Part shown: one piece after another, positions 1 to 64,000 of the stretch
Numbering within the stretch: the stretch's first letter is position 1
How the letters are laid out: each line of letters opens with the position of its first letter
Origin: Treponema sp. Marseille-Q3903
GTDB taxonomy: Bacteria > Spirochaetota > Spirochaetia > Treponematales > Treponemataceae
Assembly: GCF_014334335.1 (NCBI RefSeq)
Contig: NZ_JACSEU010000001.1
Location: 620,001-684,000, forward strand
DNA length: 64,000 nucleotides
Direction: 5' to 3'
Translations under genes and position numbers: made by a program
Notes under the pieces: model-generated
Databases searched by the model: none
Seen by the model: the letters and a program-made list of their open reading frames with translations, nothing else
Told to the model about the DNA's origin: nothing

Positions 1-55
1 AAAAGATTGAGTTTTGCAAAATTGCAATTCTGTGCGACAAAAATAAAACTTGCTT

Positions 56-1369
56 TTATTTTAATTTCCCAACTCTCTCCGCCAGAGTCGGATGGCTGTA
101 ATTCCAAATCGCATACAATTTTGACGGCAGTAATTCACTTAGATTTTCAGAGTTCAATTTTATAAGCCCGCTTATCAAATTGTCGCCAGTACCGCAGACC
201 TTTTTTGCATAAGCGTCTGCAGCGTATTCATCGCGGCGTGAAAAAAAGTTTACAAACGGCGAAAGAATCTCCGAAACTGAACCGTAAATCGCCGTTGCTA
301 AAAATAATCCTATAAATTGAACGGCAGATACGTTTTCTACAGAAATTCCTGTAAAACCGAAGCCCGAATACAGTGCAGGAAACTGAGCGAGCTTGTACAA
401 CGCAAAAGTCACTATAAATTCAAGCGGAATCATTATGCATATTTTTTTTGTGATGTGGTGAAGTTTGCAGTGCCCAAGTTCGTGTCCGAGCACCGACGCA
501 AGTTCATCAGGAGTAAGAGACTTGATAAGCGTATCGTATAAAACTATCCTTTTTATTTTTCCAAATCCGCTGAAATATGCATTGCTGTGCCCGCTTCTTT
601 TTGAAGCATCCATGACAAAAAGACCGCCGTTTTTGAAGCCGGTCTTTTTGAGAATCGCAGTGATTTTATCTTTTACTTCACCTTCCGGGAGCGGTTCAAA
701 CTTGTTGAACAACGGGGCAATAAATTTCGGATAAATAATCTGCATGATGAATGTGAAAACAATCATTATAGCGGCTAAAATCAACCACCACGTATCTGGG
801 AATTTTATGAAGAAAACCGATGACACAAAAATCAAAAGTGCGCCTATCACAAGAGAAATAGCTATCCCTTTTATCTTGTCGGAAATCCACAATTTTACAG
901 TCATCTTGCTGAATCCGAATTTCTTTTCCGTGTGAAATTCACGGTAGAGTTCAAACGGAAGCCCGAGTATTGCATGCGGAATTGACGCAATTATAACGAA
1001 AAGCCCGAAGCATGCAAAAGAGTTACCGACGTTTGATGGAAACCCGACCAAATTCGAAATTCTGTTGAAACAACAAGGATAAAATCCAAACAGCACAAGG
1101 ACAATATTTAACACTAAATTTAATGCAGATGACGGAATCATGTTAAAATATTTTGCATTTTCATATTGACAGATTTTTTCAAGTTTTTCAGTGACGAACG
1201 CAGTCTGTGCCGCAGCGATAGTTTTTAATTCATCAGGTATGTGTCCACAATTTTTTTTACGCGCAAGGTAATCAATAAATTCTAGAGATTGTTTGATAAT
1301 AAAACTTACAAAAGTTCCAATCAGGTAAATTAAAACAAAAGGATTTAGAAAATCAACAGAAATGTGCAT
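56..1369 (-). CDS. Ste24-like M48 family membrane metalloprotease
   Basis: The 437-residue protein is a zinc endopeptidase of the CAAX prenyl protease 1 (Ste24) type, expected in the cytoplasmic membrane. The zinc motif HELGH lies near residue 295 (context SVLGHELGHCKLHH), and the third ligand is probably the Glu in RRDEYAAD further on. Several hydrophobic segments precede and follow the motif, as in the M48 N-terminal domain. The length fits Ste24 better than HtpX (about 290 residues). The ATG is preceded by a GGAG-like ribosome site. The substrate is unknown; bacterial members are often linked to membrane protein turnover. Confidence 0.88.
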   Translation of the reverse strand: MHISVDFLNPFVLIYLIGTFVSFIIKQSLEFIDYLARKKNCGHIPDELKTIAAAQTAFVTEKLEKICQYENAKYFNMIPSSALNLVLNIVLVLFGFYPCCFNRISNLVGFPSNVGNSFACFGLFVIIASIPHAILGLPFELYREFHTEKKFGFSKMTVKLWISDKIKGIAISLVIGALLIFVSSVFFIKFPDTWWLILAAIMIVFTFIMQIIYPKFIAPLFNKFEPLPEGEVKDKITAILKKTGFKNGGLFVMDASKRSGHSNAYFSGFGKIKRIVLYDTLIKSLTPDELASVLGHELGHCKLHHITKKICIMIPLEFIVTFALYKLAQFPALYSGFGFTGISVENVSAVQFIGLFLATAIYGSVSEILSPFVNFFSRRDEYAADAYAKKVCGTGDNLISGLIKLNSENLSELLPSKLYAIWNYSHPTLAERVGKLK

Positions 1370-1387
1370 TTTTTTCTCCGAACATTA

Positions 1388-1903
1388 TTATGATTTTATT
1401 GTTTTTCCGTTTAATACGGCTTTGAGCAAAACTCCATTTTTATAAACAAGTTTAAGCGAAAAAAAAGGAGAGCGTTTTGCAATCATGTCAAGAAATATTT
1501 CATCACCTTCCCAGTGAGGCAATCTGTTCATTTTAGAAATTGGAATCCATTTCAAATCGCCTTCGGTGCATTGCTCTGATGTAAACATCTTTCCCGAGAA
1601 TTTATCAGTCCAAAAAATGTGCATAAATTCAGTGAAGACTTCTTCCGCACATCCTGAAACTGATGGAGAGCGAATATCGACAAATGTGACAATTCCACAG
1701 TAACGAAGAGATGTTTTTTCGACAAAAAGCCCAGTTTCTTCCTTGATTTCGCGGACTGCGCATTCTTCAGGACTTTCCGCATCTTCGAACTTTCCGCCTA
1801 TCCCAATCCATTTGTCGCGGTTGTAATCATTCTGTTTTTTTATGCGGTGAAGCATGAGATAAGAGGAATCTTTTTCTATGTAACAAAGTGTTGTGTTCAG
1901 CAT
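1388..1903 (-). CDS. NUDIX hydrolase (MutT-like)
   Basis: This 171-residue protein has a complete Nudix box (G-x5-E-x7-REIKEETGL) around residues 38-60, so it should hydrolyse a nucleoside diphosphate linked to another group. The closest guess is 8-oxo-dGTP diphosphatase, but the substrate cannot be read from sequence. I chose the ATG at 1903, which overlaps the end of purN by seven bases; a TTG four codons upstream is also open. The overlap suggests translational coupling with purN, giving an operon order purM-purN-nudix. Confidence 0.85.
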   Translation of the reverse strand: MLNTTLCYIEKDSSYLMLHRIKKQNDYNRDKWIGIGGKFEDAESPEECAVREIKEETGLFVEKTSLRYCGIVTFVDIRSPSVSGCAEEVFTEFMHIFWTDKFSGKMFTSEQCTEGDLKWIPISKMNRLPHWEGDEIFLDMIAKRSPFFSLKLVYKNGVLLKAVLNGKTIKS

Positions 1904-2529
1904 TGTTGTCTGCAAAGCAATAGCAATCCTTCTACAATAGCTTCGTGCTCTTTTGGCGCAATTCGAGCATACAATGAATCAGGAGTGTCGCCTGCCATCA
2001 CAGGGACTTTTTTCTGAATTAAAATTTTTCCACCGTCACATTCTCCGTTTACAAAATGAACAGTACAGCCGCTTTCTTTTTCGCCTGATTTTAAAACAGC
2101 TTCGTGAACGTGGTGTCCCCACATCCCAACTCCTCCGAATTTCGGCAAAAGGGCGGGGTGGAGATTTATGATTTTATTTTGATACGCTTTTAGAATATCG
2201 CCTGTAAGGACTGTAAGCCAACCTGCCTGAACGATAGCGTCGACATCATATTTTTTGCACAAGTCAAGAACTGCATCGCTTACGGAAAGGCGTTTTTCAT
2301 CCCTGCTAGCGGCTTGCGCGATTTCTTTCCCCATAACGGAATACGGACTTGTCACTGCACATGGAATATCTGCTTTTGCAGCGCGTTCCAAAGCAAACGC
2401 ATCTTTGTGATCGCTTATCACGATTACAATTTTGTAAGGGCATGAATCGCCTTCTTCTTTTTGATAGTCAATCAAAGCTTGAAGATTAGTCCCACCGCCG
2501 CTTACAAGCACTGCTGTTTTCAGTTTCAT
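1897..2529 (-). CDS. purN: phosphoribosylglycinamide formyltransferase
   Basis: PurN transfers a formyl group from 10-formyltetrahydrofolate to GAR in purine synthesis. The 210-residue length is typical. The N-terminus carries the phosphate-binding SGGGTNLQALID loop, and the catalytic pair is seen in NLHPALLPKF (Asn and His of the N-x-H-P motif). The Asp of the formyltransferase signature is in the HFVNGECDGGKI segment. It lies 18 bases downstream of purM, and its last codons overlap the NUDIX gene. Confidence 0.95.
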   Translation of the reverse strand: MKLKTAVLVSGGGTNLQALIDYQKEEGDSCPYKIVIVISDHKDAFALERAAKADIPCAVTSPYSVMGKEIAQAASRDEKRLSVSDAVLDLCKKYDVDAIVQAGWLTVLTGDILKAYQNKIINLHPALLPKFGGVGMWGHHVHEAVLKSGEKESGCTVHFVNGECDGGKILIQKKVPVMAGDTPDSLYARIAPKEHEAIVEGLLLLCRQQC

Positions 2530-2547
2530 ATTTTGTTCGGTTTAAAA

Positions 2548-3642
2548 TCAGTCTTCAAATAAGACAGAATCTTGTTGGCTTTTTACTTCGCCTTTACTAT
2601 AAGCGACGTATCCGATTTTGTATGCTTTCATATCAGGGCAGTAATCTTTGTGATATTTGTGAGCATTTGCATTGAACATTTCCAAAACAGCATCTGCATA
2701 TTTTGAGTTTACTGCAAGGAGCATTCCAATTCCCATGTTGAATGTATTGTAGATTGAATCTAAGTCGGCACCTCTTTTTATCAGTTCTCCGAATACAGGA
2801 GGAATATCCCAGCTGTCTCTCTTTATTACAGAAATCAACTGTTTTTTTCCTTCTTTTGCTTTTGGGTACATGCGAGGAATATTTTCGTAAAATCCGCCGC
2901 CTGTTATGTGAACCATTCCGTTGATCGCTTTACGGTATTTTCCCAAGACTTCCATGACAGGTTTTACGTAGATGCGCGTTGGAGTTAGGAGAATTTCTCC
3001 GATTGTTTTGCCAGTATCTTTTCCGTCAATTATGAAAGGTTCGTTTACATTTTTAACGAGTTTTCGCACAAGGCTGAATCCGTTTGAGTGAACTCCGTTA
3101 GATGAAAGCCCAATCAAAGTATCGTTTTCTTTGATGTTTTCGCCTGTAATCATCTCTTTTTTTTCTCCGATTCCGACTCCAAAACCTGCAAGATCGTATT
3201 TTCCATCATCATAGAAGTCAGGCATTTCGGCAGTTTCGCCGCCAAGAAGAGCACAGCCTGCATCGACACAACCGTCTGCAACACCTTTGACTAAGTCGGA
3301 AGCTATGTCAGCATCGAGTTTTCCGCATGCAACATAATCAAGAAAGAACGATGTTTGAACGCCGGAGCAAAGGATGTCGTTTACGCTCATCGCAACGCAG
3401 TCTATGCCGACAGTATCGTATTTTCTCATCTTGAACGCTATATCGAGTTTTGTCCCAACACCGTCCGTTCCGCTTACAATCACAGGATTTTTGTATCCTT
3501 TTGGCACTTCGAACATTCCGTTAAAGCTTCCCAAACCTGTTAAAAGTCCGGGAATTGCGGTCCTTTTTGCGTGTTCTTTATATTTGTTTACTGCGCGGTA
3601 ACCTTCTTCTACGTCTACTCCTGATTCTTTGTAAGATGCCAT
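2548..3642 (-). CDS. purM: phosphoribosylformylglycinamidine cyclo-ligase (AIR synthetase)
   Basis: PurM closes the imidazole ring to form AIR using ATP. The ATP-binding motif SGTDGVGTKLDIAF is near residue 60, and GGETAEMPDFY and the Gly-rich HITGGGFYENIPRM segments are present. At 364 residues it is slightly longer than the usual ~345. A GAGGAG ribosome site precedes the ATG. It sits between purE (upstream, past a 17-bp inverted repeat) and purN. Confidence 0.96.
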   Translation of the reverse strand: MASYKESGVDVEEGYRAVNKYKEHAKRTAIPGLLTGLGSFNGMFEVPKGYKNPVIVSGTDGVGTKLDIAFKMRKYDTVGIDCVAMSVNDILCSGVQTSFFLDYVACGKLDADIASDLVKGVADGCVDAGCALLGGETAEMPDFYDDGKYDLAGFGVGIGEKKEMITGENIKENDTLIGLSSNGVHSNGFSLVRKLVKNVNEPFIIDGKDTGKTIGEILLTPTRIYVKPVMEVLGKYRKAINGMVHITGGGFYENIPRMYPKAKEGKKQLISVIKRDSWDIPPVFGELIKRGADLDSIYNTFNMGIGMLLAVNSKYADAVLEMFNANAHKYHKDYCPDMKAYKIGYVAYSKGEVKSQQDSVLFED

Positions 3643-3688
3643 AATGCGTTTCTCCTCAAAAAGGGCTTTTTGAATCCCCCTTATAGAT

Positions 3689-3731
3689 AATTAAGAGTTA
3701 AAAAACTGATGTGATTTTTTAACTCTTAATT
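3689..3731. terminator. perfect 17-bp AT-rich inverted repeat between purE and purM
   Basis: The two 17-base arms (3689-3705 and 3715-3731) are exact reverse complements around a 9-base loop. The arm core is TTAAGAGTTAAAAAA. Read on either strand, the stem ends in a T-rich run, so it could act as a weak bidirectional terminator or attenuator separating purE from purM-purN. No protein-binding consensus was recognised. Confidence 0.5.
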
Positions 3732-3783
3732 GTTTTGATTATATTAAATTTTAAATTGTTTTGGAATCGAAATTTTGCAGAGG

Positions 3784-4278
3784 CTAAAATTTGATATCTA
3801 TTCCCGAAGCTACTGCGTCATCTGCAAGTTTTGCTCTGAATGTTTTTAATTTTGCCTCAAGTTCTTTATCGTGAAGTGCAAGAATCTGGAGTGCAAGATA
3901 AGCTGCATTTTTTGCATTGTTGATTCCAACTGTCGCGACAGGAATCTGTGGAGGCATCTGTACGATGCTCAACAAAGCGTCCATTCCGCCGAGTCCGTTA
4001 GACTTGTCGCTTACGCATTCAAGAGGAACTCCAATCACAGGCAATGTCGTAATTCCTGCGATAACGCCCGGAAGCGCCGCTGCCAGCCCTGCTCCTGCGA
4101 TTATAACACGGCATCCGTCTTTTTCTACATGTTCAACTGTCTGTTTAAGCAAGGCGCCTGCTCTGTGTGCAGAAATTATATACGCTTTGTATTCAACGCC
4201 AAATTCGGAAAGAACGTCGGCTGCCTTTTTCATAGTGTCTTTATCAGACTTTGATCCAAAAAAAATTGCTACTTTCAT
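3784..4278 (-). CDS. purE: N5-CAIR mutase / AIR carboxylase family protein
   Basis: PurE carboxylates AIR (directly or through N5-CAIR) to CAIR. The 164-residue protein has the GSKSDKDTM phosphate loop at its start, the catalytic His in SAHRA near residue 40, and LLSIVQMP near residue 110. Two things differ from common class I enzymes: SAHRA replaces SAHRTP, and AGLAAALPG replaces AGxAAHLPG, so the second conserved His is absent. No purK lies nearby. The gene has no Shine-Dalgarno sequence and an ATG six bases after a -10 box. Confidence 0.9.
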   Translation of the reverse strand: MKVAIFFGSKSDKDTMKKAADVLSEFGVEYKAYIISAHRAGALLKQTVEHVEKDGCRVIIAGAGLAAALPGVIAGITTLPVIGVPLECVSDKSNGLGGMDALLSIVQMPPQIPVATVGINNAKNAAYLALQILALHDKELEAKLKTFRAKLADDAVASGIDIKF

Positions 4279-4284
4279 AGGGTG

Positions 4285-4313
4285 TTTATATCACAGAAAA
4301 CAAGTTCTAACAA
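4285..4313 (-). promoter_or_regulatory. promoter of purE, likely leaderless start
   Basis: On the minus strand the -35 is TTGTTA (4308-4313), the spacer is 17 bases, and the -10 is TATAAA (4285-4290). The -10 is followed by six bases and then the purE ATG. Transcription would begin at or next to the start codon, which fits the lack of any purine-rich ribosome site. Confidence 0.55.
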
Positions 4314-4345
4314 TATATTTCACTCCATAGATTAATCTAAAAAAG

Positions 4346-4750
4346 TCATTTTTCTGCAGCATGGTGAACACCAAAATCAGGATCTTTTTCGTAGTTCACA
4401 AGATTGTCCAAATCCGATATAGAATTGATGTTTTCCTCATCGGCGTGTGCATTTTTGGAGATTGAATCTTTATAAATTGAATCGTCGAGCAGCTCTGCAA
4501 CCGGAACTCTGAGAATTTCCGCAATATATTTCAAAAGAATATCGGAAAGAATTTGTTCTCCATTTTCAATTCTTGAAATGCTGTTTTTAAATATTTTTAT
4601 GCCTTTTAACTGTAAAAGCGAGGCAAGGTCATTTTGATTGATAACAGGATTTTTCATTTCGCGAATTCTCTTTATATTTGCACCGGCAATGTTTTTTCTT
4701 CCGAGAAAAGTAATGTGTTTTCTTCTGCCTTCACCCATATAATAATCCAT
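4346..4750 (-). CDS. XRE-family helix-turn-helix regulator
   Basis: The protein of about 134 residues contains a Cro/CI-type helix-turn-helix at roughly residues 24-88 (NIKRIREM...INQNDLASLLQ...NSISRIENGEQ). A basic N-terminal stretch and an acidic tail flank it. I chose the ATG at 4750; a TTG four codons earlier extends the frame. It is divergent from the unknown gene at 4835 with an 84-base gap, so it may regulate that gene, but this is inference from position only. Confidence 0.75.
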   Translation of the reverse strand: MDYYMGEGRRKHITFLGRKNIAGANIKRIREMKNPVINQNDLASLLQLKGIKIFKNSISRIENGEQILSDILLKYIAEILRVPVAELLDDSIYKDSISKNAHADEENINSISDLDNLVNYEKDPDFGVHHAAEK

Positions 4751-4799
4751 CGTTTTTGGCAAATGTTTGATTTAAAGAATAAAACGGCAGAGAAAAAAG

Positions 4800-4828
4800 T
4801 TGACATTAAATAAGGAATTAGGCAAAAT
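4800..4828 (+). promoter_or_regulatory. promoter of the gene at 4835, likely leaderless
   Basis: TTGACA (4800-4805), a 17-base spacer and CAAAAT (4823-4828) are followed by six T residues and then ATG at 4835. The -35 is perfect and the -10 weak. The only purine-rich stretch (AAGGA, 4812-4816) lies inside the spacer, too far upstream to serve as a ribosome site. Confidence 0.5.
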
Positions 4829-4834
4829 TTTTTT

Positions 4835-5326
4835 ATGAAAATTACAAAACTTGTCCTTCAAAAACAGCAAAGAAATGGCGATTTGATTTTTCTTTTCAAT
4901 GTGATTGCGAAAAAAAGTGGAGTTTCAAATTGTTCAAATATTTCGCTTTTGTTTGTTGGAAAAAAAAATGATGACAAAAGCTCGGAAGCTACGGAACACG
5001 CAAAAGCCTCCGAAGCCACTGATGTTGCGCAATCTACGGGAGCCTCTGAAGACACAGCAGATTTGCTCGAAAAACTTAAAAAAGAAAAAGATGAACTTAA
5101 AATTATCAAACATGTGCAAGAAATCTCTGAGTTTAAAAAATCTGATTTTATGAATGATTATCTTTTTATTTATTTTTCAGATTGCTATAAATTTCCCGTT
5201 AGGTTTTCTGTGAAATTGGAGCAAATGATTAGAACGTCAGATGTTTTGTGCGATTGCAATGTAGTCCTTGTTTGCCAAACTGCCCAAAAAAAACATTTAA
5301 AAAAATATGACTTTTTCCATCTTTGA
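4835..5326 (+). CDS. uncharacterised protein with Ala/Glu-rich linker
   Basis: I do not recognise this 163-residue protein. An N-terminal part (1-45) rich in beta-forming residues is followed by a low-complexity linker with repeated SEAT/ASEA motifs (50-75). A charged helical stretch (75-100) and a C-terminal domain follow. There is no signal peptide or membrane segment. It stands alone between a divergent XRE regulator and a convergent LuxR-type regulator. A real gene is likely because it has a strong promoter and normal codon use. Confidence 0.6.
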   Translation: MKITKLVLQKQQRNGDLIFLFNVIAKKSGVSNCSNISLLFVGKKNDDKSSEATEHAKASEATDVAQSTGASEDTADLLEKLKKEKDELKIIKHVQEISEFKKSDFMNDYLFIYFSDCYKFPVRFSVKLEQMIRTSDVLCDCNVVLVCQTAQKKHLKKYDFFHL

Positions 5327-5415
5327 TATATAATGCTCTGTTTGATATCAAAAAAAATGTTTAAAAGCCGGATAAAACAAGATTCTGATAAATCAAAATT
5401 TCAATATTCTCGATA

Positions 5416-6183
5416 CTATTCTTCAACCTGATACTGGAGCAAAAGGATTCTCAATTCTTCTATGTTTGATACATTGAATATTTTATAAACTTCGGAGAAC
5501 ACTTTTTTGACAGTCGAAATGCTTACATAATATTTATCGCTGATTTCTTTATACGACAGCTTGTTGTGAAGATTTTCCATCACAAAAGTGACTTGACGTT
5601 CATTTAGATTATATTCGGAAAGACTTATTTTTGAACCTAATGCTTTTTTTATGATTGTTTGATTCTGAGTTACATTTGTTGGCAAAAAGCATGATAATCG
5701 CGATTTTAAAATGCAATAAATCCAGAGATAAAAAACTGCCCCGAATACCGAATAGCCGATTGCTATTGCTGTGTAAATCCAACCGTGTGTAAAAGTGAGC
5801 AAGAGCGCTGCAAAGTGAATTAAAAACAATGCCGTGATTAGCCCTTTCACTCTTTTTACACAAAGTCTTTTGCTTAAAATTAAAATGATAGATGCGTAAA
5901 AAAGAAAAATCCCAAGTTGCTCATCATCAGTCAAAATAGTCAATATGCTCTCTATTGAAAGGACTATCACCATACCAAAATATGATGGCTTGAAAATGAG
6001 AAAAAAAGTAATAAGCGCGCATGTAATATGCACACAAGGAATCACAACGCTTGTATCAGCAAATTTCTCAATAATCGAATTTTTGTCCCCATTTAGCAAG
6101 AGTGAAGCTATGGATGAAACAACAAGGAACAAGAACCCAACAGCAGATACAACTCTCTCAGAATTGATGCTGTTTTTGCTCAT
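5416..6183 (-). CDS. membrane protein with C-terminal LuxR-type helix-turn-helix
   Basis: The 255-residue protein has about six hydrophobic segments in residues 15-170. A GerE/LuxR helix-turn-helix follows at about 190-250 (LNERQVTFVMENLHNKLSYKEISDKYYVSISTVKKVF, with the recognition helix in ISTVKKVF). There is no receiver domain. This layout suggests a membrane-anchored one-component regulator that senses an extracellular or membrane signal. The target is unknown. The start is weakly supported: only an AGG lies six bases upstream. Confidence 0.75.
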   Translation of the reverse strand: MSKNSINSERVVSAVGFLFLVVSSIASLLLNGDKNSIIEKFADTSVVIPCVHITCALITFFLIFKPSYFGMVIVLSIESILTILTDDEQLGIFLFYASIILILSKRLCVKRVKGLITALFLIHFAALLLTFTHGWIYTAIAIGYSVFGAVFYLWIYCILKSRLSCFLPTNVTQNQTIIKKALGSKISLSEYNLNERQVTFVMENLHNKLSYKEISDKYYVSISTVKKVFSEVYKIFNVSNIEELRILLLQYQVEE

Positions 6184-6253
6184 ATTGAGCCTAATTATAA
6201 TATAGAAATTTAAGCAAGGCTACACTTTTTTTTATTTTAATAAATAATTTTAA

Positions 6254-7315
6254 TTAAAGTTTAAGGTCGCCTTCTTTTATCCAGCCGATTTTTCTCAGGA
6301 AAAGCCCGAATATCCAGCTCAGTAAGCCGGGAAGAACAAAGCAGATAAGTGCAAGTCCGAGCCAATCAAAAGCGCTTGGATTTATTACACTGGCTCCATG
6401 TTCTATCGCGACTGCACTCGGTTCAAACCATCCTGTGACAATTCCAATCTGACCGACAAGTCCGCATGTTCCCATCCCTGAACTTACGGCTGTTCCATTC
6501 ATTTCCAACTTAAAGATGCATGTGGCAATTGGTCCTGTAATTATAGAAGCGAAAATAGGAGGAATCCAAACTTTCGGATTTTTGATTATGTTAGGCATTT
6601 GAAGCATGCTAGTTCCCAATCCCTGTGAAACAATTCCGCCAAATTTGTTTTCTCGGAAACTAAGCACTGCAAAGCCGACCATTTGGGCACAGCAGCCCGC
6701 AACGGCAGCACCGCCTGCAAGCCCGGTCAGACCGAATGCAGCACATATTGCGGCAGAACTTATCGGCAACGTAAGCACGATTCCGACAACTGAGGAAACG
6801 AGTATTCCCATCCAAAACGGATGAAGTTTTGTTGTCCAGATAAGGAACCTGCCGACCTCGTTTGCGGCAATACCGATATATTTTGCAGTCAGAAGAGTCA
6901 GGAGAGTTCCCGCGAGAATTGTAACAGCCGGCGTAACGATAATATCTACTTTTGTTTTTTTACTGACGGCGTTTCCAGCTTCTGCCGACACAATTGCGAT
7001 GATAAGGACGGCAAGCGGACCTCCGGCTCCTCCTGTCACATTTGCGGCAGCACCGACAGCCGCTAACGTGAACAAAACCAATGCGTCAGCTTTCAATGCA
7101 AAACCAATTCCGACAGCCATTGCCGCTCCAACGACATGTGCATTAGACGCAAAAGTGCCTGCATCAAATAAAAACTTAAAAAAAGGATTAGTTCCAAGCC
7201 TGAACAGCTGCTGCCCAAGCGTTTTAATAATTGTTCCTATCAATAAAGAAGCGAACAATCCCTGCGCCATCCCCGACATAGCGTCTATACAGTAACGTTT
7301 TATGTATTTTTTCAT
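6254..7315 (-). CDS. PTS_EIIC_2 family membrane transporter subunit
   Basis: This 353-residue polytopic protein matches the PTS EIIC type 2 family (Pfam PF13303 as I recall it). It has Gly/Ala-rich membrane helices, the N-terminal SGMAQGLFASLLIGTI segment, and a conserved GLGTSMLQMPNI loop near residue 240. It starts three bases after the uvrC stop and is probably co-transcribed with it. No IIA or IIB partner lies nearby, so the substrate and phosphorylation partner are unclear. Confidence 0.8.
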   Translation of the reverse strand: MKKYIKRYCIDAMSGMAQGLFASLLIGTIIKTLGQQLFRLGTNPFFKFLFDAGTFASNAHVVGAAMAVGIGFALKADALVLFTLAAVGAAANVTGGAGGPLAVLIIAIVSAEAGNAVSKKTKVDIIVTPAVTILAGTLLTLLTAKYIGIAANEVGRFLIWTTKLHPFWMGILVSSVVGIVLTLPISSAAICAAFGLTGLAGGAAVAGCCAQMVGFAVLSFRENKFGGIVSQGLGTSMLQMPNIIKNPKVWIPPIFASIITGPIATCIFKLEMNGTAVSSGMGTCGLVGQIGIVTGWFEPSAVAIEHGASVINPSAFDWLGLALICFVLPGLLSWIFGLFLRKIGWIKEGDLKL

Positions 7316-7318
7316 AAA

Positions 7319-9280
7319 TCAAACCTCCTTTGATTTTCCATATTTTGCTCTATTTTCTGCAACAGCAAGTGCCTGACTTGCCAAATCTGCGATATATTCC
7401 GCTTCTGCTGCTTTTTCCTTTGTTGTTCCTGCAATTCCAAGAGATTTTTTTTGAAGCTTTTTTTTCTCGTTTTGCTGTTCTAAAAGTTTTTTTGCTTGAA
7501 GTAAAATTGATGAAGCTTCATTTGCCCGAACGTGAATACATTGCGCGATTGCGCTCTCTTCGGCATTTGCGAGATTTTCGATTGTTGTGAACTGACGCTG
7601 CAAGAGCAACGAACGCTTTTTTCCGACGCCGGACAATTCAGTAAATATTGAGTCAGTGTTCTCTTTTGTGCGAAGTCGCTGATTCCTGCTCGTTGCAAAA
7701 CGGTGTGTTTCATCACGCACGCGCTGGAGCAGGCGCAGCGCATCGCTCCTTTTTGGAAGGCATATAGGCGTGCTGTTTCCCGGTAGATAGATTTCTTCAT
7801 CGCGCTTGGCAAGCCCTGCAATCGCAATATCAAGCCCTAGAGAATTTAGGACTTCCTCGACCGCATTTACTTGTCCGATTCCGCCGTCAATCAAAATCAA
7901 ATCAGGTAAATCTTCCTGCTCGTTTAATAGTCGTGTATAACGCCTGCTGACTGCCTCTTTCATGCTTGCAAAATCGTCTATCAAACCGTCTGTAGTTTTT
8001 AGACGGAAATATCTGTAATTTTTTTTGTCAGGGTTCCCGTTATAAAAGCTGATCAGCGACGCGACAGGAAATTTTCCACCGATGTGCGCAATATCAAAAC
8101 CTTCGATTCTTACAGGAAGCACGTCTAATCCAAGCTTCAGTTTAAGTTCTTCCATAGCCGGGGTATCGCCTCTGTCTCGCAAACGCCTGACGATATCTTC
8201 GTGTGCATTTTGCCTAGCCATTTGAATTGCGGCAACATCGCGAGGTGAATCTCCGGAATCGACAACTATTATATTTGAGTCCGATTTTTTTTCTTCTTTT
8301 AGCCAGCGAGAAATATGTTCATATTCTGTCGTCTGCGGAATGTACACAAACGGCGGTATTGTTTTTTCATCTTCATAGTAAACTGCAAGAAATTCACCAA
8401 TCAAATCATCGTCGTCGTTGAGCGATTCAGCACGGTAATTTTCGCGCCCGGTCAGTTTCCCGTTTCTGATTTTCAGCACAGTAAAACTTACAAGCTCTCC
8501 CTCAGAAAAATACGCTATGTAGTCGCGGTCATCGGAATCAAAAGTCTCTACTATATTTTGATTCTGTAAAACCATCAGCGCTTTGATTCCGTCGCGGAGT
8601 CTTGCGGCTTTTTCAAAATTGAGCTCTTTTGAGGCAGCTTTCATCTCTGTAGTCAGCTTTGCAACAGTTTCGTTGCCTTTCCCCTCAAGTAACCTTTTTA
8701 TTTCGCCGATGTAATCATTGTAGGACTGTTCAGATATTTTGTTACAACACGGTGCGCTACATTGTTTCATGTGATAGTACAGACACGGTGTATCGCGTTT
8801 TCTTAAAGTTCTGCAATGACGTATTGGATACAGTTTGAAAATTGTTTCAATAAATGTGTCGAGAGCGCATACATCAGGAAAGGGACCAAAGTAAGTCGAA
8901 CCGTCTTGCATGATTTGGCGTGTTTTAAAAACCTTTGGAAATCGTTCCTTTGTGATGCGTAAAACAGGATATGATTTACCGTCTTTTAGACAAATGTTGT
9001 ATCTTGGATTATATTTTTTAATTAGGTTGTTTTCCAGCAACAGAGCTTCGTACTCGTTTGTTGTTGTGATATATTCAATAAAATTGGCGTGGGAGATTAA
9101 GAGCCTTGTCTTTACGCTCTGTTTTCCTGAAAAGTAGGAACAGAGCCGATTTTTGAGGTTTTTAGCTTTTCCTACATAAATTACGGTGTTTTCGGCATTT
9201 CGCCACATGTACACACCGCTTGATAAAGGAGCTTTCAGAGCTGTTTCGTGCAATATTTCACGTGTAGTTTTGGCTGTCAT
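7319..9280 (-). CDS. uvrC: excinuclease ABC subunit C
   Basis: UvrC makes both incisions in nucleotide excision repair. The 653-residue protein has an N-terminal GIY-YIG nuclease domain (GVYMWR near 18, IYVGKAKNLKNRL near 33). A UVR domain follows (ELNFEKAARLRDGI, about 216). The RNase H-like domain has its acidic residues in IEGFDIAHIGG and LILIDGG. A helix-hairpin-helix with an extended Lys-rich tail closes the protein. Its start codon lies three bases from that of the divergent gene at 9284. Confidence 0.95.
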   Translation of the reverse strand: MTAKTTREILHETALKAPLSSGVYMWRNAENTVIYVGKAKNLKNRLCSYFSGKQSVKTRLLISHANFIEYITTTNEYEALLLENNLIKKYNPRYNICLKDGKSYPVLRITKERFPKVFKTRQIMQDGSTYFGPFPDVCALDTFIETIFKLYPIRHCRTLRKRDTPCLYYHMKQCSAPCCNKISEQSYNDYIGEIKRLLEGKGNETVAKLTTEMKAASKELNFEKAARLRDGIKALMVLQNQNIVETFDSDDRDYIAYFSEGELVSFTVLKIRNGKLTGRENYRAESLNDDDDLIGEFLAVYYEDEKTIPPFVYIPQTTEYEHISRWLKEEKKSDSNIIVVDSGDSPRDVAAIQMARQNAHEDIVRRLRDRGDTPAMEELKLKLGLDVLPVRIEGFDIAHIGGKFPVASLISFYNGNPDKKNYRYFRLKTTDGLIDDFASMKEAVSRRYTRLLNEQEDLPDLILIDGGIGQVNAVEEVLNSLGLDIAIAGLAKRDEEIYLPGNSTPICLPKRSDALRLLQRVRDETHRFATSRNQRLRTKENTDSIFTELSGVGKKRSLLLQRQFTTIENLANAEESAIAQCIHVRANEASSILLQAKKLLEQQNEKKKLQKKSLGIAGTTKEKAAEAEYIADLASQALAVAENRAKYGKSKEV

Positions 9281-9283
9281 TTT

Positions 9284-10816
9284 ATGGTTAGAAATTATAT
9301 CAAAAAAAGAGTTATTTTTACAGCCTTGTGCTTGATTTCTGCTGTTTTTATGTTTTCATCGTTGTCTGCAAAAACTTATGTGCTCGGCGGGAAAAAAGGT
9401 TGGCAAGATTTTGCAAAACAAGAAAATGTTACAACCGGTAAAGGGCGCTACGGTTATGATTCTATTGAACTTGCATCAAATTCTTTTAAGGCTGATCAAT
9501 TTACTGATTTGATTATCGACTTTGAAAATCCTGAAAATCCGATATCTGACGGCGACTACCAGATTGTGCAGAACAACCTCAAAATTGCTGATGATACGAT
9601 AAATGAGCGTCACGCCGGTTTAAGTCGAAATATGGGGGGCTTGAGCATTTTTGGAAAGCCGGGAACTTATTTTGGCTCTGAAGGATTTATGGGGTCGTTT
9701 TCAATTGAATTTTGGCTCTGCCCATCGCTTGCAGAAAACGGCGAAACAATAATCAATTGGGAGTCTTCTAAAAATGAAGACGGACAACTTGTCTATCAGG
9801 CGATGTATGCTGTTTTTGATAAAGGGCATCTAAACTGGAGCTTTTCAAATTTTTTTGATGTCGATGTTGAAAATGTTTCTAAAGATGTTGTCCTAAACGG
9901 TGTTTCAAAAATAATTCCGGACAAATGGAGTTTGCACACGCTCTCTTACGACAGCGAGACTGGCGAACTTTCATATAAAGTAAACGGCATTACAGAGGCT
10001 ATAAAATACGTAACTTCAAACGGACGCGAAGACGGTCAAAATTTTCTTGTAAAACTCGGAACTCCGTCGGAGATTCATTTTTGCAGCGAATATACAGGGA
10101 AAATCGATGATATAAGGATTATGAGAGTTCCTTATTCTCAATCTGACTTCAAATCGGCAGATAACGCCGGTTCTCTTGACCATGCACAGTATCTTCCTGA
10201 GGGCGGACGTTTTGTGACAAAACCTATAATTGTTTCAAAAGACTCAACTTTAGATTATTTGAAAGCTGAGATGAATGTTCCTGAGCAGACTGATGTTAAT
10301 TATTTTGTCCGTTCAGGAGACAATTTTTATGGTTGGACAGACACTTATCCTGAATGGAAACATGTAGAAAGCGGTGAAAAAATTACCGGGATCACAGGGC
10401 TTTATTTTCAGGTCGCTGCGGATCTGATGCCTGATGGAAACTGCGCAAAAACTCCTTCAATCACGTCAATCACTCTGGAATTTACAGAGCTGCCTGAGCC
10501 GCTTCCGCCGTTTATCGTAAAAGCTGTCGCAGGCGATGGAAGTGTCACAATCTCGTGGAATTATTCGGTAGATGACACCGCCGGAGGTTATTACCTTTAT
10601 TATGGTACGCGACCGGGAGAATATCTTGGAAGAATGGCGATAGAAGGCGAATCGCCTATTAACGTTGGCAACGTAACTTCGTATACTGTAACAGGGCTTG
10701 AAAACGGAAAAATTTATTATTTTGCCGTCGCTGCCTGGTCATCTTATGATATGAGAGTTGTTGGGAATATTTCAAAAGAAGTATTTGCGAGACCCCGTGC
10801 ACGTTTGAAGAAGTAG
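9284..10816 (+). CDS. secreted LamG-like / fibronectin type III protein
   Basis: The 510-residue protein starts with a signal peptide (basic VRNYIKKR, hydrophobic core, cleavage near SLSAKT). A concanavalin/LamG-like fold is suggested around 125-260 (GSFSIEFWLCP, with IHFCSEYTGKIDDIRIMRV). A fibronectin type III domain lies at about 415-505 (DGSVTISWNYS to GKIYYFAVAAW). It is probably periplasmic or surface located. I start it at ATG 9284 rather than the upstream in-frame 9248, because only this start gives a clean signal peptide. A TPR gene follows after nine bases. Confidence 0.75.
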   Translation: MVRNYIKKRVIFTALCLISAVFMFSSLSAKTYVLGGKKGWQDFAKQENVTTGKGRYGYDSIELASNSFKADQFTDLIIDFENPENPISDGDYQIVQNNLKIADDTINERHAGLSRNMGGLSIFGKPGTYFGSEGFMGSFSIEFWLCPSLAENGETIINWESSKNEDGQLVYQAMYAVFDKGHLNWSFSNFFDVDVENVSKDVVLNGVSKIIPDKWSLHTLSYDSETGELSYKVNGITEAIKYVTSNGREDGQNFLVKLGTPSEIHFCSEYTGKIDDIRIMRVPYSQSDFKSADNAGSLDHAQYLPEGGRFVTKPIIVSKDSTLDYLKAEMNVPEQTDVNYFVRSGDNFYGWTDTYPEWKHVESGEKITGITGLYFQVAADLMPDGNCAKTPSITSITLEFTELPEPLPPFIVKAVAGDGSVTISWNYSVDDTAGGYYLYYGTRPGEYLGRMAIEGESPINVGNVTSYTVTGLENGKIYYFAVAAWSSYDMRVVGNISKEVFARPRARLKK

Positions 10817-10825
10817 GGAAAAAAT

Positions 10826-13800
10826 ATGGAAAAGAGTTTGATTTTAACGAAAGCACAAAACGCTGCTACTGCACATGATTGGTTATCCGCCGCCCGTTTT
10901 TACAAAGAACTGCTTAAGGAAGACGGCAATAATGAAGAATACTTGAATGCGATAGGAAGTATTTATTCAAGAGCCGGCGAAGATGTAAAGGCAATTCCTT
11001 ATTACGAACGAATAATCAACAATAATCCTAAAAATTTTGATGCGATGATAAGTCTTGGCGGAATATATCGCCGATTAGAGCGCTACAACGATGCTGTAAA
11101 TATTCTTTTAAAGGCATTGAATGTAGGCGGAAACGTTGCAGATATTGAGTACAATCTCGGCTTTACATATAAAGAGATGGGCGACTATCAGGATGCTGTT
11201 GAATCGTTTGAATCAGTGATTGAAAAAAATCCGGACGACGTTTTAGCTTATAATCACTTAGGTTCAATATATTTTGATAAAAAAGATTATGAAAAATCGA
11301 TCGCGGAATATAAACGCGGACTACAGGTAGACCAAAATCATCCTGTTTTAAACTACAACCTTGCACGTTCGTACGTTGAATCAAAAAACTATCCCGAAGC
11401 CGTAAAATGCTTTGAAGCTGCGTTGAAAACTCGTCCCGGCTGGATAGACGCAATCAGGGACTTCAGCAAACTTTTAATCAAATGCCAGCACACAAAACAT
11501 GCTCAAGAGCTTGTTGAACAATCGATAAAACTTCATCCGAATGATATAGATCTTTTGTGCATGCTCGGCAAAATATATCTCAATCAGTTTGACTACGACA
11601 ACGCAACAAAAACGTACAAGCACGCAAACCAGATGCGCGAAAACGATATCAATATTTTAATTTCGCTTGCAGAATCTCTTGAAAAAAACAAAAACTTTGA
11701 TGATGCGGTTGTCACTATAAATGACGCTCTTGAGCTTGATTCTTCAAATGTTGATGCACAAAAACGCAGTGCGCACATGCTTCTTTCAACTCAAAAATAT
11801 GAAAAAGCTTTAGAGACGATTAAAAAAGTCGATGCGGAAACCGGCAACAAAGACCCTGAAGTGTTCGATTTGTATGGTCAATATTTTATATGCCGCGGCG
11901 ACGATGAAGCTGCAAACTCTTACTATCAAAAAATTGAAAAATTAGAGCAGCCGTACAGCGATTATCTTCTCAATGCTGCGGAACGCTACGTTCAGACTGG
12001 AAACTTCAATAAAGCAATCGATTGTGCAAAACAATATATCGAGCGAAATCCGAAAGTTCCTGACGGCTACAACAGTCTCGGAAGCGTTCAACTCGAAATC
12101 GGCGATTTGATTGGAGCAAAAAAAACGTATGAAAAAAGCTTGAAATTTCACAATCCTAATATCTATGCGTGCAACGAGCTTAAAAAAATCAATGAAACTC
12201 TTTTTAAAGAAGACGAGGCTGTTGAGGAAACTCAGTCAGATTCATCTAGTAACGGCGAATATGATTCTACAGAACATGACACTGAAAAAGACATTTCTCT
12301 GGAAGAGCAGAATCCCGATGATTTTGACTATGATCAGATGGGAGACGATTCCTCTGTTGAAGATATAATTCCAAACGACGATGATTTTTGGGAAGATTTC
12401 GCAGACGACACCGATAAACAGAAGGAAGGCGAACATGAGCAAACTCCTGATCCGAAACTGAAGCAGGAAGACTGGCAGCCACTTGAAGCCGAGCAGGAAC
12501 ATGAACAAGAGCAGACTCCCGAACAAGCGCCGGAAGAAATCGCTCAACCTCAAGCCGAAGACGATGAAGCAGTCGAAAATTCAGAAAAAAGTGAAAATAC
12601 GGAAAACGAGAGCGCAACTGTAGGAGAAAATGAAGAAATCCAAGAACCTGAAGACAGCGACATTTCTAATATTTTTGATGACAGCAATTTTACCGAACCG
12701 GCAGGAGATGCTTTGTCGGAAGATGAAGGATTTGATTTTTCGAAATTTGATGATGACAATAAAACAATTGAAGAAACACCTCTCGAAGCGCCTAGCCCTA
12801 TCATCGAACAGGAACAAGAACCTGAAAATTATTTAGATTCTGAGAAAGGTGATAGTTCCACTTTGCCTTTTGACAACAGTAGAAATCCTGTAGAGCATGT
12901 AGGAACCCCGTCTCCGGTCCAAAATCCGAATCTCAGAAATTTTACTCCACCTGTAGAGTCGGCACCGATTTTTAGTCAGGCACAGGAAATCGCTCAAAGC
13001 GCTCTTGATACTGCAAGGAAAGCTGCAAACATTGCGGAAGATGCCGTAAAGAAGTCGGAGAATAGATTGGCAGAAAATAAACAAGAAGAACAGGCTGTTT
13101 CTGCCCAAAATCCGCAAGCTCCGGAACCGAAGGTTTCCTCAGAACCTGAAGTTACAACGAAACAATCTGATTCCCCAGAACCTGATGATTTACTTCCTGA
13201 ACAACTCCTCGACAATGTGATCGAAGCTCAAGAAGAAAAACCGGAAGCTGACAAGCTTTCTGAGACTTCTGCACATTCTGAATTGGCGGCTGCAAAGCTT
13301 GAACACAGTATTGAAAAAGGGGACGCGATTGCAGAACAAAATAAGTCTGCGCTTTCAAATCCAAATAGTAATTTTCTTACTGTAGATGAAGTGATTTCCG
13401 GCAAGCCCGAACATCAGGAATGTGTAGAAGAATATCCGGAGTGCATCGAAAGTCCAGAGCCTTCAGAGCAGCAAACTCAAGACACAGAAATAAAAATAGA
13501 TTCAGATATCACTCCTGATGAAATGCTTAAAAAAATAGAATTGATTTTAAATGACAGCGATGCAGCTTTAGAAAATGCAGATAAAATAGAATTGTTCAAA
13601 ACTCTAAAAGAGCTTTCAAAATCTCTCCCGGAAGAAGAACGCAATTCTTTTGCATCGTGCAGGATGAGAATAAAGATTGAATATCTTATAGGAAAACTGT
13701 CAGGAAAGCCGGGACTTCTTTTGACTGCTGAATCACTTTTGAAATCCGGCGTTCTTGGTTCAGAATTCAATTCACAGCTCGATGTTGAATATGATAAAAA

Positions 13801-13963
13801 AATCAGCAACCATCTCATCAAAAAAGTGATAAAGTTGATGCAAAATTTGTCACAAAATCTTGAAGATAAGGAAGCTGCAAACGATCTGTGCATAAGTGGC
13901 GATGGAATGCTTGAAAAAATAGAATTGGAAAATGAAAAAAGCAGAATCTTCTGTGACGAATGA
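10826..13963 (+). CDS. large TPR protein with acidic low-complexity region
   Basis: The 1045-residue protein has about 12 tetratricopeptide repeats in residues 1-480 (for example YNLGFTYKEMGDYQDAVESFESVIEKNPDD). A very acidic Glu/Asp/Pro/Gln-rich disordered region follows (about 485-860). A helical C-terminal domain ends it (870-1045). There is no signal peptide. It probably scaffolds other proteins in the cytoplasm. It follows the LamG/FN3 gene by nine bases and overlaps the pseudouridine synthase by 32 bases, so the three form one transcription unit. Confidence 0.85.
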   Translation: MEKSLILTKAQNAATAHDWLSAARFYKELLKEDGNNEEYLNAIGSIYSRAGEDVKAIPYYERIINNNPKNFDAMISLGGIYRRLERYNDAVNILLKALNVGGNVADIEYNLGFTYKEMGDYQDAVESFESVIEKNPDDVLAYNHLGSIYFDKKDYEKSIAEYKRGLQVDQNHPVLNYNLARSYVESKNYPEAVKCFEAALKTRPGWIDAIRDFSKLLIKCQHTKHAQELVEQSIKLHPNDIDLLCMLGKIYLNQFDYDNATKTYKHANQMRENDINILISLAESLEKNKNFDDAVVTINDALELDSSNVDAQKRSAHMLLSTQKYEKALETIKKVDAETGNKDPEVFDLYGQYFICRGDDEAANSYYQKIEKLEQPYSDYLLNAAERYVQTGNFNKAIDCAKQYIERNPKVPDGYNSLGSVQLEIGDLIGAKKTYEKSLKFHNPNIYACNELKKINETLFKEDEAVEETQSDSSSNGEYDSTEHDTEKDISLEEQNPDDFDYDQMGDDSSVEDIIPNDDDFWEDFADDTDKQKEGEHEQTPDPKLKQEDWQPLEAEQEHEQEQTPEQAPEEIAQPQAEDDEAVENSEKSENTENESATVGENEEIQEPEDSDISNIFDDSNFTEPAGDALSEDEGFDFSKFDDDNKTIEETPLEAPSPIIEQEQEPENYLDSEKGDSSTLPFDNSRNPVEHVGTPSPVQNPNLRNFTPPVESAPIFSQAQEIAQSALDTARKAANIAEDAVKKSENRLAENKQEEQAVSAQNPQAPEPKVSSEPEVTTKQSDSPEPDDLLPEQLLDNVIEAQEEKPEADKLSETSAHSELAAAKLEHSIEKGDAIAEQNKSALSNPNSNFLTVDEVISGKPEHQECVEEYPECIESPEPSEQQTQDTEIKIDSDITPDEMLKKIELILNDSDAALENADKIELFKTLKELSKSLPEEERNSFASCRMRIKIEYLIGKLSGKPGLLLTAESLLKSGVLGSEFNSQLDVEYDKKISNHLIKKVIKLMQNLSQNLEDKEAANDLCISGDGMLEKIELENEKSRIFCDE

Positions 13964-14540
13964 TAAAATATATCTGCTTATGAATAAACCTTGCGGCTAC
14001 GTATGTTCGGCTGTCTCAGACTCTCACAAAACTGTCTATCAGTTGCTGACTCCCGAATTGCAAAATCTTGTCCGCAATGCAAAACGTGGGGAGCGGCTGC
14101 ACACAGTGGGCAGGCTTGACTGCGATACTTCAGGGTTGTTGTTACTGACTACAGACGGATATTATTCTCATTATTTGACTGCTCCTGAAATGAATGTTCA
14201 AAAAACTTACCGTGTGCGCCTTAAATCTCCCGGAAAAAAACAATATATCGCTCTTGCAAGACAAGGGTTGATTTTGCCAGCTGAAAAAAAATCTCCCGAG
14301 CTGCAATCCGCCCCTGCCGAAATACGCTTTACAGATGAAACGCTTTTTGAATGTGAAATAAAAATCACAGAAGGAAAATTCCATCAAGTGAGAAGAATTT
14401 TTAAAGCGCTTGGGAACGAAGTTGTCAAACTCGAGCGCACCGCAATAGGAGCTTTGACTTTACCGGCTTGGTTGGCTGCCGGAGATTATATCGAATATCA
14501 TGCTCCTGAGTTTCTTTCCCAAAATACGCCGTCTTTATAA
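13932..14540 (+). CDS. RsuA/RluB/E/F-family pseudouridine synthase lacking an S4 domain
   Basis: The 202-residue enzyme isomerises uridine in rRNA. The catalytic Asp is in GRLDCDTSGLLLLTTDG near residue 60, and the family motif KITEGKFHQVRRIF is near 148. It begins almost at the catalytic domain (IYLLMNKPCGYV), so the N-terminal S4 RNA-binding domain seen in RsuA and RluB is absent, as in E. coli RluE. The start overlaps the TPR gene by 32 bases. The end overlaps the convergent methyltransferase by 43 bases. Confidence 0.85.
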   Translation: MKKAESSVTNDKIYLLMNKPCGYVCSAVSDSHKTVYQLLTPELQNLVRNAKRGERLHTVGRLDCDTSGLLLLTTDGYYSHYLTAPEMNVQKTYRVRLKSPGKKQYIALARQGLILPAEKKSPELQSAPAEIRFTDETLFECEIKITEGKFHQVRRIFKALGNEVVKLERTAIGALTLPAWLAAGDYIEYHAPEFLSQNTPSL

Positions 14541-15514
14541 CCTTGAATCGATTTGTCTGTTTCAGCTTTTTCAAGGCGTTTTTCCGTAAACATGCAGTAT
14601 TCTTCGTTTATCTCAATTCCGCAGTAGTTCCGTCCAAGTTTTTTTGCGACGACGCTAGAAGTTCCACTCCCTAGAAAAGGATCAAATACAACATCGCCGG
14701 GACGTGATGAAGCTAAAATCAATTTTGCATATAGCTTTTCCGGTTTTTGAGTTGGATGGTCTGTGTTTTCCGGCATCGACCAAAACGGAATACTTATATC
14801 GTCCCAAAAGTTTGAAGGGCAGGTGAGCCTGAAGTTGCCGCTTTCTTCTTGTTCCCAATCTTTAGGCTTTCCATCGGTTTTATACGGAGCAATCACACGG
14901 CGCTTGAGTTTTACGGCATCGACATCAAAATAATAATCGTCTTGATTTTTTACAGCAAACCAGATATCTTCCATTCCGTTTTTCCAGTTTGTTTTTGCGC
15001 CGCGTCCTTTTTCTCGCTGCCACGTGATTCTATTTAAAATCTTAAGCTCTTTTTGAACAGCGCGCTGCAAAGACGATGTGCATTTCCAATCTCCGCAGAT
15101 GTAAAGCGAGCCTGTCTGTTTTAATTTGCGGCAAACTTGCGGAAACCATGTAGAAAGATATCTATCGTAAGAATCTTCGGAGCGAGCAGAAAATGAGTTT
15201 CCGTTGAAATTTTTGCTTAAGTTATAAGGAGGGTCGACAATTATTAAATCGGCAAACTCATCCGGTAGATGTGGGAGAACAGAAATCAAATCTCCGTTTA
15301 TAGTCTTATTTAAAACCGCCTCAAGCGGCATTTTTGAATGACTCAAGTCATAAGGCAATTTTAACAATTTTTTTTTCAATTCAGGGATTTCATTTTGAGA
15401 AAGACTGAGCGTTCTGTTCCGCTCCGCACGTATTTTTTCACTCATATCGGCAATTTTATCATTATCAAAGAGAAAAGTCTGTTTTTCTAAACGCGATATT
15501 TTTAAGTTCTTCAA
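14498..15514 (-). CDS. DNA adenine/cytosine-N4 methyltransferase, orphan
   Basis: The 338-residue protein carries the catalytic DPPYN (motif IV) near residue 92 and the SAM-binding FDPFLGSGTSS (motif I) near 275. Motif IV before motif I is the beta-class order. A target recognition region lies between them. No restriction endonuclease or specificity gene is adjacent, so it may be an orphan regulatory methyltransferase. The longest frame starts with TTG at 15514; ATG 15445 is an alternative. Neither has a clear ribosome site. Confidence 0.85.
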   Translation of the reverse strand: MKNLKISRLEKQTFLFDNDKIADMSEKIRAERNRTLSLSQNEIPELKKKLLKLPYDLSHSKMPLEAVLNKTINGDLISVLPHLPDEFADLIIVDPPYNLSKNFNGNSFSARSEDSYDRYLSTWFPQVCRKLKQTGSLYICGDWKCTSSLQRAVQKELKILNRITWQREKGRGAKTNWKNGMEDIWFAVKNQDDYYFDVDAVKLKRRVIAPYKTDGKPKDWEQEESGNFRLTCPSNFWDDISIPFWSMPENTDHPTQKPEKLYAKLILASSRPGDVVFDPFLGSGTSSVVAKKLGRNYCGIEINEEYCMFTEKRLEKAETDKSIQGYKDGVFWERNSGA

Positions 15515-15635
15515 AAAACGATGATTTTATAAAATTTCTGTTGACGCTTTGCACAATAAATTATTAATTTAAAATTAACGATAATAAATTTTGTGTAGAA
15601 AAAAAACTCTACACAAAAACAAGGAATTTGTATTG

Positions 15636-16292
15636 ATGGCTGAAGAAAAAAAAGAACAAAGTCAGACAGAAAAGACAGAAGAAAAGAAAGCGGAGAATGT
15701 AGAAACTTCTGAAAATGAAGAAAAAAAGTCAAACACTGAAGAAACTGTTGAAACTGCTGAAAATAAAGAAAAAAAGGCAGATACGACATCTTCTGCTGAA
15801 CCTGCTAAAGAAGAAAAGGAACCGACTCCCGAAGAAAAAATTGCGGCTCTTGAAAAAGAAAATGCCGAATTGAAAGATCAGCTTCTTCGCCGTGCGGCTG
15901 ATTTTGATAATTACCGCAAAAGGATGCTCAAGGAAAAACAGGAAACTTATGATTATGCAAACGCTTCTCTTCTTGGAGATTTGCTGGAAAGTCTCGACAA
16001 CTTTGACCGCACGATTGCTGCTGCAAAAGATGCTAAAGATGCAAAAACTATTGCAGACGGAATCAAAATGATAAACGAGAGCCTCGTAAAAATGCTTGAA
16101 GATAAATATGGTCTAAAAGCGTATGGAAAAGAAGGCGAAGACTTTGATCCGAATGAACACGAAGCAATCGGTCGTGTAGAAGATGAAAATGCAAAAAAAG
16201 AAACTTTGAAGCAGATTTATCTTAAAGGATACAAACTTAAAGATAGAGTTATAAGGCATGCTAAGGTAATGGTTAATGTACCAAAAGCGTGA
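15636..16292 (+). CDS. grpE: nucleotide exchange factor GrpE
   Basis: GrpE is the exchange factor of the DnaK chaperone. This 218-residue version has a long acidic, Lys/Glu-rich N-terminal tail (1-70), a coiled coil (IAALEKENAELKDQLLRRAADFDNYRKR core), and the C-terminal beta domain (YGKEGEDFDPNEHEAIG; VMVNVPKA end). I start at ATG 15636, which has AAGGA upstream. dnaK follows after 62 bases. A TTGACG (15541) with an AT-rich stretch downstream may be the operon promoter. I see no CIRCE operator. Confidence 0.95.
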   Translation: MAEEKKEQSQTEKTEEKKAENVETSENEEKKSNTEETVETAENKEKKADTTSSAEPAKEEKEPTPEEKIAALEKENAELKDQLLRRAADFDNYRKRMLKEKQETYDYANASLLGDLLESLDNFDRTIAAAKDAKDAKTIADGIKMINESLVKMLEDKYGLKAYGKEGEDFDPNEHEAIGRVEDENAKKETLKQIYLKGYKLKDRVIRHAKVMVNVPKA

Positions 16293-16354
16293 GCGGCGAC
16301 CAGACGGTCGAAATTAGAAAACTATAAATTGTAAATTATTAAGAGGTAAATATT

Positions 16355-18310
16355 ATGGGAAAGATTATTGGAATTGACTTAGGAACAACAAACTCTTGTG
16401 TTGCCGTAATGGAAAACGGCGAACCTGTTGTAATTCAGAATTCAGAAGGAGGACGTACAACTCCATCTATTGTAGGTTTTACTTCAAAGGGAGACCGCAT
16501 AGTCGGCGCACCTGCGAAAAACCAGATGGTAACAAACCCAAAAAACACAATTTACTCTGTAAAACGTCTTATCGGGCACAGATTCTCTGAACTTACAGGA
16601 GAAGCGAAAAAACTTCCATATTCGGTTATCGACAACGGTCAGGACGTTCGAATCGAAGTTGATGAAAACGGAACTAAAAAACGTTATTCTCCGCAGGAGA
16701 TTTCGGCTTTCATTCTCCAGAAAATGAAGAAAACTGCTGAAGATTATCTTGGAACAGAGGTAACGGAAGCTGTTGTAACTGTACCGGCATACTTCAACGA
16801 TGCTCAGCGTCAGGCTACAAAAGATGCAGGTAAAATTGCAGGGCTCGATGTAAAGCGTATTATAAACGAACCGACTGCAGCTGCTCTTGCTTTCGGTTTC
16901 AATAAAGATCAGTCTAAAGAAAAGACTATCGCTGTCTACGACCTCGGTGGTGGTACATTTGATATTTCTATCCTTCAGCTCGCTGACGGTGTTTTTGAAG
17001 TTCTTTCTACAAACGGTGATACACACCTTGGTGGAGACGACTGGGACCGTGTGATTTCTGACTGGCTTATCGCTGAATTTAAGAAAGATACAGGAATTGA
17101 TCTTTCTAAGGACCCGATGGCTTTGCAGAGACTTCGTGAAGCAGCTGAAAATGCAAAAATCAGTTTGTCTAACCAGACTTCAACAGATATAAATTTGCCG
17201 TATATCACAGCTGATGCATCAGGTCCAAAACACTTGCAGAAGACTTTGACTCGCTCTCAGTTTGAACAGATGACAGACAGTTTGTTTGAAAGAACAAAAG
17301 AACCTTGTAAAAAAGCTCTTGCAGATGCAAAACTTACGACAGACAAAATCGACGAAGTAATTCTCGTCGGCGGTTCTTCACGTATGCCAAAAGTTCAGGA
17401 AGTTGTAAAATCAATATTCGGAAAAGAAGGAAGCCGTGCTGTAAACCCTGATGAAGCTGTTGCAATCGGTGCTGCAATTCAGGGCGGTATTTTGAATAAA
17501 GATGTTAAACAGGATATCCTATTGCTCGACGTAACGCCGCTTTCTCTCGGTATTGAAACAATGGGTGGAGTATTCACAAAACTTATCCCAAGAAATACGA
17601 CAATTCCTACAAAGAAGAGTCAGATTTTCTCTACTGCTGCCGATGGACAGACTGCCGTATCGATTCACGTACTTCAAGGTGAACGAGAAATGGCTGATCA
17701 AAACCGTACACTCGGTCGATTTGACCTCGTAGGTATTCCATCAGCTCCGCGCGGAGTTCCACAGATTGAAGTTACATTCGATATTGATGCAAACGGAATT
17801 GTTCACGTATCTGCTAAAGATCTTGGAACAGGTAAAGAACAGCACATTCAAATTACATCATCTTCAGGATTGAGCGAAGCAGAAATCGATAAGATGGTTA
17901 AAGATGCCGAAGCAAATGCCGCAGCTGATAAAGCAAAACGCGAAAGTGTTGATGCACGAAATGAAGCCGACAGTTTGATCTATGCAACTGAAAAATCAAT
18001 CAAAGACCTTGGTGACAAGATTGACGGTGCTGAAAAACAGAAAGTCGAAGATGCAATTGCAGCTCTCAAACAGGCAATGCAAGGTGAAAATGTAGAAGAA
18101 ATCAAGGCAAAGACAGAAGAACTCAAACAGTCTTCTTACAAAATTGCTGAAGAACTTTACAAACAGCAAGGCGCTCAAGGATCTCAGCAAAATGCGGACG
18201 GTGCTGCCGGTGCTGAAAATAATTCAGGTGCCGAGACTGAAGAAAAGAAATCGGGATTCGACAAAGGCTCGGCAGACGACGTTGAATACGAAGTTCATGA
18301 CGACAAATAA
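16355..18310 (+). CDS. dnaK: chaperone DnaK (Hsp70)
   Basis: DnaK is the ATP-dependent Hsp70 chaperone. The 651-residue protein begins with [14 protein letters not shown] (phosphate 1 motif) and has [14 protein letters not shown] near 197 and the adenosine motif [14 protein letters not shown] near 340. The substrate-binding domain ([17 protein letters not shown] near 390) and an acidic C-terminal tail follow. GGAAAG-like spacing and the gene order grpE-dnaK-dnaJ support one heat-shock operon. Confidence 0.98.
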
Positions 18311-18347
18311 GGCGCTGATATCGAAATAAATTTTTTGGGTGTTATAA

Positions 18348-19499
18348 ATGGCAGCAAAACGAGACTATTATGAAGTATTAGGGATTGATAAATCTGCGGA
18401 TCAGGATGCGATTAAAAAGGCATACCGAAGGCTCGCTGTAAAATATCATCCGGATAGAAATCCAGGCGACAAAGAGGCTGAAGCAAAATTCCGTGAAGCA
18501 ACAGAAGCTTACGAAGTTCTTTCTGATGAGAAAAAGCGTCCTCTGTACGATCAGTATGGTTTTGCTGGCGTTGAAGGAATGGATCAGGGTGGTGGAGCAC
18601 AGTATTCACACGCATTCCACGACTTTAGCGACTTGTTTGGTGGAGCCAGCGGTGGTTTCTCCGATATTTTTGACAGCATTTTTGGCGGCGGTTTCGGTGG
18701 AGGCTCAAGCTCTTCAAGAAACCGCAGAGGGCCTGCCGCTGGTGCGAGCCTTAGATACGACCTTCAGCTTCAGTTTAAAGATGCTGTCTACGGCACTACC
18801 GCAGAGATTCATTTTAGCCACAACGAGGTTTGTGAAGAATGCAAAGGAACTGGTGGTGCCGCAGGTTCTTCTAAAAAAACTTGCCCGACTTGTAACGGTA
18901 TGGGACAAGTTCGGCAGGGCAACGGTTTCTTTACGATTCAGCAGACTTGTCCGAAGTGTGGTGGAAAAGGAACTGTCATCGATAAACCTTGTCCAAATTG
19001 TCACGGTTCTGGTGTAAAAGAAAAATCTAAGTCCATGTCGTTGAAGATTCCGGCAGGAGTTGATAACGGTAAACGAATTGTGATACACGGAATGGGTGAT
19101 GCTGGAGAAAACGGTGGAGCTGCGGGAGACCTTGTAGTTGTAATCCACGTAAGTCAGCATCCGTATTTTGAACGAGAGGGAACTGATTTATACTGTGCTG
19201 TTCCAATCACTTTTGCACAGGCAGCGCTCGGTTGTGAAATTACGATTTCTTCGCTTGACGATAAAAAACTTTTGATAAAAGTTCCTGAAGGAATTCAAAA
19301 TGGAAAACTTTTGCGCATCAAAGGTGAAGGAGTTCCGATTTCAGGTTCTACGCGAAAAGGTGATTTGTACGTGAAGATTATTGTTCAGGTTTCTACACGC
19401 ATTTCTTCAAAACAAAAAGATTTGCTCAGACAGTATCTTGAACTTGAAAATCCGCCAAAAGAACCTCCTTTGTTGAATTTGTCAAAGTTGGGTGAATAA
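18348..19499 (+). CDS. dnaJ: chaperone DnaJ (Hsp40)
   Basis: DnaJ is the co-chaperone that stimulates DnaK ATPase. The J domain (1-70) contains HPD in [11 protein letters not shown] Gly/Phe-rich region follows (90-130). Four zinc-finger repeats CxxCxGxG lie at about 160-230 ([32 protein letters not shown]). The C-terminal substrate domains complete 383 residues. It lies 37 bases after dnaK and ends in a stem-loop at 19504. Confidence 0.98.
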
Positions 19500-19503
19500 A
19501 CAC

Positions 19504-19528
19504 TTTACAAAACAAGCAACTTTGTAAA
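19504..19528 (+). terminator. stem-loop directly after dnaJ
   Basis: The arms TTTACAAA (19504-19511) and TTTGTAAA (19521-19528) pair around a 9-base loop starting five bases after the dnaJ stop. It lacks a long U tract, so termination is plausible but weak. A second and stronger hairpin with a T tract lies at 19664. Confidence 0.4.
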
Positions 19529-19555
19529 ATAAATTGACTTACAATACGTAAAAAA

Positions 19556-19700
19556 GGGGCTGTCTCTAAAGTCGATTACTTTTTCGACAGCCTGTCGAGT
19601 TTAAAATTAAGTCTTTATATTATAATGATTTAATTTTAAACGTCGCACATAAAATCAAGGAAGCTGTCCAAAAACTGAAGTTTTTGGACAGGCACTTTTT
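19556..19700. repeat. palindrome-rich ~145-bp element, possibly a MITE
   Basis: The 331-base gap between dnaJ and the phosphatase gene holds three nested or serial hairpins. GGCTGTC (19558) pairs with GACAGCC (19586). A 12-bp repeat GTTTAAAATTAA pairs with its complement at 19630. CTGTCCAAAAACT (19664-19676) pairs perfectly with 19679-19691 and is followed by a T-rich tract. The outer ends read CTGTCTCTAAA and, on the other strand, CTGTCCAAAAA, like terminal inverted repeats of a small non-autonomous element. No coding potential was seen. Confidence 0.5.
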
Positions 19701-19831
19701 GTTTTAACCGCCATCATTTCTTATCTTTTCCAATCTTTTCCAAAAAATAAACTTTTAGTTCAAATTTGCCGATACTGTGCTAAAATATTAAAGATGAGTT
19801 TAAATAATTTAAGTAAAAAATAGAGGTTAAA

Positions 19832-21226
19832 ATGTATAAAACACGAAAAAGGATTGTAATAATCGGCGTAAATATTGTTACAATCGTTCATTTTATCATA
19901 ATTTGTCTCATTTTACTTCCGGAAAGGCGAGATTCAAGTTTTTCAGAAGTAACATTTGTAGTTTGTTCTGTTTTATTTCTTGTCGTCGTCTTCTGGGGAA
20001 ATAAATTTATTTCGTATCTTATACCGCTCACTCGCAGGCAAACGCTTGAGTCTGGCGAAACCGTAATTTTAAACAAATTTATAGATCGTCTTCGTTTTTG
20101 TTACTCTCTTGATGATTTTTATGCAGTAATCGGTGAAATTTTGGAAAGGCAAGCTGACTGCGCTGTCCTTTTGATAGACCGCAAAAAAAATTATATTCTG
20201 TATAACAGCCCTAACAGGACTTCTACATCTGAATCTGTAAAAAATAAACTTGCACTGAACTTTACAGAAGCGTGGCCTGACGGTTTTTATTTTTTTGATA
20301 ACCACCTCGGCATTACGACAAATTACAAGAAGACTCGCGGATTTTTTATGTGTTATGACAAACATCACCTCTATATTTTCTGTCGCTATACACGTTTGTT
20401 CGACCTCAATGTATACGATCGGCTTTTTGAGGAATATAAACGTTTTGTTTCGCGCACACGGACAATCGCAACACTTTCTGAAATTTCTTCTACAACAAAG
20501 GAATGGGAGCAGTTGGCTATAACGCAGCAATCATTTCTGCCGCAGAAAATTCCAAATATCAGTAAACTTAAAATCGCCACATATTTTAGACCTCTTGTAA
20601 ACGTATCGGGCGACTATTTTTCAATTCTGCCTATCGACGCTTCAAAAACTTTGCTCATGCTCGGCGACGTATCAGGAAAAGGTTTGCCGGCTGCATTGAT
20701 AATGGGCTTGGTGATGAACACTGTAAAAATTATTGAAGATAAAGAAGATCTTGTAGGAGTTATTCACGCTGTTGATAAAGCGATAAAAGGAATGCACTTG
20801 CAAGATAAATATACAGTACTATTCCTTGGCGTCGTTGATACAGACAAAATGAAAATAAGATATATCAATGCGTCTATGTCAGACCCGATAATCCTCTCTC
20901 CGTCTCCTAATGGATACCGCATCAAACCGCTTACTTCAAATGCGTCGCTCATTGGAATTCTTGAACTTGATGATATAGAAGTTGGGGAACAGCGTCTGTT
21001 CCGCGGCGACACTATTTTGATGGCTACTGACGGAGTTTCGGAAGTTATGGACGATGATGGCGTCGAACTCGGTGATACCGATATCTACAGAAAAACGTTG
21101 ATTTCCGGTGCAGCAAAATCTCCTCAGGAGATGGTTGATGATATTGTTGACCTTATCATGAAATACAACGGCGATAAAAAGCTTCATGATGATGTTACTA
21201 TGATGATTGCGAAGGTAGGGTACTGA
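19832..21226 (+). CDS. membrane-anchored PP2C (SpoIIE-type) serine phosphatase
   Basis: The 464-residue protein has two N-terminal membrane helices (about 7-30 and 38-58), a GAF-like middle part and a SpoIIE-type PP2C domain at about 240-460. Metal-binding acidic residues are in NVSGDYF, MLGDVSGKG and ILMATDGVSE, with HDDVTMM near the end. It should dephosphorylate a partner protein such as an anti-sigma antagonist. GAGG precedes the ATG. One base separates its stop from the next phosphatase gene, so the three genes to 24033 form an operon. Confidence 0.88.
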   Translation: MYKTRKRIVIIGVNIVTIVHFIIICLILLPERRDSSFSEVTFVVCSVLFLVVVFWGNKFISYLIPLTRRQTLESGETVILNKFIDRLRFCYSLDDFYAVIGEILERQADCAVLLIDRKKNYILYNSPNRTSTSESVKNKLALNFTEAWPDGFYFFDNHLGITTNYKKTRGFFMCYDKHHLYIFCRYTRLFDLNVYDRLFEEYKRFVSRTRTIATLSEISSTTKEWEQLAITQQSFLPQKIPNISKLKIATYFRPLVNVSGDYFSILPIDASKTLLMLGDVSGKGLPAALIMGLVMNTVKIIEDKEDLVGVIHAVDKAIKGMHLQDKYTVLFLGVVDTDKMKIRYINASMSDPIILSPSPNGYRIKPLTSNASLIGILELDDIEVGEQRLFRGDTILMATDGVSEVMDDDGVELGDTDIYRKTLISGAAKSPQEMVDDIVDLIMKYNGDKKLHDDVTMMIAKVGY

Positions 21227-21227
21227 T

Positions 21228-23705
21228 ATGGTCTATATATTGTTAAATATTCTTGCAATGCTTGTACTTGCATTTTTTACGCACATCCTCGATAAGAATG
21301 TCAAAAGCAATAATCCAAGTGTAAGTACGTTCTCAATTGCAGGACTTATTGCAACAATCGAATCGATTTTGCTTGTTTCAGTTTTGATAATGAAATTTGT
21401 TCATTTTGATGTTCTGATTTCTGCTTTGATGAAACTGATTGCCGCAATAGACGGAATTATGTTTGTATTCATGAGCAGTGCCCTTATAGGATTTGCTTCA
21501 CCTAAAAAAAAGACGATTGCGACAATCGTAAAATATCTTTTGATTTTCCTTGCAATTTATATGGCATTTTTCAAGTACAATACAATTTATATCTCATTGG
21601 AAAACGGAATTTTTTATACATCTGATTATCTTTTTACAGGCACTGCAAATATTCTTTTTCCATGGACATGGCGCACAGTATATATCGTATTGTATAAATA
21701 TTTGCTTCCTGTAGTTTCGTATATTTTCCTCGTTCTTTTGCAAGAAAACAAAAACGCAACACAGCTTGAAAAATATCAGACGGTTGTAATGGGAGAAGGG
21801 CTTATCATTATGGGACTTATAAACTTAGGGTTACAGTTTGTCCACGATGCACTGCTCACTTCTTCTTTGTTTTATATATATGCATATCTTTTTATGTATT
21901 TTGTATTTTACAGAGCACTGACGCAAGTTGCGGTTCCGTCAGGAAAAGCGATTCTTGTTACTTTCTTCAAAACAATCATGTCATATTTGATTCCGGCGAC
22001 CCTTATAGGATTTCTTTCAGGAATTTTGCAGCCGCAAAATAATTTTATGACATTCAAATTTGTTGGGTTGTTCTGCGTTTATTCAACAGCTATCATTATA
22101 TTTGCGCTTTGGATAAGTGAGTTTTTAAATACATCTTCTAAGCTGTATACAGCCGATTACGAAGCCGCTTTGGAAAAAGCTCTTGCAACTATCGACTATG
22201 CAGACGGTGAAATGGATCAGATTACGGAACAGATGTTCGATATTTTAAGACGCAACGTCGAATCTTCATCGATGTCTGTTTATATTTTGACAAGTCAGAA
22301 CGAACTCGAAGTCGCATATTCATCTAATGACGTCAATGTAAAAATTCCGTTGAGCAATCCGATTTTTGATAAAATTTTGAACATCAATAAAAACATTGTT
22401 ATTCAAAGTCAAATTGAAAAGGAGCACGACCTTTCGTTGATACAAAAAGAACTCAACGATTTCTTTAAGCTTACAAAATCAGATGCATTTTTCATCTTGA
22501 ACGAAGGTCACAATATTTTCGGCATAATCACCCTCGGTATAAAGGCATCTGGCGACCACTACAAAGAATATGACTACAACGTTTTTGAAAAACTTTATTC
22601 ATATTTCTTTGTATTCTGTTACTACATGCGCAACATTTCAAATAAAGATATCATCGGTATTGTAAACCGTGAAATCAGAATGTCTTCGCAGATTATCACA
22701 TCTATTCAGGAAAATATCGACCACGTAAAAAATCCTAAAATCGATGTAGGATATCTGATGGTTCCTGCGCACAACATCGGCGGTGAATTTATAGATTTGA
22801 TTCGACTTACAGATAAACGACATCTGTTTGTTGTAGGCGACTTGTCGGGTAAAGGTATAGCCGCTTCTATGAACATGGTCATCTTAAAATCTATCATCCG
22901 TACTTATCTTGCAGAAGTACACGATTTTAAACAGCTTGTTAAAAAACTCAACACTTTCGTTCGAGATTCTTTGCCAAAAGGAACAATCTTTGCAGGTCTT
23001 TTTGCAATGATAGATTTTGAAACAGATACTATGTATTACATCAACTGCGGTATTCCTACATTGATGATGTACACGCAAATCTACAACAACGTAATTGAAA
23101 TTCAAGGTTCGGGACATATTCTCGGTTTTGTGAAAGATATTTCACCGTTCCTTTCCGTTAAAACAACAAAGTTGAGCAGTGGGGATATTTTCCTAGCTTG
23201 TACAGATGGTCTGATTCAAGCGCACTCGCTCCGTGGTGAACAATTCGGTAAAGAAAGAGTTCAGCAGGCTCTAATCGACAACACAACTTATCCGGCACAA
23301 CGAATGGCTCAGTTTATGTTTGACGGACTCATAAAGTTTATGTCAAAGGAAATGGAAGACGATGTTTCAATCCTCACATTAAAATATGAGGGCGGAGAAA
23401 AACGTGCAGAGCAGCCTGAAAAAGATTCTGCTGCAAATACGGACGAAGAAAAACATGTTGAAATTTCCGATGAAGAAAAAGCTGTCGAAGAGCTTGAAGT
23501 TTCTGAAGATGCAAAAGGACTTGAGACTGAAAAACAATCGACCGAAATTGAGATAATCGAGGAATCATCACAACAAGAGACTTCCGAAAGTGAAAATGCA
23601 GCCACCTCGCCGATTGGTGCCGTTGCCGCTTCCGGTTCCTCGGAAGGTTTTGAAATGCCTGATTTGAGCGATATAGATGCATTGATGAAGGAGGCTGGAT
23701 TATAA
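21228..23705 (+). CDS. second membrane PP2C (SpoIIE-type) phosphatase with 7-9 TM helices
   Basis: The 825-residue protein has an N-terminal sensor region with about eight membrane helices (1-300), a GAF-like region (about 310-470) and a PP2C/SpoIIE domain (about 490-725). Acidic metal-binding residues lie in NIGGEFIDL, VVGDLSGKG, LACTDGLIQ and EDDVSILTL. A long acidic tail with an 'MPDLSDIDALMKEAGL' end follows. Adjacent phosphatase and STAS genes suggest a partner-switching signalling pathway in which this is a membrane input arm. Confidence 0.88.
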   Translation: MVYILLNILAMLVLAFFTHILDKNVKSNNPSVSTFSIAGLIATIESILLVSVLIMKFVHFDVLISALMKLIAAIDGIMFVFMSSALIGFASPKKKTIATIVKYLLIFLAIYMAFFKYNTIYISLENGIFYTSDYLFTGTANILFPWTWRTVYIVLYKYLLPVVSYIFLVLLQENKNATQLEKYQTVVMGEGLIIMGLINLGLQFVHDALLTSSLFYIYAYLFMYFVFYRALTQVAVPSGKAILVTFFKTIMSYLIPATLIGFLSGILQPQNNFMTFKFVGLFCVYSTAIIIFALWISEFLNTSSKLYTADYEAALEKALATIDYADGEMDQITEQMFDILRRNVESSSMSVYILTSQNELEVAYSSNDVNVKIPLSNPIFDKILNINKNIVIQSQIEKEHDLSLIQKELNDFFKLTKSDAFFILNEGHNIFGIITLGIKASGDHYKEYDYNVFEKLYSYFFVFCYYMRNISNKDIIGIVNREIRMSSQIITSIQENIDHVKNPKIDVGYLMVPAHNIGGEFIDLIRLTDKRHLFVVGDLSGKGIAASMNMVILKSIIRTYLAEVHDFKQLVKKLNTFVRDSLPKGTIFAGLFAMIDFETDTMYYINCGIPTLMMYTQIYNNVIEIQGSGHILGFVKDISPFLSVKTTKLSSGDIFLACTDGLIQAHSLRGEQFGKERVQQALIDNTTYPAQRMAQFMFDGLIKFMSKEMEDDVSILTLKYEGGEKRAEQPEKDSAANTDEEKHVEISDEEKAVEELEVSEDAKGLETEKQSTEIEIIEESSQQETSESENAATSPIGAVAASGSSEGFEMPDLSDIDALMKEAGL

Positions 23706-23706
23706 T

Positions 23707-24033
23707 ATGGAGCAGTTGACAATTATCGAAAAGGACGGAGCAAACTATCACTTATATGAACTTGAAGGCTCTTTGAATGCGTACACACTCGGTGAATTTG
23801 AGCAGACATTGTATGAAGCCGTTCAAAAAAACAACATCGTGCTTGATATGTCAAGGTTGGTAGAACTGGATCCTGCCGGAATCGGTTGTTTGATGGCTGC
23901 TTTCAACGATGCTGACGAAGTCGGTCATAAACTCTATTTTATGTCTATATCGAACGAAGCGGAAAAAGCAATCGCTGGTACAGGGTTTAAATATCTTTTT
24001 AATATTATAAACTCTGTAACAGAGGTCGCTTAG
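23707..24033 (+). CDS. STAS-domain protein without the usual phospho-acceptor serine
   Basis: The 108-residue protein is an anti-sigma factor antagonist-like STAS domain, the usual substrate of SpoIIE/RsbU phosphatases. The conserved DxSGLG segment reads DPAGIGCL (residues about 57-64), so neither usual Ser position can be phosphorylated. It starts one base after the upstream phosphatase. No RsbW-type kinase or sigma factor gene is in the window. It could act constitutively or bind the phosphatases by another mechanism. Confidence 0.85.
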   Translation: MEQLTIIEKDGANYHLYELEGSLNAYTLGEFEQTLYEAVQKNNIVLDMSRLVELDPAGIGCLMAAFNDADEVGHKLYFMSISNEAEKAIAGTGFKYLFNIINSVTEVA

Positions 24034-24046
24034 CGGTCGACTAGAT

Positions 24047-26599
24047 TTATTTAATCACGATGCTGACGAGCTTGCCTGGAACTACTACGCATTTTACAAT
24101 ATCATGCCCTTCAACGAATTTTTTTACACTTTCGCGTTCCAGCGCTGCTGATTTGAGTTCATCTTCGCTAGAATTTGGGGCGATTTCAAATACATCTCGT
24201 TTTTTACCGTTTACCATGACAACAATTTGCTTTGAGTCGTCTTTGAGATATTCCTCATCGATAGTAGGCCAGCTTTCGTATGCGATTGTTGCGTCATGTC
24301 CAAGTTTCTGCCACAATTCTTCGCAAAGATGAGGTGCGTAAGGCGAAAGAACTTTTACAAAGTCAGACCACATAGCTTTAGGAATTTTTGGCAGCTTTGA
24401 AATCTCGTTTATGAAAATCATCATCTGGCTGATTGCTGTGTTGAAGTTCAGGCTCGCCGTGTCGTCGGTGACTTTTTTGATTGTCTGTGCAAATGTTTTT
24501 CGAGCAGAGGCAAGCGCTTTATCTTCAATTTTCCCTGTTATGTCTATATCTGCCATTTGTTTTTCAGAAACAGCCCAGACTTTTTCGAGAAATCTGTGAA
24601 TGCCGACAATTCCCTGTGTTGCCCAAGGTTTTGACATAGTCAGAGGTCCCATAAACATTTCGTACATCCGAACAGAGTCAGCACCGTACAATTTTATTTC
24701 ATCATCAGGGTTTACGACGTTTTTCAGAGATTTAGACATTTTTGCAACAACTTGCTCAAGTTTTTCTCCTGTTGCTTTTTCGTACCAGTTGCCGTCTTCT
24801 CTCTGTTCAACTTCATCGACAGGGACAAGAGTTTTGTTTTTACGTTGATATGCAAAAGAAGTTATCATCCCTTGGTTTACAAGACGCTGGAACGGTTCTT
24901 TTGTAGAAACAAGACCCAAATCGTAGAGGACTTTGTGCCAAAAACGCGCATATAAAAGATGAAGCACTGCATGCTCAGCACCCCCGATATATAAGTCGAC
25001 AGGCATCCAATACTTTTCTTTTTCTGGAGCACAGAATTGTTTGCCGTTTTTAGGATCTAGATATCGCAAGTAGTACCAACAAGAACCACCCCACTGCGGC
25101 ATTGTGTTAGTTTCTCGTTTTGCAGCGCCACCGCATTTCGGACATTTGCAGTTTACCCATGAATCTATTGCGGCGAGAGGAGATTCTCCGGTTCCTGTCG
25201 GTTGATACGATTTTACTTCAGGCAACTTGAGCGGAAGTTCTTCTTCAGGGACAGGAACTGTGCCACAATTCGGGCAATGGATGAGAGGAATCGGTTCTCC
25301 CCAATAACGCTGGCGGCTGTATACCCAATCCCTCAGTTTGTAATTTATAGCCTTGTGTCCTATTTTATTTTCCTCAAGGAATTCGAGCATCTTTTCAATA
25401 GCGTCGTTTTTGTTCAAACCGTCGAGAAAATCGGAATTCACGTGGATTCCGTCTTGAGTCCACGCCTGAATCTGTACACTAACTTCGCTCTTGAGGACTT
25501 CTACGATTGGAAGATTAAACTTTTTAGCAAATTCCCAGTCGCGGTCATCGTGAGCGGGAACTGCCATAATAGCACCTGTGCCGTAGCTTATGAGTACATA
25601 GTCTGCTATCCAGATTGGAATCAGTTTTCCGTTTACAGGGTTGATTGCGTAGCTGCCAGAGAATACACCTGTTTTATCTTTTGCAAGGTCTGTTCGTTCC
25701 AAATCTGATTTTTTTGCAGCCGCTTCCTGATATGCTTTTACAGTGTCTGATTGTTCAGCAGTTGTAATCTGTGGAATGATTTTATGTTCGGGAGAAACAA
25801 CCATGTAAGTTGCACCGAACAAAGTATCGCAGCGTGTTGTATAAACTGTCAGTTTGTTGTCTGTCGGTTTTCCGTCTTTGTCAGCAACAGTGAAAGTGAC
25901 TTCCGCACCTGTAGATTTTCCAATCCAGTTGTGCTGCATCAACTTTACGCTTTCCGGCCAGTCAAGGGTGTTTAAGTCGCTATCAAGACGTTCTGCATAA
26001 TCTGTAATTTTTAAAATCCACTGGCGGATAGTTTTGTGTGTGACTTCTGTCCCACAACGGTCACATTTGCCGTCCTTTACTTCCTCGTTGGCAAGTCCCG
26101 TCATGCATGAAGGGCACCAGTTGATTGGAGTTTGAGCTTCGTATGCCAAACCTTTTTTGTAAAGCTGAAGGAAAATCCACTGTGTCCATTTGTAATACTC
26201 AGGTTCGCAAGTCGAAATGCATCTGTCCCAATCATAGCTGAATCCGAGCGATTTTATCTGCTTTGTAAAATGTTCAATATTTGCGTTAGTCGTAGTTTTC
26301 GGGTGCGTTCCGGTTTTAATTGCATAATTTTCTGCAGGGAGCCCGAATGCATCGTATCCCATCGGGTGAAGGACGTTGTAACCGTTCATGCGAAGATAAC
26401 GGCAATAAATATCGGTTGCTGTATAACCTTCAGGATGTCCAACATGAAGTCCTGCCGCACTAGGATAAGGAAACATGTCCAACACATACATGCGTTTTTC
26501 TTTTGGATATTTTTCGTCTTCCGTTGATTTAAAAGTTTTGTTTTCGTCCCAATATTTTTGCCATTTCGGCTCAATAGATTCAAATGGATATTTTGACAT
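24047..26599 (-). CDS. leuS: leucyl-tRNA synthetase
   Basis: LeuRS charges tRNA-Leu. The 850-residue class I enzyme carries the HIGH-type motif in [18 protein letters not shown] near residue 50 and KMSKS ([16 protein letters not shown]) near 620. The CP1 editing domain lies between them ([15 protein letters not shown]). Zinc-type Cys pairs are in CPSCMTG...CDRCG. GGAG precedes the ATG. It is convergent with the STAS gene, with 13 bases between stops. Confidence 0.97.
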
Positions 26600-26678
26600 T
26601 TATTAACTCCGCCTAACTGAATTTTGTAAACTATTATAGTGATTTTAGGTAGAAATGGAAATACAGGCGATATGCAAA

Positions 26679-26814
26679 CTGTAATGGCGGCAGTAAGCTG
26701 TGATTGCGGCTGGCAGGTAACCTGCAATTGCGGAAGATAGGCTGCAATTGCGGCATCAAGCTGTAATGTTGGTATGTAAACTTAAATAATGGCAGATAAA
26801 CTACAATCAAAAAC
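26679..26814. repeat. degenerate tandem repeat, ~20-bp unit, six copies plus a partial
   Basis: Units begin at 26679, 26698, 26722, 26742, 26761 and 26781, with a partial at 26801. The consensus is CTGYAATNGCGGNANNNAAG. Unit length varies from 19 to 24 bases. The repeats fill most of the space between leuS and znuB. They contain no good open frame on either strand. Confidence 0.7.
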
Positions 26815-26820
26815 TTTGAA

Positions 26821-27651
26821 CTAAATGAGGTAGCCCACAACAGAAAAAATGATAAACGCTAACAAATCTGCGGCGACAATAGTGCTTCCTACAGGAGTTC
26901 CTGCTAAAATTGAAACTAAAAGTCCCAAGACTGAACACACTACAGAAACAACTGCCGAACAGATTGTAACTGATTTAAAACTTTTGAATACACGCATTGC
27001 CGAAAGAGCGGGAAAAATCACGAGTGCCGAAATCAAAAGAGAGCCAACAAGGTTCATCGCTAGCACGATTATTATTGCAATTATTATTGCGATGATAAGA
27101 TTGTAAACAGATGCATGCGTTCCGACCGCAGTTGCAAAGTTTTCATCAAATGTGACTGCAAATATCTTATTGTAAAAAATTACAAATGCGATTATCACAG
27201 CACCTGAAAGTATAGTGCATAACCACACTTCGCTTATTGTCAAAGTCAATATAGATGTAGAGCCGAATAATGTGCTGCACACATCTCCGGATACGTTCGC
27301 AGCTGTAGAAAAAACATTCATCAAAAGATATCCGATTGCAAGCGATGCTACAGAAATCATAGCGATTGCGGCATCTCCTTGAATTTTTTTATTTTTACTT
27401 GTGCGCAGCAGCAAAATGGCGCATATTATTGTAACAGGCAGAACAAGGAACATGTTGTTGGAAAGATTTAAAATACTAGCTATACAGATTGCTCCGAATG
27501 CGACGTGGCTCAGCCCATCTCCGATGAACGAATATCTTTTTAAGACAAGCGTCACTCCTAGCAGCGAAGAACATAGAGAAATCAACACTCCTACAATAAA
27601 AGCATATCTTACAAATGAATAACTAAAGTACTGAATTAAAGTGTCTATCAT
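26821..27651 (-). CDS. znuB: zinc/manganese ABC transporter permease (ABC-3 family)
   Basis: The 276-residue protein has about eight membrane helices and the ABC-3 hallmark near the N-terminus (LLGVTLVLKRYSFIGDGLSHVAFGAI). It forms the membrane channel of a zinc or manganese importer. It overlaps znuC by 29 bases. The upstream Fur-family gene suggests zinc. No solute-binding protein (znuA) is present in the window, so it must be encoded elsewhere. Confidence 0.88.
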   Translation of the reverse strand: MIDTLIQYFSYSFVRYAFIVGVLISLCSSLLGVTLVLKRYSFIGDGLSHVAFGAICIASILNLSNNMFLVLPVTIICAILLLRTSKNKKIQGDAAIAMISVASLAIGYLLMNVFSTAANVSGDVCSTLFGSTSILTLTISEVWLCTILSGAVIIAFVIFYNKIFAVTFDENFATAVGTHASVYNLIIAIIIAIIIVLAMNLVGSLLISALVIFPALSAMRVFKSFKSVTICSAVVSVVCSVLGLLVSILAGTPVGSTIVAADLLAFIIFSVVGYLI

Positions 27652-28306
27652 ATTCTTTTATGTCTCCAAAAAATATTTCGTTTCCAATGTTCAGGACGTG
27701 TGTTGCGTGTTTCAAAGCGTGCTCAATGTCATGCGTGATCATAATGATTGTTATTCCGCTCTTGTTTAGTTCACCTATTAAATTGTACATCTCTTCTGTA
27801 GTTGCAGGGTCAAGACCTGTAACAGGTTCGTCAAGCAAAAGCATTTTTTGAGTTGCACACAATGCCCGGGCAAGAAGAACTCTCTGCTGTTGACCGCCTG
27901 AAAGCTCTCTGTAACATTTTTTTTCGAGATTTGAAATCCCGAGTTTTTTCATCGCTTCTGATGTCAGTCTTTTTTCTTCTTTGCTGTAGAAAGGTCTTTT
28001 GCCGCATCTTGACTGGCAGCCTGAAATCACAATCTCGCGGACGCTTGCCGGAAAATCTCTTTGAATATCTGTTTGCTGAGGAAGATAGCTTATTTCATCC
28101 GGCAGCAATCCGTCGCCTGTTTTTATAGTGCCTGATAAAGGTTTGAGCAGCCGGAGAATAGTTTTCATCAAAGTCGTTTTTCCTGACCCATTTTCACCGG
28201 TGATGCATAGATATTCACCTTTGTTGACAGAAAAATTTAAGTCTTCAATTATAATTTTTGAACCATATCCCAACGTAAGGTTTTTACATTCCAACTGTGC
28301 CATCAT
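27623..28306 (-). CDS. znuC: zinc/manganese ABC transporter ATP-binding protein
   Basis: The 227-residue ATPase has Walker A GENGSGKTT near residue 38, the signature LSGGQQQRVLLARAL near 142, Walker B MLLLDEPVTGLD and the H-loop MITHDIEHAL. I start it at ATG 28306: AAGGAAG precedes it and it overlaps the zur stop as ATGA. An in-frame extension nine codons upstream lies within zur and is less likely. The order zur-znuC-znuB indicates a self-regulated metal import operon. Confidence 0.9.
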   Translation of the reverse strand: MMAQLECKNLTLGYGSKIIIEDLNFSVNKGEYLCITGENGSGKTTLMKTILRLLKPLSGTIKTGDGLLPDEISYLPQQTDIQRDFPASVREIVISGCQSRCGKRPFYSKEEKRLTSEAMKKLGISNLEKKCYRELSGGQQQRVLLARALCATQKMLLLDEPVTGLDPATTEEMYNLIGELNKSGITIIMITHDIEHALKHATHVLNIGNEIFFGDIKEYDRHFNSVL

Positions 28307-28701
28307 TCTTCCTTGTCGGAACAGTCTCTGCATTTGCCGTACAGAGTAGTTTCCCCTTTGCTGATTTCAAATCCTTCTGTAGTCTCAACATCGTTTATGA
28401 GATTGTCTGCAACGCTGTTTTCCATGTGAAAGATTTTTCCACATTTTGTGCAAGACAGATGAATGTGGCTGCGGCAATCTTGTGTATCATAATATTGATA
28501 AAGTGATTCGCGGCATCCGGCTTTTGTGCAGCGTTTGATTTTACCGTCGTTTTCCAGCTCTGCAATGTTTCTGTAAACTGCGCTGCGGCTTATTCTTTTA
28601 TCAGACAATGCTGCTTCAATCTGTTTTGCGGAAAACATCTTGTCAGGATTTTGTCTGAGGAAATTTAGCAAAAAGTTTCTCTGTTCTGTGTTGTAAATCA
28701 T
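28303..28701 (-). CDS. zur: Fur-family metal regulator, probably Zur
   Basis: The 132-residue protein has the winged-helix DNA-binding part (FSAKQIEAAL...ISRSAVYRNIAELENDGKI). A C-terminal metal domain follows with HIHLSCTKCGKIFHM and the second Cys pair CRDCS, which together form the structural zinc site of Fur/Zur proteins. Location upstream of znuCB favours zinc sensing over iron. I start at ATG 28701. An exact 8-bp inverted repeat lies nine bases upstream, suggesting autoregulation. No strong Shine-Dalgarno sequence is visible. Confidence 0.85.
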   Translation of the reverse strand: MIYNTEQRNFLLNFLRQNPDKMFSAKQIEAALSDKRISRSAVYRNIAELENDGKIKRCTKAGCRESLYQYYDTQDCRSHIHLSCTKCGKIFHMENSVADNLINDVETTEGFEISKGETTLYGKCRDCSDKEE

Positions 28702-28709
28702 AATCTTAA

Positions 28710-28730
28710 ATTTGCGACTAATTCGCAAAT
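28710..28730. promoter_or_regulatory. candidate Zur operator (palindrome ATTTGCGA-N5-TCGCAAAT)
   Basis: The two 8-base arms are exact reverse complements separated by CTAAT, a 21-bp site. It sits just upstream of the Fur-family start codon and in the 117-base space shared with the divergent gene at 28819. Its size and symmetry fit a Fur-family dimer site. Binding is inferred, not shown. Confidence 0.6.
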
Positions 28731-28783
28731 CATCTTTGATGAATATGACATATATTGCAATGTTGTACAAGTAGTTTTTCTTG

Positions 28784-28812
28784 TTGTGGATATATAAATC
28801 TATGTGTATAAT
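28784..28812 (+). promoter_or_regulatory. promoter of the HAMP protein gene, likely leaderless
   Basis: TTGTGG (28784-28789), a 17-base spacer and a perfect TATAAT (28807-28812) are followed by six bases (GAATCT) and ATG at 28819. The predicted transcription start coincides with the start codon, and no ribosome site precedes it. Confidence 0.6.
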
Positions 28813-28818
28813 GAATCT

Positions 28819-30174
28819 ATGAGTGTGTTTATTACTTTTACCGCAATTATGTGGTTTATTACGTATTTTGGTATTACGGCTTTAAGATGGTTTGCATTGG
28901 AATTTATTTACGATGAAATGAATGTCATGTGGTCAGGCGTAGCGTTTAATATCGAAATAGGCTCTCTTTTATTGCTTGTTGCGAGCATTGTAGGTTTCTT
29001 TTTTGCAAAGCCGTTTGATAAAGTTCTTTCTAAATTAAAAGCAGAAAACAGAACTGCAACTAAAGATGAAATTGCGATTTGCTTGCAAAGTTATAGAAAA
29101 CTCATCCTCTTGGTTTGGGCTGCAAACTTTTTAGGTTTTTTTATTGGGCAGATTATTGTAATCTATCTAAAAATTGCAGACGGAACTAATCTTTTTATTC
29201 CGTCACGAGTTTTCTTTGTAATGGCACAGGCTGTCGGTTTTGGTGGGATTTCAGGAATTACGACAATTAAGTTGATCGACTTCATGCTCACTTCTAAACG
29301 TGAAAGACTAGGAATTCGGTCTATCATGGAGTTTAAAAAATTTCAAACATCTAACATATCAACTTCTATCGGGCTTGTATTTTTTATCGCCGTTTACTTT
29401 ATTGCAATCAACATGTTTTCGGTTCCTTATGGAATTATAATTAAGCAGCGTGCCGGTGTTTTTAAAGGTGATTTTCTTACATTGTTCATGAAGAAAGGGG
29501 CTTTGTGCTTTTTCTGTTCAATCGGATTTGGGGCAGTCGCATTCGTAACTGTTTTACATGGGCTTTCAGTTCGAATTAAAACAACTTCTAAACTTCTGGA
29601 TGATATTGCAAATAACGGCGACCTCACAGCAAGAATTCACATAAGCATGACAGATGACTTCGGAGTTCTCATATCTTGTATCAACACGATGATCGAAAAA
29701 CTTTCTTCGATGATTAGAGATTTCAAGAGCAGTACAGATGTTGTAAATCAATCAGTTGGACGACTTTCTACAACGGCAAGGAGTGCGTCTAAATATTTGC
29801 AGGCTCTTTCAACAACGTTCGCAAAACTTGATAGCAATACTCGTCGCCAAGACAAACTTGTTTATTTGACTGGCTCAGATATTTCCGCTCTTTCCGGCGG
29901 AATAAATAACATTAAGAAAAATATTGAAGCAAAAGATTATGAGCAGGCTATAAAAGAATCTGAAAAAAGCATACAAGATTTGTACAAATTGCGAGAATCT
30001 ATGCAGACTATTGTGACAGCTTCAAGTACGGCAGTTCAAACTGTAAATGAGGGGCTTTTAATTGTTGAAGATATGAAGAAAACTATTCTGCTCGTAGACA
30101 GCTCAGCTTCTGGAAATAAAAACACTGTTGATAAGATTCACGACCATGTAAATCAATTCAATATACAAGATTGA
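28819..30174 (+). CDS. membrane protein with HAMP and coiled-coil, MCP-like without signalling tip
   Basis: The protein of about 451 residues has roughly six membrane helices (1-240). A HAMP-type linker follows near 250-305 (SVRIKTTSKLLDDIANNGDLTARIH, DDFGVLISCINTMIEKL), then a helical coiled-coil tail. The highly conserved MCP hairpin tip motif (EIxxIV..I..IAxQTN) is missing, so it probably does not signal to CheA in the usual way. I prefer ATG 28819 over ATG 28804, because the latter lies across the -10 box. Confidence 0.7.
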   Translation: MSVFITFTAIMWFITYFGITALRWFALEFIYDEMNVMWSGVAFNIEIGSLLLLVASIVGFFFAKPFDKVLSKLKAENRTATKDEIAICLQSYRKLILLVWAANFLGFFIGQIIVIYLKIADGTNLFIPSRVFFVMAQAVGFGGISGITTIKLIDFMLTSKRERLGIRSIMEFKKFQTSNISTSIGLVFFIAVYFIAINMFSVPYGIIIKQRAGVFKGDFLTLFMKKGALCFFCSIGFGAVAFVTVLHGLSVRIKTTSKLLDDIANNGDLTARIHISMTDDFGVLISCINTMIEKLSSMIRDFKSSTDVVNQSVGRLSTTARSASKYLQALSTTFAKLDSNTRRQDKLVYLTGSDISALSGGINNIKKNIEAKDYEQAIKESEKSIQDLYKLRESMQTIVTASSTAVQTVNEGLLIVEDMKKTILLVDSSASGNKNTVDKIHDHVNQFNIQD

Positions 30175-30229
30175 GATGGTACTTTTGATATCAAGTTTGA
30201 TTGAATAAATCTTTTGATTGAAAAAATCG

Positions 30230-30305
30230 GGCACGGAAAAAGCGATTTTAAACACGGATGAACTAAAATGTCATTCGTGTTTGCATGTTTAAGACGTTCC
30301 GTGCC
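30230..30305. terminator. nested-hairpin bidirectional terminator
   Basis: Outer arms GGCACGGAA (30230) and TTCCGTGCC (30297) enclose a second stem, AAACACGGATGA (30250) with TCATTCGTGTTT (30271), with one G-T pair. An A/T-rich run follows (30314-30321). It lies between the convergent HAMP gene and adk. Confidence 0.65.
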
Positions 30306-30321
30306 GAGTGCCGAAAAAAAA

Positions 30322-30948
30322 TTAGAAAATCTTTTGAAACTCTTTGAGCAAAACATCTGTTTCGATAGCTGCGTCGAGGTTTGTAATCTTTCCTTTTCCT
30401 TTGTAGAAATTGATCAACGGTTCTGTTTGCTCGCGGTAAACGTCCATCCTGTGCAAAATTGATTCTTGTTTGTCGTCATCACGCTGATAGAGTTCTCCGC
30501 CGCATTTGTCGCAAACGCCTTCTTTTTTTGGCTTGAGTGTGAGAGTATTGTAGTTTGCCCCGCAAGATTTACAGACACGTCGCGTAGAAAGCCTGCGGAT
30601 AACAATTTCATCTTTTATTTCAAAGTTTACAACTTTAGCGTCGGCAGCCAGCTCTTCAAGCATTTCTGCTTGACGAATTGTTCGTGGAAATCCGTCAAGA
30701 ATATATCCGTTTTTGCAGTCATCTTGAGAAAGTCTGTCTTTTACAAGCTCAAAAGTAAGTTCGTCGCTTACTAAAGATCCAGAATCAATGATTGCTTTTA
30801 CCTTCACTCCAAGTGGAGTCTGTGCTTTTATATTTGCACGAAAAATATCTCCGGTAGAAATATGCGGGATTTTGTAAGCTTCAGCAACTTTTACTGCGAG
30901 CGAGCCTTTTCCTGCTCCCGGTGGTCCCAAAAAAATAAAATTGTTCAT
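30322..30948 (-). CDS. adk: adenylate kinase
   Basis: Adk interconverts AMP, ADP and ATP. The 208-residue enzyme has the P-loop GPPGAGKGS at residues 7-15 and the AMP site GFPRTIRQAEML. Its long LID holds a four-Cys zinc knuckle (CKSCGANY...CDKCGGELY). I use ATG 30946-30948, which has GAGGAT upstream; a longer frame to 31011 lacks homology. It is convergent with the HAMP gene across a strong hairpin. Confidence 0.96.
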   Translation of the reverse strand: MNNFIFLGPPGAGKGSLAVKVAEAYKIPHISTGDIFRANIKAQTPLGVKVKAIIDSGSLVSDELTFELVKDRLSQDDCKNGYILDGFPRTIRQAEMLEELAADAKVVNFEIKDEIVIRRLSTRRVCKSCGANYNTLTLKPKKEGVCDKCGGELYQRDDDKQESILHRMDVYREQTEPLINFYKGKGKITNLDAAIETDVLLKEFQKIF

Positions 30949-31043
30949 AAATATCCTCTTTGTAAAAAACTTATAATACTTTATTCTATTATGCTTTATA
31001 GTTGCGGGCAAGAGAAATTGAAAAAAAATACGTGAAAAAATAA

Positions 31044-31072
31044 TTGACTTATCAATTTAGTTTCCGTAATTT
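31044..31072 (+). promoter_or_regulatory. promoter upstream of lemA
   Basis: TTGACT (31044-31049), a 17-base spacer and TAATTT (31067-31072) lie about 95 bases before the lemA ATG. The leader between contains a short stem (CAGC...GCTG near 31105). Confidence 0.5.
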
Positions 31073-31165
31073 TTAAATGTGTGATAAAGTCTAAATTACA
31101 TCAGCGAATGAAAGAGCTTTGCTGATAGACGCAGGCACAAGATGCTTTTTACAGGAGATGGAATT

Positions 31166-31771
31166 ATGAAAAAATTTCCAAAATGGATTGTTGTTGTCGG
31201 TATTATTTTTATTTGTATTTTAGGAATTTTTTCCTTTTACAAAAAAACTTATAATTCACTTGTAGCAAAAGATGAAACTGTTTCCGCATCGTGGGCAGAA
31301 GTTCAAAATCAGTATCAGCGCAGACTTGACCTGATTCCAAACCTTGTTTCAACTGTTAAAGGCTATGCAAAGCATGAAAACGATGTTTTTACTCAAGTGA
31401 GCGAAGCCCGTTCAAAGGCTGGCGGACAGATAAACGTGAGTGACGATATATTAAATGATCCGGACGCTTTTGCAAGGTATCAGCAAGTGCAGGATAATTT
31501 AGGAGCAAGTCTTCAGCGCTTGTTGATGGTTACGGAGCAGTATCCTGAATTGAAAGCAGACCAAAACTTTTTGGCATTGCAGGATCAGCTCGAAGGAACT
31601 GAAAACAGAATTACAGTTTCTAGACAGCGATTCAATGAAGCTGCAAAAAGTTACAATCAGTATGTCAGAAGTTTTCCTACAAATATAATCGCAAACATCA
31701 GCGGATTTGAAAAAAAATCTTATTTTGCGGCAAGTGCTGAGGCTCAATCAGCTCCAAAGGTTGAATTTTAA
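31166..31771 (+). CDS. lemA: LemA family protein
   Basis: The 201-residue protein has one N-terminal membrane helix (about 6-24), then the LemA helical bundle with the characteristic WAEVQNQYQRRLDLIPNLVSTVKGYAKHE region. FPTNIIANISGF lies near the end. AGGAG precedes ATG 31166. LemA proteins are usually encoded beside TPM-domain proteins, as here. The molecular role is not known. Confidence 0.92.
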   Translation: MKKFPKWIVVVGIIFICILGIFSFYKKTYNSLVAKDETVSASWAEVQNQYQRRLDLIPNLVSTVKGYAKHENDVFTQVSEARSKAGGQINVSDDILNDPDAFARYQQVQDNLGASLQRLLMVTEQYPELKADQNFLALQDQLEGTENRITVSRQRFNEAAKSYNQYVRSFPTNIIANISGFEKKSYFAASAEAQSAPKVEF

Positions 31772-32475
31772 TGAAGCACAAATCTCTGATAAAAAAACTC
31801 AGTTTTACCGAAAATGATTTCGAAAGAATAAAAAAAGCAGTAGCTGATTCGGAAGCAAAAACGACAGGCGAGATTGCAGTCGCTATCGCACCTGAAAGTT
31901 CTCATTATTCGTTTTGGGAACTTCTTGCAGCCGATTGTTTTGCTGCTATTGTTTTAGCGATTATGCTGCCTTTTTCAGAAAAAATTCGTAATTTATATGA
32001 AATGTACTATTGGCAGCTAGCGCCGGGCTGGATTCTTCCGTTGTTTTTTGTGGTAAGTTGTTTTGCGGCTGGGACTATTGCGTTTTATCTGTGCAACATT
32101 CCTTTTATTGACCGCATCGTAATTCCAAAATCCGTAAGAAATATAAGCGTTACTCACAGAGCGTTCAGATATTTTACAGAATCAGGGATTTATGAAACTG
32201 CCGAGCATTCCGGCATTTTGGTTTTTGTCTCTTATATGAAGCGGCAAGTTCGGATTGTAGCAGATTCCGGAATTTCTAAAAAAATTTCGCAGGATTTGTG
32301 GGATCTTATAGCTGATGAACTTGCAGAAAATATGAAAAAAGGAAAAGTGACGGAAGCTTTTGAAACCGCTATTGCAAAATGCGGCGAATTGCTCGCTGAA
32401 AATTTTCCGAATCATAAAGAAAATCCGAATGAATTTCCAGATGGACTTGTAATTTTGGAGGATGCAGAATGGTAA
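31771..32475 (+). CDS. TPM-domain membrane protein
   Basis: The 234-residue protein starts with a cytosolic TPM-like half (KKLSFTENDFERIKKAVADSEAKTTGEIAVAIAPESSHYS). Two hydrophobic helices (about 45-110) and a second TPM-like segment (VFVSYMKRQVRIVADSGISKKI) follow. It begins at the last base of the lemA stop and overlaps the next TPM gene by seven bases. The function of the family is uncertain. One operon with lemA is clear from the spacing. Confidence 0.85.
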   Translation: MKHKSLIKKLSFTENDFERIKKAVADSEAKTTGEIAVAIAPESSHYSFWELLAADCFAAIVLAIMLPFSEKIRNLYEMYYWQLAPGWILPLFFVVSCFAAGTIAFYLCNIPFIDRIVIPKSVRNISVTHRAFRYFTESGIYETAEHSGILVFVSYMKRQVRIVADSGISKKISQDLWDLIADELAENMKKGKVTEAFETAIAKCGELLAENFPNHKENPNEFPDGLVILEDAEW

Positions 32476-33266
32476 ATAAAAACAAAATCGCGGCCTTTTT
32501 TTGCGCTGCGTTAATCTCCGCATCCGCATTTGCGCTCAAAGTTCCTGAATTGAAAGGTCGGGTCAACGATTATGCAAATATAATCAGCCAGAGCGATGAA
32601 GAAGAAATTTCGAGATATCTTGCCGCCGTTGAAAAGCAGACAACAGCTCAGATTGTTGTTTTGACTGTGCCGTCTTTGAAAGGAGATGATATAGCTTCGT
32701 TTGGAATCAAAGTTGCAGATTCATGGAAAATCGGTCAGAGCGGAAAAGACAACGGTGTAATTCTAATTGTTGCGATGCAGGAGCATGATGTCCGTATTGA
32801 GACTGGTTACGGAGTTGAAGACACTTTGACAGATGTAAAATGCGGGCTCATCTTGCGCAACGTCATCATCCCGGAATTTAAAAATGGAAAATATTCACGC
32901 GGCATTTTGAATGGAGTAAAAAATATCGGTGGCGTTATTTCCGGTGATACGGAAATAATAGACGATGATGTTTTGAATGAAAAGTCAGATGATGATTCGC
33001 TTGTCGGGGCTGTTTTTATGATTATCTGGCTTGTTTTCTTCTTTATCATAATCACTTCAAAAAATGGAATACTCAAGTGGTTTATCCTATCAAGGCTCTT
33101 TGGAATGAATATGCCTCGCACAGGTCGAAAAGGCGGCTTTAGTTCCGGTCACTCTGGAAGCTCAACTTTCCGAAGCGGTGGTTTTGGAAGCGGATTCGGG
33201 AGCGGCGGCGGATTTTCAGGTGGCGGCGGTCATTTTGGAGGAGGCGGAGCGAGCGGTCACTGGTGA
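32469..33266 (+). CDS. TPM-domain protein with Gly-rich tail (YgcG-like)
   Basis: The 265-residue protein has a signal peptide (KNKIAAFFCAALISASAFA). A periplasmic TPM domain (about 25-165, with RVNDYANIIS and TAQIVVLTVPSLKGDDI) and one membrane helix (about 178-196) follow. A Gly/Ser/Phe-rich tail ends in GASGHW. This is the standard YgcG layout next to lemA. It is convergent with the methyltransferase at 33295, with 28 bases between. Confidence 0.9.
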   Translation: MVNKNKIAAFFCAALISASAFALKVPELKGRVNDYANIISQSDEEEISRYLAAVEKQTTAQIVVLTVPSLKGDDIASFGIKVADSWKIGQSGKDNGVILIVAMQEHDVRIETGYGVEDTLTDVKCGLILRNVIIPEFKNGKYSRGILNGVKNIGGVISGDTEIIDDDVLNEKSDDDSLVGAVFMIIWLVFFFIIITSKNGILKWFILSRLFGMNMPRTGRKGGFSSGHSGSSTFRSGGFGSGFGSGGGFSGGGGHFGGGGASGHW

Positions 33267-33294
33267 TGGCGAAAGCCGAATAAAATTAATAAAA

Positions 33295-33873
33295 TTACTT
33301 TCTCCGGCTGACTCCGATTCTGTCACCTATTTCAAAAAACTCAGTTTCAAACTCCTGGTTTTCCTTTAAAAATTGCACATATTTTTGAATTTTTCTCACG
33401 AGCTTTTTTGTGCTGTAATTGTGGGTCAGGGTGATGTCATCTACCATTCCATGAAAAGAAAGGTTATCGCTGATGATGACTCCATTTTCGGAAAGATTTT
33501 TTTTGTATTTTTCAAAGAATTTTGTGTATTGAGCTTTCGCTGCGTCTATAAAGATGAGGTCGAATTTTTGTTCAAATTCTTGAGTTAAAGCATCGCCATG
33601 AATCGCCGTGATTCTGTCGGCAAATCCACTTGCATTGAAATTTTCAACGGCTCTCAGATATCTGTCTATGTCGAGCTCAATTGTAGTGACGTGGATGTCA
33701 TCTTCAATACTTGCAAACCTTATAGAAGAATAGCCGATTGCTGTTCCGATTTCCAAGATTGATTTTACATTGTGTTTCTTTATGTAATTGCAGATAAAAT
33801 CGCAGCCTTCGTCTTGCATTATCGGGACGGCTTCGCGGTTTGCGTATGCCTTAATTGAAAGTAACTGGTCCAT
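33295..33873 (-). CDS. SAM-dependent O-methyltransferase (methyltransferase family 3)
   Basis: The 192-residue protein has the SAM-binding motif ILEIGTAIGYSSIRFA near residue 40. Acidic residues for SAM and metal binding are in TIELDIDRYLRA and LIFIDAAKAQYTKFFEKY, followed by SDNLSFHGMV. This matches the COMT-like family, which includes TrmR, a tRNA hydroxyuridine methyltransferase. The substrate cannot be assigned. It is the last gene of the minus-strand run that starts at 38107. Confidence 0.88.
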   Translation of the reverse strand: MDQLLSIKAYANREAVPIMQDEGCDFICNYIKKHNVKSILEIGTAIGYSSIRFASIEDDIHVTTIELDIDRYLRAVENFNASGFADRITAIHGDALTQEFEQKFDLIFIDAAKAQYTKFFEKYKKNLSENGVIISDNLSFHGMVDDITLTHNYSTKKLVRKIQKYVQFLKENQEFETEFFEIGDRIGVSRRK

Positions 33874-33879
33874 TTTGTT

Positions 33880-34785
33880 TTAATTCCTCTGCATTTCAAT
33901 TCGTTTGTTGCGTACGTCTTGCAGATAAGATTCCAACCCTTTAGCGTCATTGCATTCAATCAGCTTTTCAATATCGTCAAGGTGATTTTTGAACGTATCG
34001 ATGTGTTTTAAAAGCTTTTCTTTATTGCTCAAAAACAGCTCAGTCCAAAGAGGGGCGTTTATCATCGCAATTCTAGTTAAATCTTCAAAACTTCCGCCTC
34101 CAAAAGATGTGATTGCGGAATCTCCTGCACTTTCGACCATTGCAGATGCGACCACGTGGCAAAGTTGTGAAGTAAATCCTATCTTGTTGTCGTGAGTATC
34201 GGAATCGGTTTTCGTAATTCTCGAAAATCCCATCATTTTTATTATTGTCTCAAACTGCTTTTCTGCGTCGTCATATCCGTTTTGATATGATATCGGTTTT
34301 GAAAGTATGCTTGCGTGTTTTTTTATGATTATGTAATTGTGGTTTTTAAAATATTCTGATTTAGAAGCTGCAAATCCTTCTTTTTCGCCTCCTGCCATCG
34401 GGTGAGCTAAAATAAGATAAGCGTTGGAAGGACAGATTTTTTCATAGTTTTTAGAGAGATTTTGTTTTACCCCACTGATGTCTGTTACGGTGGAGCCGTC
34501 TTTAAAATCAGACTTGCATTCTTTTAGAAAATCGAGCGTGGCATTCGGATAAAGGCAGATGAAAACAAAATCGCACAATCCAAGCATTTCTTTTGTCTGC
34601 GCCGGCGAAAACGATTTATCTATAACTCCTTGATTTAGAGCAGCACAAAGAGAATCGTTGTTTTCATCAAGCGCATAAATTTTGACATCAGACAGACCGC
34701 CTGAGTGTTTGTTTGCAATGTTTGAACGGATTGCTTTTGCAATTGAACCGCCCATAATTCCAAGCCCGACTATTCCAAAAATCAT
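33880..34785 (-). CDS. tyrA: prephenate dehydrogenase
   Basis: The 301-residue protein has an N-terminal NAD-binding fold (GIVGLGIMGGSIAKAI) and the prephenate dehydrogenase signatures ILAHPMAGGEKEGF and HVVASAMVESAGDSAITSFGGGSFEDLTRIA. It should oxidise prephenate to 4-hydroxyphenylpyruvate for tyrosine. It overlaps aroF by four bases (ATGA), so the two are coupled and give both entry and exit of the aromatic pathway. Confidence 0.9.
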   Translation of the reverse strand: MIFGIVGLGIMGGSIAKAIRSNIANKHSGGLSDVKIYALDENNDSLCAALNQGVIDKSFSPAQTKEMLGLCDFVFICLYPNATLDFLKECKSDFKDGSTVTDISGVKQNLSKNYEKICPSNAYLILAHPMAGGEKEGFAASKSEYFKNHNYIIIKKHASILSKPISYQNGYDDAEKQFETIIKMMGFSRITKTDSDTHDNKIGFTSQLCHVVASAMVESAGDSAITSFGGGSFEDLTRIAMINAPLWTELFLSNKEKLLKHIDTFKNHLDDIEKLIECNDAKGLESYLQDVRNKRIEMQRN

Positions 34786-35792
34786 ATTGTTCTGCCGTTA
34801 ATCTGTGCAATTTGTGGCAAAACTTTCATCAGGGCGGCAAACTCTGCCGGGTGAAGAGATTGTTCTCCGTCACAAAGCGCTTTTTCAGGGTCGTTGTGAA
34901 CTTCTATTATAAGGCCGTCTGTATTGCATGCTACAGCTGCTTTTGCAAGATCGCTGACCATCCATCTCTGGCCGCATGCATGGCTTGGGTCAATTATGAT
35001 TGGAAGGTGACTGATTTTGTGAAGGTAAGGAACTATGCTGACGTCGAGGCAGTTGCGTGTATAGCTGTCGAAAGTCCTGATTCCGCGTTCACAAAGGATT
35101 ACGTTTTCGTTGCCGCTAGCCATTATGTATTCAGCTGACATCAGTAATTCTTTTACAGTTGCAGCCATTCCTCGTTTTAAAAGTATCGGTTTGCCTGTCT
35201 TTCCCATCTCTTTAAGGAGGTCGAAATTTTGCATGTTGCGGGCACCAATTTGAATCACATCAACATCATCAAAGTATTTTAGCTGACGGATGTCCATCAG
35301 CTCTGTCACGACAGGAAGACCTGTTTCTTTTTTTGCGGATATCAGAAATTGCAGCCCTTTTTCACCAAGCCCTTGAAAACTGTAAGGAGATGTGCGAGGC
35401 TTAAAAGCTCCTCCGCGTAGAAGCTTAGCACCTGCACTTTTTACATCCTTTGCGATAGAAATAACTTGTTCTTCAGTTTCTACGGAACAAGGACCGGCAA
35501 TCACAGGGATTGTCCCGTTTCCAAACGATGTATCTCCCACATTGATAATTGAATTTTTAGGATGGAATGTTCTGCTTGCCATTTTATAAGGAGCAGACAC
35601 CCGCTGTACTGTGTCGACATAAGGATTTGCACTTACCATTTCCGTATCTAGAGAACTTGTGTCTCCAAGAAGTCCCAGAATTGTAAGATTTTCACCTTTT
35701 GACACATGTACACCAAAACCTTTTTGTTTCCATGAGTCAATGAACTCAGCCATCTGCTTGTCTGTAGTTCCTTGTTTTAATGTAATGACCAT
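34782..35792 (-). CDS. aroF: 3-deoxy-7-phosphoheptulonate synthase (type I-beta, with N-terminal regulatory domain)
   Basis: This enzyme condenses PEP and erythrose-4-phosphate in the first shikimate step. The 336-residue protein has an N-terminal ferredoxin-like regulatory domain (1-70, VITLKQGTTDKQMAEFI). The barrel carries VIAGPCSVETEEQ near 96, LRGGAFKPRTSPYSFQGLG near 125, KRGM and the metal-site IDPSHACGQR near 270. This architecture is typical of the Thermotoga-type enzyme. Confidence 0.93.
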   Translation of the reverse strand: MVITLKQGTTDKQMAEFIDSWKQKGFGVHVSKGENLTILGLLGDTSSLDTEMVSANPYVDTVQRVSAPYKMASRTFHPKNSIINVGDTSFGNGTIPVIAGPCSVETEEQVISIAKDVKSAGAKLLRGGAFKPRTSPYSFQGLGEKGLQFLISAKKETGLPVVTELMDIRQLKYFDDVDVIQIGARNMQNFDLLKEMGKTGKPILLKRGMAATVKELLMSAEYIMASGNENVILCERGIRTFDSYTRNCLDVSIVPYLHKISHLPIIIDPSHACGQRWMVSDLAKAAVACNTDGLIIEVHNDPEKALCDGEQSLHPAEFAALMKVLPQIAQINGRTI

Positions 35793-35814
35793 TTTATCTA
35801 CCTCCTGATACTTT

Positions 35815-36840
35815 TTAGTGTCTTACCTGAGCTAGTCCGCGTTTGAATTGTGGAATTCTTGCACAAGTGACGGCATTCCAGTTTGTTCTGTCTCCACGTT
35901 GCAAAAAATGATAAGCGACACCGGCAATCATTGCGCCGTTATCTCCGCATAGTTTTAATGGTGGAAATATGCAGTTGATATCTGTGCGTTCTGCAAGTAT
36001 TGAACGCAATCTTGAATTAGCTGCGACACCGCCTCCGCATACAACTGTTTTAAGTCCCGTATCATCTACCGCACGGAGTAATTTTTCTATTAATGTTTTG
36101 ATTGCTGTTTCCTGAAAAGATGCGCACATATTTTCTTTACTGTGCTGATAACCAGGTTGCCAGAATAAATCGCACTGATGGATGACAGCAGTTTTTAATC
36201 CGCTGAATGAAACATCGTAGCGGTGTTCTTTTTCGTCAAGTTTTGGGACTGGGAAACGAGCCGCTTTCGGATCGCCTTGTTTTGCAAGGTTGTCGATTAT
36301 AACGCCCCCCGGATATCCAAGTCCATAGAATTTTGCAACTTTATCGAACGCTTCCCCGACTGAATCGTCAACAGTGCTTCCGAGAATTTCCAAATCATCA
36401 AAACCGTTGACTTTACAGATAATCGTGTGCCCGCCGCTTACAAGCAAACCTAAAAACGGATACTCAACATGTTCTTGAAGTTGGGCGGCATACAGGTGAC
36501 CGAGCATGTGATTTACAGCGATAAACGGCTTTTCTGTCGCCCACGCGAGAGTTTTTCCAAATGTAAAACCGACAAGTAAAGACCCCATAAGACCGGGTTT
36601 GTCTGTTGCAGCAATTGCATCTACATCATCGAGCGTCAAATTCGCCTCTTTAAGCGCCTGACGAACTACAGGCAAAATCCATTCAGCATGTTTTCGGCTT
36701 GCGATTTCAGGAACAACGCCTTTGTAAATCTTATGAAAGGGAATTTGTGTGGCGACGACATTGCTTAAAATCGTGCGTCCATCTTCTACAATCGCACACG
36801 CAGTTTCGTCACAAGATGATTCTATACCTAAAACTTTCAT
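35815..36840 (-). CDS. tsaD: tRNA N6-threonylcarbamoyladenosine transferase TsaD
   Basis: TsaD transfers the threonylcarbamoyl group to A37 of ANN-decoding tRNAs. The 341-residue protein begins LGIESSCDETACAIVEDG. It has the metal-binding HMLGHLYA near residue 110, VSGGHT near 135 and the nucleotide-binding VVCGGGVAANSRLR near 262. It lies 22 bases upstream of aroF in the same direction. The partners tsaB, tsaC and tsaE are not in the window. Confidence 0.97.
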   Translation of the reverse strand: MKVLGIESSCDETACAIVEDGRTILSNVVATQIPFHKIYKGVVPEIASRKHAEWILPVVRQALKEANLTLDDVDAIAATDKPGLMGSLLVGFTFGKTLAWATEKPFIAVNHMLGHLYAAQLQEHVEYPFLGLLVSGGHTIICKVNGFDDLEILGSTVDDSVGEAFDKVAKFYGLGYPGGVIIDNLAKQGDPKAARFPVPKLDEKEHRYDVSFSGLKTAVIHQCDLFWQPGYQHSKENMCASFQETAIKTLIEKLLRAVDDTGLKTVVCGGGVAANSRLRSILAERTDINCIFPPLKLCGDNGAMIAGVAYHFLQRGDRTNWNAVTCARIPQFKRGLAQVRH

Positions 36841-36853
36841 ATTTTCTATTTCC

Positions 36854-38107
36854 TCAATGTTTACGTGCTTTGCTTTTACTGACTACGCTGAATGTGTAGC
36901 CTTTTTCCTTGAGTTTAGGATAAACATCTTTCAACAGTGACGGAAGAAAATCTGCACTCCACACATGGCCTATCATTATAACGCTTCCGTTTTTATTGGC
37001 AATAGCAAGCCCTTTTTTAAGTTCTTCCATAGCGTATTCATCTGTTTTTTCATTGTCAAGGAAAATGTTTCGCTCAAAGTACGAATAGCCCATCTCACGG
37101 GCGACGTACGGTACTTTTGTTTCAACGCTTGTCCTGCTGTCCAGAAAATATATACCTTCCTGTGAAGCGAATTTCATTATTACAGCCATTTTTTCTGCGT
37201 CAGCCGTAATCGCAGAACCTTCATGGTTGTTGAACCCTGCAATCGGTCCTATTTCAGAAACGTTTTGGAACAGAATAGATTTTACTTCATCGTCCGACAT
37301 TTCCGGTTTGATTGCGCCGGGTCCTGGGTTTACTTTTGGGTTTACTGCCTGCATAGGCTGGTGGAGCATAAGTTCGTTTCCCGATGCCCTGATTTTATCC
37401 GCTGATACTTTTGATAAAACTAGTTTCGGCAAAACCGCGACTGTGATTGGAAACGGAAGCTCAAGAAATTTATTGAGATTGGTTACGCTGTGTCCGCCGT
37501 CATCAAACACAAATATAAGCTGGGCGCCATTTTCAGCTTGCGGGAAATCATAGTTCGATTTTGGCGGCAAAGAAGTGACTTTAAGCGAAGGCTCTTTCTG
37601 TTCGGGCTTCTTTTCAAGCTTTTTGTCTTTTTTCTGTTCCGGCGACTTTTCCTGTCGCTTTTGCTGTTTAGGCTTAGATTGCGGTTCTAATTGCGGTTGA
37701 GATTCCTGCTTTGGCTGCGTTTTTATCTTTTGCTCTTCTTTTTTTTCAGCGCCCTCGATTTTTGCATCATTTTTGTTGACTTTTTCATCTTGCTTTTCCG
37801 TATTTTCCGCCTGTTTTTCTACTTTTCTTTCAACATTAAATACGTTTTCTTTTTGCAATAAATTCGGGAATGTCGTAACAAGTAAAAGCGACATGCATAT
37901 TGTGATGATAACCGAACAGAAGATTATTATTTTATATGCGGGAATGAAAACTTTCGGCTTAATTCTTCTTTTGGCTGTTTTTTTTGATGTGCCGGAAGAT
38001 TTTTTCGTCGGTTTTTTTGCTGATGATTTTACATTTTTTTGCGTTTTTTGCGGCATAATTCTAATTTGATTCCAAAATTTTGCTAATTTTAACCTTTTCT
38101 TTGACAT
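36854..38107 (-). CDS. divergent polysaccharide deacetylase family protein
   Basis: The 417-residue protein has a short basic cytosolic tail, one membrane helix (about 54-74) and a very charged Lys/Gln/Glu/Pro linker (75-190). A C-terminal divergent polysaccharide deacetylase domain (YibQ/DUF610-like) follows, with LIFVFDDGGHS, GNELMLHQPMQAV, GFNNHEGSAIT, FLDSRTS and IMIGHVW. It is probably periplasmic and membrane anchored. It heads a five-gene minus-strand run whose gaps are all under 25 bases. Confidence 0.85.
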   Translation of the reverse strand: MSKKRLKLAKFWNQIRIMPQKTQKNVKSSAKKPTKKSSGTSKKTAKRRIKPKVFIPAYKIIIFCSVIITICMSLLLVTTFPNLLQKENVFNVERKVEKQAENTEKQDEKVNKNDAKIEGAEKKEEQKIKTQPKQESQPQLEPQSKPKQQKRQEKSPEQKKDKKLEKKPEQKEPSLKVTSLPPKSNYDFPQAENGAQLIFVFDDGGHSVTNLNKFLELPFPITVAVLPKLVLSKVSADKIRASGNELMLHQPMQAVNPKVNPGPGAIKPEMSDDEVKSILFQNVSEIGPIAGFNNHEGSAITADAEKMAVIMKFASQEGIYFLDSRTSVETKVPYVAREMGYSYFERNIFLDNEKTDEYAMEELKKGLAIANKNGSVIMIGHVWSADFLPSLLKDVYPKLKEKGYTFSVVSKSKARKH

Positions 38108-38191
38108 ATTTCAATAAATCCTATATTTTAAGATTAGAACATTGCGAGGATCTTTCAATCTATGCGAGGGGGATTTTCCGTCGGAGGCAAA

Positions 38192-38791
38192 ATGATTATT
38201 ACATGTCTTGATCTTGAAGGCGTTCTTGTACCGGAAATTTGGATAGCTTTTTCAGATGCAGTCGGAATTCCCGAATTGAGAAGAACGACACGTGATGAAC
38301 CTGACTACGATAAACTGATGAAATACAGAATTGACATTTTAAGAAAACACGGGCTCGGGTTAAATCAGATACAACAGACAATCGAAAAAATAGATCCGTT
38401 GCCGGGCGCAAAAAAGTTTCTGGACGAGCTCCGTTCATGCTGCCAGACAATTATTTTGAGCGACACATTCAGTCAGTTTGCAGCTCCTCTTATGAAAAAA
38501 CTTGGTCAACCTACAATCTTCTGCAATTCACTCGAAGTGTCGGAAAGCGGTGAAATTACAGGATATAAAATGCGGTGTGAAAAAAGCAAATATACAACTG
38601 TAAAAGCGCTACAGTCTATCGGGTTTGAAACGATCGCTTCCGGCGACAGTTTTAATGACTTGGGAATGATCGAGGCTTCTAAAGCAGGATTTTTGTTCCG
38701 TTCAACGGAAAAAATCATAAAGGAATATCCACAATATCCTGCATTTACAGAATACTCTGAATTGTTGGCTGCAATAAAAAAGTATCTTTAA
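38192..38791 (+). CDS. thrH: ThrH-type phosphoserine phosphatase / homoserine phosphotransferase
   Basis: The 199-residue HAD-family enzyme begins CLDLEGVLVPE, the ThrH version of the HAD DxDxT motif (Asp nucleophile; second acidic residue Glu). LSDTFSQF near 97 supplies motif II, and SGDSFNDLGMIEASKAG near 150 is motif IV. I start it at ATG 38192, which follows GGAGG. A longer frame to 38162 adds residues without homology. It dephosphorylates phosphoserine and can transfer phosphate to homoserine. Confidence 0.92.
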   Translation: MIITCLDLEGVLVPEIWIAFSDAVGIPELRRTTRDEPDYDKLMKYRIDILRKHGLGLNQIQQTIEKIDPLPGAKKFLDELRSCCQTIILSDTFSQFAAPLMKKLGQPTIFCNSLEVSESGEITGYKMRCEKSKYTTVKALQSIGFETIASGDSFNDLGMIEASKAGFLFRSTEKIIKEYPQYPAFTEYSELLAAIKKYL

Positions 38792-38824
38792 ATATATGAT
38801 TTTAATTTTTTTTGGAGGATTATT

Positions 38825-39415
38825 ATGAAAAAGATTTTTATCGTTTTTGCAATGCTTGCCGGTCTTTCGGCTTCCGTATCGGCTATCGGATTTTCTGTAG
38901 GCGGACGCGGTTTTTGTGGAACAAATCTTGATAAAACAATAGTTGCCGGCGGCGGTGCGTTTTTTAATCTCGATCTGATCGGAGGATTCGGATTCCAGGC
39001 AGAATCGAATATAACTTCAAGCGTCGTCACTTTTGGAGAAAAATCTGTTACATTCACAGATTATTCAGTGCTCGATATGCCGATTTTGGTCTGGTACAAT
39101 GCAAAACTTCCTATCATCACAATTGGTGGCGGAGTCGGTTTGAATTTCAGCTCTGTTCTTGGAAACGGATATGCCACAAAGTCTGATATAAAGAACATGA
39201 ACGCAGGTTTGGCTGCCGGTGTAAACGTGATTTTAAATATCAACAGTCATTTTGGACTTGTGTTCGGGGCAAACGGCGTGTTTGATTTTACTCCGACAAT
39301 TCAAAAGTTCGTAAGCAAAGACGGTCACGTAACAAAGATAGAGCTCAGCAGTGACTCTTTTTCTTTCAAAAGAAAATCAATTTATTGCAGCGCAGGGCTT
39401 CAATATAAATTCTAG
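38825..39415 (+). CDS. outer-membrane beta-barrel-like protein
   Basis: The 196-residue protein has a signal peptide (KKIFIVFAMLAGLSASVSA) and alternating hydrophobic beta strands, Gly-rich. It ends in an aromatic residue (LQYKF), typical of outer-membrane barrels. The length suggests about eight strands, similar in shape to OmpX or OmpW-like proteins. GGAGG precedes the ATG, and a stem-loop with a T tract follows at 39426. Confidence 0.7.
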   Translation: MKKIFIVFAMLAGLSASVSAIGFSVGGRGFCGTNLDKTIVAGGGAFFNLDLIGGFGFQAESNITSSVVTFGEKSVTFTDYSVLDMPILVWYNAKLPIITIGGGVGLNFSSVLGNGYATKSDIKNMNAGLAAGVNVILNINSHFGLVFGANGVFDFTPTIQKFVSKDGHVTKIELSSDSFSFKRKSIYCSAGLQYKF

Positions 39416-39425
39416 TCATTAAAGA

Positions 39426-39468
39426 CGATGTTTCAAAGCAGATATATCTTTGAGGCATCGACTTTTTT
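39426..39468 (+). terminator. rho-independent terminator
   Basis: Arms CGATGTTTCAAAG and CTTTGAGGCATCG pair over 13 positions (two G-T pairs), followed by a T6 tract. It separates the barrel gene from the TPP riboswitch ten bases downstream. Confidence 0.75.
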
Positions 39469-39477
39469 GCATTTTGA

Positions 39478-39567
39478 TTACCGGGGGTGGTGAAGAACGG
39501 CGTTGCCGTTTGAATCCTGAGATTAAACCCTTAGAACCTGATTCGGATAATTCCGACGGAGGAAGGT
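39478..39567 (+). promoter_or_regulatory. TPP riboswitch (THI element)
   Basis: The conserved thiamine pyrophosphate aptamer is clear. CCTGAGATTAAACCCTTAGA contains the CTGAGA pyrimidine-sensing motif and the ACCCTT segment. AACCTGATTCGGATAATTCC carries the pyrophosphate-sensing helix, followed by GACGGAGGAAGGT. P1 can form between ACC (39480) and GGT (39565), the base directly before ATG 39568. The only ribosome site (GGAGG) is inside the aptamer, so ligand binding should block translation directly. No separate expression platform exists. Confidence 0.95.
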
Positions 39568-40539
39568 ATGAACAAACATCATACTCTTATATTTTTTTCA
39601 ACATTATTGTTATTGGTTTGCAGCACATTGTTCGGCTGTAAAAAAAGCAGCGTCAGCAGCGAAAGACTTTCTCAGCTGATAGTTTACACTTATAACTCTT
39701 TCAGCGGCGAATGGGGCTCCGGTCCTGAAATCGCACGGCTTTTTGAAGAAAAGAGCGGCATCAAAGTTGTTTATACAGACTGCGGCGACAGCGTCCAGAT
39801 TCTTTCAAAAGCAATCCTCGAAAAAAACGATCCTTATGCAGATGTTGTTGTCGGGTTAGATAACAACCTTGTCCAAAAAGCACAATCGAGCGGAGTTCTC
39901 GAAAAGTATAAACCGTCAGATATATCTTCTCTCGAAGATGGGCTTGAGAATCAGCTCGGCGGAAACTGGATTTTGACTCCGTACGATTACAGCCCGTTTG
40001 CAATAATCTGGAATTCCTCTTCCGGTGTACCGGCTCCTGAAAGTTTTGAAGATTTGACAAAAGACATCTACAGAAAAAAACTCATCTTGATGGACGCTCG
40101 CACAAGCACGCTCGGAGTGGGATTTGAAGCTTGGGTAAATAAAGTTTATGGTGACAAAGCTGATGACTATATTAAGCGGCTACAACCTTCTATTTTGACT
40201 GTTGCGCCAAGCTGGAGTACGGGTTACGGTATGTTCACAAGAGGCGAAGCGCCTCTCGTAATAAGCTACACGACAAGCGAAGCGTATCACGTTGAATATG
40301 GTGAAGGCGATTTTAGAAAAGCTCTTGAGTTTACAGATGGGCACATTTTGCAGATAGAAGGAGCCGGTATTATCAAAAACTGCAAAAATTCTGACGCTGC
40401 TAAAAAATTTATAGATTTTCTTATCAGCGAAGAAGCGCAAAATATCATACCGCTGACACAATGGATGTACCCGGCAAACAAAAATGTAAAATTGCCGGAA
40501 TGCTATTCAAAAGTGATAAAGCCTAAAATTTTAAGATAA
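39568..40539 (+). CDS. thiB: thiamine ABC transporter substrate-binding lipoprotein
   Basis: The 323-residue protein has a lipoprotein signal with lipobox TLFGCKKS (Cys near residue 24). The ThiB/iron-type periplasmic binding fold follows (IVYTYNSFSGEWGSG, YADVVVGLDNNLV, LTPYDYSPFAIIWN, EGAGIIKNCKN). It delivers thiamine or its phosphates to ThiPQ. It is directly controlled by the TPP riboswitch at its start codon. Confidence 0.92.
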   Translation: MNKHHTLIFFSTLLLLVCSTLFGCKKSSVSSERLSQLIVYTYNSFSGEWGSGPEIARLFEEKSGIKVVYTDCGDSVQILSKAILEKNDPYADVVVGLDNNLVQKAQSSGVLEKYKPSDISSLEDGLENQLGGNWILTPYDYSPFAIIWNSSSGVPAPESFEDLTKDIYRKKLILMDARTSTLGVGFEAWVNKVYGDKADDYIKRLQPSILTVAPSWSTGYGMFTRGEAPLVISYTTSEAYHVEYGEGDFRKALEFTDGHILQIEGAGIIKNCKNSDAAKKFIDFLISEEAQNIIPLTQWMYPANKNVKLPECYSKVIKPKILR

Positions 40540-40607
40540 TCTTATATATCTAAAAATCTTAACAGGATTTAGTCTTAACAAGGCGCATCAATTTTGGCGT
40601 TAAACAG

Positions 40608-41999
40608 ATGTTTCAGATTTACTTTTACACATTGAAGATTGCTGTATTCTCAACATTGATCGCTGCTGTGATTGGACTCATAACATCTTTTTTTACCGCA
40701 AATCGCAAATTTTACGGCAGAAGATTGTTGTTGTCATTGTCAGCAATCCCATTATGCATTCCGCCTCTGATTGTCGCACTTGGATATGTCGGCTTTTGGG
40801 GAGTCAACGGTTTTGTGAACAAATTGTTTGGCACAAATTTTTCATTTTTGTATTCAACTTTAGGGATTGTTATTGCTCAAGGATTTTACAATTTTCCGCT
40901 TGTCACAGGAATTGTTACCGATGCATGGCAAAAACTTCCGTCTGAACAAGCTTCAGCGGCTAGCCTGCTCGGTGCAAACAGGTGCCGCGTATTTTTCACT
41001 GTGACATTGCATCAACTTTCTGGGGCAATCGCCGCAGCGTGCATCCCGGTTTTTCTGTTCAGTTTTTTTAGTTTTATGATAGTGATGCTTTTTTCACCGC
41101 CGGGGCAATCTACACTTGAAGTTGAAATTTATCATTCAATCAGAAGTACGCTCGACATCTGTTCTGGGGCAAAACTTGCCGTGATGGAAACTTCGACAGC
41201 TCTTGGGATTGTCGCTCTGTACAGTTTTATAATCAGAAAAAGTCAGTCATCTTCAGCCGGAATAGATTTTGTTGTCCAGCCGGAAAAGCGGCTGGGCAGA
41301 GAAATCTTTATCTTTATACCGATAATCTGTATGATTTTGATTTTTTTTGCATTTCCGTTTATTTCGGTTTTTGTTTCCGGACTTGCAAGCGTGACGAAAT
41401 TGTTTGCTAGTCCAACTTTTTGGAGCGCTGCGCGGAACTCGGTTTTGACAGGTTTTTGCACAGGTTTTTTATGCACCTTTCTTGCTTTTTTTTATTCACT
41501 TTTTATCAAGCTCAGCCGCCGTCAAGGAAACTTCATCCTTCAAACGCTTCCCATAATTCCAATGGCAATTTCGTCAGTTGTGATTTCTTGGGGTGCGAGT
41601 TTAATCTTCCGTAAAGGGAACGTATTTATGCTCATCGCTCTTCAAACTCTTTTGTATTGGCCTGTTGCTTACAGACATGTTCAAAGTGGAATAAACAGGC
41701 TCACTCCTGAAACCGATATGGCCGCCGCCATTCTTTCTCGCGGACTATTTGATTCAATCTTGCGCGTTTACATTCCCGAATGTATGCCGATTCTCCTGTC
41801 GTCTTTCGGATTTTGTTTTGCGATGAGCCTTGGAGATGCGACAATTCCCCTTGTCCTTTCAATTCGAGGATTTTCTACTCTTGCGCTGTATACTTACAAT
41901 CTTGCAGGGGCATACAGATTCAATCAGGCGTGCGCTTGCGGTGGGATAGTTGCTCTGATAAGCATGATAATTTTTTTTACAAAGAGGGGTTCAAGATGA
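40608..41999 (+). CDS. thiP: thiamine ABC transporter permease
   Basis: The 463-residue protein has about 12 membrane helices and two ABC permease (EAA-type) loops: QASAASLLGANRCRVFFTVTLHQ near 113 and DMAAAILSRGLFDSILRVYIPE near 375. This is the duplicated-domain layout of ThiP. A 68-base gap with no clear ribosome site separates it from thiB. Its stop overlaps thiQ as ATGA. Confidence 0.9.
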   Translation: MFQIYFYTLKIAVFSTLIAAVIGLITSFFTANRKFYGRRLLLSLSAIPLCIPPLIVALGYVGFWGVNGFVNKLFGTNFSFLYSTLGIVIAQGFYNFPLVTGIVTDAWQKLPSEQASAASLLGANRCRVFFTVTLHQLSGAIAAACIPVFLFSFFSFMIVMLFSPPGQSTLEVEIYHSIRSTLDICSGAKLAVMETSTALGIVALYSFIIRKSQSSSAGIDFVVQPEKRLGREIFIFIPIICMILIFFAFPFISVFVSGLASVTKLFASPTFWSAARNSVLTGFCTGFLCTFLAFFYSLFIKLSRRQGNFILQTLPIIPMAISSVVISWGASLIFRKGNVFMLIALQTLLYWPVAYRHVQSGINRLTPETDMAAAILSRGLFDSILRVYIPECMPILLSSFGFCFAMSLGDATIPLVLSIRGFSTLALYTYNLAGAYRFNQACACGGIVALISMIIFFTKRGSR

Positions 42000-42643
42000 G
42001 TTACTTTTTTGCAAAAAATATATATAAAGTTTGGGAAACAGTTACAGTTGATTTTTCTATCGAATGCGAAAAAGGGACGATGACTTGCCTTTTGGGTCCG
42101 AGCGGAAGCGGAAAATCTACGATATTAAACATAATTGCCGGGCTTGAAAAAAATGACAACTCAAAACTTATGATAGAACTCGATGGCCGCAGAATTGAAA
42201 AACTCGCCCCGTATATGCGAGAAGTCGGAATGGTTTTTCAAAGCGGAGCTCTTTTTAATCACATGGACATCGTTCACAATGTTGCGTACGGACTTATATC
42301 TAAGAAAATGAAAAAGAGAGATGCAATAGGGCGTGCTTCAGATTTTTTGAAAGAATTCAATCTTGAAGGTTTTGATAAACGCATGCCGCAGACTTTGAGT
42401 GGGGGAGAGCGCCAGAGAGTTGCGCTTGCCAGAACTATTATCACAAAGCCGAAGCTCGTTTTGCTCGATGAACCGTTTTCAGCCCTCGATGCAGATTTAC
42501 GCAAGAATCTTGCTGAAAAGTTGTGCCAATGGCAAAAGCAGTTTGATTTTACTGCAATTATGGTCACACATGATGAAGCTGAAGCAAAAACTGTCGCAGA
42601 CAATATTGTCAGACTTGAAGGACAAATCTCTCAAAAGTCATGA
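41996..42643 (+). CDS. thiQ: thiamine ABC transporter ATP-binding protein
   Basis: The 215-residue ATPase has Walker A GPSGSGKSTIL near residue 37, Q-loop MVFQSGALFNHM, signature LSGGERQRVALART and Walker B LVLLDEPFSALDAD. The H-loop is MVTHDEAEAK. I start at ATG 41996, which overlaps the thiP stop and follows GAGGGG; a longer in-frame extension inside thiP is spurious. It completes the thiBPQ salvage system. No thiamine synthesis gene is nearby. Confidence 0.92.
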   Translation: MSYFFAKNIYKVWETVTVDFSIECEKGTMTCLLGPSGSGKSTILNIIAGLEKNDNSKLMIELDGRRIEKLAPYMREVGMVFQSGALFNHMDIVHNVAYGLISKKMKKRDAIGRASDFLKEFNLEGFDKRMPQTLSGGERQRVALARTIITKPKLVLLDEPFSALDADLRKNLAEKLCQWQKQFDFTAIMVTHDEAEAKTVADNIVRLEGQISQKS

Positions 42644-42653
42644 AATAGAAATG

Positions 42654-43526
42654 TCAATAAATCATTGTGCCGATTCCGCGGTCGCTGAACATCTCGATTA
42701 AAAGAGAATGCGGAATACGTCCGTCAATGATATGTGTTTTTGGAACACCGCCGGCAAGGGCTGTAATGCAGCAGTCAATTTTCGGAATCATTCCTGAGTT
42801 TATAATCCCGGTTGCCTTTAGAGAACCAATAGCAGTGCGTTCAATTCTCTTTATCAAAGACGACGGGTCGTTTACATCTCTCAAAACTCCAGGAACGTTT
42901 GTCAGTTGCACAAATTTTTCTGCCTTGAGCGCAACTGCGATTCTCGCTGCAGCCGTATCAGCATTTATGTTGTAGCGAGCGTCGTCTCCTTGTTCGCCAA
43001 GCGCAACAGTTGAAACTACAGGAATAAAACCTTCATCTAAAAGAGATGTTATGATTTCGGGATTTACTTCTGTAACTTCCCCTACAAATCCTAAATCTTT
43101 TTCAGTTTTTTTTGCGCGAAGCAATCCCGAGTCTACGCCGCTCAAACCGACAGCTTTCCCCCCTTTTTGAAAAAGGATTCCAACTATGTCTTTGTTCAGT
43201 TTTCCTGTGAGAACCATCTGGACAATTTCCATTGTTTCTTCATCTGTATAGCGCAACCCGTCAACAAATTTGCTTTCTTTGCCAACTCTCTCAAGCATGT
43301 GGTTGATTTCGGGACCGCCGCCGTGGACAAGTACGACTTTTACGCCGATTGTGTTCAGCAAAACTATGTCTTCCATGACAGCCTGTTTGAGTTCTTCATT
43401 TAACATGGCATTTCCGCCGTATTTTACAACTACAACTTTTCCGCACCAGTTTTTAAAATAAGGAAGAGCTTCAACAAGTACGTTCGCCCATGTTTCAGAA
43501 CTCATCTCATCTATACTTTTATCCAT
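42654..43526 (-). CDS. argB: acetylglutamate kinase
   Basis: ArgB phosphorylates N-acetylglutamate. The 290-residue protein has [11 protein letters not shown] near residue 31, [14 protein letters not shown] near 63, the N-acetylglutamate motif [12 protein letters not shown] near 185 and a C-terminal [14 protein letters not shown]. The extended N-terminal helix (EALPYFKNW) resembles arginine-sensitive hexameric enzymes. It is last in the argC-argJ-argB run and convergent with thiQ ten bases away. Confidence 0.95.
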
Positions 43527-43621
43527 ATTCGATTTGTCTCCGTTTTTGTGTATTTTCCGTCTTTTTCCCGGTTATTATTTCACGATTCCCGTTTGCTGTT
43601 TACCGTACAAATGTAAAAAAA

Positions 43622-44902
43622 TTATGTGCGGTAGTCGCCGTTGATTTTCACATAATCGTATGTAAGGTCACAGCCCCACGCAGTTCCCTCAGCATCTCCA
43701 TCATGGCACTGGACTAATATTTCGACTGCTTCTTCTTTCATGATTGATTTTGCAATTTCTTCATCAAAGTTTGTCGGGACACCGTCTTTATACACAAGGA
43801 CGGCATTTTCGCCGTGCACTTCAAAAGTATCGTAATCTTCAAAATATCGTTTAGAATTTTTGTTGCTTGTAAACCATATGCTCGTTTTATCTGGATTAAA
43901 TTCTATGCCGCTGTAACCCATAGCACAGAGAAATCGACCGAAGTTTGCATCGCTTCCGAACATCGCGGCTTTTACAAGTGAAGAGCAGATTATTTGTTTG
44001 GCGAGTCCGCGAGCAGCCTGTACTGAAGAAGCGCCTCTTACATTGCATTCCACAAGCCTTGTCGCTCCTTCTCCATCTGCGGCGATTTTCTTTGCCATGA
44101 CTTTGTTCATCTTGTTCAACGCCGCTAAAAAAGTTTCGTAATCTTCTCCTTCTGATGTGATTTCTTTATTGCCTGCAAGACCGTTTGCGATGATTGTAAG
44201 GGAGTCGTTCGTAGATGTGTCTCCGTCAACGCTTACGCAGTTGTATGTTCCCAAAATCGAAGATTTCAGCGCTTTGTTCAGCATCTCAGAAGAAATTGCG
44301 CAATCAGTTGTGATTATACTCAGCATTGTCCCCATGTTTATATGAATCATCCCTGAACCCTTGCACATTGTCCCCATTCTGCACACTTTTTCGCCTATTG
44401 TAAATTCTACGGCACATTCTTTGAATTTGGTGTCTGTCGTCATTATTGCAATTCTTGCCTGTTTGTTTCCATCTTTTGACAGCCCATTCTTTAGTTCTGC
44501 TATGTTGTTTTCAACTTTTGTGACATCGAATTGTGAGCCTATAACTCCTGTCGAATAGACAATCACGTCTTCAGTTTTTATCCCTAGCTGCTCAGCCGCG
44601 CATTTTGCCATTCGGTATGCATTTTCTGCACCTTGAACTCCTGTGCAGCAGTTTGCGTTTCCTGAAATTGCAATCAGAGCTTGTGCCTTTCCGTCTGAGA
44701 GGTGTTTTTTTGAGAGTTTGACGCTTTCTGCCTTTACTCGATTTTGGGTAAAAACTCCAGCCGCCGTACACGGTACTTCCGAAAATACAAGCGCCATGTC
44801 ATTCTTTGTTCTGCTTGATTTGATGTGGCACAGCATTCCGTTTGCAGTAAAACCTTTTGCGGCACAAACACCGCCATCTATAAACTTGATTACCTTTTGC
44901 AT
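43622..44902 (-). CDS. argJ: glutamate N-acetyltransferase / amino-acid acetyltransferase
   Basis: ArgJ moves the acetyl group from N-acetylornithine to glutamate, so the acetyl cycle is closed. The 426-residue precursor has the autocleavage site in GEGATRLVECNV near residue 198 (cleavage before Thr) and SGNANCCTGVQG near 80, the oxyanion-type region. With argJ present, argA or argE is not required. It lies between argC and argB with gaps of 81 and 95 bases. Confidence 0.95.
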   Translation of the reverse strand: MQKVIKFIDGGVCAAKGFTANGMLCHIKSSRTKNDMALVFSEVPCTAAGVFTQNRVKAESVKLSKKHLSDGKAQALIAISGNANCCTGVQGAENAYRMAKCAAEQLGIKTEDVIVYSTGVIGSQFDVTKVENNIAELKNGLSKDGNKQARIAIMTTDTKFKECAVEFTIGEKVCRMGTMCKGSGMIHINMGTMLSIITTDCAISSEMLNKALKSSILGTYNCVSVDGDTSTNDSLTIIANGLAGNKEITSEGEDYETFLAALNKMNKVMAKKIAADGEGATRLVECNVRGASSVQAARGLAKQIICSSLVKAAMFGSDANFGRFLCAMGYSGIEFNPDKTSIWFTSNKNSKRYFEDYDTFEVHGENAVLVYKDGVPTNFDEEIAKSIMKEEAVEILVQCHDGDAEGTAWGCDLTYDYVKINGDYRT

Positions 44903-44983
44903 AAATATTCATTCCTTTTGTATATTTATACCGATTTTACAGAGAAACCTCAAGTGCTGTTTATACGAACTCCACATCGTATT

Positions 44984-45919
44984 CTACAACCCTTTTCCTT
45001 CGTCTATCCCCATCATGATGTTCATGCATTGAACCGCAGCTCCGCTTGCTCCTTTTCCAAGGTTGTCAAAGCGAGTTGTAACCATAATTCTTTCATCGTT
45101 TCCGTAAATAAAAAGCTGCATATTGTTTGTGCCGGCGAGCGTGTTTGCTGCGATAAACTGTTCTGCAAAAACCATAAATTCTTCAACTTTTACAAAGCGG
45201 CACCCTTGATAATGTTCTCTAAACATATCCCAAACATCGCGAGCGGTAACTTTTTTATTGAGCATGCGTGAATGCAAACCTACAGTCACTGTCATCCCCT
45301 GAAAATAATCACAAATATAAGGGTTAAAAATAGGTTGATATTCAAGCCCTGAAATCAGCTTCATCTCGGGTAAGTGTTTGTGATTCTGCGTCAGAGCGTA
45401 CAGGCGAGGTGAATCAAGTTCAGGATTTCTGTTTTCAGATTCATACAAAGCGATTGTTTTTTTACCGGCGCCGGAATATCCGCTGACAGCGTGAACGACA
45501 ACAGGATAGTCTCGAGGCATAATTCCTGATTTTACAAGCGGATATAAAATTGCAACTGTCCCGGAAGCGTAACAGCCGGGAACTGCGACCCTTTTAGACT
45601 TTTCAATTTTCCGGCGGAAAGAGCTATCTAATTCGGGAAAACCGTATGCCCAATCGGGATTTACGCGGTGAGCAGTTGAGGCGTCTATGATTCGCGTATC
45701 AGGGTTTGTGCACAATTTTACAGATTCGACAGCGGCTTCATCAGGTAAGCACAAAAAAGTGAAATCGGATGAGTTTATTATTTTAGCTTTTTCAGACGGA
45801 TCTTTTCGCTTTTCTTCTTCAATCGTGATAATTTCTACATCATCACGGTTTGCAAACCTCTGAAAAATTTTAAGTCCTGTTGTACCTTCTTTTCCATCAA
45901 TAAAAACTTTGTATGCCAT
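44984..45919 (-). CDS. argC: N-acetyl-gamma-glutamyl-phosphate reductase (type 2)
   Basis: ArgC reduces N-acetylglutamyl phosphate. The ~311-residue protein starts YKVFIDGKEGTTGLKIF (NADP loop). The catalytic Cys is in VAVPGCYASGTVAI near residue 112, and the His is probably in VTVGLHSRML. The short form near 310 residues is the type 2 enzyme. I start it at ATG 45919, where homology begins. No ribosome site precedes it, and the -10 box ends six bases upstream. Confidence 0.93.
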   Translation of the reverse strand: MAYKVFIDGKEGTTGLKIFQRFANRDDVEIITIEEEKRKDPSEKAKIINSSDFTFLCLPDEAAVESVKLCTNPDTRIIDASTAHRVNPDWAYGFPELDSSFRRKIEKSKRVAVPGCYASGTVAILYPLVKSGIMPRDYPVVVHAVSGYSGAGKKTIALYESENRNPELDSPRLYALTQNHKHLPEMKLISGLEYQPIFNPYICDYFQGMTVTVGLHSRMLNKKVTARDVWDMFREHYQGCRFVKVEEFMVFAEQFIAANTLAGTNNMQLFIYGNDERIMVTTRFDNLGKGASGAAVQCMNIMMGIDEGKGL

Positions 45920-45925
45920 AATTGC

Positions 45926-45954
45926 ATAATAGATAATTGATTTGCCTTTATCAA
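45926..45954 (-). promoter_or_regulatory. promoter of argCJB, likely leaderless start
   Basis: Minus strand: TTGATA (45949-45954), a 17-base spacer and TATTAT (45926-45931) are followed by GCAATT and the argC ATG. There is no Shine-Dalgarno sequence. An Arg-box operator was looked for and not recognised. Confidence 0.6.
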
Positions 45955-46056
45955 TAGATATGCAGATTTCTGTCCAAGAATATCGAAGTATACCAAAACA
46001 TAAAGCACTTTTTGCGACAAAAATCAGCATTTGGCTGTCTCTATGGGAAAGTCAGT

Positions 46057-48054
46057 ATGTTTGACGACCATTATGATAAGTATTATAATATTTACATTGT
46101 GAACATGGTTTTTGAATATGCCATAGCGGCATTATTGATAGAAATGATAATATTCTTATCTTACTTTAGACGAAGAATCTTACCGTCGTTTCAGAATACC
46201 GTTTACATTATCATATTGTCGATTTTGATCATGACAACAATTCTAGACTTGATTACCGGGTATGTAGAGCTGAATTTTAAAAAGTTTCCGATTCTTTTTA
46301 TGTACGTGATCGAGTGTTTGTATTACAGCTTTACACTTTCACTTCCATTCAGTTTAGCAGTTTACAGTATGACAGTGCTTGGACTGTTTGATATTTTGGG
46401 ACCTGTGCGCAGTTTTCAGCTTAAGGTACACTTTTTAATACCGTTTATTGCTTATTTGATCATCATTTGGTTGACGCTTGCTTTAAGAAATGTCTATCCG
46501 CTTTGTTTCATAATCGACCACGATACAGGATATCGCAGAAATAATTCTTTTTGGTTTTACGGAACTCACATGTTGAGTTACTATAACTTTGTTTTTTCAT
46601 TGATTATTTCAATCAGATTCAGAAAACGCGTTGATAAAGAAAAACTGAAACTTATATTTCTTTATGTATTGACCTTAATTATCACTTCATTGCTTCAGTT
46701 TTTTAATTATGGCTTGATGATAGATACGTTTGGAATGTCGCTCGTCATGCTTGCATATTTTATAAATATCCAAAAATATAACGATTGGGTAGATCCTATC
46801 ACAAAGATATTTAATCAGCGTTCTTTTATAAAGGAAATAGATCGTATCTCCGTCGCAAAAGCAGAATATGCGTGTGTTTCGGTTGTCATCGATGATATAC
46901 TTTTTGTCACAAATACGTTTGGCCTAAACATTCTAAATCAGGTGCTTTACGAGGTCGGAGAATATCTTAGAAAAAATTTTTCTACAAAAAATACATTCTG
47001 CGTAAATCAAGGTATTTTTTGTGTAACAATCAAGAATCCTACAGATGAAAAAATAAGTCATGTCGTAGCTGACATAACTAACCGTTTTAGAAAACCATGG
47101 GTTAACGGAACAAGTGAATTAAAACTTTACACAAGAATATGTATAACGAGATTTCCTCGTGATGCAAAAAAATCTGACGATGTCCTTGATATCATAAACC
47201 TTTTTGCAAATGACGAAAGGTACAAAGCGCCTTTGCTTTATGCAAATGAAATCGATATAGAATATAAAAAAAGAGCGATGTACATTGAACATGCGCTGAA
47301 AAATGGTCTTGCAGAAAACCGTTTTGATGTATATTATCAGCCGATCTATTCTGTTGCAGAAAAAAGCCTGATTGGGGCTGAAGCTCTGATTCGCCTTAAA
47401 GACAAAGATGGAAAATTCATTTCTCCTGAAGATTTTATTCCGATTGCAGAAAAATCTGGAACAATAATGCGCATAGGTGAATACGTTTTTGAATCTGTTT
47501 GCCTGAATCTTTCTCAGATAAACACCGAAGAATACGGAATTAAAAAAATCGATATAAATCTTTCGGTTGTTCAATGCATGGAGGAAGTTTTGGCAGAACA
47601 TATTTTACGAATTCAAAATTCCTATTCAATTCCAGCCTCGCTTATAAATCTTGAAATTACCGAGACAGCTGCCGCACATGCCCCTGATATTCTTTTGAAA
47701 AATGTTCAAAATCTATCTGATGCCGGTTTTGAGATTTCGCTCGATGATTACGGGTCGGGATATTCAAATATGAGCTATATGCTCAACCTCCCTTTTAAAA
47801 TGATTAAAATCGATAAATACATCGTTTGGGCAGCTGTTTCTGACAAACGCGCAGAAATAGCGCTTGCTGCAACAATCAAAATGATTAAAACACTCGGCAT
47901 GTCGGTGCTTGCAGAAGGCGTTGAAAAAAAAGAGCAGGCAGATTGGCTCATAAAATTAGGTTGCGATTATCTTCAAGGATTTTATTATTCAAAACCTATT
48001 TGTAGAAAAGATTTTCTGGAAATAATGAAAAAAAATAAAGAAAAATTGGCTTGA
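46057..48054 (+). CDS. membrane GGDEF(degenerate)-EAL c-di-GMP phosphodiesterase
   Basis: The ~665-residue protein has about seven membrane helices (1-235), a degenerate GGDEF domain (about 240-400) and an EAL domain (about 410-660). The EAL catalytic set looks intact: EALIRL, INLSVVQC, LEITET, DDYGSGYSN, KIDKYIV and AEGVEKK. At the GGDEF site the sequence reads NQGIF, so no cyclase activity is expected. It probably degrades c-di-GMP in response to a membrane signal. I start at ATG 46057 after GGGAAAG. Confidence 0.9.
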   Translation: MFDDHYDKYYNIYIVNMVFEYAIAALLIEMIIFLSYFRRRILPSFQNTVYIIILSILIMTTILDLITGYVELNFKKFPILFMYVIECLYYSFTLSLPFSLAVYSMTVLGLFDILGPVRSFQLKVHFLIPFIAYLIIIWLTLALRNVYPLCFIIDHDTGYRRNNSFWFYGTHMLSYYNFVFSLIISIRFRKRVDKEKLKLIFLYVLTLIITSLLQFFNYGLMIDTFGMSLVMLAYFINIQKYNDWVDPITKIFNQRSFIKEIDRISVAKAEYACVSVVIDDILFVTNTFGLNILNQVLYEVGEYLRKNFSTKNTFCVNQGIFCVTIKNPTDEKISHVVADITNRFRKPWVNGTSELKLYTRICITRFPRDAKKSDDVLDIINLFANDERYKAPLLYANEIDIEYKKRAMYIEHALKNGLAENRFDVYYQPIYSVAEKSLIGAEALIRLKDKDGKFISPEDFIPIAEKSGTIMRIGEYVFESVCLNLSQINTEEYGIKKIDINLSVVQCMEEVLAEHILRIQNSYSIPASLINLEITETAAAHAPDILLKNVQNLSDAGFEISLDDYGSGYSNMSYMLNLPFKMIKIDKYIVWAAVSDKRAEIALAATIKMIKTLGMSVLAEGVEKKEQADWLIKLGCDYLQGFYYSKPICRKDFLEIMKKNKEKLA

Positions 48055-48078
48055 AAAATAAATTATAGATAAACCACA

Positions 48079-48918
48079 ATGCAAATGAAAATTCTTACTA
48101 AAACAAAAATTATCGCTTCTCTTTTATGGCTCTTGTGCAGTCCATCTATTTTCGCAATCGATTTTGCTCCTCGAATGCAACCTTTTGAACTCAATGTGGC
48201 AAATGATATCATTCTCGGGATTGCCGGCGTGGGACTTTCGGGCTCTGCGCTTGTCTGTGATGATTTTCTGCACATCAAACGCCATCAATATGTAAAAGGT
48301 TCGCTTTTAAAATCTGATGTTCCATATTTTGACCAAATTTTTATGCGCCGTTACAGCAAACCTATTCATTGGATTTCAAACGGAACTGTCGCATTTTCTT
48401 TAGTAGCGCCACTTGCCTTTGCTGCAATCACACCTTCTGACGAATGGCTTACGATTGGAACTATGTATGCAGAGACATTTTTGATTGCAAATGGAATAAA
48501 AGAATGGATAAAAATTGGAATTGACCGCGCGAGACCTTATATGTATTACGACAATTATCCGCAGAAAAAAGTCGAGCAAGGAGATTGGGATTGCTCGTTC
48601 CCGTCAGGACACACGACATGGGCATTTGCGAGTGCCGCTTTTGCAAGTTATGTTTTTTTCCGGTATTTTCCGGATTCAAAATGGAATAAGACAGTCATTT
48701 TTACATCTTTTGGAATTGCGTTTTTAACTGGTGCATTGCGAATGATGAGCGGAAACCATTTTTTTTCAGATGTGTTTGCAGGCGCATTGCTCGGAACCGG
48801 AATCGGACTTTTAGTTCCGTATATGCATACAAAAACATTCTACGCCCGATTCAAAAAAAACGATAAAATAGAGGCTTCAGTTTCGCCTGTCGGATTTGCA
48901 ATAAAATATTCATTCTAA
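48079..48918 (+). CDS. PAP2-family membrane phosphatase
   Basis: The 279-residue protein has a signal-like first helix and several membrane segments. The three phosphatase motifs are KIGIDRARP (near 155), CSFPSGHTTWAF (near 175) and RMMSGNHFFSDVFAG (near 222). It could act on phosphatidate, undecaprenyl pyrophosphate or lipid A. It follows the EAL gene by 24 bases and may be co-transcribed. No purine-rich ribosome site is visible. Confidence 0.88.
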   Translation: MQMKILTKTKIIASLLWLLCSPSIFAIDFAPRMQPFELNVANDIILGIAGVGLSGSALVCDDFLHIKRHQYVKGSLLKSDVPYFDQIFMRRYSKPIHWISNGTVAFSLVAPLAFAAITPSDEWLTIGTMYAETFLIANGIKEWIKIGIDRARPYMYYDNYPQKKVEQGDWDCSFPSGHTTWAFASAAFASYVFFRYFPDSKWNKTVIFTSFGIAFLTGALRMMSGNHFFSDVFAGALLGTGIGLLVPYMHTKTFYARFKKNDKIEASVSPVGFAIKYSF

Positions 48919-48952
48919 AAAAATAATTTTCAGAAATTCACTGATTTATATA

Positions 48953-48981
48953 TTGACACTTTTTACTAAAAAATATATAGT
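48953..48981 (+). promoter_or_regulatory. promoter of tRNA-Lys
   Basis: A perfect TTGACA (48953-48958), a 17-base spacer and TATAGT (48976-48981) lie 25 bases before the tRNA. Confidence 0.8.
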
Positions 48982-49006
48982 ATTAAAACATTCGCAAGGA
49001 TGAGTT

Positions 49007-49079
49007 GGGCTACTAGCTCAGTAGGTAGAGCAACGCCCTTTTAAGGCGTGGGTCACTGGTTCGAATCCAGTGTAGCTCA
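49007..49079 (+). tRNA. tRNA-Lys (anticodon UUU)
   Basis: The 73-base sequence folds as a cloverleaf. Acceptor GGGCTAC pairs with GTAGCTC (one G-U). The D arm is AGCTCAGTAGGTAGAGC, the anticodon stem ACGCC/GGCGT has loop CTTTTAA, and the T arm contains GGTTCGAATCC. The discriminator base is A. CCA is not encoded and must be added. It has its own promoter and terminator. Confidence 0.97.
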
Positions 49080-49087
49080 AGATTTTT

Positions 49088-49118
49088 AAGACTTCCGCAT
49101 TTTCGGAAGTCTTTTTTT
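49088..49118 (+). terminator. rho-independent terminator of tRNA-Lys
   Basis: AAGACTTCCG and CGGAAGTCTT form a perfect 10-bp stem with a 6-base loop, followed by a T7 tract. Confidence 0.9.
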
Positions 49119-49133
49119 ATGTCTAAACGCTTT

Positions 49134-50840
49134 TTATTCAAATTCTAATATTTCATCTGCAGAATTGAGTGTTGATTTTCTGTGAGAAACAAGAACCATC
49201 GTCTTTGATTTTTCCGTTTTTTTTGCAGATTCGCGTTCATCTTTTAGAGATTTTAATATCACCGCTTCGTTGAGGGAATCGAGGTTGCTTGTAGGTTCGT
49301 CAAGCAGCATAAAAGGTGCGTCATATAGGAACGCACGTGCAAGTCCGATGCGTTGTTTTTCTCCGCCGCTTAAAGCGTTTCCAAGTTCTCCAGTCTTTGT
49401 GTCGTAACCTTTTGGAAGGTTTTCAATAAAGTCGTGAAGGGAAGCTTTTTTTCCTGCCTGTTCAATTTGTGCTCGTGTAAAACATTCAGCACCTAGCGAG
49501 ATATTTTCTGCAATTGTTCCGTTTAAAATATATGTTTCCTGCGTTATGTAAGAAATCATCGTTCGCAAGTTTTCTGTGTTGAGATTTTTTACGTTTTCGC
49601 CGCTGATTTTTATTTCTCCTTTATCGACATCCCAAAATCGCATGATAAGTTTAAGCAAAGTTGATTTTCCGCTTCCGCTTGTTCCGTGAATTCCAATCAG
49701 CTTTCCTTTTGTAAACACTGCGTTAAAATCTTTTAATATTTGTTTTTTATCGTATGCGAAATTGATGTTTTCTGCCGTCGCTCCGTCAAAATCGACGCAT
49801 TTTCCATCAGTTACTTCTTGTACGACTGGTTTTTCTTCAAGAAGATTCAGGACGCGGTTTCCGCTTGCGATTGTTTGGTTCAGATTGTTTGACAGGTTTG
49901 AGATTGCAACAACAGGCCCGAAAGACCCTAACATCGCTATTGTTCCGGTCACTAACTGATGAAATGTTATCGACTTTTCTGTGGTAAAAGCATTGTAGAG
50001 CAAAAAAAACATTCCACAGCCGAAAAGCAAAATCGCACATGTAGTGAATGCTCTCTGTAACGACTCGTATTTATTCAGTTTGTTCTGCAACTTTCCGAGA
50101 GATTCTGATTTTTCTTTTATTTCAGAATTCCTGTTTGAACCGAGATTGTACTGAATCGTCTCGTCAAGACCTCGCAGACTTTCAAGGACAAAACTGTTGA
50201 GCTCTCCGAATTTATTTCTGAACTCAAAACCGTATTTTCTTCCGAACCTGCTGTTTATAAAAGGAATCAAAACTCCGACTGCAAGATATCCGCAAGCGGC
50301 AAAAAATCCCGCCCAAACATAAATTTTTGCAAGAAAAATGCACATAAAGACACTGACTGCAATCGCAATTGCGACAGGAGAAATCGTGTGCGCATAAAAG
50401 ACTTCAAGCAGTTCAATGTCGCTTGTGATAACCGCAATCAAGTTGCCTTTGTCGCGTGTCTCGAGTTTTGCGGGACAAAGACGACGTAAAGCAGCAAAAA
50501 CTTTGTGCCTGATGATTGCAAGGAGTTTGAAAGCTATAAAATGGTTGCAGTACTGTTCGCCGTAATGGAGTAAACCACGCAGCACAGCTAGGAGAATCAG
50601 AAGAGTGAAGATAAAATTTTGTCCCCAAAAGTGAAAAGTTTTTACTGCACCGGACTTTTCGTAAAAAACAGAAACGAGCTCTTCCCCTGCAAAAATCGAG
50701 AGGAAAATTGCGCATAAAAATCCTGCAACGCCAAAAATTATTGCGAGCATCATGACTGGAATGAGAGGTTTTATCAGGACGATAAGTTTTGCCATCACTA
50801 CAAATGAACTTCGGCACTTTTCAGTTTTCACAGCTTCCAT
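49134..50840 (-). CDS. ABC exporter half, CydC-like ATP-binding/permease
   Basis: The 568-residue protein has six membrane helices (about 15-310) and an ATPase domain with GIHGTSGSGKSTLLKL near 372, signature LSGGEKQRIGLARAF near 477 and Walker B FMLLDEPTSNLDS. With the next gene it makes a heterodimeric exporter resembling CydDC, which moves glutathione or cysteine. I leave the symbol open because Clostridia-type relatives have unknown substrates. It starts five bases after its partner. Confidence 0.85.
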   Translation of the reverse strand: MEAVKTEKCRSSFVVMAKLIVLIKPLIPVMMLAIIFGVAGFLCAIFLSIFAGEELVSVFYEKSGAVKTFHFWGQNFIFTLLILLAVLRGLLHYGEQYCNHFIAFKLLAIIRHKVFAALRRLCPAKLETRDKGNLIAVITSDIELLEVFYAHTISPVAIAIAVSVFMCIFLAKIYVWAGFFAACGYLAVGVLIPFINSRFGRKYGFEFRNKFGELNSFVLESLRGLDETIQYNLGSNRNSEIKEKSESLGKLQNKLNKYESLQRAFTTCAILLFGCGMFFLLYNAFTTEKSITFHQLVTGTIAMLGSFGPVVAISNLSNNLNQTIASGNRVLNLLEEKPVVQEVTDGKCVDFDGATAENINFAYDKKQILKDFNAVFTKGKLIGIHGTSGSGKSTLLKLIMRFWDVDKGEIKISGENVKNLNTENLRTMISYITQETYILNGTIAENISLGAECFTRAQIEQAGKKASLHDFIENLPKGYDTKTGELGNALSGGEKQRIGLARAFLYDAPFMLLDEPTSNLDSLNEAVILKSLKDERESAKKTEKSKTMVLVSHRKSTLNSADEILEFE

Positions 50841-50845
50841 TACCT

Positions 50846-52600
50846 TTATCCTTTTATGTCGTTTATATTTTTGTTGATAGATTCAAGTTCTTTTTGTTTA
50901 GTAAAAATTTTTGCATATTCGCCGTTCTTCTTCATCAGTTGCTGATGAGTGCCGCTTTCTGAAATTTTTTCGTCATGTAAAAAATAAATCAGATTTGAGT
51001 TGACTATGTTTGCTAGCCGATGAGAAATTAAAATGACGATTTTTGATTCTGCAAGAGTTTTTATAACGTTTATAATCTGTTCTTCGCTTTCAGAATCTAT
51101 GTTGCTAGTCGCTTCATCAAAGACATAGACTTGCGGATTTAGGAGCAATGCACGAGCTAGTGCCAATCGCTGCTTTTGACCGCCGGAGAGGTTAGATGCC
51201 GCTTCATCGATTTTGTAGCCGAGTCCACCGTTGTCATGCACAAAATCAAGCAGATTTGCCTTTTCCAAAACTGTCATCATTTCGTCTTCAGTTGCGTCAT
51301 GTTTTGCCATCAAAAGGTTGCTTCGGATTGTTCCTTTGAAAAGATAACTTTCGTGATTTACAAGGACGACGTTTTTCATCAGCGAAGCTTCTGAGATTTC
51401 TCGGAGCTCCGTGCCGTCAAAAAGAACATTTCCGCCGTACCATTTGTTTCTGCCCATTAAAATTTCTGCAATCGTGCTTTTCCCACTTCCTGAAATTCCT
51501 GCAATTGACGTTATTCCTCTCTGGCATTCTATATTTATGCCATTCAAAATAATTCTGTCTCGATTGTAAGAAAAATCTACATTTTCAAAAGTGATTTTTT
51601 TAAGTTCTTTTGGAACACCGTTCAATTTTTGTTGAGGTTCAGGTAAATCAAGCAGTGAAAAAATTTTGTCGCTTGCAGCCATTCCGTTCATCGCGATGTG
51701 AAAAAAAGAGCCGAGCAGACGAAGCGGAATAAAAAACTCAGAGGCGAGAAGAATTATCATAAGTGCGCCTTGCAAATCTACTTTTCCTGCGCGGAACTGC
51801 AAAATTGTCACAATCATTCCGACTGCGGCTCCACCGTAAGCCATTATGTCCATGACGCTCGTGCTGTTGAGCTGCATCGTCAAAACTTTCATAGTAATGT
51901 GGCGGAATTTTTGAGATTCATCGTCCATTTCCAAAGCCTTTTTTTTGTCGGCTTTGTAAATTTTCAGCGTTGTAAGCCCCTGTAAATTTTCCAGAAAACT
52001 GTCGCCGAGCTCTGCATAAAGTCCCCAATATTTGTTCAAAAGTCGTTTTGCAATTTTCATCACTAAGACGATTGACAACGGAATTAATGGCACGCAGACG
52101 AGTAGGACAGCAGCCGCTCTGAGATTTACGAATGATAAAACTGAAAAAAGAATCAGCGGGCAAATCAGGCTGTAAAAGAATTGTGAAAGATACTTCCCAA
52201 AATATATCTCAAGCTGTTCAACGCCTTCGCTTGCAAGTTGAACAACTTCTGCCGTTTTGACGTTTTCCCGATAAGACGAACCGAGCTTAAGCAGTTTTTC
52301 GTAGATTTTTGCCCGGAGAATCTGTTTTACATCTGCGCTTGCCCTAAACGACGTTCTGGAAGTCAGCCATTCCATAAAAAAACGCGTCGCAATACACAAA
52401 ATAATTGCGGCAGCAAAAAGTGATGGAAATTGATGTTTTGCATTTTCTCCCGAAAATAAATTGAATGCCGAAGAGATTATATTTGAAAGGCAAAAGATAA
52501 GAGCAATTTGTGCAACAAGTGAAATCAGTTGCCACACGACTTGCAGCACGACATAGTTTTTTGCATGAGAGAGCAATTTTATCAGGCGAGTTTTAATCAT
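50846..52600 (-). CDS. ABC exporter half, CydD-like ATP-binding/permease
   Basis: The 584-residue protein has six membrane helices (about 20-310) and an ATPase domain with SGSGKSTIAEIL near 370, signature LSGGQKQRLALARALLL near 470 and Walker B VYVFDEATSNIDSES. It is the partner of the downstream half transporter. Its start overlaps the end of the DUF454 fusion gene by eight bases. Confidence 0.85.
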   Translation of the reverse strand: MIKTRLIKLLSHAKNYVVLQVVWQLISLVAQIALIFCLSNIISSAFNLFSGENAKHQFPSLFAAAIILCIATRFFMEWLTSRTSFRASADVKQILRAKIYEKLLKLGSSYRENVKTAEVVQLASEGVEQLEIYFGKYLSQFFYSLICPLILFSVLSFVNLRAAAVLLVCVPLIPLSIVLVMKIAKRLLNKYWGLYAELGDSFLENLQGLTTLKIYKADKKKALEMDDESQKFRHITMKVLTMQLNSTSVMDIMAYGGAAVGMIVTILQFRAGKVDLQGALMIILLASEFFIPLRLLGSFFHIAMNGMAASDKIFSLLDLPEPQQKLNGVPKELKKITFENVDFSYNRDRIILNGINIECQRGITSIAGISGSGKSTIAEILMGRNKWYGGNVLFDGTELREISEASLMKNVVLVNHESYLFKGTIRSNLLMAKHDATEDEMMTVLEKANLLDFVHDNGGLGYKIDEAASNLSGGQKQRLALARALLLNPQVYVFDEATSNIDSESEEQIINVIKTLAESKIVILISHRLANIVNSNLIYFLHDEKISESGTHQQLMKKNGEYAKIFTKQKELESINKNINDIKG

Positions 52601-53339
52601 TTTTTTTCCTTTTTTGTTCTGCCATACAAATTAAATGCCAGATTGCCAGAACAGGATGATAGAAAATAATGCGCGGTCCGGAAAAACGCATTATTTTTTT
52701 TATTTTATCACGCATTTGAGGGCTGTAACAGTGAGTTGTACAATTTGAACAAAACGTTTTTTCTTTTATATGAGGACAATGTTCGCTGCGTTCAACAGAG
52801 TATTTTGCAATTTGTTCACATTCAGGGCAGAGTTTTTTCGTTCTGCGGTCATACAACTCTCGATGATTTTTTTTGCAATAAATAGCAATCATCTGCGTTA
52901 CTATGTATTCTTCTTTTTTCCGCTTTTTTGTTATCTGTTCTTCTGTGAGAGCTGGTCGTTCAGTTTTGACTTTGAATAAAAAAAATCCCAAATGAAAAAT
53001 CCAGATAACAGCGAGAATTATGCACGGAATCCAAACGCCTTTTCTCGCCATCATAAAAAATCCAAATCCCATGACGATTGTCACCGAAGATAAAATCGAG
53101 AGTTTTGCTTTGGAAGTCATCGTTTTGCGTTCTACAAGCGGCTGCAAATTTTTTTTATAAAGTTTCGTGCCGGTGAACCAATCGTGAAGCCGTTGCGAAC
53201 TTTTTGCAAAGCTGAAAACCGTTACAAGATAAAACGGGAACGTAGGAAGGACGGGCAGAAACACGCCGATTGTTCCAACCAAAAGGCAAATGCAGCCTAA
53301 AATAAGCCATAAAATTTTTGATGGAGAAAAATTGTGCAT
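52593..53339 (-). CDS. fusion of DUF454 (YbaN-like) and YgbA/NOSP domain
   Basis: The 248-residue protein joins two families. Residues 1-130 are a DUF454 inner-membrane domain (LGCICLLVGTIGVFLPVLPTFPFYLV). Residues 140-240 match the YgbA, 'nitrous oxide-stimulated promoter' family, with Cys/His pairs YCKKNH, CPECEQIAKYSVERSEHCPH and CSNCTTHCYSPQMR. The Cys motifs suggest metal or iron-sulfur binding. It is first in a run with the CydDC-like exporter. Confidence 0.85.
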   Translation of the reverse strand: MHNFSPSKILWLILGCICLLVGTIGVFLPVLPTFPFYLVTVFSFAKSSQRLHDWFTGTKLYKKNLQPLVERKTMTSKAKLSILSSVTIVMGFGFFMMARKGVWIPCIILAVIWIFHLGFFLFKVKTERPALTEEQITKKRKKEEYIVTQMIAIYCKKNHRELYDRRTKKLCPECEQIAKYSVERSEHCPHIKEKTFCSNCTTHCYSPQMRDKIKKIMRFSGPRIIFYHPVLAIWHLICMAEQKRKKND

Positions 53340-53351
53340 TTTTAGAGATTC

Positions 53352-53768
53352 CTACTTTTTTGTAAGCGTTATTGAAAAAGGCATTTTACCGGGTTTGTAT
53401 TTCATGTACAAAACAGGTTTTTCATCGGAAGATAAACCGTCAAGATTCGACAAGCTCGCTTCTATGATATTTATTTTTTTATTGTCGGCAGTGAGCGCAA
53501 TGACATTTTTTACGGAATATTTATCATCATCTTTTATCAAAATAAAAGAGAATTGTTGGACATTTTTATCTTTGTAAGAAAAAGAATGAATTGTGATTTT
53601 CAGCGAATCATTTTGTTTTTCATCGATTGTAAAATCCACAGATAATGAGTTTTTGCTTCCAAGAACAGTGAGTAATGAATCTTGCGTTATTGTATTTTTG
53701 TTTTCAGATTGTGCAAAAGCCAGTGTTTGAATAATTATAAAAATCAATATTACATAAAGTTTTTTCAT
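53352..53768 (-). CDS. small secreted protein of unknown function
   Basis: I do not recognise this 138-residue protein. A signal peptide (KKLYVILIFIIIQTLAFAQ) precedes a mature domain rich in beta-type residues and lysine, without Cys. It lies 12 bases upstream of the DUF454 fusion gene and may be the first gene of that operon. It marks the left edge of the accessory region. Confidence 0.65.
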   Translation of the reverse strand: MKKLYVILIFIIIQTLAFAQSENKNTITQDSLLTVLGSKNSLSVDFTIDEKQNDSLKITIHSFSYKDKNVQQFSFILIKDDDKYSVKNVIALTADNKKINIIEASLSNLDGLSSDEKPVLYMKYKPGKMPFSITLTKK

Positions 53769-53831
53769 ACTTGCCTTATGACCTCGTTATGAAAAATTAT
53801 CACATAGCCACAATATCACAATCAGATGTTA

Positions 53832-54024
53832 TGTACAACTAACTGGCTTGACTGTACAACTAACTGATTTTACGATTTTGATATTGAGTTTTTGCGTTTG
53901 CGCTCTGATACTGATTTTTTTATGTGATAAGAGTGAAGTTGCTGAAGTATTTTTATTCTTAATAGGATTTATCTGAGGCATGTTTGCACCTCTACATGGA
54001 TTAAATGCCACATAGGGGTGTAAA
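53832..54024. repeat. intergenic block with 14-bp direct repeat and imperfect inverted repeat
   Basis: The 322-base gap before the lipoprotein gene has two identical copies of TGTACAACTAACTG (53832 and 53853, 21-base period). A 17-bp imperfect inverted repeat starts TTTGCACCTCTA (53983) and ends TAGGGGTGTAAA (54024), with G-T tolerated positions. A 60-codon frame crosses this block but is compositionally unlike a gene. The block may be the scar of a mobile element. Confidence 0.5.
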
Positions 54025-54091
54025 TTATTATAAAAAAGCGGGCTTGCCTTTGCCGTACTTTTTTATTCTATTGAAGTTTTCTGCTCAGCGA

Positions 54092-54532
54092 TTACTGTTT
54101 CGTATAAGTAATAGAGGGATCCTCAAAAAACTTTGCAGTTGTCGCATTTTTATTTTGAATAGTGAATGTGTATACATGGAAACGTGCACCATATTGACCT
54201 TCAACTCCGTTAAAATTCTTTTTAACAGTATAAGAGCCTGAATAAATAGAGCTAGTAATACCTGCGGTAGTCATGGAATAATCGACAGTTTCTGATTTTG
54301 GAAACTTAACAGTATACTTTACTGTAGCACCGCCACCCATATCTTTCTCGGCTACCCATGTAGAACCTGCGAAAGGGTCGTTTTCATTTACTACAGAAGA
54401 ATTACCAGAGTTGCCGCCACCTCCGGAATTTCCACCGGAATTGCTAGGGTTGCTAGGATTGCTGCATGAGATAAAAGCAGATGCCAACAATACGGTAGCA
54501 ATTACTGCTAGAACGCTGAATAATTTTTTCAT
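54092..54532 (-). CDS. small surface lipoprotein with Gly/Ser linker
   Basis: The 146-residue protein has a lipoprotein signal (KKLFSVLAVIATVLLASAFISC, Cys near 23). A Ser/Asn/Pro/Gly linker of repeated NPSNP and GGG elements and a ~95-residue beta-rich domain follow (TWVAEKDMGGGATVKYTVKF). I start at the ATG with AGGAGG six bases upstream, not at the longer TTG frame that runs through the hairpins. It has an elaborate leader and a promoter with a C9 spacer. Function unknown. Confidence 0.8.
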   Translation of the reverse strand: MKKLFSVLAVIATVLLASAFISCSNPSNPSNSGGNSGGGGNSGNSSVVNENDPFAGSTWVAEKDMGGGATVKYTVKFPKSETVDYSMTTAGITSSIYSGSYTVKKNFNGVEGQYGARFHVYTFTIQNKNATTAKFFEDPSITYTKQ

Positions 54533-54565
54533 AAAATCCTCCTGTGATTTTATTATTTTTTTTTG

Positions 54566-54640
54566 TTGAGCGAAGGCGAGCGTAGCAAGACTTTGCTCAA
54601 AGGACTTTTTCAAGTCTTTTGAGTAGTGTACACTACTCAA
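54566..54640 (-). other. three-hairpin leader element L1
   Basis: Read on the minus strand: a perfect 22-bp palindrome (54619-54640, arms TTGAGTAGTGT), then GACTT-4-AAGTC (54603-54616), then a 35-base stem-loop with foot TTGAGC/GCTCAA (54566-54600) and an inner GCAA/TTGC stem. The feet of hairpins 1 and 3 share TTGAG/CTCAA. The predicted transcription start falls on the first base, so this would be the 5' end of the lipoprotein mRNA. Compare element L2 at 58706. Confidence 0.75.
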
Positions 54641-54645
54641 GGTTT

Positions 54646-54675
54646 AAAATAATTTTTTTAGGGGGGGGGAGTCAA
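54646..54675 (-). promoter_or_regulatory. promoter with C9/G9 homopolymer in the spacer
   Basis: Minus strand: TTGACT (54670-54675) and TATTTT (54646-54651) are 18 bases apart. The spacer starts with nine C (top-strand G9, 54661-54669), followed by TAAAAAAAT. Slippage by one base would give 17 bases, the best spacing. This is the classic layout for transcriptional phase variation. Confidence 0.6.
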
Positions 54676-54771
54676 CAGCAAGAGTTCCTCAATTAGCTAT
54701 TTTTTCCCAAACTCAGTTAGATCTTTAGTAATCTTTGTTGCGCTAATCTTTCTGATTAATAATATTGATTT

Positions 54772-55068
54772 TTACGCATATACGTAAGCCTTTATTTCTT
54801 CTAGCTGAGGTGCAAGTTCTATTTTTGCATTTCTTATATCAATATCATCTTGCAAAGACATAAAATATCCGTCCGACAAACTAAAAAACTTTGCAAGGCG
54901 TAAAGAAGTGTCTACTGTTATTTTCCTACGATTATGAAGAATGCCTTGAATGCGGGAAGTTGGAACATTTATTTCCTGAGCCAATTTATATGCAGAAATT
55001 CCAAGAGGAATAAGAAATTCTTCGTTAAGTATTTCTCCGATAGTAGGTGTTTCTATAAAATCCGACAT
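54772..55068 (-). CDS. higA: HigA-family antitoxin (XRE helix-turn-helix)
   Basis: The 98-residue protein matches HigA antitoxins: IGEILNEEFLIPLGISAYKLAQEINVPTSRIQGILHNRRKIT is the family core with the helix-turn-helix at about 20-60. The toxin gene that should precede it is only a 26-codon remnant. It may still repress its own promoter or bind toxins encoded elsewhere. Confidence 0.88.
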   Translation of the reverse strand: MSDFIETPTIGEILNEEFLIPLGISAYKLAQEINVPTSRIQGILHNRRKITVDTSLRLAKFFSLSDGYFMSLQDDIDIRNAKIELAPQLEEIKAYVYA

Positions 55069-55077
55069 AGTTTTCTC

Positions 55078-55158
55078 TTAGTGATAATCCACAATCTCTA
55101 CATCATAATAGTGTCCGTCTTTTTCTGTAAAACAGACGCGCCATTGGTCGTTTGGAGA
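55078..55158 (-). pseudogene. higB: C-terminal remnant of higB toxin
   Basis: The 26 codons directly upstream of higA read NDQWRVCFTEKDGHYYDVEI and end VDYH, the conserved C-terminus of HigB/RelE toxins. An in-frame stop at 55159-55161 precedes them, and the rest of the toxin is missing, replaced by the end of the MATE region. The nine-base gap to higA is as in intact higBA pairs. Confidence 0.8.
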
Positions 55159-55189
55159 TCACAAAGTGTACACAACTTCCTCCTTTACT

Positions 55190-56560
55190 TTACCGCGCTT
55201 GCTGCCATTTTGTAATCCCTGTTCGCAACAGACGGAATTCTCTCAAAAGTAAAATCAATACGGGGAGCGCGCTCAAAATTTCAATCATAAAGGTTCCGTA
55301 GTATACACCGCCAACACCGATAAAGGCAGGCAGAATAAGCATTACCGGAATATAAAACACGATTTGCTGTAAAAGACCGACTACGGAACTGATTTTCCCT
55401 TTGTTGACGGCAGGAAAAAAACCGAGCGCTAAAAAAACAAGGGGCATAACCGGTAAAAGAACCATATAAGTTCTAAAATGCATAATATTTTCTGTACTTA
55501 AATGGGGATTTTCCATCATCAAAGAAATAGCTGCTTGAGGGAAAATAAGCATTAAAATCCATAACGGAGCTATCAAAACAAGAGCGGCTGATAAAACGCG
55601 CTTAAATGTTGAAATCACACGCTCAGATTTATCCGCGCCGAAGTTTATACCGATGATAGGGCTGAGCGCAATCATAAAGCCTCCTATCGGCTGCAGTATA
55701 AATGAAAAGATGCGGGTAATGACGCCGTAAAAAGCAATGTCTTCTTGTGAGCCGTAGTGGTTTAAGACATTTAAAACCAAAAGCATTTGAATTGTTGCCA
55801 TAAACTGCATAATAAAGCTTGCCAATCCCATCGAAATAATCTTAGAGATAATTTCACCATCTATTCTGATGGTAAATACAGATGCAGGAGCATCGGGATT
55901 CTTTTTTGCAAAATAAACGGTACTGATGACTGCTTGTACCGCCATACCGATATTTGTTCCTATAGCGGCGCCTTTTATGCCGAAATGAAAAATCACCATG
56001 AGTATATAATTTGCGCACCCATTGACAATCAGGCTTATCCCCATAATCGCCGCCGCTGTTTTCATTTTTCCTTCGGAGCGGATAAGGTTGTTAAGGGCAA
56101 TGGCATATATCAAAATCGGAGTACTCCATAAAATAGTGCGGTAGTATTCACCTCCATATATGAGAGAATTACCCCTACCGCCCATTAAAAACAGCGTTTT
56201 TTCCGAAAAAAGAAAACCTAAAGTCATTACGATTACACTTATTATAAGTGTCAAAAAATTTACATTGCCTAGAATCTTTTTTTGAATATTTTTATCTTCC
56301 GCGCCGATTGCAATGCTTAACAGCGTTCCGGCTCCCGAGCCGATGAGAATACCTAAACCTATTATCGTTATGATTGGAGGCAGGGCTACCGAGATACCGG
56401 CAAAAGCTCCTTCTTCGGCAAAATGTCCGACAAAGATTCCGTCCAGCACATTGTTTGCTGCCAGTAAAATCATTGCAATAACGGCAGGCCATGAAAGATT
56501 AAAGATAACCTTCCACAAATTTCCGTTTAAAATAAATTCTTTTTGTTTTTCATTTTCCAT
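55190..56560 (-). CDS. MATE-family multidrug/Na+ antiporter
   Basis: The 456-residue protein has 12 membrane helices and two MATE halves (LSWPAVIAMILLAANNVLDGIFVG at the start; PIGGFMIALSPIIGINFGA near 290). It should export drugs or other cations coupled to sodium or protons. AAGGA precedes the ATG. A second copy lacking most of the gene lies at 57636. Its base composition is somewhat more G+C-rich than the core genes, which fits acquisition. Confidence 0.9.
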   Translation of the reverse strand: MENEKQKEFILNGNLWKVIFNLSWPAVIAMILLAANNVLDGIFVGHFAEEGAFAGISVALPPIITIIGLGILIGSGAGTLLSIAIGAEDKNIQKKILGNVNFLTLIISVIVMTLGFLFSEKTLFLMGGRGNSLIYGGEYYRTILWSTPILIYAIALNNLIRSEGKMKTAAAIMGISLIVNGCANYILMVIFHFGIKGAAIGTNIGMAVQAVISTVYFAKKNPDAPASVFTIRIDGEIISKIISMGLASFIMQFMATIQMLLVLNVLNHYGSQEDIAFYGVITRIFSFILQPIGGFMIALSPIIGINFGADKSERVISTFKRVLSAALVLIAPLWILMLIFPQAAISLMMENPHLSTENIMHFRTYMVLLPVMPLVFLALGFFPAVNKGKISSVVGLLQQIVFYIPVMLILPAFIGVGGVYYGTFMIEILSALPVLILLLREFRLLRTGITKWQQAR

Positions 56561-56793
56561 TGATTTGTTCCTTATATTTTTGTAAAAGCTTATTTACTCA
56601 ATTCATTTTGGGCGTCCCGGTTGGCAAAACACTGAAACAGCTATTTAACTAATATCGGCAATATACTAACGTATACCGTTTTTCTATCTTGTATAAAATG
56701 TACTATTTGTTGATACTCATCTTTGCGCTATTTCCAAAATAATCATAGTGCGCATCTTTTACTATTTAATTATAATGTTTTATAGCTTTATCT

Positions 56794-57135
56794 TCACGCC
56801 GGGGTTGTGTCAAGAGTTTTTAATTTTTTCGGTTTAGGTGTTGGCAGCCCATCGTACATGGAATTGAATAACCCTGTTAAATATTCTTTATTGTCAACAT
56901 CATCTACCAACAGCATTTCCTTTGCTCCATCATAGGGTAACTCATACCTTGCATTTGGCATATATGCTATTGCAGATTTAACAGGCTTAACTAAAAATCT
57001 ATCATCATAAATTCCACCAACAATTTTTCCACGATAATAAATTATATATTCACCCATCATTGCACGATAAGTAATATCTTCCAATCCTGATAACTGTTCT
57101 AAAATAAAATCTAAATATTCTTTACTTGAAGCCAT
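56794..57135 (-). CDS. TfoX/Sxy N-terminal domain protein
   Basis: The 113-residue protein is a stand-alone TfoX N-terminal domain (YLDFILEQLSGLEDITYRAMMGEYIIYYRGKIVGGIYDDRFLVKP). It lacks the C-terminal domain of the competence regulator, and such short forms are common in gene cassettes. GGGAAGAG precedes the ATG. The role is unknown. The 233 bases between this gene and the MATE gene contain no gene that I can support. Confidence 0.85.
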   Translation of the reverse strand: MASSKEYLDFILEQLSGLEDITYRAMMGEYIIYYRGKIVGGIYDDRFLVKPVKSAIAYMPNARYELPYDGAKEMLLVDDVDNKEYLTGLFNSMYDGLPTPKPKKLKTLDTTPA

Positions 57136-57154
57136 ACTCTTCCCTTATTTATCC

Positions 57155-57583
57155 TCAAAATTTCAACAATCCATTTTCATCAAATTGAAAATTTGGTCCC
57201 CATGAAACTTCCCAATAGTATCCATCTAAATCCGAAAAATATGCGTGATATCCACCCCAGAAAACTTCCTGCGGCTCTTTTACAATTTTTCCGCCTGCTT
57301 TTCTTACTAATTCAATTACACTATCCACATCTTCTTTATGTTCAACATTGTAAGCTAATGTAATTCCTGAAAATCCATTTCCTTTTGGTGGATTATTTTC
57401 ATCAATATCTTTTGCTAATTATTCCAAAGGAAATAGTTCAAACTTTGTTCCCGGAGTATCAAAAAAGCATACCGGCAGATTATTTTCTGTGCAATCAGTC
57501 TTATATCCTAAACCATCTCTATAAAACTTGATTGACCGTTCCATATCTTTAACACCTAAACAAATACAAGTAATCTTGTTCAT
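57155..57583 (-). pseudogene. VOC-family (glyoxalase fold) protein interrupted by one stop codon
   Basis: The 142-codon frame reads as a complete VOC protein: NKITCICLGVKDMERSIKFY at the start, FDTPGTKFELFPLE, then GITLAYNVEHKEDVDSVIEL and FSDLDGYYWEVSWGPNFQF. One TAA (57419-57421, codon 55) splits it. GGAG precedes the ATG. All other positions look intact, so the mutation is recent, or the codon is read through. Relatives include glyoxalase and antibiotic-binding proteins. Confidence 0.85.
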
Positions 57584-57635
57584 CGTTATCTCCTATATTA
57601 TTGCTAGTTACAACATCGTCTTTTCAAAGTTACCT

Positions 57636-57896
57636 CTAAAAACCTTGAGTTTTTGACTCTTTTTTGAGATATGACCGCATCTTGTTTTGTTCTTGCTGCC
57701 ATTTTGTAATCCCTGTTCGCAACAGACTGAATTCCATCAAAAGTAAAATCAATACGGGGAGAGCGCTCAAAATTTCAATCATAAAGTTTCCGTAGTACAC
57801 ACCTCCAACACCGATAAAGGCAGACCATGAAAGATAAAAGATAACCTTCCACAAGTTTCCGTTTAAAATAAATTCTTTTTGTTTTTCATTTTTCAT
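57636..57896 (-). pseudogene. internally deleted copy of the MATE gene
   Basis: Codons 1-25 match the N-terminus of the MATE gene at 56560 (KNEKQKEFILNGNLWKVIF). They then jump to its C-terminal part (SAFIGVGGVYYGNFMIEILS), losing about 370 codons. The junction lies in a short CTGCC match present at both ends of the lost segment in the intact copy. The reading frame stays open, giving an 86-residue product with two membrane helices. The tail runs past the MATE end for about 15 residues. Confidence 0.85.
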
Positions 57897-57992
57897 TGAT
57901 TTGCTCCGTCTCTCTTTGTCAGTAAGCCCGAACAATGCCCGAACAATGCCGTATTGAGAAAATCCGCCTCGTCAAACAGATAAAAACTATGG

Positions 57993-58535
57993 CTATATAC
58001 ACTTTGCAACGCACGCTTCGACATCTGCCATAGATGCCGGCGGCTCAAAACGCTCAACGACCTTCCCGTCGCGCGCTACAACGAATTTTGTAAAGTTCCA
58101 TTTGATGTCGGAGTTGTTTTTATAATCGGGATTGATTTTTTTAATATAGTCATGCAACGTTTGCGCCGTTTTACTTTCGCCGAAACCTTCAAATTTCTTT
58201 TGCGCTTTTAAATAGGAATACAACGGCAATTTGTTCGCACCGTTTACGTCGGACTTTTTCATTTGCGGGAATTTCGTGTTGTAATTGAGTGTACAGAATT
58301 CGCTGATTTCCCGGTCAGTGCCCGGAGCCTGCCCTCCGAATTGATTGCACGGCACATCGATTATTTCCAAACCCTTATCGTGATATGTTTCGTACAGCTG
58401 TTCAAGCTCTTTGTACTGAGGTGTAAAGCCGCATTTCGTTGCGGTATTTACAATCAATAACACTTTTCCTTTATAGTTCTTAAGCGGGACGTCATTCCCA
58501 TTCGCATCTTGAATCGAATAATCGTAAATTGACAT
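57993..58535 (-). CDS. glutathione peroxidase family protein (Cys type)
   Basis: The 180-residue thiol peroxidase has the active-site Cys in NTATKCGFTPQY near residue 36, the Gln of VPCNQFGGQAPG and the Trp in KWNFTKF. The position that is selenocysteine in some relatives is Cys here. It likely uses thioredoxin as reductant and protects against peroxides. GAGG precedes the ATG. The G+C content is higher than in the core genes. Confidence 0.93.
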   Translation of the reverse strand: MSIYDYSIQDANGNDVPLKNYKGKVLLIVNTATKCGFTPQYKELEQLYETYHDKGLEIIDVPCNQFGGQAPGTDREISEFCTLNYNTKFPQMKKSDVNGANKLPLYSYLKAQKKFEGFGESKTAQTLHDYIKKINPDYKNNSDIKWNFTKFVVARDGKVVERFEPPASMADVEACVAKCI

Positions 58536-58562
58536 ATTTTACCTCTTCGCGTATGATTATAA

Positions 58563-58685
58563 CACATCGGTAAAAAACTTTCAGTTATTGCCGATGAATG
58601 GGAGCGTATACAATTGCTCGAAAGTCAGGCGGAAAATCGATGTTTGTTTGAAGTCTGCTACGCAGGCAAGATTGGAAGCATCTAA
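58563..58685 (+). pseudogene. possible short C-terminal gene remnant
   Basis: A 40-codon open stretch without a start codon reads as natural protein (VIADEWERIQLLESQAENRC, ending AGKIGSI). It is too short to assign. It fills part of the 286-base gap between the glutathione peroxidase and the repeat lipoprotein. Confidence 0.25.
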
Positions 58686-58705
58686 ATGTATTTTTTTGCT
58701 GAAAA

Positions 58706-58807
58706 ATTACCCAGTATATACTGGGTAATAGACTTGAAAGAGTCTATTACAAGCCGAGCGAAGCGAGGCTTGTAATAGTAAAATTGCCGCAATGTAAAAA
58801 CATTGCG
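58706..58807 (+). other. multi-hairpin leader element L2
   Basis: A perfect 24-bp palindrome (58706-58729, foot ATTAC/GTAAT, centre AGTATATACT) is followed by AGACT-6-AGTCT (58730-58745). A 12-bp perfect stem CTATTACAAGCC/GGCTTGTAATAG follows, with loop GAGCGAAGCGA (58744-58778). A fourth stem CGCAATG/CATTGCG (58788-58807) ends just before the GGAAGG ribosome site of the lipoprotein gene. Order and spacing of the first three hairpins match L1. Confidence 0.75.
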
Positions 58808-58821
58808 AAAGGAAGGCCAAA

Positions 58822-59976
58822 ATGAAACAAAAAAAGATAGCTTCACTAATTGGTGCATTAATTTTAATAATTAGTGCAGTAGTGTTAATTACCGGTTGTT
58901 CTCAACCGAATAGTAACACTGATATTATAATCGAATTTGATGTTGCAAGTGTAAAATGTCAAAATAGAAGCTCATATCCATATACTGACGTAACGAGTGG
59001 AAGTCCAATACAAGAAAAAGATGTATTGTATTTTAAAGCGATTTTGCCTACAGGTAAGGTTGTCGAAAATTGGTATATCAATGATGTTAAACAGGAATAT
59101 CAAACTGGCATAGAGATGTTTTATACAGTAAAAGCAGCTGATATTGTAGGTAACAAGCTCAAAGTGAGTGTTATTACTAAAGACGCTGTACAAAGAACTG
59201 TCGAATTTGATTCTGCAAGTGTAAAATGCAAAAATACAAAATCATATACTAAGGTAACAACCGGAAGTCCAATACAAGAAAAAGATGAATTGCTGTTTGA
59301 AGCGATTTTGCCTACAGGTAAGGTTGTAGAGAATTGGTATATCAATGATGTTAAACAGGAATATGAAACTGATGTAAAGATGTTTTATAAAGTAAAGGCA
59401 TCTGACATTGTTGGTGGGAAGCTTAAAGTGAGTGTTATTACTAAAGACGCTGTACAAGGAACGATTGAATTTGATTCTGCAAGAGTAAAATGCAAAAATA
59501 CAAATTCATATACTAAGGTAACAACCGGAAGTCCAATACAAGAAAAAGATGAATTGCTGTTTGAAGCGGTTTTGCCTACGGGTAAGGTTGTAGAGAATTG
59601 GTATATCAATGATGTTAAACAGGAATATGAAACTGATGTAAAGATGTTTTATAAAGTAAAGGCATCTGACATTGTTGGTGGCAAGCTTAAAATCAGCGTT
59701 ATTACTAAAGACGCTGTACAAGGAACGATTGAATTTGATTCTGCAAGTGTAAAATGCAAAAATACAAATTCATATACTAAGGTAACAACCGGAAGTCCAA
59801 TACAAGAAAAAGATGAATTGCTGTTTGAAGCGGTTTTGCCTACGGGTAAAGTTGTAGAGAATTGGTATATCAATGATGTTAAACAGGAATATGAAACTGA
59901 TGTAAAGATGTTTTATAAAGTAAAGGCATCTGACATTGTCAGTGGCAAGCTTAAAATCAACGTTGTTTTTAAATAG
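58822..59976 (+). CDS. lipoprotein made of four ~88-residue tandem repeats
   Basis: The 384-residue protein has a lipoprotein signal (IASLIGALILIISAVVLITGC, Cys near 26). Four repeat units then start at about residues 37, 127, 215 and 303. Each unit has the pattern EFDSASVKCKN, TGSPIQEKDELLF, GKVVENWYINDVKQEY and FYKVKASDI. It resembles bacterial surface repeat domains (List_Bact/InlB-B type), but the family was not identified. Units 2-4 are almost identical. GGAAGG precedes the ATG. Confidence 0.85.
   Translation: MKQKKIASLIGALILIISAVVLITGCSQPNSNTDIIIEFDVASVKCQNRSSYPYTDVTSGSPIQEKDVLYFKAILPTGKVVENWYINDVKQEYQTGIEMFYTVKAADIVGNKLKVSVITKDAVQRTVEFDSASVKCKNTKSYTKVTTGSPIQEKDELLFEAILPTGKVVENWYINDVKQEYETDVKMFYKVKASDIVGGKLKVSVITKDAVQGTIEFDSARVKCKNTNSYTKVTTGSPIQEKDELLFEAVLPTGKVVENWYINDVKQEYETDVKMFYKVKASDIVGGKLKISVITKDAVQGTIEFDSASVKCKNTNSYTKVTTGSPIQEKDELLFEAVLPTGKVVENWYINDVKQEYETDVKMFYKVKASDIVSGKLKINVVFK
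58930..59973 (+). repeat. tandem coding repeat, 264-270 bp unit, four copies
   Basis: Units begin at 58930, 59200, 59464 and 59728. The spacing is 270, 264 and 264 bases, so frame is preserved. Unit 1 has diverged; units 2-4 differ at only a few positions. Copy number could change by recombination without breaking the gene. Confidence 0.9.
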
Positions 59977-59991
59977 ATACGGAGGAACACT

Positions 59992-60138
59992 ATGGGCAAA
60001 AATAAACCAATAAAACCGGCAGATAATCAATCAAATATGCAAAATCCCAATAAGGGGACAGCCGGTACAAATCGCCAGTATGACCAAAATCAAGGTAATC
60101 GCGGCAAACAATTAAATCCCAATAAAAAAGGGAAGTAA
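59992..60138 (+). CDS. small hydrophilic protein with ADNxSNxxNPN motif
   Basis: The 48-residue protein is Asn/Gln/Lys/Gly-rich (KPADNQSNMQNPNKGTAGTN, then QLNPNKKGK). It resembles a widespread family of ~50-residue bacterial proteins with ADNRSNQLNPNN-like motifs, often mislabelled alpha-amylase. GGAGG lies nine bases before the ATG, and the gene starts 15 bases after the lipoprotein stop, so they are likely co-transcribed. A 14-bp inverted repeat follows. Confidence 0.6.
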   Translation: MGKNKPIKPADNQSNMQNPNKGTAGTNRQYDQNQGNRGKQLNPNKKGK

Positions 60139-60145
60139 TTTTAGA

Positions 60146-60181
60146 ATCTGTAGTAATAAGTTTCAGATTATTACTACAGAT
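60146..60181 (+). terminator. 14-bp perfect inverted repeat
   Basis: ATCTGTAGTAATAA (60146-60159) and its reverse complement (60168-60181) enclose an 8-base loop. It lies seven bases after the small gene. No U tract follows. Confidence 0.5.
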
Positions 60182-60194
60182 CAAGACCGTCGCC

Positions 60195-60344
60195 CTAAAT
60201 TTTACCGACCAAATGCGAAAAGCTCCTTTCGTTCATATGCGCATATCCCGAATTCATTCCTGCAACGATCAACTTACCGATAAAACCCGCAGACTTTCTG
60301 AAATTATCTCCTAAATCAATAGTTATATCCCTTTCATATAAACT
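60195..60344 (-). pseudogene. decayed gene fragment (unknown family)
   Basis: A 49-codon open stretch on the minus strand reads as protein (DITIDLGDNFRKSAGFIGKL, then AGMNSGYAHMNERSFSHLVGKI) and ends in TAG. An upstream segment in another frame (60345 to about 60415, LHKRYRPLYLRVY) continues it plausibly after one frameshift near 60335. There is no start codon or ribosome site. The rest of the 60139-60569 gap shows nothing else that I can support. Confidence 0.4.
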
Positions 60345-60569
60345 CTAAGATAAAGCGGACGGTATCGTTTGTGTAGCCCTTCCGCCTCTTGATTGCCTCT
60401 TGTTTTCGCAAGCGATTATAAAGAATTTGCACGTTTTTTTTCTATGATTATCCGCGCAAAAATACAAAAATATTCCCGCTGTAAATCTTCGGCTTCTCGC
60501 ATCGGCTTTGAGCGCAATGAAAGAATACTCAAGTGCGGCAAAACCCTGCCGGCTGTCGGTTTACCCGAT

Positions 60570-60689
60570 TTGTACTATGGTGGAAAGATATGATTTTTTG
60601 TTTTGCAGAAGTTTAGGTTACAAATTATTGAGTTTTATAATATAGTGAAGAAGGGTCGAAAGGATGTTAGATGGACGTGCTGCCGCACG
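60570..60689 (+). repeat. left copy of the ~104-bp direct repeat flanking the intI module
   Basis: Positions 60570-60672 align almost without gaps with 62926-63029, with the strongest match in GAAGGGTCGAAA-GA-GTTAG. It ends in GTTAGAT (60666-60672), which fits the integron core site GTTRRRY. GGAC and a hairpin CGTGC-TGCC-GCACG (60676-60689) follow. Confidence 0.7.
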
Positions 60690-60717
60690 CGAAATAATAT
60701 GAATATATAAAAATATT

Positions 60718-60825
60718 ATGGAGAACAATTCTGAAATTCTATGTAAAAATTCAGTATCAGAAATTCATGCAACTGAAATGAGTATTGACCGAATAAAATG
60801 TAATCTTGAGGAAAAGACTCTATGA
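60718..60825 (+). CDS. truncated DUF3781-like peptide
   Basis: The 35-codon frame (SEILCKNSVSEIHATEMSID, then RIKCNLEEKTL) resembles the N-terminus of DUF3781 proteins as I recall them (IHTTELGIxRIKxNL). It then runs out. Its TGA overlaps the next start as ATGA, which could couple the two. It may be a fragment joined by a past deletion. Confidence 0.4.
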   Translation: MENNSEILCKNSVSEIHATEMSIDRIKCNLEEKTL

Positions 60826-61394
60826 CAATACAAGAATTCGAGAATAAATATTGGTACATGAGTGAACTCAAAGCATTAGCAAAATCGCTTGAAATTCCTT
60901 TTGATTCAAAAACACGAAAGGATCAGCTTGAACAGATGATTATTCAGTTTTTGGAAACCGGAACGGTGAATAAAAAGAATTGTTATCGGAGTAAAAGCCG
61001 GAATAAAGACATATTGAATAGTCATACTTATGTTGAAAATTTTAGCAACAAAAAAGAAACATGGGAATTCATACATAGTGAAATCGATAAACGGATGCCG
61101 GGATTACAACCGAAATCAGGAGCAAAATATTGGCTTAATCGATGGATTGAAAATAAACTTTCTCATGGCGAAAAAATAACTTATAACGATGTCATTTGTG
61201 AATACATTCGGCTAAACAAAACTGAAGGAAAGCTTCCCCAAATTCCATCCTGTAAATTTAATAACTTCATCAGTGATTATCTGGCAAATGAAAAAAATGC
61301 AACAAGAGAAGAGGCTTTGGAAGCATGGAATAAGCTAAAAGCTATGAAGGCAAAAAAAGATTATATAACGTGGAAAAAGAATAAGCATTTATAG
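60822..61394 (+). CDS. SAP-domain protein with DUF6434-like C-terminus
   Basis: The 190-residue protein has an N-terminal SAP-type helix-turn-helix (YWYMSELKALAKSLEIPFDSKTRKDQLEQMI). A basic linker, a helical middle (WEFIHSEIDKRMPGLQPKSGAKYWLNRWIE) and a C-terminal DUF6434-like part (CKFNNFISDYLANEKNATREEALEAWNKLK) follow. SAP domains bind nucleic acid; a role in DNA transactions is possible but not shown. It lies inside the module bracketed by the direct repeats. Confidence 0.75.
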   Translation: MTIQEFENKYWYMSELKALAKSLEIPFDSKTRKDQLEQMIIQFLETGTVNKKNCYRSKSRNKDILNSHTYVENFSNKKETWEFIHSEIDKRMPGLQPKSGAKYWLNRWIENKLSHGEKITYNDVICEYIRLNKTEGKLPQIPSCKFNNFISDYLANEKNATREEALEAWNKLKAMKAKKDYITWKKNKHL

Positions 61395-61582
61395 CAAATT
61401 TCATCTAAAATTGCTTTAATCGGACAACAGCGGTACGCTCCGTTATAGGTTCAGCGAATATTAGACGGATTACCCAGCATTCAACTTTTTTCCTTATTAA
61501 AATTTGATTTGTGCGGTTTATTATCCGTGATGTTTTTGTTGGGGGGACTGATTCAGACTGAAAATAATTTTAGGAGGTTTTT

Positions 61583-61735
61583 ATGTTTATTGAAATTAAA
61601 CCTTATGAACAAGAAACTTTAGCGATACGTTTTAAAGCAGGCAGAGAAGATTTTTCTAAAATCTTGCAAGCGATAAAAAAAAGTACCGAACAGAGCTTGG
61701 GTTCCGGAGCGGTGCATTTGGACTATCCCCGCTGA
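61583..61735 (+). pseudogene. N-terminal extension of intI, out of frame by one base
   Basis: A strong AGGAGG (61572-61577) precedes ATG 61583. The frame reads FIEIKPYEQETLAIRFKAGR and FSKILQAIKK, and then meets an A8 run (61675-61682). Removing one A continues in the integrase frame as VPNRAWVPERCIWTIPADRN, a W-x-P pattern seen in N-terminal domains of some tyrosine recombinases. As it stands, the frame stops at 61735 after 50 residues. The restored protein would have 426 residues. Confidence 0.7.
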
Positions 61736-61757
61736 TCGTAATTCTTGTGATATTTTA

Positions 61758-62864
61758 TTGAATAGTATTTATAGTGAGGGTTTTTGCCGTGCGGATTCCG
61801 ATTTTATCGAGAAAATTTGTGAAGGCGCTGATAGCGATCCTCATGATGCTATAGGCTTGAATACAGGAATGATTGAGGAAAGTAATCTGCCTACTGCACC
61901 GGATATTCAGGATATTTTAAGAAAACTGGATGCAGTGATTACTGCAAAACACTACAGCAAACGTACACGGGAAGCATACAGCTATTGGATAAGCCGCTTT
62001 ATACGAGAACATCAAAATAAAAATTTTAAAACATTTTCCGCTGCAGAGATAAATTCCTTTGTGAGCCGTCTTGCAATAAAAGAAAAGGTTGCCGCTTCAA
62101 GTCAAAATCAAGCCCTTGCCGCTCTTTTGTTTCTGTATAAAAACATATTAGGTTTAACTATACAAAGTCCCGAGAATATCATCCGTGCTAAAAAGTCTAA
62201 GAAGCTGCCTGCTGTACTGAGCCGTGAGGAAACGGCAAAGATATTCTCTTTGTTGCCTGAAAACGATTATGGTCTTTTTATCCGCTTGCTCTATGGAACG
62301 GGAATGAGGCTGATGGAAGGCTTGCAATTACGGGTACAAGATATTGATTTTGATAAAAATGAAATTACGGTACACTGCGGAAAGGGCGCAAAAGACCGTA
62401 AAACGGTGCTGCCGGTATCTCTAAAATTTCCGCTGCAAAAACATTTGGAAACAGTCCGCCGCATCCATGAGGCAGACTGCAAGGACGGTTTCGGCTCGGT
62501 ATCACTTCCCGCTGCCCTTGCGAAAAAATATCCCAATGCCGGTAAAACTTGGGCATGGCAGTGGGTGTTTCCCCAAGTACGCCGATGGCAAAATAATAAG
62601 ACAGGCGAGCAGGGGCGGTACCATATTGATCCTTCGGTTATTCAGCGCACCCTGCATGAAGCTGTTTTACGGTCGGGTATTCCGAAGCCGATCGGCTGCC
62701 ACACATTCCGCCACTCATTTGCAACACATCTACTGGAATCCGGTTACGATATCCGCACCATACAAGAGCTTCTTGGGCACAGCGATGTTTCAACCACTAT
62801 GGTTTACACCCACGTCCTCAACCGTGGTGGTCTCGGCGTTCAAAGCCCTATCGACCGAATGTGA
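61758..62864 (+). CDS. intI: integron-type tyrosine recombinase IntI
   Basis: The core is a complete IntI. It has the SAM-like N-domain (HYSKRTREAYSYWISRFIREH), catalytic Arg in GTGMRLMEG, Lys in HCGKGAKDR, HTFRHSFATHLLESG, LLGHSDVSTT and the Tyr in TMVYTHV. The IntI-specific insertion is present (YPNAGKTWAWQWVFPQ). Translation of this frame alone would need TTG 61758 or ATG 61869, neither with a good ribosome site. The open frame continues upstream into the extension at 61583. It reads toward the downstream genes, the inverted arrangement recalled for T. denticola. Confidence 0.93.
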   Translation: MNSIYSEGFCRADSDFIEKICEGADSDPHDAIGLNTGMIEESNLPTAPDIQDILRKLDAVITAKHYSKRTREAYSYWISRFIREHQNKNFKTFSAAEINSFVSRLAIKEKVAASSQNQALAALLFLYKNILGLTIQSPENIIRAKKSKKLPAVLSREETAKIFSLLPENDYGLFIRLLYGTGMRLMEGLQLRVQDIDFDKNEITVHCGKGAKDRKTVLPVSLKFPLQKHLETVRRIHEADCKDGFGSVSLPAALAKKYPNAGKTWAWQWVFPQVRRWQNNKTGEQGRYHIDPSVIQRTLHEAVLRSGIPKPIGCHTFRHSFATHLLESGYDIRTIQELLGHSDVSTTMVYTHVLNRGGLGVQSPIDRM

Positions 62865-62925
62865 TTCGCCTTTATCCCATTTAGTGAAGATAGGCCTAAT
62901 CTGGCTGTTGATGATGCGTGCAGGT

Positions 62926-63048
62926 TGCTATTATGGTAGAAAGATGAAGCTGCTTGGTGAGGTGTCAGTTTAGATTGAAAATGCGTAGTTTTTATGGTAT
63001 TATGAGGAAGGGTCGAAAAGAGGTTAGGCGGACGGCTCTACTAGAGCC
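62926..63048 (+). repeat. right copy of the ~104-bp direct repeat, attI candidate
   Basis: It lies in the 204-base gap after intI. It aligns with 60570-60672 and ends in GTTAGGC (63023-63029), a canonical integron core site. GGAC and a perfect hairpin GGCTCT-ACT-AGAGCC (63034-63048) follow. Position between intI and the next gene makes it the best attI candidate. No textbook attC was found in the next kilobase. Confidence 0.6.
62975..63003 (+). promoter_or_regulatory. promoter inside the attI candidate (Pc-like)
   Basis: TTGAAA (62975-62980), a 17-base spacer and TATTAT (62998-63003) point downstream. Transcription would begin near 63010, pass through the core site and hairpin, and drive the gene at 63069. 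Confidence 0.6.
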
Positions 63049-63068
63049 GCTTTAGGATAGGAGAATCT

Positions 63069-63608
63069 ATGGCACGGGCAAGAAATAAAGATGATTTACT
63101 GAAATTCGCTATGGAAAATTATTCAAAATTGATGGATATTATTTCTAAAATGACTGAAAATCAAATGAACACGCTTTTTGATTTCTCCGGCGATAAAAGT
63201 AAAAAAGAAGCTCATTGGAATCGTGATAAAAATGTTAGAGATGTTTTAATTCATTTGTATGAATGGCATCAACTTATGCTGAAATTCATAGAAAATAATG
63301 CTGATGGAAAAAGTAACATTCCGTTTTTGCCGCCTGAGTATTCTTGGAAAACCTATGGTGCAATGAATGTTATGTTTTGGAATAGGCATCAGAATACAAG
63401 CCTTGAAAGAGCAAAAGCAATGCTTGCAGAAAGTCATGAAAAAGTTCTTGCATTGGCTGATAAATACTCAAATGAAGAACTTTTTACAAAAAAATATTTT
63501 TCATGGACGGGAACAACCGATTTAGGCTCCTATTTTGTAAGTACGACTTCAAGTCATTATGATTGGGCTATTAAAAAGATAAAATTGCATTGTAAAAAAA
63601 TTGTATAA
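63069..63608 (+). CDS. ClbS/DfsB-family four-helix bundle protein
   Basis: The 179-residue protein matches the ClbS/DfsB (DUF1706) family: DDLLKFAMENYSKLMDIISKM, the RDVLIHLYEWHQLML helix with its His/Trp, YSWKTYGAMNVMFWNRHQNTS, and the SHYDWAIKKI end. ClbS protects colibactin producers by hydrolysing the cyclopropane warhead; most relatives have unknown targets. AGGATAGGAG precedes the ATG. Its position right after the core site fits a first integron cassette. Confidence 0.8.
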   Translation: MARARNKDDLLKFAMENYSKLMDIISKMTENQMNTLFDFSGDKSKKEAHWNRDKNVRDVLIHLYEWHQLMLKFIENNADGKSNIPFLPPEYSWKTYGAMNVMFWNRHQNTSLERAKAMLAESHEKVLALADKYSNEELFTKKYFSWTGTTDLGSYFVSTTSSHYDWAIKKIKLHCKKIV

Positions 63609-63678
63609 AAACTAGACTATACGCTAGAAATTTGCTGAAGCTCGCAGAGCTGCGATACATCCCTATCATTTTTTATAG

Positions 63679-63707
63679 TAGAAAAATTATCAGAATAATA
63701 GTATAAT
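63679..63707 (+). promoter_or_regulatory. promoter of the toxin-antitoxin pair
   Basis: TAGAAA (63679-63684), a 17-base spacer and a perfect TATAAT (63702-63707) precede the antitoxin start by 23 bases. The 122-base gap before the antitoxin also holds the small inverted repeat TCGCAG/CTGCGA near 63642. Confidence 0.55.
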
Positions 63708-63730
63708 TATGAACTGCAAGGAGGTCGTCG

Positions 63731-63925
63731 ATGATAGAAACAGCTCTTAAAAAAAAAGCGATGGATTATTTTGCAATGCTTGATAATGAACAGGCACAGA
63801 TGGTTATTTCATACATAGAAACAATTGAATTGCCCTCTGAAAAACAAAATCGTACTCTTGCCGACCTAAAGGGTAAAATTCAGTTTGCTGATGGATATGA
63901 TTATAAAGCAATGCGGAGTTCTTAA
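63731..63925 (+). CDS. putative VapB-like antitoxin
   Basis: The 64-residue protein is mostly helical and has an acidic middle (ETALKKKAMDYFAMLDNEQA; QNRTLADLKGKI; FADGYDYKAM). It lies directly before a PIN-domain toxin with stop and start overlapping as TAATG, typical of VapBC. AAGGAGG precedes the ATG. The DNA-binding family was not identified. Confidence 0.7.
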   Translation: MIETALKKKAMDYFAMLDNEQAQMVISYIETIELPSEKQNRTLADLKGKIQFADGYDYKAMRSS

Positions 63926-64000
63926 TGGTTTTAGTAGATACTTCTGTGCTGATCAATTTTTTTCGTGGCAAGGAAACTGTTGGAACGGCATATTTTGAAA
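63925..64000 (+). CDS. PIN-domain toxin (VapC-like), cut by window end
   Basis: The first 25 codons read VLVDTSVLINFFRGKETVGT and so on. The conserved N-terminal Asp of PIN ribonucleases is in VDTSVLI. The rest lies beyond the window. It overlaps the antitoxin stop by one base. Confidence 0.8.
   Translation, partial: MVLVDTSVLINFFRGKETVGTAYFE

Follow-up and report, generated by a model that had tools for sequence, protein, structure and literature searches.

Structured 5′ leaders confined to one clade, as known from comparative genomics, carry conserved hairpins with compensatory changes. REP/BIME repeats and MITEs are short, dispersed palindromes that undergo duplications and deletions, and integron attC sites are folded palindromes in which the stems vary while pairing is kept. 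Hairpins homogenised by template switching also have a precedent in PMC8794818 and PMC8604942, which deal with stems in RNA genes and with single inverted repeats of yeast genes.

The element described here is about 77 bases long and has a constant order of a 24-nt palindrome (P1), a short hairpin (M), a larger hairpin (P3) and a ribosome-binding site. As with clade-specific 5′ leaders, its hairpins carry compensatory changes and stand before genes in a single clade; however, the arms of two of its hairpins are alike and change together, G-U pairs are almost lacking and the downstream genes are unrelated. It is a short dispersed palindrome with duplications and deletions, like REP/BIME and MITE repeats, but keeps a fixed orientation and start-codon distance and is not associated with a Y1 transposase. 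Variable stems with pairing kept recall attC, and some copies lie just past an attC-like motif, whereas the element itself has no AAC/GTT R-box layout (judged by eye) and most copies are without such a motif. Both-sided multi-base changes and spacer inversion are shared with the hairpins of PMC8794818 and PMC8604942, whereas in the present case homogenisation would act jointly on three overlapping palindromes.

Our preferred reading, to which we assign a probability of about 0.42 from sequence comparison, is that the element would be a clade-specific cis-regulatory 5′ leader whose arms have been homogenised, probably by template switching. Most copies would be transcribed as the 5′ end of an mRNA, and the leader would fold into three hairpins that abut the 30S footprint. 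A host factor may recognise it through its loops and so adjust mRNA stability or translation, and template switching during replication would repair P1, M extended by its neighbouring feet, and P3 from one another. Such a leader family of gut treponemes, missing from Rfam and often found before export-like genes, could give a first handle on the control of surface and secreted proteins, some of them in integron cassettes.

Two leaders in the window and their family

Within the window, the whole 64,000-nt stretch of Treponema DNA that was analysed, an earlier note had described two multi-hairpin leaders, L1 and L2. Both are present at the coordinates it gave, each arranged P1-M-P3 relative to its own gene, and the observation is confirmed. 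Their features are as follows:

54618..54641, minus strand: L1 P1, 24-nt palindrome CTTGAGTAGTGTACACTACTCAAA (R1 65.8 bits)
54602..54617, minus strand: L1 M, hairpin AGACTTGAAAAAGTCC with loop TTGAAA
54565..54601, minus strand: L1 P3, larger hairpin with imperfect stem, loop TTGCTACGCTC in the usual orientation
54646..54675, minus strand: promoter-like TTGACT-18-TATTTT, weak (9/12), adjoining the 5′ side of L1
54092..54532, minus strand: gene behind L1, 146 aa, lipoprotein-like, start codon 32 nt past P3
58706..58729, plus strand: L2 P1, 24-nt palindrome ATTACCCAGTATATACTGGGTAAT (R1 59.9 bits)
58730..58745, plus strand: L2 M, hairpin AGACTTGAAAGAGTCT
58746..58776, plus strand: L2 P3, larger hairpin, loop GAGCGAAGCGA inverted, foot ATTAC/GTAAT
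58725..58750, plus strand: L2 alternative pairing, in which the P1 3′ foot, M and the P3 5′ foot form one longer hairpin GTAATAGACTTGAAAGAGTCTATTAC (by eye in L2, conserved family-wide)
58529..58557, plus strand: promoter-like TTGACA-17-TATGAT (11/12), about 150 nt 5′ of L2
58822..59976, plus strand: gene behind L2, 384 aa, repeat-containing, lipoprotein-like, start codon 45 nt past P3

Predicted folding of both leaders is better than that of all 200 dinucleotide shuffles of each (z −4.68 for L1 and −9.20 for L2), and for each of five copies that were folded the prediction gives the three hairpins P1, M and P3. The claim that the stems stay perfect holds for the feet of L1 but not for the whole of its P3; the predicted fold of this hairpin has interior mismatches, and the claim is thus limited to its feet. 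In L2 the GAGCGAAG-type P3 loop attributed to both leaders belongs to the leader strand, whereas in L1 the opposite strand carries it, so that the P3 loop is inverted between them.

L1 and L2 are members of a large family without an Rfam entry. An Rfam scan of window positions 50000-64000 gave no match at gathering score, and a scan of nine loci at E ≤ 1 yielded a tRNA at another position plus two hits that fall well short of the curated score. One of these two, to mir-8186 (E 0.9, 23.3 of 80 bits), overlaps L1 on the complementary strand and seems fortuitous. The search for dispersed copies proposed in the earlier note, conducted as a model search of treponeme genomes, found the family in many copies before gene starts. 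Five clear copies are present in the genome from which the window comes, three of them beyond L1 and L2, along with three weaker matches at E ≤ 0.05. Counting weak matches, the model has hits in 77 of the 200 genus genomes and in 89 of the 274 family genomes scanned. A scan of 84,980 species with a shortened pattern returned 53 stretches, all with spirochaete names. Viral contigs gave no exact match to the element pattern, phages no match to a 171-nt copy used as query, and the plasmid search a single record, a T. saccharophilum plasmid. In the genomes and species searched, the element is restricted to gut treponemes and their near relatives.

Over a hundred distinct copies were found in all. 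The set used for placement before genes has 89 copies, matches that were truncated or below 43.3 bits having been removed; the copies inspected exclude matches in genomes G076, G024, G067 and G068. The conserved loops are TTGANA in M and a GCTCG type in P3. The M letters TTG are identical in 74/74 aligned rows, themselves found by a model favouring TTG. Conservation starts abruptly at an A-run that lies 5 nt ahead of P1, as seen in 71 copies after removal of those that have a TCCAAC leader.

Covariation, shared feet and arm homogenisation

The compensatory pairs sought on the advice of the earlier note are many, and strong covariation was observed in the helices across family copies. P1 and M are paired in 96.0% of cells versus 75.3% in shuffles, with both-sided change at 13 of 14 pairs, and the extended M (the P1 3′ foot with the P3 5′ foot) is paired in 92.3% of cells versus 74.6%. 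All covariation measures were reached in 0 of 500 shuffles. An RNA helix is expected to tolerate G-U. Among 2610 pairs from copies with a found P3, G-T (14) is not commoner than A-C (24), and P1 columns 5-7 contain zero G-U among 210 cells. The tRNA control, with 4 G-U in 65 pairs from 3 tRNAs, is too small a sample. P1 is self-complementary right up to its midpoint, a property that hairpin loops do not require, and symmetric centre changes from GTAC to TATA are found in L2 and L107, as well as in L145. The base-pair statistics do not favour the leader RNA first proposed, whereas its placement at gene starts does. The lack of G-U excess, the palindromic centre of P1 and the lack of promoter enrichment upstream count against a plain RNA leader, as do three results given below: the promoter comparison with control genes, the promoter scan of a plasmid copy and the inverted M loop of L220.

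The sharing of feet between P1 and P3, first noticed in L1 and L2, holds family-wide and beyond chance. In 48 of 81 copies the four 4-nt feet are all the same, and in 41 of the 48 they are the common foot TTTG; this count omits L060, L131, L089, L081, L112, L140 and L141. In 75 distinct copies (omitting these and L106, L075, L083 and one L095 copy), the 6-nt feet of the P1 3′ arm and the P3 5′ arm differ at 50 of 450 letters, against a mean of 154 and a minimum of 127 in 2000 permutations. With one copy taken per distinct foot (n = 19), the P1/P3 foot is common in 15 and all four arms are alike in seven; this tally is biased toward shared feet, since the finder demanded a paired extended M and TTG, and the permutation and extended-M tests are fairer. 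Two separate hairpins with the same foot in 15/19 foot types therefore provide a natural test of hairpin evolution, setting selection against template switching.

Close orthologues show a both-sided P1 change and a 12-nt deletion within M, and a tandem duplication of P1-M was also observed. Inspection by eye shows an inverted P3 loop in L2 and L107 and probably in L254, and the M loop is inverted in L220, a copy from another genus that the copy finder overlooked and that was inspected separately. The inverted loops in L2, L107 and L220 suggest that strand matters little. The arms have probably been homogenised by template switching; they would be alike because the overlapping palindromes (P1, M plus the two flanking feet, and P3) were repeatedly repaired from one another. 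As template switching yields both-sided multi-base changes and inverted loops, arms that can exchange partners do not imply a switch with a regulatory role.

Placement before genes and the promoter question

The position before gene starts is borne out across the family, with fixed orientation to the gene. An ORF start lies behind 84 of 89 copies, the exceptions being L060, L099, L131, L089 and L144, three of them at contig ends. P3 is separated from the start codon by a median of 28.5 nt, and by 14-40 nt in 69/84 copies (start codons chosen by script). That the downstream proteins are unrelated is likewise upheld. By a crude rule, export-like genes make up 48/76 of those downstream versus 35/128 controls, leaving 28/76 that are not export-like. 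The proposed lipoprotein link stands as an enrichment (lipobox in 28/76 versus 14/128, again by a crude rule) but does not extend to all genes.

It is conceivable, if somewhat unlikely, that the element acts as a DNA-level promoter or operator. The P1 dyad would then be bound by a symmetric regulator or form a cruciform, M would provide the −35-like TTGACA, and P3 would overlap the start region; transcription would begin near the P3 end and so give a short, uniform 5′ UTR. A module of this kind would be portable and would suit promoterless integron cassettes. The lack of G-U preference and the symmetric changes at the palindromic P1 centre agree with it, as do the short and little-varying spacing before the start codon and the preference for TTGA(A/C)A in the M loop, which resembles a −35 hexamer (in rows aligned by their TTG). 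However, no −10-like hexamer lies 16-18 nt from TTGANA, and TTGANA as a −35 with its −10 inside P3 was rejected for want of such a hexamer there. The M and P3 stems are also free to vary with pairing kept, which is unusual for a plain operator, and the inverted M loop of L220 would reverse the −35-like hexamer.

Upstream promoters bear on this alternative in both directions. Promoter-like sites lie upstream of L1, L2, L068, L077, L123 and L130, and a credible one in several copies counts against it. Such matches are not in excess overall (52 versus 55.4 in shuffles), which counts in its favour. A promoter scan at p<0.05 gave 8.1% of copies versus 13.5% of control genes (Mann-Whitney p 0.03, by a weak method). 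A sigma-70 promoter at a fixed upstream position was rejected, with no enrichment and the control-gene comparison slightly against it. The plasmid copy of T. saccharophilum has TATAAT about 26 nt before P1, yet the scanning tool reports no promoter. Terminator-like hairpins within 200 nt upstream were located by script in nine copies, at hairpin-P1 distances of 124 (L080), 39 (L098), 25 (L099, which has no ORF behind it), 52 (L105), −1 (L113), 60 (L143), 146 (L145), −2 (L157) and 28 (L232). Where such a hairpin (L157, L232) or a divergent ORF (L222, L165) is very close, there is little room for an upstream promoter, and these neighbours favour a promoter within the element.

Mobility and exchangeable folds

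A mobile palindromic repeat of the REP or MITE kind, lacking a regulatory role and placed by insertion preference or tolerance, is an unlikely explanation. It would account for unrelated genes behind the same element, for the sharp 5′ boundary, for the copies in integron cassettes and for contigs that break off, as at repeats, no more than about 50 nt from a copy (G245:C39, G245:C137, G143:C29, G122:C54); additionally, seven homologues of one element-bearing MatE-like gene are without the element in the 200 nt upstream. Against it stand the nearly fixed orientation and start-codon spacing, the lack of viral-contig and phage matches, and the loci inspected, none of which offers a clean empty site. 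The Y1/HUH transposase PF01797 occurs in 17 of 56 element genomes with 17.4 expected, and is absent from the window's genome; an integron integrase over the cut-off occurs in 15 of the 56 with 16.3 expected (the 56 being those at E ≤ 2e-5, from an element set of 200 genomes and an integrase/transposase set of 196). An integron or Y1-transposase origin was rejected on this lack of co-occurrence. An attC-like motif lies near 15 of 114 copies, some copies in integron cassettes being just past one; identity with an attC site was rejected, given how few these are and the lack of integrase association. The mobile unit suggested earlier is retained for how copies reach new genes, but without a link to integron integrase or Y1 transposase.

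Exchange of partners between arms, also anticipated, is permitted by the feet, and the exchanged pairing is conserved across distinct feet; in L125, the first foot letter is compatible with exchanged partners only. A conformational switch, in which selection keeps the arms identical because both P1/M/P3 and an extended-M or four-way-junction fold are required, is nevertheless improbable. Neither fold gives a terminator or generally hides the ribosome-binding site, the five folded copies are predicted as three hairpins, all four feet agree in just the 48/81 copies above, and template switching predicts the same arm identity. The sequence after P3 is A-rich with no U-tract, and an intrinsic terminator or attenuator was rejected for this reason. 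An outer stem pairing with the ribosome-binding site is not general (mean rank 0.52 versus swapped partners in the 54 copies that have no attC-like motif), and was rejected as a general feature since own pairing is no better than swapped. Some cassette copies do have such a stem (mean rank 0.28 in 14 copies with an attC-like motif).

Just as improbable is that the shared feet were selected for a freely branch-migrating four-way junction of P1, M, P3 and an outer stem, whether as RNA or as extruded DNA. A host protein would then sense where the junction stands and set the expression of genes for exported proteins accordingly; to our knowledge, there is no other example of such regulation. Finally, chance or ordinary terminators, that is, unrelated lookalike hairpins, have in their favour the A-run before P1, which gives a T-run after P1 on the antisense strand, and are refuted by covariation that no shuffle matched, the specific loops and the restriction to one clade.

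A hairpin element at gene starts

Within the window, the leaders L1 and L2, confirmed at the positions given in the earlier note, are built alike: first P1, a palindrome of 24 nt, then M, a short hairpin whose loop is TTGAAA, and last P3, a larger hairpin. Beyond P3 come a ribosome-binding site and a lipoprotein-like start. For each leader, folding surpassed that of 200 of 200 dinucleotide shuffles (z -9.20 for L2 and -4.68 for L1). The perfect stems previously attributed to both do not extend to P3 of L1, where interior mismatches are present, and the P3 loops are not of a common type, that of L2 being the reverse complement of the loop in L1 and most other copies.

Features of the window around the two leaders
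54565-54641, minus: leader L1
55190-56560, minus: MatE efflux-type gene (108.2 bits), flanked by the divergent L1 and L2
57636-57935, minus: remnant near the MatE gene, repeating both of its ends (pieces 95% and 91% identical), between L1 and L2
58706-58776, plus: leader L2
58822-59976, plus: lipoprotein-like gene containing 264-nt tandem repeats (D1)
~60610-60677 and 62967-63034: attC/attI-like motifs GTTAGAT-GGACG and GTTAGGC-GGACG, their contexts similar (repeat D5)
61758-62864, plus: integron integrase (TIGR02249, 486.7 bits)

The same order of parts is found in all 89 distinct tabulated copies, although these were retrieved by models favouring such a layout and variants are under-counted. 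Immediately upstream of P1 is a run of A (80-86% in positions -2 to -4; 71 copies), and farther upstream these copies show no conservation. The core of P1 is AGTGTACACT-like, M carries TTG in 74 of 74 aligned rows with a preference for TTGA(A/C)A, and the P3 loop is of the GCTCG type. P3 and the start codon are 14-40 nt apart in 69 of the 84 copies, with a median of 28.5, and an ORF of this kind stands behind 84 of the 89. P1 occurs alone in some relatives, in one case (L155) directly ahead of the ribosome-binding site, while P1-M is duplicated in tandem at three loci (L075, L083 and L095). At L220, a locus from another genus (genome G039; near 924-967, minus strand), the M loop is inverted, reading TTAGTCAA in place of the usual TTGACTAA.

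A one-mismatch search returned a third copy in the genome, and R1, a covariance model covering P1 and M, found five clear copies there, confirmed with a second model built on 70 copies (R2). The wider search of treponeme genomes proposed in the earlier note recovered dispersed copies, with R1 matching 77 of 200 genus genomes at E<=0.05, of which, as we read the table, 56 reach E<=2e-5. R2 matched 89 of 274 family genomes (E<=0.02; 4 of 20 genera) and 21 of 344 genomes sampled across the phylum (E<=0.001; 2 of 153 genera). Of the matches outside the genus, which also include genomes G076, G024, G067 and G068, inspection covered L213, L220 and L221, and all three were full elements. The element is restricted to this clade: when a P1-M pattern was run against single genomes representing each species, every one of the 53 stretches returned bore a Treponema or Spirochaet- title, with T. 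bryantii, T. saccharophilum, T. porcinum, T. berlinense and T. zioleckii among them. The same pattern had no match in viral contigs. Rfam held no match at a curated score. No description of the element appeared among the paper titles and abstract openings listed, a scope in which subscription papers were mostly not included, and the main text of PMC3607928, on Treponema integrons, is free of the terms hairpin, palindrom- and leader; the element may be undescribed.

Covariation and shared feet

Compensatory pairs, sought at the suggestion of the earlier note, are present. Across 70 distinct rows, 96.0% of the P1 and M cells hold standard pairs versus 75.3% in shuffles, and 13 of the 14 P1/M pairs have changed on both sides. 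P1 columns 5 and 6 show 46 two-sided changes each, all of their cells being paired and none changed on one side alone.

The feet, or outer arm letters, of P1 and P3 are strongly but not completely linked. The 6-nt feet of 75 distinct copies are unlike at 50 of 450 letters versus at least 127 in 2000 permutations, a contrast inflated by the relatedness of copies; a set of 19 feet, from a finder favouring paired copies, gave 34 of 133 mismatches versus no fewer than 61 in 5000 permutations. With one copy taken per foot, the feet of P1 and P3 agree in 15 of the 19 and all four arms are alike in 7. Feet bearing no likeness to the predominant TTTG also appear in both hairpins, for example TAAGCC (L213, another genus), ACAGT (L154), TCAGCC (L227) and TCCGCC (L231). 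The concerted change of arms claimed for L1 and L2 extends across the family to the feet of P1 and P3, which are alike beyond permutations, but all four 4-nt feet are identical in just 48 of 81 copies, 41 of these being TTTG.

Template switching is described in PMC8794818 as yielding multi-base compensatory changes, and in PMC8604942 as homogenising inverted-repeat arms and inverting spacers; fast hairpin repair therefore has precedent. Several observations fit such a process: the loops of P3 and M can be inverted, P1-M units are duplicated, one M has lost 12 nt from its interior, and P1 has changed on both sides between orthologous loci. The last of these could alternatively be conversion from a neighbouring copy. 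Placement, layout of parts, covariation and restriction to the clade are established by the data above. As to transcription, recognition and effect, we tentatively infer (probability about 0.4) a leader that would act in cis at the gene start, be transcribed in most copies and be read through its hairpin loops, its arms being made alike by template switching.

Action as RNA or DNA

The placement at gene starts argues for an mRNA leader, and a promoter-like site lies upstream of some copies. Such sites are not enriched, and in the promoter comparison control genes come out slightly ahead of element copies (p 0.03). A promoter or operator module, rather unlikely overall, would act on DNA, and P1 is symmetric through its centre. 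Stem mismatches number 24 A-C and 14 G-T in 2610 pairs; 14 of 38 has a probability of 8e-9 if four in five were G-U, the share we assumed for RNA, whereas the counts do not conflict with an even split (p 0.14). This leaves two readings: action on DNA, or repair of RNA hairpins at a rate that outpaces the accumulation of G-U intermediates. Little room for an upstream promoter is left by a terminator-like hairpin at L157 and L232 (52 nt at L105) or by a divergent ORF at L222 (54 nt), L165 (60 nt) and L103 (105 nt). An annotated plasmid copy in T. saccharophilum, ~55 nt from a divergent gene, shows a TATAAT, but the promoter scan found no promoter there.

At L007, a divergent repressor-like helix-turn-helix gene (HTH_3; 1633-1914, plus) adjoins short operator-resembling repeats (~1550-1630) around a promoter-like TTGATA-17-TATAAT leading into the leader.

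Downstream genes, mobility and switching

The proteins encoded behind the element are unrelated: 36 Pfam families occur among 65 of them, and no family recurs in over three. By our own simple rules, export-like starts are enriched behind the element (48/76 versus 35/128, Fisher p 8e-7), as are lipoboxes (28/76 versus 14/128), in line with the suggested placement before lipoprotein genes. One element-bearing gene resembles MatE (24.4 bits, just under the Pfam cut-off); seven examined homologues carry no element, by eye, in the 200 nt upstream, and the element was therefore gained or lost independently of this gene. An attC-like motif precedes ~15 of 114 distinct copies by no more than 130 nt, which places the leader within some integron cassettes. 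Element genomes are nevertheless enriched neither in integron integrase (15 shared versus 16.3 expected) nor in Y1 transposases (17 versus 17.4). A mobile repeat without regulatory role is a less likely reading. The conformational switch of the earlier note is improbable: the extended M hairpin (P1 3' foot, M and P3 5' foot) is paired in 92.3% versus 74.6% in shuffles, but no fold found generally hides or exposes a known signal, and all five copies folded give three hairpins.

Several loci add detail. Beyond the window, the copy L088 (genome position 697058) follows an attC-like motif. Two near-alike attC-like sites at L031 (6820-6948 and 7907-8042; 62 nt 94%, 29 nt 90%) flank a PfkB kinase gene, which adjoins the third leader copy ~1.4 Mb from the integrase on the contig. 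A 49-50-aa MAKTTVRPGN protein recurs behind the leader at L113, L115, L116 and L132; at L115 this small gene is apparently missing, with the leader directly ahead of the next gene. At L124 (~3282-3361, minus), the ribosome-binding region runs into an attC-like GTTAGG end, so that the end of the cassette seems to consist of the leader alone.
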